This document shows, in pieces, positions 1-35,542 of a stretch of 35,542 nt of DNA (its first letter is position 1; each line of letters starts with the position of its first letter). Under the pieces are notes generated by a model that had not been told where the DNA came from, made no database searches, and saw only the letters and a list, made by a program, of their open reading frames with translations. The stretch lies in IMG/VR virus record IMGVR_UViG_3300043395_000271, positions 1-35,542 of that record. The stretch is one strand, 5' to 3'. The DNA comes from a virus. The position numbers and the translations under genes are program-made.

Positions 1-167
1 TCAATGAACATGATGAGCAGGAGATGATCCCACTGCTGGCCGGGATGTACCTGGCAGTAGTTGGGACATCGCTAGAGCTTGGCATGTCAGACAACATGAT
101 CCGGGCGCATATGGAGCGTGCTATCGATTACTTTGAGGCTCAGAACATGGACACGACGAGGCACTAA
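1..167 (+). CDS. Partial hypothetical protein (C-terminal end)
   Basis: An open frame enters from the left edge (first full codon at position 3) and stops at TAA 165-167. It gives about 54 residues of a mostly helical, acidic and Met-rich protein. A hydrophobic stretch (PLLAGMYLAVVG) lies near residues 10-21 of the visible part. Its stop overlaps the next start as TAATG, so the two genes are translationally coupled. It belongs to the + strand module, probably early or accessory genes, and faces the late - strand module. I do not recognise a family, and the start is outside the window. Confidence 0.6.
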   Translation, partial: NEHDEQEMIPLLAGMYLAVVGTSLELGMSDNMIRAHMERAIDYFEAQNMDTTRH

Positions 168-358
168 TGACTGAACACGAAGAAAACCTACGAGACCTAG
201 CCGCCATGTTTGCACTGTGTGGCCTGATGTCAAAGAACGGCTTCTATGAGACAGCCGCCAAGGATGCATACGAGCAGGCAGACATGATGATGGACGCCAG
301 GAAACCCCTGGAGGAGGCTGGCATTGTGGCCATCAAGAAGAGAAAGAAGGCGTCTTGA
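167..358 (+). CDS. Small hypothetical phage protein
   Basis: A 63-residue protein starting at ATG 167, inside the TAATG overlap with the previous gene. It is helical: an acidic N-terminus, a central segment around residues 12-40 with a pattern (NGFYETAAKDAYEQAD) resembling small phage ORFs of unknown function, and a very basic tail (KKRKKAS). No catalytic motif or membrane segment is visible. Its stop TGA at 356-358 overlaps the TTG start of the next gene. The tight coupling on both sides supports a real gene. Function unknown. Confidence 0.65.
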   Translation: MTEHEENLRDLAAMFALCGLMSKNGFYETAAKDAYEQADMMMDARKPLEEAGIVAIKKRKKAS

Positions 359-651
359 ACTACCGCAACTCCAAGCTCACCGAGGTCGTGCGCCAGCTAC
401 CCTGCCAGCAGTGCGGCATCCAAGATGGCACGGTGGTGGCCGCGCACTCAAACCAGCTGCGTGACGGAAAGGGCAAAGGCATCAAGGCCCACGATTACAG
501 GATCGCAGCCTTATGTTACCGATGCCATGCAGACCTGGATCAGGGCAGCAAGATGAGCAAGGAGGAGCGTAGAGATGTATGGGAAGAGGCCCACCGGGGG
601 ACTATCGGTGAGCTCTTCTATCGCGGTCTTATTGACGTTGTAAAGCCTTGA
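355..651 (+). CDS. YbcO/DUF1364-like putative nuclease (HNH-like)
   Basis: A 98-residue protein. The pattern is a CxxC pair near the N-terminus (CQQC, residues 17-20), then AAHSNQ with a candidate catalytic His (about residue 31), then a second pair with His (CYRCHADLD, residues 53-61). This arrangement resembles the YbcO/DUF1364 putative nucleases of lambdoid prophages, which have an HNH-like metal-finger fold; assignment is by motif layout. The start is TTG at 355-357, overlapping the upstream stop as TTGA, with a purine-rich ribosome-binding stretch (AGAAAGAAGG) just upstream. The gene is convergent with the giant - strand gene and their 3' ends overlap by 23 bp (629-651). Possible roles are recombination-junction or DNA-repair nuclease. 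Confidence 0.7.
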   Translation: MNYRNSKLTEVVRQLPCQQCGIQDGTVVAAHSNQLRDGKGKGIKAHDYRIAALCYRCHADLDQGSKMSKEERRDVWEEAHRGTIGELFYRGLIDVVKP

Positions 652-3600
652 TACGTTCATTGAAGTTATTCATCATCCGTTGCTTTTGTTCTTTGTAGCG
701 CTCGATCTGGGCCTTGGTCTGCTCAGTCTCCGGGCGCTTTTGTATTTCCTTGATCGTCTTGTTGATCTTGGAAATCTGATTCTCCAGGTTGTTGGCGTTC
801 TGGATGAATCGGTACTCGGGATTATCCTTCATGAACTCCGAGAGATTCTCACGCTTCTCCCGCATACGCTTCATCTCACCCTCGAGCTCAGCCAGCATCG
901 TGACGTTCTTGTAGAACTTGTCCGACACAGCTGACGGGGTCTCCGTCTCACCATAAGCCTTGCCCAGGATCGGCACCTTGTACGGCGGGGTCTCTTCACC
1001 CTCAGCCTTAGCCTTGACGAAGCCGGCCGCTTTGGAGATCTCACGACCCAGGCCACCCACGTACTGGGAGAAGGCATAGTCAATATCGTCAGCGGTCGGG
1101 CTGTACGCCCCGATGCCGTACTTACCACCACCTGTCAGGTAGTTGATACCGTAGGCCAAACCCTGGCTGATAGCAGATGCATTGTCTCGGCTGCGCTCCC
1201 ATCCAGGCGTGGGGTTGGTAGCACGGTTCTCTTTGGAGATCGGCCGGCCAAAGGCATCCTTGTTATTTGCAATCGCAACAAAAGGATCCGTCAAAGTGGG
1301 CGATATGGTCTGGGACAGGCCACTGGAACCCAGCGGGTTGAATGCATCCAGCACCGCCGAGGCCATGCTCAGGACCGTCTTGGGCAGATCACGCTTACCC
1401 GTCATAGCCCCGGACTGGGTCAGTGCGTACTCGGTCACCAGGCGTGCCACGTTGGGGAACACGTTCAAACCCAAGGGCATGGGGATGATCGCATAGCCCT
1501 GGCCAAACGGGTTGGGGATGATCAGGTTCTTGTTTTTCAGGAACTCAGGGGGCTCGTCTGCGTCAAAGCCTGCGAGGGCCAGGAGCGCAGCTTGCATTGC
1601 CCCAATCATCATGCCGCCGGCGATAACTTTTTTACCACCAGGAGTCAGTCTAACTTTGCCGTTTTCATCACGCTTAAAGATTAACTCTGCCATACGGGCA
1701 GAGCCCTGTACAGAGGCATTAAAGAAGGCAAAGAAGGCGTTTACGTTGGTGGTCCATGCACCCTTGCGGTTGAAGTTAACCGTGAGGTTCTTGGCCAGCT
1801 CAGCAGCCCGATCCTCGGACATGCCAGACTCCAGGCCAGCCTTGAATGCTGACAGACGCACGGCGTTTTCCATGGCGTCGTTGTAGTCAGACAACCAATC
1901 AGCCACAGCCTGGGCAGCACGGCGCACATTGGAGCGGTCCAGACGGGCCATCTCACGTTGAACCAGAGTTGCCTTGTCCTTGGCGCGCGTGAACTGCTCG
2001 CGGTAACCAGTCTGGCCACCAGCGTTGGCGAAGCGCTCGTACAGGTCAATCCACTCCTTAGCCTCGGCATCCTTCGGGGTCTTGCCGCGCAGGTCACGGT
2101 AGATAGCCTTGAGCGCGGGGATAGCCCCGGCCACAACTTCCATGCGCTTGTCTGCGATCGGAGTGCCAGTCAGGTTAACGGCTGCAGACTCCACGTCACG
2201 CACAAAGTTCCAGGCACCGAACACAGGGTTGAACTGGGTGTTCATCGCTGCGATCAGGCGGGTCAGCTCAGCAACCGTGTCCAGCCCGTTCTCAAGCTGG
2301 TGGGCATCCATGTTCTTCAGGGCTTCGACCATGCGCTTGGCACGGGGGTCAGCCGGGTTGAAGATGATGAAGCGGTCCTTGCCGTTGATACGGACAGGGA
2401 ACACGTTAGGCATGTTACGCATGGCCGGGTTGACAGCGTACTGGACCAGCCCAGTCTTCTTGTCAATGCGAGGCGTGCGGGGCTCCTGCAGGATGTTCTC
2501 TGCCGTGTCAGGATCCAAGCCCATAGACTGAAGCTCGGCGATCAGCTTCTTCTTGTTCTTGACCGCATCAGGATTGATGGGCATCCAGAACTCAGGGTTG
2601 GGAGCCTGCAGAGCCATGCCGTATAGAGCACGACCCACGCGGGCTTTCTCAGACCTGACGATCGCCATCTCACGCTGGAGGGCAATGTTGTTCAGGATAT
2701 CCACCACTGTCTTCAGCGAGCCGGTAGCCGTGCGGGAGAAGTCACCCTTGATGGCAAAGCCCTTACCCATGCCAAAGCTCGGGTTCACAAAGTCCAGCTC
2801 GTTGGGATCACGCTTGAGCGGGACGTAGTGTTTGAACATTTCACGCCAGGAGTTGATGCGCTCCTGGGTTTCAAGCCCGTTCTCGACCAGCATGTCCTGG
2901 GTTCCTTCGACAAACTTGTCGATGTCCTTGGCCAGCTCTTCGTACTTGGCTTTCTCTTCCTTACTTAGGCTGTTGAGATACGCAACTGCATCCTCGGTTG
3001 AGATACCAGATCCCTTGCCTGCAATCTCAGGGCTGGCATTACGACTGTCGATTACGTCGTTGTATTCAGCGGCATGGCGGTTGTGCAGGTAAAACTCAAA
3101 CTCGTCAACCTTGACACCCATCTTGTCCATCTTCTCGATGAACGGACGGAACTCACGCTTGAGGAAGTCCATGGTCTGCTTGGCAACACGACCGTGATAC
3201 AGCGTCTCTTTCAGGTAGGCATCAAAGCGGTCAGCGATATCTCCAATCCCTTTGATCACGGCCTGCACGACACGCTTGGTATCAACGTGCTTGTCCTGCC
3301 AGCGGTATGCCCAGTCGTCCATCTTGGACTTCTCAGGAGAATCCCACACAGACAGAGGAGCAGGCTTGCCCTTGTAATTGCGGCGGGTGTTCTCATCCAG
3401 GTTGAGCATGCCCATCACGCTGGCTTCGACGTAGTCATTCAGGGCTGCTTTGGTGAAGCGCTCACCCTTAGATGTCATGATGTCGTTGAAGATGCGCTGC
3501 ACAACGTACTGGTTGTCAAACCCGAACATGTACTTGAGACCTTCGAACAGGCGCTTAGCGGCCAGGACAAACTTGTCCCAGGCGGTGCCCAGCTTGCGCG

Positions 3601-6600
3601 CCATCAGCTTCTCGGCATTGACAGCCCAGTACTCAGACGGGTTGATGTACTGGTAGTAATCGTAGCTTGGCATCAAGCCCATGGCATTTTTATATGCCTC
3701 GATCGACGGGTTCTCAAAGAACTCAAGGATCGCCTGGAAGTAAGCCCGGGCCTTGGGAGACTTCTCTTTCTTGATCGCTTTACCCAGCTTGTCTGCCCAA
3801 TCCATGATCAGGTCTGCCGCAGCATCAGCAGTCATCATCTGCTCAAGGCCGTGGGTGATCTCGTGGCGGATGGTCACAGAATCTTGGACGCCGTTGGTTC
3901 CCTTATATAGACGGACCAAGCGAGCCAGCGAGAAGAACTGACCAGCTGCATTGCTGTCTGCCGGCTGTTGTTTTACAGACAGGCTCAGCCCTTCAAGGAC
4001 GAAGGGGAACTTCTCGTACATCGTCTTGATGGCGGCGTACACGTCATCGCTGATGTTGCCTTCGTTCCACTCTTTAGTGGCCCGGGCAAAGAAGTTCTTG
4101 GCGTCTGTGCGCTTGACCTTGCCTGCAGCGATATTGTCCTTGAGCTGGCTAGCAACATCATCAATCGTATTGATTGCCTCTTGCTCATTCAAGCCGGCTT
4201 CACCCTTCTTGAACTTACGCATGATCGAGCCACGCTTCTGACGCAGGCTCTGGTATCTACGGATCAACGTCTCGCGGTCAGCAACAAAGTTACTCGTGGT
4301 ATCCAGGCTCTCACGCTCAACATCAGGCTGGACGTTAGCCAGAGGAATCTTGGGAGCAAACATCTCCCGAGCTTCATCCTTATGGTTAGAAGCAACTAGG
4401 GTCTCACCCCGGTCAGCCAACAGGTACTGGATAGCTTCGTTGGCTTTGTCCTGGCTATAGACCGTTGCGCGCATGATCTGGCCAGACTTGTACAAGTCAC
4501 CAGTAATGTCGGTCAGGCCCTTGTCCAGATAGAAAGAACCGCCCTCACGCTTTGAGCTGGGCGTGATGAAGCGGTACTCAGTCCCACCCATGTAGGTGAT
4601 CTTGAGGTTGCCATCAGGTGTCTTGACTTCAGCGTTACGGCCAAATGTGTTGAAGAAGTCCATTACCGCAGCAAGGTTCTTCAGGCGCACATCTGCGTTC
4701 TTCTGAGCTTTCTCAAAGTCAAACGTGCGGGGCATCAAGATACCCTGAGCCGTGGTGCCATCATCCTTGGTATAGGTGATGATCTGGCCCATGTTGTTGA
4801 CAGCAGCAAACCCAGCCAGGATGTTGCCGGTCACCATCCAGCGCTTCTCACGACGCACAGTTGCACCCTTGTCGAACAGATCCAGCATGGGGATGTATTC
4901 GAACTTGTCGGTCTCTTGGTTGAACCAAGGCGTCTCAGTCTCTCGCTTCAGCTGGTACACGCTACCAATCTGGGAGAACGTCATCGAGATGGACTTGGCA
5001 TCCCCGTCAGCCAGGGCAATCGTCATCTTCCAGTCAGAGCCGGCCGCAGGGTTCTTGGTCTTCTGCTTGTTCTGGATGTCGGTCACAACGCCCTTGACCA
5101 GCATGCCCTTAGAGTGCTTAACCACCACAGGAGTGCCAATCGGGAACTCGGTCAGGACCGTCTTGATATGGGTGTACTGGGCGTTGTTTTGGCTTTTGAA
5201 GTTTTCAATCTTGACGCGATCAGGTTCCTTCTCTGCCTCCATTTTCTCAACAGCGGCATTAACATAAGCCTTGTGGCGAACGCTTAATTCGGATTTTTTG
5301 TTTCCTGAACCTGAAATAAGATTTTCGTCAACCTGACGCTCGACCTCTTCTTTGGAATAAGGCTTGACCGTGCGCTTAACGTCCACCTTTTCCATGATGG
5401 CGGGCCTGGCAAAGACAGACGCATCACCCTTGTCCTCGGTGATGGCAGCAGACGCAAGGGTCTTGGCGTCCAGGTCAACAGCCTTGGCTTCCAGCTTGTT
5501 GGTGCCCATGCTGTCTTCGCGCTCGATCAGATCGTTGTAGCGCTCAACCAAATCCTTATAAATCTCTTCTTGCTGTTTAATCGACAGGATTGGGATATAC
5601 CCAGTTAGCTTGCGAATATCTTCTTCGCCGGCCTCGGACGGATCCTCTGCAATCTCCATAATCTTCTTGCCGCCCAGGGCTTCATAAACCTCTGGGTTGT
5701 CACGCAGGTATTCCTGGGCAACCTGACCACCATACTCGTTCATGAAGTCAACAGCGCCTTCAGCCGTCACAGCGGACTTGCGTGAAGCCGTGGTGTTGGC
5801 GTTCAGGCTAGCCATCTTCTTGAGCAGGATGGCGGCAGGGCGCATCTCAGCAGGGATGTCAGCCATCATCTGAGAGTACGCAGGCGGGATTACCTGGCCA
5901 GTACGGTGAACACGGCCCAGCATCTGCATGTGGGTGTCGATGTTTACCTCTGGTTGAACAATGATCATGTGACGCTTACGCTGATCCTTGAACTTGCTAG
6001 AGGCGTGCAACGACAGTCCGGTAGAACCAGCTTGGTTCAGGATAATTACGTCAACTGCGCCGCTGTTAAAGTTTTTGACAGCCTTAACACGTTGCTTGAT
6101 GTTGGCAGATCGGCTAGTCAGAATGGGACGGCCACTCTCGTAGTTCAGGGTCATAGTGCGACCCGTGATTTCTTCCGTCTTATAGCCTGCCTTACGCAGC
6201 TCAGCGTGCATGTAGTCGATCGGAGACATGGGTGCAGAACCAAAACCAGCGTTCTCAATGAACTTTTGAATATCATTGAATTGCTTGGTCAATTCAGGCC
6301 CAAGGTCGGCGTCCGTCAAACGATACTCTTCACGTTGTCCGTTCGGGCGCTTGATTGTGACAATCCGTTGTTTCTCAAGGTAACGGTTGTACAGATCCTT
6401 GAATGACAGCTCAACGGCATCGCCAACGTTCAAGTCCATATCATCAGCATAGCTCTTCAAGAAAGAGCCCATGGTGTTAGATACGGTCATGACAACCTTC
6501 TCGCCAGCCTTCAATCTTTCGATAGCGTGACGTACAGAGTCCTGCGCCTTCAAAGACAGCAACATCTGGTTGATCAGATTGTGCATGGTTGAACCAAAGT

Positions 6601-9600
6601 TTGCACTCTGCACCTTGGTCTTTTCGCCTTCTATGGCCAGCTTGGCACCTTGCTTGTCAAACTCTTTTTGTAAGCCTTTGACAACTACTTCCTTGGCGCG
6701 AGAGAAGGCTAGGATGTCACGCATAGACGTAGCCATGTTTTCGGCTGTGGCTTTGTCTACGCTGGTTTCCTGTGTGTTGTACGAGACACCTGCGAACGTG
6801 CGCTCGCGGCGGATGTACTGGCCAACCTGAGTCAGCATACGGGCCACGGTCTGCTGCATTGGAATGCCGCCAGACTTGATGGCTTCTGCCAGATCAGAGA
6901 TCTTATCCACAGCCAGACTCATGTCCGTGCTGGAGTAAAGGTCCATCACGTCAGGACGTTTGGCATACGTAGCCGAGGAGAAGAATGTGCCGAATGCTTT
7001 ACGGACCAAGTTACGAACAAAGGATGCGCGCCCGGTCACCAGGCTTTCACCCGCTTTGGCCTTCTCTCTTTGTTCTTTGGTTCGAGCCTGGGTCTCACCA
7101 GCACCGCCAGCGTTGTGGCTCTCGTCAAAGATCATGTAGTTGCCAGTGGCAAACTGATTGATAAATCTCTGACGCTCGGTCTCTTTGCCTTTAACCGTTT
7201 GTAACTGGGTATACGTAGTGAAAACTACTTTGTAATCACCCAGGCTATCGTTTTGCTGCATCTTCTTGAGAACAGCATCCATCTCTGCACCGCCAGTTTT
7301 TGGAGGTCTGAGAGTTAAGTTGTTCTCAACAATCTCCCCATTAACCTCTCGCAAAAGGGTATAGGGAATCGTTTCGTCATTGTTCGTAATCAGGATATTG
7401 GGCTTAGCTGTATCCAGGCCAAGCTCTTTGGTCATCCCGATATCATCCAAGTCCCGGATCATGTCCGAGTACAGGTTGGGCTTCTCGGTTACAAAGAACG
7501 GAATCTTGTCGTTGATCAGCGCGTAACGGATCATCCCAGCCACAACACGGCCCTTACCCACGCCAGTCTGGTCGCCAATGATGAAGCCTTTGCCGGCCTC
7601 TGCGTTGTAGATGGCCAGGGCTAGAGCATCAACCTGCTCAGCAGAGAACAACACCCGAACGGTCTCAGGATCCATTTCCAGAGACTCAGCAACGTAGTTA
7701 TCCAGGTCTCCGACCGAGCTCTCAATCTTGGCTAGAGAGTTCTCGATCGATTCGGCCATGGCCTTGGGAACCAGGGTTCCAACAGAGCTGGCTTTAGAGT
7801 GGGGATAGTAAGCAACCTGGTTTTCCGTTTCGGTCTCCAGGCCACGGCGCTCTGCTAGGCCAGATCCGACACGTTCACCTGAGACAACGCTAACTCCACC
7901 CAGCTTGGGAAGTCCACGTCCTTCAGCGCCTGCTTCGCCGGCTCGCTTGGCCCGCTCACCTGCGCCGGCCACTGGTTCTCCCTTTGCTCCACGCTCAGAT
8001 ACGTCAGCAGGTTTAGGTTGTACTTCACCAGCGCCTCGCCCACTTGGTTCGCGTTGTCCACGCTCGGTAGGTCTAGCCTCCGACACGCCTCGTTCGCCGC
8101 CTCCAGCGGGTTCTCTTCCTTCAGTGCTAGGTTCGCCACTCGGTCGCTCAGCGCCTCGACCCACTGCTTCTCGCTCAGCTTCCCGCTCGGCACTAACACC
8201 GACGTCAGCTCCGGCGGTGCCACGATCTTCTCGGGATACCATGGGTTCATTTAGCTTCTCCTTCAGTTGTTCGTATGTGGTGATGAGTTCCGGCAGGTCA
8301 GCTGCAGGCAGATCGCGGGATGACTTGCCAACCCCATCAATCACGATCACATCAACGGGATAGGTGGTGCCCTGCTTGGCGTACATGTTGCCGCCGGCAG
8401 TAAAGTGATCCACGACGTTGTACAGGTTGTACAGCTCGTAATAGAAGTCACGCTTGGCACGGCCTCTATAACCCTCGCGGCGTCCCTCTTCGGTTGTGGC
8501 TTGGACACCGCCAACAATCAAGACAGCACGGCCGTCTTCCTTCATCCCAACCAGGGACTTCAGGACAATGTCGTGGTCGATGTTGCTGATCTCACCAGCC
8601 TTGCCAAACGGGGGGTTGGCAATCACAACATCAAAGGCGTTGTTTTCAATGTCCATCTCCAGAGCATTACCCTGGGTAATGTCTGCGCCAGGCATGATGG
8701 ATTTCAAAGCCTCAAAGCGACCCTTGTCCAGCTCGTTGGCTGTAACTTTGTCCGGGTTAGCCGCAATCAACAGCATGCCGTTGCCTGCAGTGGGCTCGAG
8801 TACGCTGGTTTTGTTGGTGATGCCGGCCAGCTCAGACGCCACATAGGCCAGGGGGGCGGGCGTGGAGTAAGCCTGATTGGCTACGCTGGTTGAGCTGCGA
8901 ACAGACAGGTTGGGCTGGCGATCATACAGGTTTACCAACTGGTCATAAATGTCTGCAGGATTCTTGCCGTCTTTGATAATCTGACGAGCGGCAATAACTA
9001 TTCCCGCTTCAATGGCTTCGTCAGCCTGCTTGGCGGTTGTTGTGCCAGGACGAATGTAGATGTCAAACTTATTAGTCAGGAATGAACGAGCGGCATTGAT
9101 ATTGCCAAAATCACGACCAGACATGAACCATTCAGCAATGGCTTCGGAGGCTTTTAGTTTGTTGTCTGGGTTTTCAAACGACCACGTTTCGCCAGCCTCT
9201 TCCTTTAGTTCTTCCATCGACTCAACTTCGATGACTTCTTTCTTGGAGCTAGCACCCTGATCCTGATACTTGCCGGCCATGCCGATGTAGGCACCCTGCA
9301 GGTGATCTAGAGTGATCTGGTCTGCAGCTTCGTCACCCAGCTTGGAACGGATCGTGTCCATCACAAACCGGGCAGCTTCCTTAAACTTGATCTTTCCAAG
9401 GCGGAAAGCTGCATCCATAAGCCGGGTCAGGATCGGCATGAGCTTTTGCTCGTCCTCGGGGACGATGTTCATGCGACCAGGCTTGGTCAAAAGCATGGAC
9501 AGATCACCCAGGGCGTCTTCCAGGTCTTGCTTGGCCTTGGCTTTTTCGTCGGCTTCAGTAGGCTTGACCTCAGGAGCTTCAGGCTCTACTGCTTTGGGAG

Positions 9601-12247
9601 CTGCGGGTTTTGTTGCGTTTATGGTTGCAGCGCGCTGAGCCTCTTGAAGAGTTCTAAACGTATTAGACGGGGATTCAATTGCATCAGCATTACTGGCAGA
9701 AAAAGACTTTGGCCCAGTTTGTAAAACTTGTACTGATTGACCATTGATATCTTTTGTCCAGGTTTTTTGATTTTGAAAATTAGTTCCCTGTTTCCAACCC
9801 TCCAGCGTCACTGCAGGCTTGGGAGCTTCAACTGCAGGAGCTACAGGAGCAGGAGCAACGGCAGGTGCCTTTGCGGCAGGCTGCAACACGCTTTCACGAA
9901 TCATCGCCTCGGCTTCTTCGCCGGTCGGCTGTCTTGCACTGAGCCCGGGTGGCTTGATTTTGGTAAGCAAATCACGGCCAGATGGCGTCAAGATTCCTCT
10001 TCCGTTAATCATGCCACTCGCTAACAACACATCCTTGACAGGTCCATCTTTCAACGACTCGGTTGAAGCATCTTCCAGACCCATGTAGACCTGGATTGGT
10101 GTCGGTCCTACTGCTGGGGGTGTGGCAGGAGCTGGCGCAGCAGGAACAGGTGCCTTTGCTTTCTTCTCAAGATCAATTGCATATCTTGCGGCCTGCGCTT
10201 CTGCAACCTGACCAGTAAACCGACGAATGCTGCCATTGACATATTGGCCTGAATCCGTGTCATAAAGCCCGGATCCATAACCAGAGTCGGTTTTAAAGAC
10301 GTGCGTTTGCATGCCATTTGGCAAGTCTGTCGAACGAATTACTTTGCTTTCTGGCGCGACTGGCGGAGCTGGTTGCTTGGCGACAGGCGTTGCCGCAGGA
10401 GTTGCAGCCTCTAGCTTTAAACTATCTCGCAAATTATTAAGAGTCCCAACGGGATCGGTGCGCAACCCATCATTGATGGCCATAATTTGCGCAGTGTCTA
10501 AACGCTTCCCAATTTCTGATTGAGCAAATCTTTCCGTGGTCATGCGACCTTTTTTAGCGCTGTCTTCTAACGCCTCCAGCTCAAAGTCTGCATCTTCTAT
10601 TGATAGGGGATCACCCCCATATGCCGGGCTTTCCAACAAACTATAACGAAATCCTGCTGGTGTTTTAAATGGTTTTGGAAATGTCTCTGCAACAGCAGGC
10701 TCAACCGCTGCAACAGGAGGAATTGCAGGGGGTGTAACTTGTTTCACTTCTGTCCCAAAAGTACTCACTTCTGGAGGTGTAACAGGCCCTGGTGTTACCT
10801 TTGGTTCTACGGGTTTTCCTGACTCCCAGAAGAATCCAGTAGAAACAGGGGTTGGTGCAGCAGGTTTTTCGTTGGTCTGCTCAAGAACTTCCCGCAACAT
10901 GCTGGAGACATCTTGGGATTCCGAGGAAGGAGCAAATTGAGCTTTAAGCCTATCGTACTCAGCTTTTTCTTCAGGAGTAAAAAAGCTGCCTTGCGTAGCC
11001 GGGATGATTACGGGCTGTCCATCTGGACCTGTAAACCTACGCTCGGGAGAACCAAAGCCTTTTTCTTGTAGTTCTGCAAAACGGTCTGCAGGGTCTTTAG
11101 GAGGCTCTGGGAGAGGCGCGGTAGTCTCAGGAGGGGTAACGGTAGGTGCAGGCTGTTTAAGCGCGCCAGGAAGGCCAGGAGTACGCAGGGAACGTGCTGC
11201 CAGGGGAACCTCAACAGCCGCCCCTCCAAGCTCGCCCAACATCTCCAGGGCAACATCTTCCAGATCTACCTTGCCATAGGCCGCGAGCTGGCCACCGGCT
11301 TCAGAGATACCACCGCCGGCAATGTCAATACCAGCACCACCCAGGCCACGGCCAACCTTCTGGGCAAGCGTGCGGCTAGCCATGATCTCGTTAGCCCGGT
11401 TGGCTATTTGAGTCAGATCAGCGCCAGCACCCAGCTCAGTACGAGCCGCCTTGATAGCTGCGTTCTTAGCCCCGCCAGCAAACTTACCGCCGGCAAGCGT
11501 AGTAGCCGCGTCGATAGCGGCAGTGGTAGCGCCTTTGGTACGGGCGTCAGAGATGGCTTGTTGCAGGAACGCCTTGTCCTGCATCAGGGCCTGGACGTTA
11601 CGCTCGGTCGGCTCTAGCCCACGGTTCTGGAGCTCTTTACCAATCAGGCCAATGAACTCAGAACCGATCTCAACAGGGGCTTGGCCGGCGAATGCACCGC
11701 TGATACCGCCAACACCAGCACCAATGGCTGCACCCGCAGGCCCGGCAACTGCAGCACCAGCAAGAGCACCACCCTGACCACCAGCCAACATGCCGACGAT
11801 AGAGGGAACCATGTTTGCCGCCTGCTCAGCGGTCATGTACATCAAGCCCTTGGGATTGGTAATGGCCTGACGCCCAACCTCATAGAGCATCTCGCCAATA
11901 GCCTTGGAGCTCTGCATGAACCCTTGAGCTTCTTCCCAGGCTTTGCCCTCTTCTTTGAAGGCACCCTTGATGTCTTTCAGCTCTTTGGGCTCATTGATCG
12001 TGGGCGTGGCCAACTGCTCGGCAATCACGCGAGACTTGCCGGCAATATCGCCACCAGAGATGACGGCCGGGGCAACCTCAGCTGACGTTAGGGCTTGCTT
12101 ACCGCCCTTGACCAGGAGCTCGCCTACGTTGGATAAGAAGCCTGGCTCCTTGACCAGAGTACCGCCGTACTGTTTGGCCAAAGCATCCAGATTCTCTGGC
12201 TTTGTTTCGACCCCACCGAACTGTTTTGCCAGAGCGTCGTAGTCCAT
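629..12247 (-). CDS. Giant polyvalent virion protein: methyltransferase + Strawberry-notch helicase + zincin + LPD38-like
   Basis: A 3872-residue protein, probably packaged and injected with the genome to protect or reprogramme DNA. Order of parts: residues 1-30, a duplicated motif (DALAKQFGG / DALAKQYGG); 148-190, an Ala/Gly-rich hydrophobic segment; about 360-950, Pro/Ala-rich linkers with small repeated modules; about 1125-1310, a Rossmann methyltransferase (motif I EPTAGNG at 1151, motif IV NPPF at 1211-1214, as in N6-adenine enzymes); about 1350-1465, a charged Gly/Glu/Arg linker; about 1490-2170, an SF2 helicase of Strawberry-notch type (Walker A with K1565, DESH at 1708-1711, motif VI GRVHRTGQ with H2114); 2795-2799, HEITH metalloprotease motif; about 3320-3520, an LPD38-like helical region; about 3540-3560, a hydrophobic segment; and a charged coiled-coil C-terminus. 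It starts at ATG 12245-12247 in a TAATG overlap with the upstream gene. The architecture matches P1 DarB-like and other polyvalent proteins; the anti-restriction or ejection role is inferred. Confidence 0.93.
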   Translation of the reverse strand: MDYDALAKQFGGVETKPENLDALAKQYGGTLVKEPGFLSNVGELLVKGGKQALTSAEVAPAVISGGDIAGKSRVIAEQLATPTINEPKELKDIKGAFKEEGKAWEEAQGFMQSSKAIGEMLYEVGRQAITNPKGLMYMTAEQAANMVPSIVGMLAGGQGGALAGAAVAGPAGAAIGAGVGGISGAFAGQAPVEIGSEFIGLIGKELQNRGLEPTERNVQALMQDKAFLQQAISDARTKGATTAAIDAATTLAGGKFAGGAKNAAIKAARTELGAGADLTQIANRANEIMASRTLAQKVGRGLGGAGIDIAGGGISEAGGQLAAYGKVDLEDVALEMLGELGGAAVEVPLAARSLRTPGLPGALKQPAPTVTPPETTAPLPEPPKDPADRFAELQEKGFGSPERRFTGPDGQPVIIPATQGSFFTPEEKAEYDRLKAQFAPSSESQDVSSMLREVLEQTNEKPAAPTPVSTGFFWESGKPVEPKVTPGPVTPPEVSTFGTEVKQVTPPAIPPVAAVEPAVAETFPKPFKTPAGFRYSLLESPAYGGDPLSIEDADFELEALEDSAKKGRMTTERFAQSEIGKRLDTAQIMAINDGLRTDPVGTLNNLRDSLKLEAATPAATPVAKQPAPPVAPESKVIRSTDLPNGMQTHVFKTDSGYGSGLYDTDSGQYVNGSIRRFTGQVAEAQAARYAIDLEKKAKAPVPAAPAPATPPAVGPTPIQVYMGLEDASTESLKDGPVKDVLLASGMINGRGILTPSGRDLLTKIKPPGLSARQPTGEEAEAMIRESVLQPAAKAPAVAPAPVAPAVEAPKPAVTLEGWKQGTNFQNQKTWTKDINGQSVQVLQTGPKSFSASNADAIESPSNTFRTLQEAQRAATINATKPAAPKAVEPEAPEVKPTEADEKAKAKQDLEDALGDLSMLLTKPGRMNIVPEDEQKLMPILTRLMDAAFRLGKIKFKEAARFVMDTIRSKLGDEAADQITLDHLQGAYIGMAGKYQDQGASSKKEVIEVESMEELKEEAGETWSFENPDNKLKASEAIAEWFMSGRDFGNINAARSFLTNKFDIYIRPGTTTAKQADEAIEAGIVIAARQIIKDGKNPADIYDQLVNLYDRQPNLSVRSSTSVANQAYSTPAPLAYVASELAGITNKTSVLEPTAGNGMLLIAANPDKVTANELDKGRFEALKSIMPGADITQGNALEMDIENNAFDVVIANPPFGKAGEISNIDHDIVLKSLVGMKEDGRAVLIVGGVQATTEEGRREGYRGRAKRDFYYELYNLYNVVDHFTAGGNMYAKQGTTYPVDVIVIDGVGKSSRDLPAADLPELITTYEQLKEKLNEPMVSREDRGTAGADVGVSAEREAEREAVGRGAERPSGEPSTEGREPAGGGERGVSEARPTERGQREPSGRGAGEVQPKPADVSERGAKGEPVAGAGERAKRAGEAGAEGRGLPKLGGVSVVSGERVGSGLAERRGLETETENQVAYYPHSKASSVGTLVPKAMAESIENSLAKIESSVGDLDNYVAESLEMDPETVRVLFSAEQVDALALAIYNAEAGKGFIIGDQTGVGKGRVVAGMIRYALINDKIPFFVTEKPNLYSDMIRDLDDIGMTKELGLDTAKPNILITNNDETIPYTLLREVNGEIVENNLTLRPPKTGGAEMDAVLKKMQQNDSLGDYKVVFTTYTQLQTVKGKETERQRFINQFATGNYMIFDESHNAGGAGETQARTKEQREKAKAGESLVTGRASFVRNLVRKAFGTFFSSATYAKRPDVMDLYSSTDMSLAVDKISDLAEAIKSGGIPMQQTVARMLTQVGQYIRRERTFAGVSYNTQETSVDKATAENMATSMRDILAFSRAKEVVVKGLQKEFDKQGAKLAIEGEKTKVQSANFGSTMHNLINQMLLSLKAQDSVRHAIERLKAGEKVVMTVSNTMGSFLKSYADDMDLNVGDAVELSFKDLYNRYLEKQRIVTIKRPNGQREEYRLTDADLGPELTKQFNDIQKFIENAGFGSAPMSPIDYMHAELRKAGYKTEEITGRTMTLNYESGRPILTSRSANIKQRVKAVKNFNSGAVDVIILNQAGSTGLSLHASSKFKDQRKRHMIIVQPEVNIDTHMQMLGRVHRTGQVIPPAYSQMMADIPAEMRPAAILLKKMASLNANTTASRKSAVTAEGAVDFMNEYGGQVAQEYLRDNPEVYEALGGKKIMEIAEDPSEAGEEDIRKLTGYIPILSIKQQEEIYKDLVERYNDLIEREDSMGTNKLEAKAVDLDAKTLASAAITEDKGDASVFARPAIMEKVDVKRTVKPYSKEEVERQVDENLISGSGNKKSELSVRHKAYVNAAVEKMEAEKEPDRVKIENFKSQNNAQYTHIKTVLTEFPIGTPVVVKHSKGMLVKGVVTDIQNKQKTKNPAAGSDWKMTIALADGDAKSISMTFSQIGSVYQLKRETETPWFNQETDKFEYIPMLDLFDKGATVRREKRWMVTGNILAGFAAVNNMGQIITYTKDDGTTAQGILMPRTFDFEKAQKNADVRLKNLAAVMDFFNTFGRNAEVKTPDGNLKITYMGGTEYRFITPSSKREGGSFYLDKGLTDITGDLYKSGQIMRATVYSQDKANEAIQYLLADRGETLVASNHKDEAREMFAPKIPLANVQPDVERESLDTTSNFVADRETLIRRYQSLRQKRGSIMRKFKKGEAGLNEQEAINTIDDVASQLKDNIAAGKVKRTDAKNFFARATKEWNEGNISDDVYAAIKTMYEKFPFVLEGLSLSVKQQPADSNAAGQFFSLARLVRLYKGTNGVQDSVTIRHEITHGLEQMMTADAAADLIMDWADKLGKAIKKEKSPKARAYFQAILEFFENPSIEAYKNAMGLMPSYDYYQYINPSEYWAVNAEKLMARKLGTAWDKFVLAAKRLFEGLKYMFGFDNQYVVQRIFNDIMTSKGERFTKAALNDYVEASVMGMLNLDENTRRNYKGKPAPLSVWDSPEKSKMDDWAYRWQDKHVDTKRVVQAVIKGIGDIADRFDAYLKETLYHGRVAKQTMDFLKREFRPFIEKMDKMGVKVDEFEFYLHNRHAAEYNDVIDSRNASPEIAGKGSGISTEDAVAYLNSLSKEEKAKYEELAKDIDKFVEGTQDMLVENGLETQERINSWREMFKHYVPLKRDPNELDFVNPSFGMGKGFAIKGDFSRTATGSLKTVVDILNNIALQREMAIVRSEKARVGRALYGMALQAPNPEFWMPINPDAVKNKKKLIAELQSMGLDPDTAENILQEPRTPRIDKKTGLVQYAVNPAMRNMPNVFPVRINGKDRFIIFNPADPRAKRMVEALKNMDAHQLENGLDTVAELTRLIAAMNTQFNPVFGAWNFVRDVESAAVNLTGTPIADKRMEVVAGAIPALKAIYRDLRGKTPKDAEAKEWIDLYERFANAGGQTGYREQFTRAKDKATLVQREMARLDRSNVRRAAQAVADWLSDYNDAMENAVRLSAFKAGLESGMSEDRAAELAKNLTVNFNRKGAWTTNVNAFFAFFNASVQGSARMAELIFKRDENGKVRLTPGGKKVIAGGMMIGAMQAALLALAGFDADEPPEFLKNKNLIIPNPFGQGYAIIPMPLGLNVFPNVARLVTEYALTQSGAMTGKRDLPKTVLSMASAVLDAFNPLGSSGLSQTISPTLTDPFVAIANNKDAFGRPISKENRATNPTPGWERSRDNASAISQGLAYGINYLTGGGKYGIGAYSPTADDIDYAFSQYVGGLGREISKAAGFVKAKAEGEETPPYKVPILGKAYGETETPSAVSDKFYKNVTMLAELEGEMKRMREKRENLSEFMKDNPEYRFIQNANNLENQISKINKTIKEIQKRPETEQTKAQIERYKEQKQRMMNNFNERIKALQRQ
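1700..2290 (-). other. Domain: LPD38-like region in the giant protein
   Basis: Residues about 3320-3520 contain FNPVFGAWNFVRD, DYNDAMENAVRLSAFKAG and the NLTVNFNRKG / AFFAFFNASVQG segment. I associate this string of motifs with the 'large polyvalent protein associated domain 38' found near the C-terminus of phage polyvalent proteins. It is followed by a hydrophobic segment (GMMIGAMQAALLALAGF) that could insert into a membrane during ejection. Confidence 0.7.
3600..3870 (-). other. Domain: zincin-like metalloprotease motif in the giant protein
   Basis: HEITH at residues 2795-2799 lies in the context TIRHEITHGLEQ, a consensus HExxH zinc-binding helix. A candidate third ligand, E2872, lies 73 residues downstream in PSEYWAVNAE, a pattern found after HExxH in metalloproteases of polyvalent proteins. 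The likely substrate is the protein itself or a host protein; neither can be decided from sequence. Confidence 0.65.
5740..7780 (-). other. Domain: Strawberry-notch-type SF2 helicase in the giant protein
   Basis: Residues about 1490-2170. The N-terminal ATPase lobe has a Q-like segment (SAEQVDALALAIY), Walker A GDQTGVGKGR (K1565) and a Walker B/motif II FDESH (1708-1711). The C-terminal lobe has motif V-like NQAGSTGLSLHA and motif VI QMLGRVHRTGQ (2108-2118). The GVGKGR loop and HRTGQ box are typical of the AAA_34/Helicase_C_4 pair of Strawberry notch proteins, which also occurs in phage polyvalent proteins. Confidence 0.85.
8317..8872 (-). other. Domain: N6-adenine-type DNA methyltransferase in the giant protein
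   Basis: Residues about 1125-1310. Motif I (LEPTAGNGMLL) is followed by an acidic residue after the second strand (ANELDKGR) and by motif IV NPPF at 1211-1214, preceded by FDVVIA. The NPPF tetrapeptide is the signature of amino-methyltransferases acting on adenine. No separate target-recognition domain is obvious, so specificity may be low, or recognition may come from the rest of the protein. All key residues look intact. Confidence 0.85.
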
Positions 12248-14007
12248 TATTTGATTCCTGCTTGAGCCTTAAATTTATCAGCAGCGGCTTGATTTGGGAA
12301 GGAGTAAGTTTTACCCCCGGCAGTGACTGTAACTGGTTCTGAGCTACCCAGATCTGCCCCGCCCATCTTAGCCATCATTGACGTAATCATGGCCAGGTCT
12401 TGGGCAGCTTTCTTCTGGGAGTCAGGATCAGGATTCTTCATTGGATCAGCCAAAATAGCCAACGAAGCTGCAGCACCCCTGAGATCGGCAAGTTTTTGCT
12501 TATCCGGTGCCAGATGCGATGTCGGGCTGGTAACGGCTAGAAGAGCTTCATCATAAGTCATCTTCTCGTTGCCAGGCTTCTTCAACATAGATTGAATGGC
12601 CTTCTCAATACGAGCGTTAGCGGCCTGTTGCGGCGCAGCATAGATGCCCGCCACCTTGAGGGCATTGGCTTGTCTGTCAGCCTCAAGCACAGCCTCTTGA
12701 GCCAGCTTCTTAGCTTCTGCATCAGATTTGTTAAGCTCTTTGGCGGCGTCATAATTGTCTTTATAGACCTTGTCAAACTCTGCTTTGCCAATCGTAAACA
12801 GGTCTTTCTTCCAGCCACGCTTAACGTCAGAGATCTTGGCCTGGGTCTCAAGCATGCTCTTGAGAGTCTCAAAGTCTTGCGTTTCAAGCTCACGTTCTGT
12901 AGCGCGCATACGTTCGCTGCCAAACACACCAGCTGCTGCCGAGGTAAGACCACGAGGAGCTGCAGCAATGTTTCGCATCAAAGCATCAAATCCCTTGTTC
13001 TCTTGCTGACGTTGTGCAATACGCTGACGCTTTGCTGCCAACTCATCGGCCAAAGACTGCAGACTAGCAGTTTCAGGAGCGCCAACAAACTTCTCAGCCT
13101 CTTCCCGAGCCAAACGCTCACGCTCATACGGATTCAGGTTCAGGCGGTCCAGTTGAACTTGTTTAACCTGAGATGCCTGTTCCGGGGTCAGAATGCCCAT
13201 GGGCGCAGGCCGAGGCTGAGGAGGAGCTGCAGGCGGAGCAGAAGGAGGTGTAGGAGTATCCATCCGAATTTCAGGCGGCTTCGGATATCTACGAGCACCA
13301 GCAATACCTCGGGGCAGATCAGGGCCTCCAGGAGGAACCTCACTCACAACACGGGGCTGTGAAGGTTGGTTTGCCGCCGCACGAGCAGAAATTCTTCGCA
13401 TTTCAAGCTCACGCTCTAAACGATCACGATCCTCAGACGGCTCAGCCTGAGGCATTGTGCGAGCTCTCATTCGCTCAAGAATATCTTGAGCTTCTTCCGG
13501 CGTTAGTTTTTCATCCGGGACATCACTACGTTCTTCACCATTGAAAGCAATGATGCCACCTCCAGCATAGTTCTCACCCACGTTGGCCGGCAATTGATCC
13601 AGGCCACCCTTACCCTGGGCTTGCAGTGCAGCCAGCTGTTGCATCATCTCAGGGCTAGCCTCAGGCTGGTCTGCCGGTGGAGCCGTCGGGATAGGCTGGG
13701 GTTGGGGCGGTTGTTGGGCCTGCTGCTGAGCCTGCATTATGCGCGCTTGCAAAGCCTGCTTAGCCCGCTCCTGGAGGGTCTGAGCTACCGTAGGCATGTT
13801 GGCACCACCGGCCTGTTGGAGCTGGTTCATGGCCATCTGGCGTTGGGCTGCGTCCGTCTTCTCGGTCAGGATCTGAAGAGCCATTAACTCTGTCAGGTCA
13901 GGAGGCAAACCAGGCTTGGCTTGTTCCTCTTTTTGAACGCGTTGCTGCAAGGCCGCAGGATTCCCTTGGAAGAGGGAGGCAATGCCATTTGCGCTGGGTT
14001 GCATCAT
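12247..14007 (-). CDS. Putative internal virion protein, Gln/Ala/Pro-rich
   Basis: A 586-residue protein. The N-terminal ~130 residues are Gln-rich and helical with a polyQ/polyP stretch. Around residues 135-160 lies GLDQLPANVG followed by YAGGGIIAFNGEE, a glycine-hydrophobic motif that recurs in structural proteins of uncultured aquatic phages. Long charged coiled-coil stretches follow (about 290-450), and the C-terminus ends with a short module (TVTAGGKTYSFPNQ...). The start is ATG 14005-14007 with AAGGA upstream; a second ATG follows directly. The stop overlaps the giant gene as TAATG, so the two are coupled and probably share a role in the virion interior or ejection apparatus. No enzymatic motif is seen. 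Confidence 0.8.
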   Translation of the reverse strand: MMQPSANGIASLFQGNPAALQQRVQKEEQAKPGLPPDLTELMALQILTEKTDAAQRQMAMNQLQQAGGANMPTVAQTLQERAKQALQARIMQAQQQAQQPPQPQPIPTAPPADQPEASPEMMQQLAALQAQGKGGLDQLPANVGENYAGGGIIAFNGEERSDVPDEKLTPEEAQDILERMRARTMPQAEPSEDRDRLERELEMRRISARAAANQPSQPRVVSEVPPGGPDLPRGIAGARRYPKPPEIRMDTPTPPSAPPAAPPQPRPAPMGILTPEQASQVKQVQLDRLNLNPYERERLAREEAEKFVGAPETASLQSLADELAAKRQRIAQRQQENKGFDALMRNIAAAPRGLTSAAAGVFGSERMRATERELETQDFETLKSMLETQAKISDVKRGWKKDLFTIGKAEFDKVYKDNYDAAKELNKSDAEAKKLAQEAVLEADRQANALKVAGIYAAPQQAANARIEKAIQSMLKKPGNEKMTYDEALLAVTSPTSHLAPDKQKLADLRGAAASLAILADPMKNPDPDSQKKAAQDLAMITSMMAKMGGADLGSSEPVTVTAGGKTYSFPNQAAADKFKAQAGIK

Positions 14008-14022
14008 GATTGATCCTTACTT

Positions 14023-15840
14023 TTAGGGCGTGCCCTTGATACCCAAATTATTCAACAAACTCTGCAAAGCCGTATAGCCCTGCGAGAAGTTTGTAAGGCC
14101 AGAACTCTGAGACGTGACCGGAGCCTGCGTCTGTAACGGCAAGCCACCAAGCAGGTTTTGCGCGTACTGAACCATCTTGTACGGATAGTCGCGGGCCTCT
14201 TCGAATTGAGCCTTGTCGGCGGAAATACCTTCGGACTCGATGCCACGCTGAACTTGACCAAGAGCTTGTTGCTGAGCCAGATTGGCCAATCCAGTTTGGT
14301 TTTCTTGTGATGCCAAAGAACCCTGAGCCTGAGCGCCAGTCAAAGCTCCCTGCAAAGCCGCGAGCTTACGATTCTGATCCGCGTTGTACTGAGCAGTTGC
14401 TTGCTCGTAAGCAGTCTGATATCCCTTGCCCGTGATGTTGGCCAAGTTGGTAGCCAGGTTACGGTCTGCTTCAGTCTGCATGATCGCTTGACGACCACCG
14501 CCATATGCCCCAGCTTGAGTCAGCTTGGACATATTGGCCATGTTGGTGATCTGAGCTTGACGACGAGCCTCTGCAATCTGCGGATCAAGCGACGCCTGCA
14601 GATAGGGGCTCATGTACTGCTGGGCCTGGGGCGCGCCAAAAGCTGAGCCTGCCAACCCTTGCATCTGCCCAGTGACGTTGCCAGCGGTATTTATAGCAGT
14701 ACCAAAAGCAGCAGGAGTTTGAAGTCCAGAAGCAGTTTTGAACGCCTGTTCTTGCAAACCAGAAGCGCCTGCAGTCAGGGGTCCTTGGTACGCCTGATAG
14801 GGCATTTCAGCCAGGGCCATGCCCTTACCCAGCATGCCGGTTACATAAGGACCAGCCCAAGTAGACAGGTTGGATTCGTAGGAAGTGCCAGCCGGCCTGG
14901 TAGAAGTATCAACCAGATCACCTGCGGCATAACCTTTGATGCCACCGCCAGAAGCGTAGCCCACAGCACCACCAGGCATGTACTTGTCTGGGTTGATCTG
15001 CTTGCCTTGCTCCTTGGTCCCAGTGCGGGCCATGCGGATCTTGTCCATCATCTGATAGAGCTTCTTGGCACCGGCATCAGAGTTACCGTTACCCAGGTGA
15101 GATACAACGTCAGCAGGCACAACAAACTCCCCATGGCTCAAAGCGGCCGGTTGTTCTCCATCGATTTCAGCCGGTAGTTCATCCGACATTCCATCAGTAG
15201 ATCCTTGCAGGTAACGACCCTTGGCCAAAGCCATTAAGCCACCGTGAGCCGCCTTCACAGGTTGCGCGGCAATTTGCTTAGCCTGCTCCATAGCCTGCTG
15301 TTGAGCGGCCGCAGCCTCACCAGGAGCGGTGTACTTCACATCAGTAAAGTACTGACGGCCTGCACTGCCAGGACGACGATTGGGATCTCTCTGGTATGGC
15401 ACAGCAGCTCGAGTGGCCGTCAACTGAGGGATAGAACCTTGATAGCCAACCCGGTTGTACGTGGGCTGGGTGTTCAAATTCATCAGACCACCGACCAGAC
15501 CAGCGGCCTGAGCAGGGTTTTGCGAGATGTATTTTGAAACTGAAGCAGCAGACAGATTGCCTTTGCTGATCTGAGAAACTAGGTCATTAAGCGTTGACTT
15601 GTTGGGGTCATAGACACTCTGCCCCTGGTAGTAATAAGAACCAGTAGGAGAAATGGCTGTGCCGTCAGAGTAGTACTTCCAACCATATCCCGTCTCACCA
15701 GGCTTGGTCGTGTTAGGGATCTCTGTTACATAATCGCTTGTTGAAGTATCAGTGGTGGTTGTGATCGGTTGATCTTCTTCATAAGACCATAACGGTTCCC
15801 CAGTCTCGGGATCAAACTCACCAGTCATTACGAGTGCCAT
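14023..15840 (-). CDS. Putative virion structural/internal protein with GGxMA-type motifs
   Basis: A 605-residue protein. The N-terminal third is polar and Tyr/Thr/Gly-rich. Residues about 198-310 carry AAHGGLMALAKG, then a segment around DGMSDELPAEIDG, ALSHGEFVVPADVVSHLGNG and KLYQMMDKIR, then PGGAVGYASGGGIKGYAAGD. I recall this block from many uncultured aquatic phage proteins of unknown function. The C-terminal half is Ala/Gln-rich and helical (LAGSAFGAPQAQQYMSPYLQ, AYGGGRQAIMQTE), suiting an elongated internal or tail-tube protein. A good Shine-Dalgarno (AAGGAG) precedes the ATG. It lies between two other predicted internal proteins. No enzymatic residues are visible; the structural role is inferred from context. 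Confidence 0.78.
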   Translation of the reverse strand: MALVMTGEFDPETGEPLWSYEEDQPITTTTDTSTSDYVTEIPNTTKPGETGYGWKYYSDGTAISPTGSYYYQGQSVYDPNKSTLNDLVSQISKGNLSAASVSKYISQNPAQAAGLVGGLMNLNTQPTYNRVGYQGSIPQLTATRAAVPYQRDPNRRPGSAGRQYFTDVKYTAPGEAAAAQQQAMEQAKQIAAQPVKAAHGGLMALAKGRYLQGSTDGMSDELPAEIDGEQPAALSHGEFVVPADVVSHLGNGNSDAGAKKLYQMMDKIRMARTGTKEQGKQINPDKYMPGGAVGYASGGGIKGYAAGDLVDTSTRPAGTSYESNLSTWAGPYVTGMLGKGMALAEMPYQAYQGPLTAGASGLQEQAFKTASGLQTPAAFGTAINTAGNVTGQMQGLAGSAFGAPQAQQYMSPYLQASLDPQIAEARRQAQITNMANMSKLTQAGAYGGGRQAIMQTEADRNLATNLANITGKGYQTAYEQATAQYNADQNRKLAALQGALTGAQAQGSLASQENQTGLANLAQQQALGQVQRGIESEGISADKAQFEEARDYPYKMVQYAQNLLGGLPLQTQAPVTSQSSGLTNFSQGYTALQSLLNNLGIKGTP

Positions 15841-15877
15841 TTTTAGCTCCTTGGGGGCATTTTATTCAATTGGTCAT

Positions 15878-18265
15878 TTATCGGGTACGGATATTTCCGA
15901 ACATGTCTCTGTACGCCTCTGTTCCCCTGGGCTTGTTTCCCGTGGACAAAAGGTACTTCAACAACGAGTTGACAGTTTCACTTCCAGCCGTACCCGCCAA
16001 GCCTGCATACTCCTGCAATTGCTTCAAAGGATCAACAGGCGCATTGGCTTGGGCAGAAAGAACCGGTGCTGCAGGCGCAGCAGGCGCTGCCACAGAAGCC
16101 GGCAACCCAGTGGGCTTGACTGGAGGCGGAATCCGACCAATCGCCACAGGGCCCTGGGCGTTTAGCAGGCGTTGAGTTTCTGCAGCGCTTTGATCTTGTA
16201 GACCGGCGGATTGCAAGGTCTTGATTATGTCAACGTTACCACCGGGAAGCCCATATTGGCCAGCCCCAGCCCCGCCGCCGAACGGATCAACCGGGCCACT
16301 TGATGTGTAACGGTCAAAACCAGCTCCACCACCACCAGCGCCAACCGGAGGGCCAAACACTGCCCCGCGAGATGCAGCACCGGCATCTTTGCCAGGCTCA
16401 ACCTGGGCTCCATCAGTAGGCTGTTCCCGCTCCAAAGATCCAAGATAACTTGGCCTGCCGCCAAGATTACCAAGGAAGTTAATATCTTCATTGGCTGGAC
16501 CAGTTGGCTCTATTTCGGCAAGACCCGAATCTCCTGACTGGCCTTCTGAAGTTGGCTGTTGATAAGAAGATTGATCTTGGCCAAAAAAGAAAGGTATCAG
16601 GCCAGCAATATCTTGTTCAGTAACTTGATAACCCGTCTTATTAAGAGGGTTGGCCTTCATGCGCTCGGTGGCTTCAATTGTTGCCTCGTTAATACCGCCT
16701 TGTTCACTCTTTTGAGTAATAGCCCGGTTCTGAGCAGCTTGGTTAATCAGACGAGCATAAGAAATTGACGGTCTCTTTTGACCGCCTGGCAGGTACCCAT
16801 CATCTGGTGCTTCAGTGGCAGAAACGGTGCCGTTGGGATTGATGGTGATTGTGCTTCCATCATCACCGCGCAAAGTGTATCCACCTGAACGAGCCGCTTT
16901 AGCAACTGCATCGGTCAAATCAACTTCATTCTCGCCAGTGCCGTAGGTGTACTTGACAACGTTGCCCTCGTTATCAATCTCAAGCGTATCGCCTTTTTCA
17001 CCATGAATAGTACTGGTCGATGCTCTTTCTGTACCGCGCCCAAGAAAATCAGAATACTGATTTAGCGTGTCTTTGTCTGTAATGCCATATTGCTTGGCAA
17101 CGTCCAGATCTATAGCGTCTTTTACACCAATTGTTTTTGCAAGGTCATAATCATCTGCTGTGGTAGCGCCAATATTCCTTGCATAATTAAAATCATTTGA
17201 CGTATCAATACCAAGCTGCTTTGCAAAGTCAATATCAAGTGCATTTTGAGCACCAATATCCTTGGCTAAGTTAAAGTCTTCCTTGCTACCGGCTCCAACT
17301 TGCTTGGCGTAATTAAACTCATCAGCAGTATTAAGACCAATGTCTTTGGCCAATTGCAAATCAAAGTTGTCTTTGGCTCCAATGGCTTTAGCAACTTGAA
17401 GGTCATAAGGGTTATCTGCGCCAATCTCTTTTGCGTACTGATAGTCCTTGAGATCTGTAATGCCAATTGCCTTGGCGTCTTTCCAAGCGTCTGGGTTATA
17501 ACCAAACCCGTTATCGTTAGCTTCTTTGTAGGACTTGTACTCGTCCTTGGCAAATTTGGTGGCGTAGTCAATTGCTGCGTTTATAGCGCCGCCAGAATTT
17601 CCTTGAAGTGCAGACGCGGTGGCCTTTGTGAGAGCATCCTGAGCCTGTTTAGGCATCTCCGAGAACCCAGGAACTTCTTGAACCAGGAGCTGGGCACAAG
17701 CGTTAGCTCCACCAGTCAGCAAAGCCGTGGTCGGATCCTTGCCCATAGCGGCTTGGATAGCCGCATAGGAAGTCGTGGTTCCTACGTTCTTGGCAAAAGC
17801 ATCAGGTACGAGTTCAGCATTTTGAACAAACTTGGTTATCTCTTGCGCGCCAACATTACCAACATACGAGGTAACAGCGGTCTCAATACCCTTCTTCATG
17901 TCACCGCCGTTCATGGCGGTGTTTAGACACGCATTACCGATAGCAGTAGTAGCTGCAGTGCCAATTGCAGCGGCAGTCTCAGCACCAAGAATCCAGTTAC
18001 CGATCGCAGAACCAGCCCCGGGGAAAGCAAAGTTAACGGCCACAGCCGCTAGCATCTTTGGATTGGATGCAATATTCTCTACCGTGTTACCGATCTTCTG
18101 TGCCAACGACCCAATCTGGTCATAAACGGCACCGGTAATACCGCGAGCAGTAGAGGCAATATTAGATACGGCAGATCCTGCGGCAGAAGCCACACCTTGA
18201 ATTGCACTAGCAATACCGCCTGTAACAGAGCGTACAGCACTAAATGCTTTTTTTAACCATCCCAT
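15878..18265 (-). CDS. Putative virion protein with ten 14-residue tandem repeats
   Basis: A 795-residue protein. Residues 1-60 form an amphipathic Ala/Ser/Gly helix region (GWLKKAFSAVRSVTGG), and 66-125 are hydrophobic and Ala-rich (MLAAVAVNFAFPGAGSAIGN), suggesting membrane interaction. Residues 264-403 are ten exact-length 14-residue repeats of the form AKxIGxxxxxDxxx. After them come a short beta-like segment (HGEKGDTLEIDNEGNVVKY), a Gly-rich disordered region and a helical C-terminus. The start overlaps the previous stop as TAATG. Base composition in the repeat region looks AT-richer than in the neighbours. A membrane-active or ejection role is plausible from the N-terminus and gene order; I do not recognise a family. 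Confidence 0.8.
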   Translation of the reverse strand: MGWLKKAFSAVRSVTGGIASAIQGVASAAGSAVSNIASTARGITGAVYDQIGSLAQKIGNTVENIASNPKMLAAVAVNFAFPGAGSAIGNWILGAETAAAIGTAATTAIGNACLNTAMNGGDMKKGIETAVTSYVGNVGAQEITKFVQNAELVPDAFAKNVGTTTSYAAIQAAMGKDPTTALLTGGANACAQLLVQEVPGFSEMPKQAQDALTKATASALQGNSGGAINAAIDYATKFAKDEYKSYKEANDNGFGYNPDAWKDAKAIGITDLKDYQYAKEIGADNPYDLQVAKAIGAKDNFDLQLAKDIGLNTADEFNYAKQVGAGSKEDFNLAKDIGAQNALDIDFAKQLGIDTSNDFNYARNIGATTADDYDLAKTIGVKDAIDLDVAKQYGITDKDTLNQYSDFLGRGTERASTSTIHGEKGDTLEIDNEGNVVKYTYGTGENEVDLTDAVAKAARSGGYTLRGDDGSTITINPNGTVSATEAPDDGYLPGGQKRPSISYARLINQAAQNRAITQKSEQGGINEATIEATERMKANPLNKTGYQVTEQDIAGLIPFFFGQDQSSYQQPTSEGQSGDSGLAEIEPTGPANEDINFLGNLGGRPSYLGSLEREQPTDGAQVEPGKDAGAASRGAVFGPPVGAGGGGAGFDRYTSSGPVDPFGGGAGAGQYGLPGGNVDIIKTLQSAGLQDQSAAETQRLLNAQGPVAIGRIPPPVKPTGLPASVAAPAAPAAPVLSAQANAPVDPLKQLQEYAGLAGTAGSETVNSLLKYLLSTGNKPRGTEAYRDMFGNIRTR
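17057..17476. repeat. Ten tandem 42-bp coding repeats (14-aa units)
   Basis: The DNA encodes ten consecutive units of exactly 14 codons with no insertions or deletions. Fixed positions are Ala-Lys/Arg at 1-2, a hydrophobic residue at 4, Gly at 5 and, in nearly all units, Asp/Glu at 10-11. Examples are AKEIGADNPYDLQV and AKDIGAQNALDIDF. Units differ considerably at the DNA level, so the array is old and kept by selection on the protein, not a recent slippage product. Confidence 0.9.
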
Positions 18266-18657
18266 TATGCTAGCCTCACTTTCGCAACGTACCCGCCGTC
18301 AACTTGCTCAACAGAGACTGGCAGCACAGGCAAATTCTGAAACGATTTAACAGCAGCTTTGTTGTTAAATTCAATCTCAGCTTCTTTATATCCTTCTTCT
18401 CTGAGCTGGAGCATGGCCTTGAATGTGTTATTCAAAACATCCTTTTCAGAGTCCGTACCCTCAAGCACATCAACTGCAACCACACCCTTGCCAACTTCTT
18501 TATAGACAAACAGGCAACTGCCGCTATGAATCAGCTTGTACTCCTGTTGAAGGAGAGTATTGAGGTGCGAAGCAAATTCTTCCGGACTGTTGACGCCAGG
18601 AATTGGATTATCAGCAAAGTACTTCCTAATAATCTCTTTAATACTCATGTCTGCCAT
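18265..18657 (-). CDS. Small hypothetical virion-module protein
   Basis: A 130-residue acidic protein with a helical N-terminus (MSIKEIIRKYFADN) and alternating beta/alpha pattern after residue 40 (YKLIHSGSCLFVYKEV, GVVAVDVLEG, KEAEIEFNN). The layout is like a small alpha/beta domain, in the place where T7-like phages carry gp13-like accessory proteins, but I see no clear homology and do not assign a function. An alternative start is M4. It overlaps the 795-aa gene as TAATG and lies 9 bp after the 462-aa gene. Confidence 0.7.
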   Translation of the reverse strand: MADMSIKEIIRKYFADNPIPGVNSPEEFASHLNTLLQQEYKLIHSGSCLFVYKEVGKGVVAVDVLEGTDSEKDVLNNTFKAMLQLREEGYKEAEIEFNNKAAVKSFQNLPVLPVSVEQVDGGYVAKVRLA

Positions 18658-18666
18658 GTTGAATCC

Positions 18667-20055
18667 TTACTGCGTCAAATCGTAGAAAGAGATAGATCCA
18701 ACTCCATCCCCTGTTGTTGCGCCAGACACCGTGCGTACAGCAAGCGTATAGATATCGCTCACCCCAGCCAAAGACACCCCCAGCTGCAGATCCCAGTTAT
18801 AAGACAATGTGGACGACGTGTTAATTGTGCCCCCGCTACCTGACGATGTCACGTAGTCTGTCTGAGCAATCGTGCCTATGTTGCTAATAGCCGTGGCTGC
18901 AACATCGTATTCCACATTGCTGTCAGATGGGACAGTAGCTGCCCAGGTTGCCCCGGTCAAGGTAGGGTTCTTCAACAAAACCACTTCGTAGTTCTGGCTG
19001 GTCGTGGGGAGAAACTGCGTTCTGTTTGGCAAGACCACCGCCCCGGTTCTCCCAGATGCCAGCCGGATAGACACAATTGGGTAGAACGTAGCTGCGGTAT
19101 TGATAGTCGTAAAGATTGTGGTGCGTCGCGCTACATGGTCTATAGACGTAGCCTCAAACCCACCCTCAGATACAACAGAGCAACAGATCTGGGTCAGGGT
19201 TGCCGCCAAAGCTGACGTCGATGTAATCTCATACCGAACCGGCAAAATGGCCGTGGTCATGTAGACCGTGGTTCCATAGACGTTTGCAGTGTTAAACGTG
19301 TGGCAGACGATATATTGGCCGTTAATGATGAACCCACAACGCACCGAGCCCACGCCCAACCACTCAAAGTCCATCCACAGAATTTGCGGGTGAGTCAGAT
19401 CCAGGGTCAGGCCAGATGCTCCCGTGCCGTCCAAAGGATCTCCGTTCCAATCAGCTTGGTTGACCGTCCTGGCATCACTTGCCGATCCGCTTGTGTAAGA
19501 ACGCAAAACAAAGCTGTTGACCCCATCTAGCTTTTGGAAGAAAACGCCGTTCTGGGTATTGAAATATCCAACTCTTTGGGTCAGGTTGACGCTGGTACTG
19601 CTATCCATTTGGAACGTGGCAAGCACCAACAACCCTTTGCCGGGCTGGTATGGGAAACTACGGTAGGACTGACGCACCACAGAACCAACGCCACCGGCCG
19701 TCACGCTCATGCTGACGCTGGCTTGGTTTGTATTAAACGTAGTTGATCCTGTGCCGGTCGTCGCGCTGTCAAACTGGTTATCAGCTGCGTAACGGTTTTG
19801 ACTGTCAAACAGGGTATAGGGCTGGCTAACCCGCTGGCGACCAAACGCATCCAGGGCTGTAGGCGGGAATGAGATTGGTACTTCTGTATTGGACGCCACA
19901 AGCTGCCCCACGATCTTATTTAACTGGTTAAAGTACAGGCGCAGGACGTTATTGAGCTGTTCCTGATACCGAGAGTCATACTGCCCTGGAGCCAACGGCA
20001 GGTTAGGCGGGGTAACTTGGCTGAGCGCATACTCTGACGTAACAATCAGGGTCAT
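18667..20055 (-). CDS. Putative virion structural protein (tail/spike-associated, beta-rich)
   Basis: A 462-residue protein. The N-terminus has a proline-rich strap followed by RYQEQLNNVLRLYFNQLNK (about residues 29-47), a helix motif I recall at the start of many small aquatic-phage structural proteins. The rest is Ser/Thr/Gly-rich and beta-like, with no catalytic motif. ATG 20053-20055 overlaps the upstream endonuclease stop as ATGA, and its Shine-Dalgarno (GGGGT, 20061-20065) lies inside the endonuclease's last codons. Before the endonuclease arrived it would have followed the 786-aa tail gene directly, which supports a tail role. Confidence 0.72.
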   Translation of the reverse strand: MTLIVTSEYALSQVTPPNLPLAPGQYDSRYQEQLNNVLRLYFNQLNKIVGQLVASNTEVPISFPPTALDAFGRQRVSQPYTLFDSQNRYAADNQFDSATTGTGSTTFNTNQASVSMSVTAGGVGSVVRQSYRSFPYQPGKGLLVLATFQMDSSTSVNLTQRVGYFNTQNGVFFQKLDGVNSFVLRSYTSGSASDARTVNQADWNGDPLDGTGASGLTLDLTHPQILWMDFEWLGVGSVRCGFIINGQYIVCHTFNTANVYGTTVYMTTAILPVRYEITSTSALAATLTQICCSVVSEGGFEATSIDHVARRTTIFTTINTAATFYPIVSIRLASGRTGAVVLPNRTQFLPTTSQNYEVVLLKNPTLTGATWAATVPSDSNVEYDVAATAISNIGTIAQTDYVTSSGSGGTINTSSTLSYNWDLQLGVSLAGVSDIYTLAVRTVSGATTGDGVGSISFYDLTQ

Positions 20056-20672
20056 GAATTACCCCAATGGAGCCGTTCAAGCTCTTTGCGGTTGAAGATT
20101 GCCTCTTCCAGAGTGGCGGCAACCTTGGAATAGAACTTTTTCTTTTGCACGGTAATCTCAGCATACCACCCGTTGTTACGAAAACGAACCCCTGTATGGC
20201 CGGTTTTGCTGGAGGCCCGTACTCTTACATTTCTAGCCTGAGCAGGCAAAGACGCCCAGCGACAATTTCCGGGTTCGTAGTTTCCATACGGATCAATCCG
20301 ATCAAGCGTCTGCTTGCCCGTTGGCTCGCCTATATCCTGGGCAAATACTGAATACTCATGCCATGCCGGGCAAACGGTTACACCTGCCGCGCCATAGCGT
20401 TTGTAGTCCTTGTCGTTTGGGTTGTAGCACCGGCGCATCATGGCTCGCCAGGTGTTATACGATCCCTTTCCAGTGCCGCCATGCTTAAAGTTTGGGACAA
20501 TACACCCACAGGACGTGGTATTGCCAGTAACCAAAGAACCGGATGGAACCGTTATCTCGTTACCGCAGTCACAGTGGCATCGCCATAAAACTTTTTTTAG
20601 AGAGTTGCGGCCAGCAACCTCCAAGGCAGTGAGCCGTCCAAACCGAGATCCAGTGTGGTCAATTCGTTTCAT
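20052..20672 (-). CDS. HNH/AP2 homing endonuclease (free-standing)
   Basis: A 206-residue protein counted from ATG 20670-20672. Residues 32-57 form a zinc ribbon (CxCxC then CGC); 123-148 carry the HNH-type signature LDRIDPYGNYEPGNCRW; and 158-191 form an AP2-like DNA-binding domain (GHTGVRFRNNGWYAEI). This start has a strong ribosome-binding site (GAAAGGG, 6-base spacing). A longer frame from ATG 20720 exists but would begin inside a consensus sigma-70 promoter, so the shorter form is preferred. The gene sits between two structural genes, with ATGA overlap downstream. It probably cleaves a site at this junction in phages that lack it. All motif residues look intact, so it is likely active. 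Confidence 0.88.
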   Translation of the reverse strand: MKRIDHTGSRFGRLTALEVAGRNSLKKVLWRCHCDCGNEITVPSGSLVTGNTTSCGCIVPNFKHGGTGKGSYNTWRAMMRRCYNPNDKDYKRYGAAGVTVCPAWHEYSVFAQDIGEPTGKQTLDRIDPYGNYEPGNCRWASLPAQARNVRVRASSKTGHTGVRFRNNGWYAEITVQKKKFYSKVAATLEEAIFNRKELERLHWGNS

Positions 20673-20697
20673 ACAAAGCCCTTTCAATAGAGCCTGT

Positions 20698-20727
20698 AGT
20701 ATACACTGCCATCTTTTCATAGGTCAA
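20698..20727 (-). promoter_or_regulatory. Sigma-70-type promoter for the HNH/AP2 endonuclease
   Basis: On the - strand, TTGACC (20722-20727) and TATACT (20698-20703) are separated by 18 bases, each one mismatch from the -35 and -10 consensus. Transcription would start near 20691, giving a leader of about 19 bases that carries GAAAGGG and leads to ATG 20672. The -35 hexamer overlaps the stop codon of the upstream 786-aa gene. Confidence 0.65.
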
Positions 20728-23084
20728 CGCCTGCCATCAGGTCGGATGTCAATACGAGGCGCTCCAAGCTGCCACTGCTGCCCCAACTGGTTACCCTGAA
20801 CTTTGAACACCAGCTGACGCCCGCGCACACGTACATAGACCTGGCCAGTGAACTCCTCAACCGGGGCTGTGGCAATACGACTAATCGTGGCATTGTCCGA
20901 TCCCCCGACAGACGGAGGATTGGTATACCCAGAGCCCGAGTTTTGGAGCGGGATCAACGTCATGGTCACCTGAGGAGTCTCCTCCCCAGTGGACCCACGG
21001 AACGTCAAGTCAGGCAGGATACGCCAGATAAAGCCAAAGTTATGGCCGTCGCTGATGTCAAATTCTGAGGACGAGATGTACGAGTTAATCGCAGCAGGCG
21101 TCCCAGTTATATTGTCGTCGTTGCCATTCTCATGGTAGACGATGTTGTTCTGGGTTGAGTTAATGTACGGAGTGGCAATCGGGTAGTCCAATGAACCTGA
21201 GTCCAGCCACGCCGTGCGAGCCATACTGCCGTAGTACCAAATATCCTCAAGATAGTTATAGACAACGTACTTGTCGATTTGGTTTGAGTTGGCAGAGCAG
21301 TAGAACCACCAGACCTCATTAAAGCCCTCGTTGGTACCGCTATACACCTGCTGAGACTGGGCCAGGTTGATATCGCTGTAGATGTACTGACGCAGGTCAC
21401 AACGCAGAGTAGATACTCGGCCGTCGTATTTATAGAACTTGTCCACACCCATCCAGTACACCACGCCAGATGCCAATGACGTAGCGTTCTGACCCATGAT
21501 GGAGATGTTGTCCCCCAGGATCTGGCTACCCCAGACGTTTGGAGCACCCAGATACTGCAGTGAATATACCGAGGAGTCCGTGAACACCACAATTTCCTGG
21601 CGGGTCTGCAAGCACGTCACAATCTCTGAGCCGTGGGACAGGCGCAAACTGCCCGCCTGGTTGGTGGCAGCAGGGGTCCACTCCACCACAGATTCTTGGT
21701 CTGACCAGCGGATCAACATGGGGTCTTGGGTAGTAGACCCGTAGTCATTACAGCCGAAGGCAAACACAAACCGGCTGATGTCAGACACAAAGATCAGGTT
21801 CTGAACCGTCGGAACACCAGACGCGCCAGATAGAGACGTGACCGGGATGCCGCGAGTCGAAATAGTGTGCGTGCCAGACTGAGATCCAGAAGTGATGATT
21901 GGCGTACCGCCAGCTGTAGCCGCAAGGTTACAGGTAGTCCCAGACGCATTCACAACGTAGTACACCGTGCCAGGGGTCAAGCCGGTCGGCAGCGCCCCGG
22001 TCGTGGTCAGCATGATGGCGTCCCCGTTGGCAAAGTTCACACTGGCTGTCAGCACGCCAGGGGAGGCTATGGTGATTGTGACCGGAGCGCCCGTCACGTT
22101 GTAAGTGGCATTCCAGTAATACATAGCCCCGCCACGGGGACCAAACACCAAGTCCTCACCAAAGTTAGACTGGCTCCACAAACGCAACGCATCGGTGCCG
22201 GTAGCACCAATGCCCCAGGCTCCCAAACCCCAACCGCCTGCACCCCAGCCCGTCAAGGCCACCGTGTACTCAGGGCCGGTATTGATCTGGTACATAGCGT
22301 ACACCGTGCCTCCCCCGCTAGCCGTGGTAGACGTGGCTTTGGCAGTGGCCGTATGAACCCCAGACTGGGTGCCGGTCGGGACGATCGCCGTACCACCAGA
22401 AGTGGCAGCAAGCTGGAATGTGTACCCTGACGTGTTGACAACGTAATAGGTCGTGCCTGGGCTAAAACCTGTGGGCAAAGATCCTGTGGTGGATAGCACC
22501 ACCTGCACCGTATTGGCCAGCTTAAACTGGGCAGTAAATACGCCTGTCGAGAGAACCAGGTCTACCGTGGACTCTGCGGTTATGTTGTAAGTAGTGGCAG
22601 ACTGCAAGGAGATCTTGTATTCCCCAAGCAACGTCAAGCCACCTACGGCAGAGGAGCCGTTAAACGTTACATACGCTCCATCAGTAAACCCGCCAGCAGC
22701 GTCAGTCACCAGGACTGTGGAGGAATTCAGGATGGTCCCAAACGGGTTTGTCAGGGTGGTAGTGGCACGAACAGGGGTAATATCGTAGTAAGCACCACCA
22801 TTGCTAATGTAAAACTTTAGGTTTGTACCAACGCCAATCAGGTTTAGCGAGTTAAGCGTCACCCAATTCCACAGAGAACGGCACACGCCCTTGAAGTAAT
22901 TGGCAGAGATCTGAACCCAGCCGCCGAGCTTTTCAGGGGTGCCAGCACGGAAGCGAACCTTCTCAGAGTCGTACCAACCACCAACTACTTCGGTGCCAGC
23001 ATTGACCGAACCCAGGGCCTCAGAAGCGTATCGGGTGTTTTCTCTATTCACCCCCGGCCTAAACATGATCTTTTTTAACGGCAT
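20724..23084 (-). CDS. Large podovirus-type tail/stabilisation protein
   Basis: A 786-residue protein. The N-terminus (FRPGVNRENTRY, then GGWYDSEKVRFRAGTPEKLGG) and the following CRSLWNWVTLNS / LIGVGTNLKFY / YDITPVR segments match, as I recall, a conserved tail or DNA-stabilisation-type protein of short-tailed aquatic phages (P22 gp10 or T7 gp12 position). The middle holds two copies of a 51-residue beta module. The C-terminal part is Trp/Tyr-rich and beta-propeller-like (WSDQESVVEWTPA, DKYVVYNYLEDIWYYGS). The start is ATG 23084 with a weak GGCGGGG site 4-5 bases upstream. A 17-codon ORF covers the gap to the lysozyme gene. Function by family recall and context. Confidence 0.78.
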   Translation of the reverse strand: MPLKKIMFRPGVNRENTRYASEALGSVNAGTEVVGGWYDSEKVRFRAGTPEKLGGWVQISANYFKGVCRSLWNWVTLNSLNLIGVGTNLKFYISNGGAYYDITPVRATTTLTNPFGTILNSSTVLVTDAAGGFTDGAYVTFNGSSAVGGLTLLGEYKISLQSATTYNITAESTVDLVLSTGVFTAQFKLANTVQVVLSTTGSLPTGFSPGTTYYVVNTSGYTFQLAATSGGTAIVPTGTQSGVHTATAKATSTTASGGGTVYAMYQINTGPEYTVALTGWGAGGWGLGAWGIGATGTDALRLWSQSNFGEDLVFGPRGGAMYYWNATYNVTGAPVTITIASPGVLTASVNFANGDAIMLTTTGALPTGLTPGTVYYVVNASGTTCNLAATAGGTPIITSGSQSGTHTISTRGIPVTSLSGASGVPTVQNLIFVSDISRFVFAFGCNDYGSTTQDPMLIRWSDQESVVEWTPAATNQAGSLRLSHGSEIVTCLQTRQEIVVFTDSSVYSLQYLGAPNVWGSQILGDNISIMGQNATSLASGVVYWMGVDKFYKYDGRVSTLRCDLRQYIYSDINLAQSQQVYSGTNEGFNEVWWFYCSANSNQIDKYVVYNYLEDIWYYGSMARTAWLDSGSLDYPIATPYINSTQNNIVYHENGNDDNITGTPAAINSYISSSEFDISDGHNFGFIWRILPDLTFRGSTGEETPQVTMTLIPLQNSGSGYTNPPSVGGSDNATISRIATAPVEEFTGQVYVRVRGRQLVFKVQGNQLGQQWQLGAPRIDIRPDGRR
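21864..22016. repeat. Second copy of a 51-aa module in the 786-aa tail protein
   Basis: This encodes IMLTTTGALPTGLTPGTVYY... up to GSQSGTHT. It aligns without gaps to the copy at 22350-22502: both share L(S/T)TTG(S/A)LPTG, YYVVN(T/A)SG, LAAT(S/A)GGT and the (T/S)QSG(V/T)HT ending. Probably a duplicated Ig-like or beta-sandwich insert exposed on the tail. Confidence 0.85.
22350..22502. repeat. First copy of the 51-aa module in the 786-aa tail protein
   Basis: This encodes VVLSTTGSLPTGFSPGTTYY... up to GTQSGVHT, the upstream partner of the 21864-22016 copy. The two copies begin 486 bp apart, an exact multiple of three. They are clearly similar in protein but diverged in DNA, so the duplication is not recent. 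Confidence 0.85.
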
Positions 23085-23128
23085 GGTACCCCGCCATCAA
23101 CAAAGAGAACACTAGCTAAAAAATTCAT
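23075..23128 (-). CDS. Possible 17-codon leader/coupling ORF between lysozyme and tail gene
   Basis: ATG 23126-23128 begins one base after the lysozyme TGA and runs 17 codons (MNFLASVLFVDGGVPCR) to TAA 23075-23077, overlapping the ATG of the 786-aa gene out of frame. A G-rich stretch (GGGGGT) lies just upstream. It fills the only gap here and could couple translation of the tail gene to the lysozyme. It may equally be chance. Confidence 0.25.
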   Translation of the reverse strand: MNFLASVLFVDGGVPCR

Positions 23129-23129
23129 G

Positions 23130-23576
23130 TCAACCCCCGAGTAACGCGCACTCTGCTGTACGCCGTTTAACTAGGCCGGGGAGAACGCGCCCGCCACCTC
23201 TGGTCCAGAGCATCAATTGTTCCTTGGCTCCGTCCCAGTCTTGGGCGTTGATTTTCCTCTTTAATGTGCTTGTCTGCAAGCGTCCAACGCCCAGGTTATA
23301 GCAAAAATCTACGATGGCATTACAGCGCTTTTCATCCGTCAGCAGGCCAGGGCAGTTACGCAAAACCCCGGGGAGGAAGGTGTGCTGCAGCTCATGCATG
23401 AGGAGGGCAGATGCCCGGGCGTCGTCTATATGGGGATCCTGGAGGGTGACTTTGCGGCCATCCTCGTAATAGGTGGATCCATAGCCAATCGTGGGAATCC
23501 CAGCCGGGCATAGGTAGGGGGCGGACCGAAAGCCCTCAAATCGCTTACACAGCCCCGCCGCCAGTTCCAGATTCAT
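23130..23576 (-). CDS. Endolysin, GH24 lysozyme
   Basis: A 148-residue phage lysozyme that hydrolyses the glycan strands of peptidoglycan. The catalytic block is at the N-terminus: E14 in FEGFR, C23 in YLCPAG and T29 before IGYGS. This is the E-x8-(D/C)-x5-T spacing of the family, with Cys in place of the Asp of T4 lysozyme. The C-terminal half has the usual CNAIVDFCYNLG helix and RRTAEC ending. There is no signal peptide or SAR segment, so release needs a holin. The start ATG 23574-23576 overlaps the stop of the 3TM-holin gene as ATGA. Length is normal for the family. Confidence 0.93.
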   Translation of the reverse strand: MNLELAAGLCKRFEGFRSAPYLCPAGIPTIGYGSTYYEDGRKVTLQDPHIDDARASALLMHELQHTFLPGVLRNCPGLLTDEKRCNAIVDFCYNLGVGRLQTSTLKRKINAQDWDGAKEQLMLWTRGGGRVLPGLVKRRTAECALLGG

Positions 23577-24076
23577 AGCCCACGCTTAGCCAAGGTGCGG
23601 TCGAGGAACCAGTAGTTGATCGTGCCAGAGACCAGCGCCACAAAGTCAGGCGACATAATCATCTTGAACACCTCAGCCACCGGCACGTTGTGAAGCCACG
23701 CATTCCAGCACAGCCAGACATGGGCCAGGGACCAGACCAGCATGACCCAGTAAGTGACCACCGGACGGACCGAGGCGGACAGGGAAGCAACCCAACCACC
23801 GGCAGCTTTGACCATATCGGCCTGCTGCTGGATCGCAGAGTTCAAGGCGTCCATCACCCCAGTGTCTACGGCGAGCTCCCGTTGCGCGGCAATCTCAGCC
23901 AGCTTCTGCTGGCCCCGGACTTTCTCCAGGTCGCACTGCTTATCGAACATGGCCAACTCGTGCTGGCGCTCGTTCTTCTTGTCCATGAACTTGAGCACTT
24001 CCGGGGCAAGCCGGAAGAACCCACCAAAAAGGGAGCCGAATAAGCCGCCCCCAACTACGCTAAGAATATCACCCAT
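23573..24076 (-). CDS. 3TM-type holin (GTA_holin_3TM-like)
   Basis: A 167-residue membrane protein. It has a Gly/Phe-rich hydrophobic N-terminus (VVGGGLFGSLFGGFF, residues 7-21), a long charged coiled coil (about 30-85), then SVRPVVTYWVMLVWSLAHVW (about 100-120) and a final hydrophobic segment ending NYWFLDR (about 140-160). The RPVVTYW and final W-F-x-DR pattern is typical of the three-TM holins first noted in gene transfer agents. It lies directly before the lysozyme (ATGA overlap) and follows the T-like holin gene with a TAAATG junction. Role: permeabilise the inner membrane for endolysin exit, inferred from family and position. Confidence 0.78.
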   Translation of the reverse strand: MGDILSVVGGGLFGSLFGGFFRLAPEVLKFMDKKNERQHELAMFDKQCDLEKVRGQQKLAEIAAQRELAVDTGVMDALNSAIQQQADMVKAAGGWVASLSASVRPVVTYWVMLVWSLAHVWLCWNAWLHNVPVAEVFKMIMSPDFVALVSGTINYWFLDRTLAKRGL

Positions 24077-24691
24077 TTAGTAACTCTTTTTGGTTAACAT
24101 TGATGAAGCAATCGCCATGAGGGATTGCACGTCTTCTATGCTCTCAGGTTTATCTTTGAACCCGACGGTAATTTGACCGATGAAACGTGTGTTGTCCGGT
24201 GGTACAGAGATTCGACAGCCGTGGGTGACACCAACTTCGACGTACCACAGCCCGATTTCGCTTTGTGGCTTGTGGTAATCGCCGCATGGCGTCTCTCCTG
24301 CCATAAGGCGGACAACGTCTGCATTATTGTTGGGGTTTTGTGTAAAGAGACCGACATCGATGCCCTCCATGCGCTTGTCGCGCCCTTCCTTTGTATACGC
24401 CCGGTACAAGACCCGGGTGCCAAATAACGGGTTGACCTTGAAGATGGCCACAGTTTGTGCGCCACCGTACCTAAACAAAATCGCCGCCGCATCGTCCGCC
24501 CGGGCCTCATTGATGCTGGGCAGCTTCTGGCTTTCCTTGTATGCACCGACCAGCAGTTCTTGGTTGCTGTAAACAAACCAGGCACAGAACCCAAACACAA
24601 ACATAATTAGGAGGGCGACGAGCTTGAACGGGCTGTCCACATAGGCCAGCACCCTGTCCAGTACTCCTAGCGCCTTGTCCTGTTCGCTCAC
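24077..24691 (-). CDS. T4 holin T-like membrane protein
   Basis: A 204-residue protein from GTG 24689-24691. It has a short cytoplasmic N-terminus (ALGVLDRVLAYV), one membrane span (about residues 24-44, VALLIMFVFGFCAWFVYS) and a large periplasmic domain with two cysteines (GETPCGDYH and THGCRISV) ending in a helix (VQSLMAIASSML). Topology, length and the GVLDR / IGQITV / C-terminal helix pattern resemble T4 holin T (218 aa), whose periplasmic domain senses lysis-inhibition signals. The chosen GTG has GAAAGG 8 bases upstream and overlaps the upstream stop as GTGA; another GTG at 24700 is possible. The assignment is by pattern only. Confidence 0.6.
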   Translation of the reverse strand: MSEQDKALGVLDRVLAYVDSPFKLVALLIMFVFGFCAWFVYSNQELLVGAYKESQKLPSINEARADDAAAILFRYGGAQTVAIFKVNPLFGTRVLYRAYTKEGRDKRMEGIDVGLFTQNPNNNADVVRLMAGETPCGDYHKPQSEIGLWYVEVGVTHGCRISVPPDNTRFIGQITVGFKDKPESIEDVQSLMAIASSMLTKKSY

Positions 24692-24975
24692 CTGTCGCAC
24701 CTTTCAATCAAATCCCGGTACTTGCCAATCTTGTGGGTAATCCGCTCGTTCTCTAGCCTCAGCCTCTGCATGTCAATGTACATGAACATCATCACAGGCA
24801 GCATGATCGCAAACAAAAAAGCCAGGATCGTCATGCCAACCAAATATCCAATCGGTTCTTCTGGTGGAGCATCACTGACCAGATTAGAGCCACGAGATAC
24901 GCCGCCATTACCAGCACGATTACCACCTCCAGGGCCACCTCTTGCATTTGATCTAGTTTGACCCTGCGTTGCCAT
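24688..24975 (-). CDS. Single-span membrane protein overlapping the upstream gene
   Basis: A 95-residue protein. Residues 1-42 are Gly/Arg/Asn-rich and disordered; one span (about 43-66, YLVGMTILAFLFAIMLPVMMFMY) is followed by a short charged coil (QRLRLENERITHKI) and a Cys near the C-terminus. The first 145 bp overlap the upstream coiled-coil gene in another frame, which explains the low-complexity N-terminus. The start has AAGGGA about 7 bases upstream; the stop overlaps the next gene as GTGA. An N-in topology with a periplasmic coil would suit an inner-membrane spanin or lysis regulator, but the protein is short and no outer-membrane lipoprotein partner is seen. Confidence 0.6.
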   Translation of the reverse strand: MATQGQTRSNARGGPGGGNRAGNGGVSRGSNLVSDAPPEEPIGYLVGMTILAFLFAIMLPVMMFMYIDMQRLRLENERITHKIGKYRDLIERCDR

Positions 24976-25385
24976 TCCAGTTCCCTTTGCATCTGCTCGG
25001 CTAGTTCCATGTCCCTTTCATGCTCCTGCTCCAGGCGGAACAGCGTCTTCTCAAAATCTGCCCAAAACCCTCCTGGCAATCCCAGCTCATAGATGATCAT
25101 GTTGCGCAGCGACTCGTACTGCTGCTTCAACTCAACCTTCCTGGCGACCTCCTCAAAAGCAAGAACTTGAAGCGATTTCCCCTTTGGTGGGTTCTTCTTA
25201 ACTTCAAGTTCCGCTTTCTTCAGTTCCTGCGTGTGCTCCAGTACCTTGCCAACATGATGTGTAACCTGGCTTGTCAGATCAGCTACTTCTTTGCCAGCCG
25301 CCTGAGCTTCCTTGACCAGAGCACAGAGTTTGCGAACGCCTGAGATAGCGCCCGAAACCATTGTGAACGCAGTAACTGGATCAAT
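24831..25385 (-). CDS. Coiled-coil protein with C-terminal membrane anchor; probable AUU start
   Basis: 176 residues from ATG 25359-25361, or 184 from ATT 25383-25385, the end used here. The extension reads (M)DPVTAFTMVSGAISG, the N-terminal pattern I recall from a widespread small phage protein family, and ATT is preceded by GAGGT with 5-base spacing, whereas ATG 25361 has no clear ribosome site. Residues about 20-145 are helical and charged, including NMIIYELGLPGGFWADF and a Glu/Arg-rich coil; about 148-170 form a membrane span (VVIVLVMAAYLVALIWSVML). The 3' end overlaps the next gene by 145 bp out of frame. The role is unknown; position suggests the lysis or membrane module. Confidence 0.65.
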   Translation of the reverse strand: MDPVTAFTMVSGAISGVRKLCALVKEAQAAGKEVADLTSQVTHHVGKVLEHTQELKKAELEVKKNPPKGKSLQVLAFEEVARKVELKQQYESLRNMIIYELGLPGGFWADFEKTLFRLEQEHERDMELAEQMQRELEWQRRVKLDQMQEVALEVVIVLVMAAYLVALIWSVMLHQKNRLDIWLA

Positions 25386-25392
25386 GATTACC

Positions 25393-25563
25393 TCACTGAA
25401 CCGGGGCTTCGTCCGGTTTGGTCTCAGGCATCGGCACCTGAGGGATTGCCTGCTCCTGGATGGCTTGAACCAGCTGGAACACCTCGCCGTACGGGCGCGT
25501 ACCCAGATACTGCAGAGTGGCGTTTACCAGGCTCAGGCTTAGTTCGATTTTTTTGTCGTCCAT
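25393..25563 (-). CDS. Small conserved phage protein
   Basis: A 56-residue protein from ATG 25561-25563, which has TTGGAG about 6 bases upstream. A longer frame to 25659 would run into the neighbour and lacks a good site. The sequence has a helix NATLQYLGTRPYGEVFQLVQAIQ and a Pro-rich tail (IPQVPMPETKPDE). The 'YLGxRPYxEVFxLIxxIQ' pattern recurs in small aquatic-phage ORFs near lysis genes. The stop (TGA) overlaps the putative ribosome site of the next gene. Function unknown. Confidence 0.7.
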   Translation of the reverse strand: MDDKKIELSLSLVNATLQYLGTRPYGEVFQLVQAIQEQAIPQVPMPETKPDEAPVQ

Positions 25564-25612
25564 GTTTACTCCAAATGCAACCGCTGAGATGGGGCAGCGG
25601 CGATACCCCTTA

Positions 25613-25897
25613 TTACCAAGGAACCCCAGTAGCGCTGACTGGGTTCTTCTGCGCGTCAATTTTGGCTTGCACGGCCGCTTCGGTCGCGTCCTTGTCCACC
25701 GTCTCCCAGATCCATGCCAAGACTTGGTCTTGGGTCAGATCAGCATAAGCCGCTACAGGCTCGCCATCCCATGAGCAGGTGGCATACACAGAGTCAGAGA
25801 TGTCGCCGTCCGTGCCTACGCATTGCCAGTGAGCAGTGGTAACGAAACCGTCAGAGGTACGGCGGTCAAGATTAGTGATTGTCCAGGTTACGGTCAT
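25613..25897 (-). CDS. Small conserved phage protein (DUF7936-like)
   Basis: A 94-residue beta-rich protein: TVTWTITNLDRRTSDGFVTT, AHWQCVGTDGD, then a helix (LTQDQVLAWIWETVDKDATE) and an ending with AKIDAQKNP...GVPW. I recall this pattern (TxDGFVTTAHW ... DAQKxPVSxxGxPW) in many phages, usually next to fibre genes, with no known function. A ribosome site AAAGGAAAC precedes the ATG. It lies 18 bp after the fibre gene and may be a fibre accessory or assembly protein, by position only. Confidence 0.7.
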   Translation of the reverse strand: MTVTWTITNLDRRTSDGFVTTAHWQCVGTDGDISDSVYATCSWDGEPVAAYADLTQDQVLAWIWETVDKDATEAAVQAKIDAQKNPVSATGVPW

Positions 25898-25915
25898 TTC
25901 AGTTTCCTTTAAAAA

Positions 25916-27616
25916 TTAGTTCAAAGCTCTCCAAGCACCTCCAGAATAGATATACATTTTGTTGTTTGTACTGTCTATAACCATCGGAGCAAGGCCGGTT
26001 TTTGTTGTAGGTGTACCAGTAGGAGTTCCAGCGCAGGTGGGTATATATAAAAAGCCATCTGTTGCAGTTGTCGAGATAGCCGCAGTTCCGACTAAGAAGT
26101 TACCGTTGGAGTCGATACGGGCGCGTTCTGATCCGTTTGTGAAAAACTTATGTGATCCAGCAGTGCCTATGTAGTAGTTAAAATCAGGACGTGTCGTCGC
26201 CGTTGTACGGTTGATGTACTCCATAACGCCGCCGTTAAGTGAAACATTTCCGGTGGAAAACTCAATGTTTTCGTTGCCACTAGAAACAACAAGTCTTGTT
26301 TGAGGACTTGTAGTTCCAATCCCCAACCTCCCACTCGCATCCAGCGTCATTGCTTGGGTGAAGGAGATGGGGTTACCTGCTGTGCCGGAGGCTGCCGTAT
26401 ACCAAATATGAGCGCCGTTGTTTTGCTGGTAATTAGTTGCGTAATCAGTGGCAATGTATTTGTTGCCAGTTGAAGAATAGTAGGTGTTGCTACCAAGCAC
26501 CACGTTTGCAGAGCCGAAATCATACAAAGCTGCGCCGCTGCCTACTTGCAATGCTTTAACGCTGCTGTCCCAAGCACTCGGCGTAACCCCCAATCCGAGG
26601 TTACCGGAGGAGTCGAGGCCCATTTGAGCTGACCAAGAAGAACCGTTGTAATAGTCAAACCAATAAATATTATTGGTATCAACACGCATACCTCGTTTGC
26701 CGCTTGTTACAGCAGCGTTGGTATATGTAAACCAACCAGTTCCTGCGGTATCACTGCGCGTGTTATCAACTGAAAGCCGTGTTGCAGGAGAACTCGTCCC
26801 AATACCCAGCCCTGTGCTGGTTAGGCGCATTTGTTCGGAGCCAGTCGTGCTCCAAGCAAAATCACGAGAGTTGTAAGATGTAAACTGAACAGGCCCACTG
26901 TTCGGCGTTTGAATTTCAAACGCATTCTCAGCTCCCACTGATGCGTTGTTTAGTCTAAGTGTTGCAGGCCCGGAACGATAGATTTCAATTCCGGTTCCAA
27001 CACCAAACGCAGCAGCACGACCAAGGCCAAGGCTTGTCCCATCAAACGTCAGCGCAGAACCAGTGGTGACTACCTTGGAGCCGTTGAGGTACGCTACTCC
27101 GTTGGCTGTGCCTGCTGATAAGACCGGATTTGCAGTAAGCGTAGCCACGCCAGTAAGGGATGTAGTTCCCGTGACAGACAGGTTCCCGTTAACCGTCAGG
27201 TTACCAACAGTAGAAGAGCCAACCTCAATAAAGTCAGAGCCGTTCCAAGCCACAACCGCCGAAGCGCCGTTCGGGATCGTTAGCCCCGTCGTAGGACCAA
27301 CCCCTACCAGCTTGACCGAGTACCCACCCGTCGTCGCATTGATGATCGTGTAGATCTTGGACTGGGCCGGGGCCGTGATGGTACGTAGCGCCGTGCGTGC
27401 GCCTGAGCACAGCAGAATAGCCTGACGAGCCTGGTTTGCCGCAAGAGTCGTGGTAGTCAGCGTGACGTCAGCGTCCGTGCTGAGCGTGGTCGTACCGGCA
27501 ACGGCTGAATCAAGCAAGGTTGTAATGGAATCGTTAACAGTTTGGCCCCAAACCCCTGAAAGTTCACCAGTAACCGGAAGAGCTAGACCAAGCAATGAAG
27601 TTGCTGCTGTTGGCAT
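25916..27616 (-). CDS. Tail fibre / receptor-binding protein
   Basis: A 566-residue protein. The N-terminus (AATSLLGLALPVTGELSGVWG, residues 4-24) resembles the virion-attachment segments of phage fibres. The body is Thr/Ser/Gly-rich with repeated beta-strand units (LTVNGNLSVTGTTSLTG; LGIGTSSPATRLSV near 275 and LGIGTTSPQTRLVV near 430), typical of trimeric fibre shafts. It ends with TNNKMYIYSGGAWRALN and has no C-terminal S74 chaperone. The start ATG 27614-27616 has its Shine-Dalgarno (AAGGA, 27624-27628) inside the end of the upstream GIY-YIG gene. Host-receptor binding is inferred. Confidence 0.8.
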   Translation of the reverse strand: MPTAATSLLGLALPVTGELSGVWGQTVNDSITTLLDSAVAGTTTLSTDADVTLTTTTLAANQARQAILLCSGARTALRTITAPAQSKIYTIINATTGGYSVKLVGVGPTTGLTIPNGASAVVAWNGSDFIEVGSSTVGNLTVNGNLSVTGTTSLTGVATLTANPVLSAGTANGVAYLNGSKVVTTGSALTFDGTSLGLGRAAAFGVGTGIEIYRSGPATLRLNNASVGAENAFEIQTPNSGPVQFTSYNSRDFAWSTTGSEQMRLTSTGLGIGTSSPATRLSVDNTRSDTAGTGWFTYTNAAVTSGKRGMRVDTNNIYWFDYYNGSSWSAQMGLDSSGNLGLGVTPSAWDSSVKALQVGSGAALYDFGSANVVLGSNTYYSSTGNKYIATDYATNYQQNNGAHIWYTAASGTAGNPISFTQAMTLDASGRLGIGTTSPQTRLVVSSGNENIEFSTGNVSLNGGVMEYINRTTATTRPDFNYYIGTAGSHKFFTNGSERARIDSNGNFLVGTAAISTTATDGFLYIPTCAGTPTGTPTTKTGLAPMVIDSTNNKMYIYSGGAWRALN

Positions 27617-27617
27617 A

Positions 27618-28409
27618 TTAAAGTCCTTGCGTTAAATACACATGCGCTTTGCGCTGCTTGATCAACAAAACCATTTTCTTGCTGACCCCAAATTTGTGCG
27701 CTGTTTTTAACAGCGAGTCTTGATTGTAGAAAATATCCCGTACCGTGTCTTCTGATAATCTGGCATTGGGTCCGCGCTTACCCTTCTTAGACTCGGCCAG
27801 CTTCTTGAGAGCTTCTGTTCGATGCAAATCTAAGATAGCCCGCGCCTTTGCTTTATGCTCTTCTGTTGCAGGTGCCTTGTTATTTCCCTGTCCAGATTTG
27901 ATTGGCGGATACTGTTCATTAAGATGCGTCCAAGTGTCTCCTCGCCGCGCATCACGGATTGTGTCACGAGAACATTTAATCCCAAACCTATCTACAACTT
28001 CATCCAGTAGAGCAGAATTTGAAACGCCCTGTCTTGCGGGATCTCTAATAAACGCAATCACGTCATTGGTCAGTACAGATGGCAACTGCTCCCCATACAA
28101 CTGATCCACACGATCCCGACCTTCCCCTCCTGAGGTCAAGTTGTATCCTTTGTTCAGGCTTGCATGGGTCTCATACTGGGCAATAAAGCGCTTCTCCGCC
28201 TCTTGCAAATCATCAAAGGACGTGGCGTCGTAGATCTTCTCAACCGCAAAATTCTCTAGGCCATACTTCCTCATAGCCTTGTACAGGCGCTTCTGGCTTC
28301 CTGTATTGGCTGCACTACGATGCTCCCGCCAACGCTTTTCCAACGAGCAAACCGTGATACCTATGTACCGGTGCCCGTTGACGTTGTTGGTGATCATGTA
28401 AGCCAGCAT
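27618..28409 (-). CDS. GIY-YIG homing endonuclease (free-standing)
   Basis: A 263-residue protein. Residues 3-17 carry a GIY-YIG variant (AYMITNNVNGHRYIG); 25-30 are KRWREH with the catalytic Arg; E72 lies in the EAEKRFIAQYE helix and N90 in KGYNLTSGG. The linker and C-terminus hold helix-turn-helix-like DNA-binding segments (SEDTVRDIFYNQ, LLKTAHKFGVSKKM). The first motif reads AYMI where GIY is usual, a common relaxation. The start ATG 28407-28409 has AAGGAT upstream. It sits exactly between the repeat protein and the fibre gene. Base composition looks AT-richer than its neighbours, consistent with transfer. Confidence 0.88.
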   Translation of the reverse strand: MLAYMITNNVNGHRYIGITVCSLEKRWREHRSAANTGSQKRLYKAMRKYGLENFAVEKIYDATSFDDLQEAEKRFIAQYETHASLNKGYNLTSGGEGRDRVDQLYGEQLPSVLTNDVIAFIRDPARQGVSNSALLDEVVDRFGIKCSRDTIRDARRGDTWTHLNEQYPPIKSGQGNNKAPATEEHKAKARAILDLHRTEALKKLAESKKGKRGPNARLSEDTVRDIFYNQDSLLKTAHKFGVSKKMVLLIKQRKAHVYLTQGL

Positions 28410-28416
28410 GGGATCC

Positions 28417-29568
28417 TTACGAGTTCATGTTGATATTTTGCCAGTTAGGAGCCTGTGTGTCATCCACATTAGCCCACCCCGGCGTTTGAGTTGTCCCCAC
28501 AGCCGTCCACCCCGGCGACTGCGTATCCGTGACCTGGGTCCAGCCAGGCGTCTGTTCGTTATTGATATCCCCCCAGTTGGCCGTCTGGGTGTCGTCAATT
28601 GGGTTCCAGAGATACTCGGCGTAAATGTAGTCTGCCGCCGTCGCCGCCTCCGATATAGCAGCCATGTAGTTCACAGCCGCCACAAACTGAGCTGCCGCCG
28701 TGGCCGTCTCCAAAATCTCAACCAATATAGTCAAGAAGGCAGAGTCAGAATCCGTGGCCGTGGCCGTCTCGCTCACCGAGCTTTGGACACTTACATTGGC
28801 AGATACCGTATCTGTGGCCGTGGCGGTCTCAAGGATAGCCCCAATAAACTCAAACTGGGAGGCCGTCTGGTCTGTCGCGGTGGCTGTTTCAGACACGCTC
28901 CTGGAGTATGTTGGGCTTGCACTGACTGTATCAGAGCCAGTTGCTGTATCTGAAGTTGTGGCCGGGTATGTGGGGGTTGATGAGTCCGTATCAGACCCAG
29001 ACGCGCTTTCACTTACAGCCACCCCAAAATTGGCATTGGCGGATATTGCGTCAGACCCAGTTGCCGTCTCAGATACAGAGGCAAAAACCGAGACATTGGA
29101 GTCAATTGAGTCCGCCCCAGTAGCTGTCTCACTAACCGAAGATCCAAACGCCGCCTGGGCCTCTATGCTGTCAGATCCTGTGGCAGTCTCAGAGATAACC
29201 GTGGAGTAGGTAGGTGTGGCCTCTATTGAGTCTGACCCGCTGGCGGTCTCGTCTACTGCCACTCCAAAGTTCTGGGCAGCTGAGATGGCGTCGGATCCTG
29301 TGGCTGTTTCTGAGACTGCAGACTGGAAGTTGACGTTTCCGGCTATTGAATCTGCGCCTGTTGCCGTCTCAGCAATATTAGAACCAAACGTAGCCAGGGC
29401 CGAGTCGGTGTCGGCTCCCGTGGCGGTCTCAGAGATGCTAGAGGAAAAGGTGGGATTAGAAGATACGCTATCAGCGCCCGTGGCAGTCTCGGCCAGGTCA
29501 CGGTCATAAACCGAATCACCCCAGCCAGCTTGACCCCATGTACCGGACCCCCATCCGCCTTCTGCCAT
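28417..29568 (-). CDS. Tandem-repeat virion protein (15 x 20 aa plus 5 x 11 aa)
   Basis: A 383-residue protein from ATG 29566-29568 (AAGGAT upstream; a GTG one codon earlier is possible). The N-terminus is Trp/Gly-rich (GGWGSGTWGQAGWG), a start I recall in aquatic-phage surface proteins. Residues 27-326 are fifteen 20-residue units starting ETATG(A/S)D; residues 326-380 are five 11-residue Trp units (for example DTQSPGWTAVG). Composition is very poor in Lys and Cys and rich in Ser/Thr/Ala/Asp. It is likely an extended fibre or decoration protein with beta-type repeats. Neighbours are structural; no enzyme motif is seen. Confidence 0.8.
   Translation of the reverse strand: MAEGGWGSGTWGQAGWGDSVYDRDLAETATGADSVSSNPTFSSSISETATGADTDSALATFGSNIAETATGADSIAGNVNFQSAVSETATGSDAISAAQNFGVAVDETASGSDSIEATPTYSTVISETATGSDSIEAQAAFGSSVSETATGADSIDSNVSVFASVSETATGSDAISANANFGVAVSESASGSDTDSSTPTYPATTSDTATGSDTVSASPTYSRSVSETATATDQTASQFEFIGAILETATATDTVSANVSVQSSVSETATATDSDSAFLTILVEILETATAAAQFVAAVNYMAAISEAATAADYIYAEYLWNPIDDTQTANWGDINNEQTPGWTQVTDTQSPGWTAVGTTQTPGWANVDDTQAPNWQNINMNS
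28429..28593. repeat. Five tandem 33-bp coding repeats (11-aa Trp units)
   Basis: Five consecutive 11-residue units with Gln at 3 and Trp at 7: DTQTANWGDIN, NEQTPGWTQVT, DTQSPGWTAVG, TTQTPGWANVD, DTQAPNWQNIN. They follow the 20-residue array directly and share one residue with its end. Confidence 0.9.
28591..29490. repeat. Fifteen tandem 60-bp coding repeats (20-aa units)
   Basis: Fifteen consecutive units of exactly 20 codons, consensus ETATG(A/S)D(S/A)I followed by a variable segment with an aromatic near position 15 and a hydrophobic-Ser ending. Early units keep TG(A/S)D, later units drift to TATD then TAAA, so there is a gradient along the array. Not a CRISPR: there are no constant repeats with unique spacers. 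Confidence 0.92.
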
Positions 29569-29577
29569 CACTCATCC

Positions 29578-30147
29578 TTAAGCGGACAAGCTGAACGTGT
29601 ACGTTACGGTCAGAACATCACCAGACACAACAGAGCGGTCGCCAGGAGACTGGAAGTCAGCAGCCGAGAACAGCGTGCCAGTCGTACCAGAAGCTGCCGA
29701 AGCCAGGAAAGCCCCACCCACCGTTGCCGTGGCGTTAATGCTAAAGCTGGCTTTGGAAGCCGAGTTGGTCACCACAGACGGGTTAGCGTTGGTTGCAGAA
29801 GCAAACGTGGCCGCAGGGCGGTTGCCAGAATAAGGGGTGATCTCGGTCCAGCCAGCGTGGATTGCCAGGGTGTCAGTAGCCGCAGGGGTGTTAGACGCGC
29901 CAGCTCCGTACAGACCGATATACCAGGCCGTGATCTGGGTGGTCGAGGTCAGAGCCACACCAGCCATGTACTGCAGGCCAACGTTCACAACCAGATTCTT
30001 GGTCTCGTCACGCCATTTCAGGTTGCCGTCTTTGTCAAAGCACTCGATGAAATACTGGCCCGTAGCTTTGGCGGTCTCGCCCGAGCCGGTGTTGGCGATC
30101 ATGCCGCCTTCGATTTTGTCTGTGGCTTTCAAGAATTCGGTGGTCAT
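29578..30147 (-). CDS. Conserved beta-rich virion structural protein
   Basis: A 189-residue protein. It holds an N-terminal strand block (YFIECFDKDGNLKWRDETKNLVVNVG), then WYIGLYGAGASNTPAATDTLAIHAGWTE, then NRPAATFASAT and a Ser/Ala-rich ending with a GDxLTVTYTFSLSA tail. I recall this combination (AWYIGL ... HAGWTE ... RP ... GDxLxVTYT) in a widespread family of phage virion proteins of unproven function. AAGGAG precedes the ATG. It lies between another small structural protein and the repeat protein, so it may belong to the fibre or a surface appendage. Confidence 0.75.
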   Translation of the reverse strand: MTTEFLKATDKIEGGMIANTGSGETAKATGQYFIECFDKDGNLKWRDETKNLVVNVGLQYMAGVALTSTTQITAWYIGLYGAGASNTPAATDTLAIHAGWTEITPYSGNRPAATFASATNANPSVVTNSASKASFSINATATVGGAFLASAASGTTGTLFSAADFQSPGDRSVVSGDVLTVTYTFSLSA

Positions 30148-30157
30148 GGACCGCTCC

Positions 30158-30571
30158 TTAGTTAGATGAACGTATTAAAGCCGACGTTGCCGTGTTCTGC
30201 GGCATCGTGACCGTGAAGTTGGTGGATGTCTTGTCAGATCCAAAGTCGAGCACGGCAATTGATTTGTTGCCCTGGGTAGAGTTATAGATCAGCGCGCATC
30301 GTGCCGTTACACTGGCATTGAACGCAACATTGTTAAAGTTGACGTAGACGGTATAGCCAGACGTATTGATAGTCACGCCCGTCATAACCACGCCGCCAGC
30401 TACATAGCCAGTACCAGTCACCTCGTTGGTGGAAGAATACACGGTCGTGTCTGCGTTCAAATCCGCATTGGCCGTGTACAAGGCCATCTTCAAGGTGTTC
30501 GACGTCAGATTGTGCACCCCCTCGTAGAGCTCGGCCTTGAAGCTGGTGGTTTGGGTTTGGACTATGCTCAT
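30158..30571 (-). CDS. Small conserved virion structural protein
   Basis: A 137-residue beta-rich protein: SFKAELYEGVHNLTSNTLKMALYTANADL near the start, then NEVTGTGYVAGGVVMTG, and a hydrophobic strand pair (CALIYNSTQGNKSIAVLDFG). The pattern 'FKxELxxGxHxF...KxALYTxxA.L...YssTnEV.GtGY..GG' is common in small phage structural proteins. ATG 30569-30571 overlaps the endonuclease stop as ATGA, and the Shine-Dalgarno GAGG (30579-30582) lies inside the endonuclease coding sequence. Confidence 0.75.
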   Translation of the reverse strand: MSIVQTQTTSFKAELYEGVHNLTSNTLKMALYTANADLNADTTVYSSTNEVTGTGYVAGGVVMTGVTINTSGYTVYVNFNNVAFNASVTARCALIYNSTQGNKSIAVLDFGSDKTSTNFTVTMPQNTATSALIRSSN

Positions 30572-31197
30572 GCCGTAACCTCAAAAGCGTTTAACTTGCG
30601 CACGTTCTCTACCCCAGGAATTACTTGCAGATTGTAGGGTGTGTGAAGACCGGACACAAGTTTGCCCTGAAGAGGGACGATATGATCTACATGCCACTGA
30701 AAGCCAAACAGTTTTGTGCGCAGCGCCGCTAATTCATATGCCTGCTCAATCATCCAATGGTCATCGACAGTAAGCCAAGACGGAGTTCTATGGATTTTTG
30801 CAAGGCGGCGTTTAATAGTATTGGCTACCACCAGACCGGGATTTTTTGCCTTTGATTTCTTGGTATATGAATTAACCAGATCTCTATTAGCATCTCTCCA
30901 CTTCTTTATGGTAGCTGCAATTTTTTCTTTGTTGGCCGCACGATACACAGAATCTTGTTTATTTTTCTTTGCGCGCAATTCTGGCGTGCTGATTACTCGA
31001 TTGTTACTCTTTGCGGCATGGGCTTTAGTCCGCTCAGGATTAGCTTTGCGAGCCTGCTGCAATCTCTCAGAGGCACAAGCTGCGCATGATCCAGACACGT
31101 AGCGCTCCCCTTCGAGATGTGCATGCAGCTGGCACACACTCCCAAAGTAGCGCGGCATACCTGCCGCTTTTGCTTGTTGTCTGGTAAGTTTTATCAT
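30568..31197 (-). CDS. HNH endonuclease (free-standing, probable homing enzyme)
   Basis: A 209-residue basic protein. An N-terminal Cys/His finger (C22, H25/H27, C38, C41) is followed by a long Lys/Ala-rich helical linker. A C-terminal HNH core follows (WHVDHIVPL at about 168-176, then SGLHTPYNLQVIPGVENVRKLN with the third motif). Catalytic His and Asp/Asn positions are present. The gene overlaps both neighbours by ATGA (4 bp each side). The central part looks AT-richer than its neighbours. It is distinct in type from the other two endonucleases here. Confidence 0.87.
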   Translation of the reverse strand: MIKLTRQQAKAAGMPRYFGSVCQLHAHLEGERYVSGSCAACASERLQQARKANPERTKAHAAKSNNRVISTPELRAKKNKQDSVYRAANKEKIAATIKKWRDANRDLVNSYTKKSKAKNPGLVVANTIKRRLAKIHRTPSWLTVDDHWMIEQAYELAALRTKLFGFQWHVDHIVPLQGKLVSGLHTPYNLQVIPGVENVRKLNAFEVTA

Positions 31198-31853
31198 GAC
31201 ACCGGAACCCGTACCTGGCCGTCTCTGTATGCGTCGGCCCTCTGCTTCCCGTCGCCAAGGTTCTTCAAGAGAGCAATCGCCTGCACGTACCGTTCACTGT
31301 ACAACTTGACCATGTCCCCTTCTGCCTTGGTATAGGTAGCGGCTTCCATCAAGGTACCGTACAGCAGCGCAGAATCAAAGTTGTCGCCCAGCCACGTGCG
31401 CCCATCCGCCGCGTCCACAATAGACTCGGGCAGGTAGAAGTAATGCAGCTCAACCTCGTAAGACAGATCAGGCGTGGGGCCCAGAATAAAGCTCAGCTCA
31501 TCCTCGTTATCTGACCGGGGGCCAAAGATCGCGTAGTGCTTGGGCTTTCCACGGTACGCCGCTGCCGTGCTTGGATAGGCTTCACGGATGAAGTTCACGT
31601 CCTTGTTGAGCAGGTACAGATACTCACTATCAGAGATAACGGCAATCGAATACACCGACAGGAAGTCAGCGGGGCACTGGAGATACTTATTCCCTACGGT
31701 CGCGGTACCCGTCACGTTCTTGCGCAGCGACGCCAGCTGCACCGTGTTGTAGATGCGCTGCTCCGCCTGCTTGATGAAGGTGTCAATGTTACTCGTCGGG
31801 AACGAGTTCTCGATGTAATCATTAACCTGGGTAACCAGCTCGTCGTAGGTCAT
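31194..31853 (-). CDS. Head-tail connector/adaptor-like structural protein
   Basis: A 219-residue protein. The N-terminal helices (TYDELVTQVNDYIENSF, DTFIKQAEQRIYNTVQLASLRK) and the following beta region (YLQCPADFLSVYSIAVI, KPKHYAIFGPRSD, ELSFILGPTP) match a conserved adaptor-type protein that I recall from podoviruses of aquatic origin, in the place of P22 gp4 or T7 gp11-type connectors. ATG 31851-31853 has GAGG upstream. Its stop is overlapped by the HNH gene. A structural role at the neck is inferred. Confidence 0.72.
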   Translation of the reverse strand: MTYDELVTQVNDYIENSFPTSNIDTFIKQAEQRIYNTVQLASLRKNVTGTATVGNKYLQCPADFLSVYSIAVISDSEYLYLLNKDVNFIREAYPSTAAAYRGKPKHYAIFGPRSDNEDELSFILGPTPDLSYEVELHYFYLPESIVDAADGRTWLGDNFDSALLYGTLMEAATYTKAEGDMVKLYSERYVQAIALLKNLGDGKQRADAYRDGQVRVPVS

Positions 31854-31860
31854 ATTAACC

Positions 31861-32127
31861 TCAAGCCATCGGGCCTCGTGCCATCACACCTTTGGTAGCC
31901 GCACCAGTGCCACGGATCTTGATGCCATCCGTCTTGATGGGCTCGTCGCCAGCAGACTTACTAATCGCACCAACGGATACATCATACGTATCCAGTTTGC
32001 TGCGATTGGGCTTCTTGCCAGGGTTTGCTTCCATTTTCACGGCCTTGCCGCTCATGGTGTGCGGTTCAGCATAGACGTTGGCCTGGCCAACTTCCTTACC
32101 CATAACTTTTTTACTGAACTTGGCCAT
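31861..32127 (-). CDS. Small basic protein ending in a TDGIKIRGTGAATKG motif
   Basis: An 88-residue protein from ATG 32125-32127, which has a perfect GGAGG 5 bases upstream; a longer frame (M four codons earlier) is less likely. It is Lys/Gly-rich, with a C-terminal block (TDGIKIRGTGAATKGVMARG) I recall from many uncultured phages. This block partly resembles the DGIAQRGKT motif of other ORFs in the cluster. No metal or membrane motif. A virion-associated or DNA-binding role is possible. Confidence 0.7.
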   Translation of the reverse strand: MAKFSKKVMGKEVGQANVYAEPHTMSGKAVKMEANPGKKPNRSKLDTYDVSVGAISKSAGDEPIKTDGIKIRGTGAATKGVMARGPMA

Positions 32128-32128
32128 A

Positions 32129-32320
32129 TTAGCCTCCACGGGTCGAGGATTTCTGGTTCATGGCACGGGCCAGGTTGCGTCCGTACTTCTTCATGTTCGC
32201 AGAGGTAACACCACCCTTGGCCAGCTTGGTCATGGGCTTGCCAGGATGCATCTTGGCTTCGTGCTTATGCACAGCAGATGCAATCATCTTCTTGTCTTGT
32301 TTCAGGTCTGCTTTGTCCAT
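32129..32320 (-). CDS. Small basic AKGG-motif protein
   Basis: A 63-residue protein: a helical, His/Lys-rich N-terminus (KQDKKMIASAVHKHEAKMH), then PGKPMTKLAKGG and MKKYGRNLARAMNQKS. The pattern KHExxMHPGKPxTKLAKGG recurs in aquatic phages. AGGAG precedes the ATG. It is strongly basic, which suits binding to nucleic acid or an acidic capsid surface. Unknown function. Confidence 0.7.
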   Translation of the reverse strand: MDKADLKQDKKMIASAVHKHEAKMHPGKPMTKLAKGGVTSANMKKYGRNLARAMNQKSSTRGG

Positions 32321-32331
32321 TTCTGGCTCCT

Positions 32332-32715
32332 TTAAGATATTGACACTGTACCAACACTTGTCGTCGCCACCAAGTAGTTTTGCGTGAGAGCGACGTCAAA
32401 AAAGCTAGATCCACCCACCGGGGCCCACCCCCACTGGATATCGCGAGAACCACCAGACGGGAAACCATTGGCATCCAATCCAGCAGTGTAGTACGTCGTA
32501 TCCGGTCTTGGCTGGCGCACGGCCTGCGGATCGTCAACTGGGTACATTCCAAGCTGCAACTGCGGCTGATCAGGATCCCAACACTCCGGGCAGACTTTCA
32601 ACTGGTACAGCTTGGTCTTGATGACCTCAAACTTGAGCTGCTTGAGCTTGAAACGAAAGCCACAGCGATCGCACTGGGAGATCGCAAATTTGCCGGATGA
32701 GAACCTCTCTCCCAT
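32332..32715 (-). CDS. Zinc-ribbon structural-module protein
   Basis: A 127-residue protein. Two Cys pairs (CDRC at residues 15-18 and CPEC at 42-45), separated by a basic beta segment (FRFKLKQLKFEVIKTKLYQ), form a probable zinc ribbon. The C-terminal half is polar and beta-like (AGLDANGFPSGGSRDIQWGW), ending in a Thr/Ser-Val run. ATG 32713-32715 overlaps the connector-like gene's stop as TAATG, so the two are coupled. A minor structural or assembly role is likely. Confidence 0.72.
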   Translation of the reverse strand: MGERFSSGKFAISQCDRCGFRFKLKQLKFEVIKTKLYQLKVCPECWDPDQPQLQLGMYPVDDPQAVRQPRPDTTYYTAGLDANGFPSGGSRDIQWGWAPVGGSSFFDVALTQNYLVATTSVGTVSIS

Positions 32716-33650
32716 TACGGAGTACTCCCACCAATAAACTGCTGACGGGGCACAAACCGGATCGGCGCTTTCTCGTGATCTTCACCAGCGGCCAACATAA
32801 ACTGCTCGTCATAAGCAGCTTTTAGCATCTCCACACGGGGCATCAGCTCGGGCTGCTTCATGGCAATGTAGTACGCCAACCCCGCCGCAACGGCCGGCAG
32901 GAAGCGGAAGTTCATGTCCCCGGTCTGCACACCAGCTCCAGCATCCTGGATCCGGCGCATGCGCCAGTACACAAACTGGTAAGGGGTAGAACTGTCAGGG
33001 GTAGGCCACAACGTAATAGCGGGTAGCTGAGGCACAAACACCTCGGTCTGGTCTGTATGAGATGCCGCCGTCGTATTGTTCTGGCCACGGAAACACCCAC
33101 CAAGCGAGTTGCCGTCGATGTAGCCGTAGTAGATGATCTCTGAGTCCAGCTTGATGTAGCCAGAGCCCGCAAGGCCCACCGTGGACGTCAGGTTGATCGT
33201 GGTTACGGTTGAGTTAATGTTCCCATCCAGCTTTAGGGTAGTCGGATTGGTTTCCCCAGACAGACGCTGGATCCAAACCTGGATAGGCCGGGCTTGGGTA
33301 ATTTTGTTCGGGATCGTCGCATAGGTCGAAACACTAATGCGAGAGATGGTCAGGTCGGCCTGCGTTGACGAGACATTGGCCCCAGTGCGGATCACATGGT
33401 CCAGCAGGTCAATCGTGTCCAGCGGCAGCGGGTAGGTGTTCAGACCCGGCACCAAGTCAATCGCGCCTTCCTCGATAGTCCACATGTTCAGGCCACGGTT
33501 AGCCCACTCAATGGTCATCAGGTTCATAGACCGGCGGGCAGTCCGCAAGTCATAACCGGAACGCATTTCACGACCGGCACGCTCCCATGCTTCCTCGGCT
33601 AATTCCGTGAAGTCCAGGTTAAATAGGGTTGTGCCAGTCGTGTAGCTCAT
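32715..33650 (-). CDS. Head-tail connector / DNA-stabilisation-like structural protein
   Basis: A 311-residue protein. The N-terminal helices (FTELAEEAWERAGRE, then RRSMNLMTIEWANRGLNMWTIEEG) are a pattern I associate with connector or stabilisation proteins of short-tailed phages. A beta-rich middle follows (TLKLDGNINSTVTTINL, IKLDSEIIYYGYIDG), and a C-terminal helical part (FRFLPAVAAGLAYYIAMKQPE). The ATG overlaps the next upstream stop as ATGA (33647-33650). Together with the 219-aa protein it probably closes the portal after packaging. Confidence 0.75.
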   Translation of the reverse strand: MSYTTGTTLFNLDFTELAEEAWERAGREMRSGYDLRTARRSMNLMTIEWANRGLNMWTIEEGAIDLVPGLNTYPLPLDTIDLLDHVIRTGANVSSTQADLTISRISVSTYATIPNKITQARPIQVWIQRLSGETNPTTLKLDGNINSTVTTINLTSTVGLAGSGYIKLDSEIIYYGYIDGNSLGGCFRGQNNTTAASHTDQTEVFVPQLPAITLWPTPDSSTPYQFVYWRMRRIQDAGAGVQTGDMNFRFLPAVAAGLAYYIAMKQPELMPRVEMLKAAYDEQFMLAAGEDHEKAPIRFVPRQQFIGGSTP

Positions 33651-33901
33651 TTCATTGCAGCCCGGATATTGTCAATCATGTTGGGGTAGGGCCGGCCAGC
33701 AGCTTTGGCCGCAGCCTTAGCTTTTGCCTTCTTGGCAGAGCTCAGCTTCTTGGGAGCACCCAGGCTTTCAGGACGCGGCTTGCTCCAGACCTCACCACCC
33801 TTGGCATACTGGGTGAAGTCAGTGTTATCCCGGCGAGCTTTACGCTTTCCGCTGGGCATCTTAGAGGGGGCAATGTCCCCCATGCCGCGACTGGCCATCA
33901 T
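33647..33901 (-). CDS. Small basic YAKGG-motif protein
   Basis: An 84-residue protein, very rich in Lys/Ala: MGDIAPSKMPSGKRKARRD, then YAKGGEVW and an Ala/Lys block (KKAKAKAAAKAAGRPYPNMID). Similar small ORFs occur in uncultured aquatic phages. Ribosome site GGGGA lies 6 bases before ATG 33899-33901; the next codon is also ATG. The Lys/Ala tract resembles histone-tail-like nucleic acid binders. Function unknown. Confidence 0.7.
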   Translation of the reverse strand: MMASRGMGDIAPSKMPSGKRKARRDNTDFTQYAKGGEVWSKPRPESLGAPKKLSSAKKAKAKAAAKAAGRPYPNMIDNIRAAMK

Positions 33902-33902
33902 G

Positions 33903-34142
33903 TTATTTCCCCTTGGCGTAACCGCCGCCGCACATCACCATCGTGCCACGGGTCTTGCCACGCTGAGCAATACCATCTGCACGACGAGAAGCGGAAGAGA
34001 TAGATCCACCGCCAGCCTTCTTTACAGGCTTTTTGGGGCGAGAAGAACCCATGTCAGGTTCCTGCGGGACGGGAATACCAGAGCCTTCCGTCCAAACGGA
34101 ATCACCCTTGGTCTTTTTCTTTTCCAGTTCTTCGTCGTACAT
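33903..34142 (-). CDS. Small basic protein with DGIAQRGKT motif
   Basis: A 79-residue protein with a charged N-terminus (YDEELEKKKTKGDSVW), a linker, and a C-terminal block: KKAGGGSISSASRRADG, then IAQRGKTRGTM and CGGGYAKGK. The C-terminal block is almost identical to that of the 34696-35070 ORF. AAGGAG precedes the ATG. No known function. Confidence 0.72.
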   Translation of the reverse strand: MYDEELEKKKTKGDSVWTEGSGIPVPQEPDMGSSRPKKPVKKAGGGSISSASRRADGIAQRGKTRGTMVMCGGGYAKGK

Positions 34143-34152
34143 GGTCAGCTCC

Positions 34153-34458
34153 TTAGCACTTGCCGCCGCGCTTCATGCCTTTGGCAGAGCCAGCCATCTT
34201 GATGACTTTGCCCTGGGTCTTGCCCTTGGTAGCAACGCCATCGCGGCTGGGAGCAGCCGTCTTAACCTTGCCCATGGGAGTCGTCGGGGTTTTTTTCTGA
34301 GTAGCCATAGTTTCACCACCTTTTGAGAATTTGCGGCCTTTGTCCGCCTTGCTGAACTCTCGCCCCACGGACTGTGGGACGCCTGCTTTCTTCGCAAATG
34401 CCGGGTTATGCGCCACGGCTTCCATGAAGTTATGTTGTTTCTTGCTAACCGAGGGCAC
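34153..34458 (-). CDS. Small basic protein, GTG start, KGG and DGVATKGKT motifs
   Basis: A 101-residue protein from GTG 34456-34458, which has GGAG 7 bases upstream; this gives the (M)PSVSKKQHNFMEAVAHNPAFAKK start I recall from related phage ORFs, whereas the longer frame to 34542 overlaps the next gene much more. An N-terminal helical part, FSKGGETMATQKK in the middle, then APSRDGVATKGKTQGKVI and MKRGGKC at the end. It overlaps the membrane/coiled-coil gene by 14 bp. An internal ATG at the middle motif could be a second start. Confidence 0.68.
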   Translation of the reverse strand: MPSVSKKQHNFMEAVAHNPAFAKKAGVPQSVGREFSKADKGRKFSKGGETMATQKKTPTTPMGKVKTAAPSRDGVATKGKTQGKVIKMAGSAKGMKRGGKC

Positions 34459-34693
34459 TTTTTTGCTCCCTGATAAACGCATCAATTTTGGTTTCCAGGC
34501 GGTCGATCCGGTCCAGAACCCGATTGATGTCGTGGTGGACATCCACCTTCGTCACATATTCCTTGGCGACCTCTTCCCTTGTCCGGTTCAGGAGAATCTG
34601 TAGCCGGGAGATTTCCTCCGACTTTTCCTTCAGATTCCAACCTAGCAACCCGAGCAATGTAGTCAGCAAGGCGTTCCACAACATCATTTCCAT
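34445..34693 (-). CDS. Small membrane-anchored coiled-coil protein
   Basis: An 82-residue protein: a short hydrophobic N-terminus (LWNALLTTLLGLLGW, residues 5-19) followed by a charged coiled coil (ISRLQILLNRTREEVAKEYV, VHHDINRVLDRIDRLETKID). The pattern ILLNRTREExAKEYVTKxxVHxDINRVLDR is common in uncultured phages, probably an inner-membrane or virion-core anchored coil. No clear Shine-Dalgarno; M3 or M4 are alternative starts. Function unknown. Confidence 0.7.
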   Translation of the reverse strand: MEMMLWNALLTTLLGLLGWNLKEKSEEISRLQILLNRTREEVAKEYVTKVDVHHDINRVLDRIDRLETKIDAFIREQKSALG

Positions 34694-34695
34694 GA

Positions 34696-35070
34696 TCAGA
34701 TCATCCGACCTTTAGTCTTTCCACGCTGGGCAATACCGTCAGCACGCTTGGAAGCAGATCCAACCTTGCCGCCCTTTTTCATGCCTGCAGCAGACTTGAT
34801 CTTGTTAATGATGCCGTCGTCTTCCGGGGGCTGAACTCCACGGGCTTCACGCTTGTACTGGTCGCCCAGCTCGCTCACTTCTTGAGCCAGGCGAGCTGCC
34901 TCTTTACGAGCTGCAGGTTGGCCGGCAATTGCACGGAAGTTGGCTTCTTGCATGTTCTCGCGGGAAGGACGTGCATTGGCCAATGCCGCCATCTCTTCCA
35001 GATCAGCAGCACGATCACGGGCCTTAGGACCATAACGCTTCAGGTTCTCTAGGTACTTAGGATTAGGCAT
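34696..35070 (-). CDS. Helical protein with C-terminal DGIAQRGKT motif
   Basis: A 124-residue protein from ATG 35068-35070 (GAGG upstream). Residues 1-100 are strongly helical and charged (YLENLKRYGPKARDRAADLEEMAALAN, ARKEAARLAQEVSELGDQYK). The C-terminus carries MKKGGKVGSASKRADG followed by IAQRGKTKGRMI, nearly identical to the ending of the 33903-34142 protein. A helical body plus a basic tail suits a capsid-interior or scaffold-like protein, but this is inference. Confidence 0.72.
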   Translation of the reverse strand: MPNPKYLENLKRYGPKARDRAADLEEMAALANARPSRENMQEANFRAIAGQPAARKEAARLAQEVSELGDQYKREARGVQPPEDDGIINKIKSAAGMKKGGKVGSASKRADGIAQRGKTKGRMI

Positions 35071-35078
35071 ATCAGTCC

Positions 35079-35324
35079 TCAACATTTCCAAGCCCGTAGG
35101 CTTTTATTGATCCTTGAATCCGGGTCTTTGGCCGTCTTCTCGGAGGTTAACTTCTTCTTCATCCCTTCCATGCGGGCGCAGAAAGAGTCTCGGCGTTTGC
35201 CGCCTTCCGGCTGGGGAGGTTTCAAGTTCATCCCCTGCTTTTTGGCAGAGGCGCGACCCTTGGCGTTCAAACCACCCTTGGGATTCTTGCCTTCCTTGCG
35301 CTGCCATGCTGGTGACTTAGCCAT
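35079..35324 (-). CDS. DUF6321-like small protein
   Basis: An 81-residue protein from ATG 35322-35324 (the frame can extend to a TTG two codons earlier). It reads AKSPAWQRKEGKNPKGGLNAKGRASAKK, then LKPPQPEGGKRRDSFCARMEGMKKKL and KDPDSRINKSLRAWKC. I recognise this as the DUF6321 family of small phage proteins of unknown function. It overlaps the glycosyltransferase-like gene by 8 bp. Conserved Cys at about 51 and at the C-terminus. Confidence 0.8.
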   Translation of the reverse strand: MAKSPAWQRKEGKNPKGGLNAKGRASAKKQGMNLKPPQPEGGKRRDSFCARMEGMKKKLTSEKTAKDPDSRINKSLRAWKC

Positions 35325-35542
35325 TTGCAACTTTCAGTTTGGGCGTGCAGTATTCTTGAATCAAAGGTTTAAGTGCATCTTCTTCAAAGTTGCGCTCAAA
35401 CTCCTGAGTACCTACATGCGGCAAGCTGATAGTCGGATCCAGAAAAATGGTAAACCCTTCAGCAGTAGCACGGTCGCAGAACAGATAGTCTTCGCCGTAG
35501 TACTTGCCGTTGTACACACCAAAGTCAAAGATGGCGTGTTCT
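35317..35542 (-). CDS. Glycosyltransferase-like protein, C-terminal fragment
   Basis: The frame is open at the right edge (about 74 residues visible). It reads EHAIFDFGVYNGKYYGEDYLFCDRA, then TIFLDPTISLPHVG and EFERNFEEDALKPL. The GEDYLFC(DRA) acidic motif followed by DPxIxLxHVG is the C-terminal part of GT-A-type glycosyltransferases that I recall from phages (glycosyltransferase 2-like or Anp1-like). A GTG at 35515-35517 is inside this block and is not the start. It would glycosylate a virion protein or host sugar; this cannot be decided from the fragment. Confidence 0.7.
   Translation of the reverse strand, partial: EHAIFDFGVYNGKYYGEDYLFCDRATAEGFTIFLDPTISLPHVGTQEFERNFEEDALKPLIQEYCTPKLKVANG

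Follow-up and report, generated by a model that had tools for sequence, protein, structure and literature searches.

A short peptide motif, DG(I/V)AxxGKTxG, recurs as a protein module that is independent of the bodies carrying it, is selected at the protein level, and is restricted to a single capsid lineage and, there, to the stretch between the capsid and adaptor genes. Based on sequence patterns, and with a probability of roughly 0.45, we interpret the motif as a C-terminal docking tag by which accessory proteins of variable sequence would be loaded onto a conserved part of the head.

Tagged genes in the window

The window, a viral DNA stretch of 35,542 nucleotides (IMG/VR record IMGVR_UViG_3300043395_000271), contains three exact copies of DG(I/V)AxxGKTxG, all on the minus strand. 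A sequence-only reading had claimed four copies; the three exact ones lie at genes that it named, and the fourth gene (31861-32127) fails to match the core and ends in a different tail. The features of the surrounding head cassette are as follows.

35079-35330, minus strand: DUF6321 protein adjoining the tagged genes (PF19846, E=1.3e-19)
34696-35070, minus strand: tagged protein 1, class A, 124 aa (ORF and motif match; variable body, KKGG linker, C-terminal tag SASKRADGIAQRGKTKGRMI-COOH)
34699-34758, minus strand: class A C-terminal tag, the 20 residues ahead of the stop codon; core DGIAQRGKTKG at 34708-34740, read as KRADGIAQRGKTKG-RMI-stop, 3 aa from the C-terminus
34445-34693, minus strand: small membrane/coiled-coil protein, untagged, inside the cassette (weak PHROG matches; position conserved)
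34153-34458, minus strand: tagged protein 2, GTG start (N-terminal module VPSVSKKQHNFMEAVAHNPAFAKKAGVPQSVG, tag SRDGVATKGKTQG, basic tail)
34210-34242, minus strand: class B2 tag core DGVATKGKTQG (motif match), read as SRDGVATKGKTQG-KVIKMAGSAKGMKRGGKC-stop, 18 aa from the C-terminus
33903-34142, minus strand: tagged protein 3, class B1, 79 aa (ORF and motif; tag followed by TMVMCGGGYAKGK)
33945-33977, minus strand: class B1 tag core DGIAQRGKTRG (motif match), read as RRADGIAQRGKTRG-TMVMCGGGYAKGK-stop, 13 aa from the C-terminus
33647-33901, minus strand: small basic protein MMASRGMGDIAPSKMPSG..., untagged cassette member (phrog_34011; position conserved)
32715-33650, minus strand: first SU10-type head-tail adaptor, downstream border of the C-terminal tag genes (PF24175, E=3e-7; synteny)
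32129-32320, minus strand: small protein at the position of the N-terminal tag class, without a tag here (C-terminal half YGRNLARAMNQK similar to that class by eye)
31861-32127, minus strand: gene of the claimed fourth copy, with the C-terminal tail TDGIKIRGTGAATKGVMARGPMA-stop
31194-31853, minus strand: second SU10-type adaptor (PF24175, E=5.8e-25)

A degenerate DNA pattern for the motif gave three matches in the window versus none in 100 dinucleotide-preserving shuffles; together with the viral-contig scan described below, this rules out a chance origin. The GTG start of tagged protein 2 is backed by relatives with the N-terminus MPS.SKKQH, and in a PHROG search this end of the protein matched phrog_16759 and the N-terminus of virion structural proteins (phrog_22033/25121). 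Searches of Pfam and PHROG assigned no family to tagged protein 1 and none above chance to tagged protein 3. At the gathering score, the DUF6321 profile (PF19846) matched none of the three tagged proteins and only their neighbor at 35079-35330. The capsid gene matches Phage_capsid_4 and Mu gpT. A scan of head genes and large late genes, which form part of the gene set, recognized no prohead protease, and thus there is no sign of T4-like processing.

The tail at 31861-32127 belongs to a separate family, RG(T/A/S)GAATKG followed by 8 aa and a stop, which is present in 138 loci with a single occurrence in each, for the most part on one orthologous body. Its gene in the window sits beyond the adaptor gene. 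On sequence grounds, this tail is best left out of the tag count; tail and tag may be distantly related.

One tag on many bodies

The tag consensus is (S/G)xASKRADGIAQRGKT(K/R)G(R/K)(M/I)(V/C)-COOH, with variants. A KKGG/ASGG stretch, serving as a linker, precedes the tag, and in 229 of 397 copies the protein stops 3 aa beyond the core. Most class A tags have a hydrophobic C-terminal residue (V/C/I/L/Y), two classes run 10-30 aa past the core, one class carries the tag N-terminally, and two tags in tandem also occur. As had been proposed from the window, one short module is common to different bodies: 541 bodies fell into 160 clusters bearing the one recurring motif, and at least two clusters were present in 154 of 169 multi-tag loci. 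Tag identity was ~0.70 with bodies at either 36% or 64% identity and was again 0.70 between unrelated bodies of one locus. By sequence comparison, the bodies are hypervariable and mostly unrelated to each other. The DUF6321 protein has also acquired the tag by fusion, its C-terminus being tag-extended in other genomes of the lineage (L247 and L297; a cluster of 12).

The tagged proteins are basic (median whole-protein pI of 10.0), and their bodies are probably disordered. For tagged protein 1, the structure model was of low confidence (pLDDT 58), and the majority of the invariant columns in the ortholog alignment lie at residues 100-121. The capsid protein model was useless (pLDDT 33), probably owing to a shallow alignment. 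A domain search in ten large tagged bodies recovered none beyond the SKKQH N-terminal module, and a PDB sequence search returned nothing useful.

Selection on the peptide

Across 563 tags, D, G, G, T, and G are invariant while third codon positions vary freely, and seven positions in all are invariant or nearly so. The codon difference at identical residues was 0.52 within a locus versus 0.57 between loci. Copies in the same genome differ in codon use nearly as much as copies from different genomes, so the peptide is what selection acts on. A mobile or recombining DNA repeat that spreads between gene ends, with the peptide itself functionless, would account for the same end appearing on different bodies and gene fusions, but its probability is negligible in view of the 534 distinct 33-base versions among the 563 tags, the divergence of synonymous sites within loci, and the near-fixed residues. 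Gene conversion, like a DNA repeat, is contradicted by the codon and synonymous-site analysis.

The core includes a Walker A-like string, GxxxxGKT, preserved in 557 of 563 tags. A P-loop NTPase was nevertheless rejected: the string lies in a low-confidence tail, often 3 residues from the C-terminus, no strand precedes it, and its K can be R. We retain the string solely as a phosphate-binding idea.

An unlikely alternative is that the Gly/Lys-rich peptide binds the phosphates of packaged DNA or RNA and, with the basic bodies, anchors or condenses DNA. Basic tags and bodies, the retention of GxxxxGKT, and the location of small basic proteins within the head operon fit this proposal, but an invariant acidic D and several exact positions exceed the needs of charge. 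K is also replaced by R in some copies, including that of the cultured phage introduced below, T is never replaced by S in the collected set, strands or helices of the P-loop type appear to be absent around the motif, and the hydrophobic terminal residue of most class A tags is not what this alternative favors.

A second alternative, very unlikely in our estimate, is a processing or turnover signal, in which a protease or unfoldase would recognize the C-terminal peptide and remove scaffold-like helpers during head maturation. The strict C-terminal end, with basic residues and then a hydrophobic one, is what such a signal could look like, and no equivalent was seen in other phage groups sampled. 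However, the conserved core lies within the tag, two classes continue well past it, one class is N-terminal, and a phage protease was not seen among the genes scanned. Known C-terminal degrons are also shorter than the tag core, which we count against this alternative.

Linkage to head genes in other phages

Scanning the motif pattern against 2.9 million viral contigs yielded 183 in-frame copies in 118 loci. Outside the N-terminal class, every copy lies at most 71 aa from a C-terminus (the contig of one copy ends first), and 100 of the 183 end exactly 3 aa past the motif. The same head cassette was present in 117 of 118 loci, the remaining locus being a 1-kb fragment, and each capsid protein found at a tag locus shared 78-100% identity with its counterpart in the closest complete relative. 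Among 591 collected copies, all but about 16 were C-terminal, and ~15 formed the separate N-terminal class. With about two exceptions, C-terminal tags occupy the interval from the major capsid gene to an SU10-type adaptor gene; of the 566 with a flanking marker, 565 follow the capsid gene and/or precede the first adaptor gene. Linkage to head genes in other phages, the check defined beforehand, was therefore borne out, and more sharply than as mere proximity, the tagged genes occupying the capsid-to-adaptor interval. Linkage to the late head operon would also suit proteins with a role at the connector or on DNA.

Searching 84,980 prokaryote genomes gave 3 true tag matches in the same cassette, with capsid proteins 78-89% identical, and 4 chance matches outside such a cassette. 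By our own arithmetic, the ~37-bit pattern should produce ~4 chance matches in this 257-Gb collection, where 4 non-tag and 3 true matches were observed. The cultured Planktothrix phage Pag-Yong1 was recognized as tag-bearing upon inspection of capsid relatives; its tagged protein (UMO75986.1) ends GRDGCAKRGRTKGRFI, with R in place of K in GKT. A tblastn search of INPHARED with tag proteins returned no matches and was too insensitive, since Pag-Yong1 bears the tag. The expectation that the system is undescribed also held: neither a prior description nor a database family was found. The hundreds of tag copies are in no Pfam, PHROG, or PDB entry, barring the N-terminal module of one type. Neither the motif nor DUF6321 was matched in a literature search, and the searchable papers included no proteomic study of virions from a tag-bearing phage.

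The adaptor gene marks the end of the tagged genes, with the N-terminal class positioned between the two adaptor genes, as would be expected if the tag bound the portal or the SU10-type adaptor ring and the proteins served head completion, genome retention, or ejection. We judge such neck docking rather unlikely, given that the adaptor diverges more than the tag in tag-bearing genomes (42-94% identity to G001) and that up to six copies on different bodies per locus would favor a many-site lattice over a 12-fold ring.

Close relatives without tagged genes exist, which indicates that the tagged proteins are accessory; several of these relatives are simply without the genes. In relatives sampled by their capsid (70-87% capsid identity), no head gene, including that of the capsid, predicted tag carriage, so the linkage may reflect lineage rather than contact. 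A substitute multi-gene C-terminal tag was sought in the DSL-LC04 capsid clade, and none of comparable spread was found.

A proposed docking tag for accessory head proteins

In the docking-tag interpretation, the tag at the end of accessory head proteins would bind one conserved head component. The putative receptor is most likely the lattice of major capsid protein, on its inner face, or the scaffold-filled prohead. Through this binding, the virion would take up, inside or on its surface, a small group of interchangeable basic and disordered proteins that would touch its DNA and/or accompany it on delivery. We infer binding by the tag, a head-protein receptor, and an interior location, as well as any role that the bodies may have in DNA condensation or anti-defence. 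A more ambitious and doubtful extension is that a universal, mainly C-terminal "cargo label," used throughout this aquatic phage lineage, loads a changing disordered set into the head, with many bodies being injected counter-defence or host-control factors. Were this so, the tag would offer a means of mining for such factors and of loading foreign proteins.

With a head-membership tag, a large group of small phage proteins that lack annotation could be recognized by a simple sequence feature, and phage cargo loading could be tested in a system other than T4. The tag further illustrates that small "hypothetical" genes beside the capsid gene can have a common selected function despite unrelated bodies.

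Comparison with known systems

Small phage proteins of the DUF6321 family (PF19846) share the cassette, small size, and basic character of the tagged proteins, and some are themselves tagged. However, their own conserved end (RAWNC/RWKC) differs from the tag, and DUF6321 relatives occur in 523 phage records, whereas the tag occurs in one capsid lineage. The P1 internal head proteins DarA and Hdf are accessory proteins on the inner capsid surface that contact DNA (PMC12810830). They are specific folded complexes rather than carriers of a common peptide tag, and a sequence relation is not expected.

Encapsulin targeting or cargo-loading peptides are short, mostly C-terminal but N-terminal in some secondary cargo, and recruit proteins to an HK97-fold shell (PMC8346489). 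The present tag is likewise C-terminal after a flexible linker and N-terminal in one class. It differs in sequence and in belonging to phages with packaged DNA, and its binding to a shell is putative; encapsulin cargo consists of enzymes, whereas the tagged bodies are basic and, as predicted, disordered.

The capsid targeting sequence (CTS) of T4 is N-terminal and is removed by the gp21 protease. The tag described here, in contrast, is mostly C-terminal and unrelated in sequence, with no protease recognized, and the tagged genes adjoin the capsid gene, unlike those of the CTS system; incorporation into the head is putative here. In both cases, one short conserved peptide is found on several diverse, variable, accessory proteins (IPI-III and Alt in T4), and the highly variable T4 set has only the tag in common (PMC3012670). 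In the favored interpretation, the tag system would be an analogous but unrelated, C-terminal counterpart of the T4 CTS that operates without a visible protease.

Tag copies in the window and their classes

The sequence-only reading had proposed that four small proteins share what looks like one tag, and had named linkage to head genes as a check. In the window, a virus record of 35,542 bases, three copies of DG(I/V)AxxGKTxG were confirmed among the minus-strand late genes, lying 3, 18 and 13 residues before the C-termini, and 100 shufflings of the window gave no copy, against three in the real sequence. The fourth proposed copy did not hold, as it lacks the motif core and belongs to a separate tail type.

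34696-35070, 34153-34458 and 33903-34142: small proteins with the tag
31861-32127: small protein with the separate tail, TDGIKIRGTGAATKGVMARGPMA

Each of 138 loci has a single copy of this separate tail, in most cases on the same orthologous body (the protein outside the tag); in 130 of them it ends 8 residues before the stop. A few short, unrelated bodies (L056, L059, L077, L241) carry T(T/S)GIKIRGTGAATKGVMARGPMA as well, so it may be a second tag.

Searching with window proteins as queries retrieved 151 viral loci with 397 motif copies, 229 of which end exactly 3 residues past the motif. Class A follows the consensus SxASKRADGIAQRGKT(R/K)G(R/K)(M/I)(V/C)-COOH, with a KKGG/ASGG stretch upstream; class B1 has TMVMCGGGMARGKK after the core, and class B2, usually behind an SKKQH N-terminal module, a basic tail. 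About 15 proteins of ~61 amino acids carry the tag at the N-terminus (MAYTRSADGIAKKGKTEGKNLGD...). With classes assigned by simple rules, B2 precedes B1 in transcription order in 40 of 42 pairs, and the N-terminal class follows all others. Tandem tags occur at three loci (L139, L212, L248).

Linkage to head genes

Since these loci had been found by similarity, a DNA pattern for the motif core alone was also run against 2.9 million viral contigs, where it matched at least 120 stretches and yielded at least 183 in-frame copies in at least 118 loci. Among the matches listed, at least 100 copies end 3 residues past the motif, all capsid proteins found are 78-100% identical to that of the closest complete relative (G001), and 117 of 118 loci hold genes of the same head cassette, the remaining locus being a 1,061-base fragment. 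The linkage to head genes in other phages, which that reading had named as a check, is thus upheld. The same pattern matched seven times in 84,980 prokaryote genomes: on three contigs, class A tags occur alongside the cassette, with capsid protein identity of 78-89%. The other four lack the cassette and are chance matches; by our arithmetic, about four random matches are expected of a 37-bit pattern.

G001 (61.4 kb) is probably complete, given its 127-base terminal repeat. Its order is terminase, portal, GroES-like, putative scaffold, capsid, glycosyltransferase-like, DUF6321 (PF19846), tagged genes and SU10-type adaptor, portal and scaffold being identified from position and relatives. The window starts inside the glycosyltransferase-like gene and therefore has no capsid gene. 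The GroES-like co-chaperonin gene (L157:1321-1719), between portal and putative scaffold, is conserved throughout the lineage and in cultured relatives. On ten contigs of 58-65 kb (four covered to 60 kb), each of the 25 tags falls in the interval from the capsid gene to the second adaptor gene. In a set of 591 non-redundant copies, which includes the four chance matches, 566 C-terminal and 15 N-terminal tags have a flanking marker gene. Of the former, 565 are placed downstream of the capsid gene and/or upstream of the first adaptor gene; all 15 of the latter are downstream of that adaptor. One further copy, on a MAG contig (L192), lies past the first adaptor.

Other genes of the window were as follows.

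629-12247, minus strand: polyvalent protein of 3,872 aa whose domains include Strawberry-notch-type helicase (PF13872, PF13871) and LPD38; an NPPF-type methyltransferase stretch is seen by eye, and the protein resembles DarB-like injected proteins in this respect
27618-28409, 20052-20720 and 30568-31197, minus strand: a GIY-YIG protein and, by eye, two HNH-like proteins
28417-29571, minus strand: 384-aa protein of ETATG(A/S)DS-type repeats, adjoining tail-fibre-like genes

The GIY-YIG and HNH-like genes look like inserted homing endonucleases, because G001 has no counterpart of 30568-31197 between the adaptor and the next gene.

Distribution across relatives

The tag is rare in the DSL-LC04 capsid clade and present in 5 of 54 capsid-sampled loci. 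Relatives with 40-66% identical capsids, among them HTVC023P, HTVC027P, CRP-902, QDWS535 and Caulobacter phage RW, show no tag in the stretches examined. Some phages without the tag, at 78-83% capsid identity, simply have no tagged genes, so these genes are accessory; L479 retains a degenerate copy. Cultured Planktothrix phage Pag-Yong1 encodes one tagged protein (308 aa, ending GRDGCAKRGRTKGRFI) between 'minor capsid' and 'portal-adaptor', providing a tag-bearing isolate open to experiment.

Selection on the peptide and modularity of the bodies

Five residues (D, G, G, T and G) are the same in all 563 tags and two more (K and A) in nearly all, whereas third codon positions are variable. There are 534 distinct 33-mers for 94 peptides, and codons at identical residues differ almost as much within loci (0.52) as between them (0.57). 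Selection therefore acts on the tag peptide. The 541 bodies form 160 clusters (118 singletons), the largest, of 238 members, probably inflated by single linkage through common low-complexity parts. At least two body clusters occur in 154 of 169 multi-tag loci. Tag identity stays at 0.68-0.71 across bodies of 28% to 64% identity and is 0.70 between unrelated bodies of one locus, and DUF6321 proteins have gained the tag.

Ten large bodies compared with Pfam and PHROG gave no match of note save the SKKQH module, also found at the start of PHROGs proteins labelled virion structural. The SKKQHNFMEAVAHNPAFAKKAGVPQSVG module at the N-terminus of 34153-34458 is shared with the N-termini of phrog_22033 (845 aa) and phrog_25121, both labelled virion structural protein, and may be an equivalent of the tag for the N-terminal end. 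Short strings (NYxNEGR, AGAGRG, N-terminal MKK...GG) recur within unrelated tagged bodies (L146, L218, L224, L092, L443), suggesting further shared peptide modules.

A putative docking label

The best reading is that the tag would act as a label that docks its carriers to a conserved partner in the head, because the peptide is selected, independent of its body and presented at a free end past a flexible linker on accessory head-operon proteins. Candidate receptors are the capsid wall or scaffold, then the neck; correlating tag presence with head genes in the capsid-sampled loci singled out none. The tagged proteins are basic (median whole-protein pI 10.0), and the main rival reading is direct DNA binding by the tag. 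The bodies have few hydrophobic residues; as the model of a tagged window protein has low confidence (pLDDT 58, tentative helices), we infer body disorder only from composition and that confidence.

Family libraries (Pfam, PHROG) and PDB sequences do not cover the tag, and the literature searched, with few subscription papers within reach, makes no mention of the motif. The docking-label reading has two closest models, both resembling the tag in outline: the T4 capsid targeting sequence, the only element common to diverse internal proteins (PMC3012670), and encapsulin targeting peptides (PMC8346489). We do not file it as a member of either, because it is C-terminal, unlike that of T4, no protease was recognised among the head genes and large late genes scanned, packaging is putative, and its sequence differs from both.
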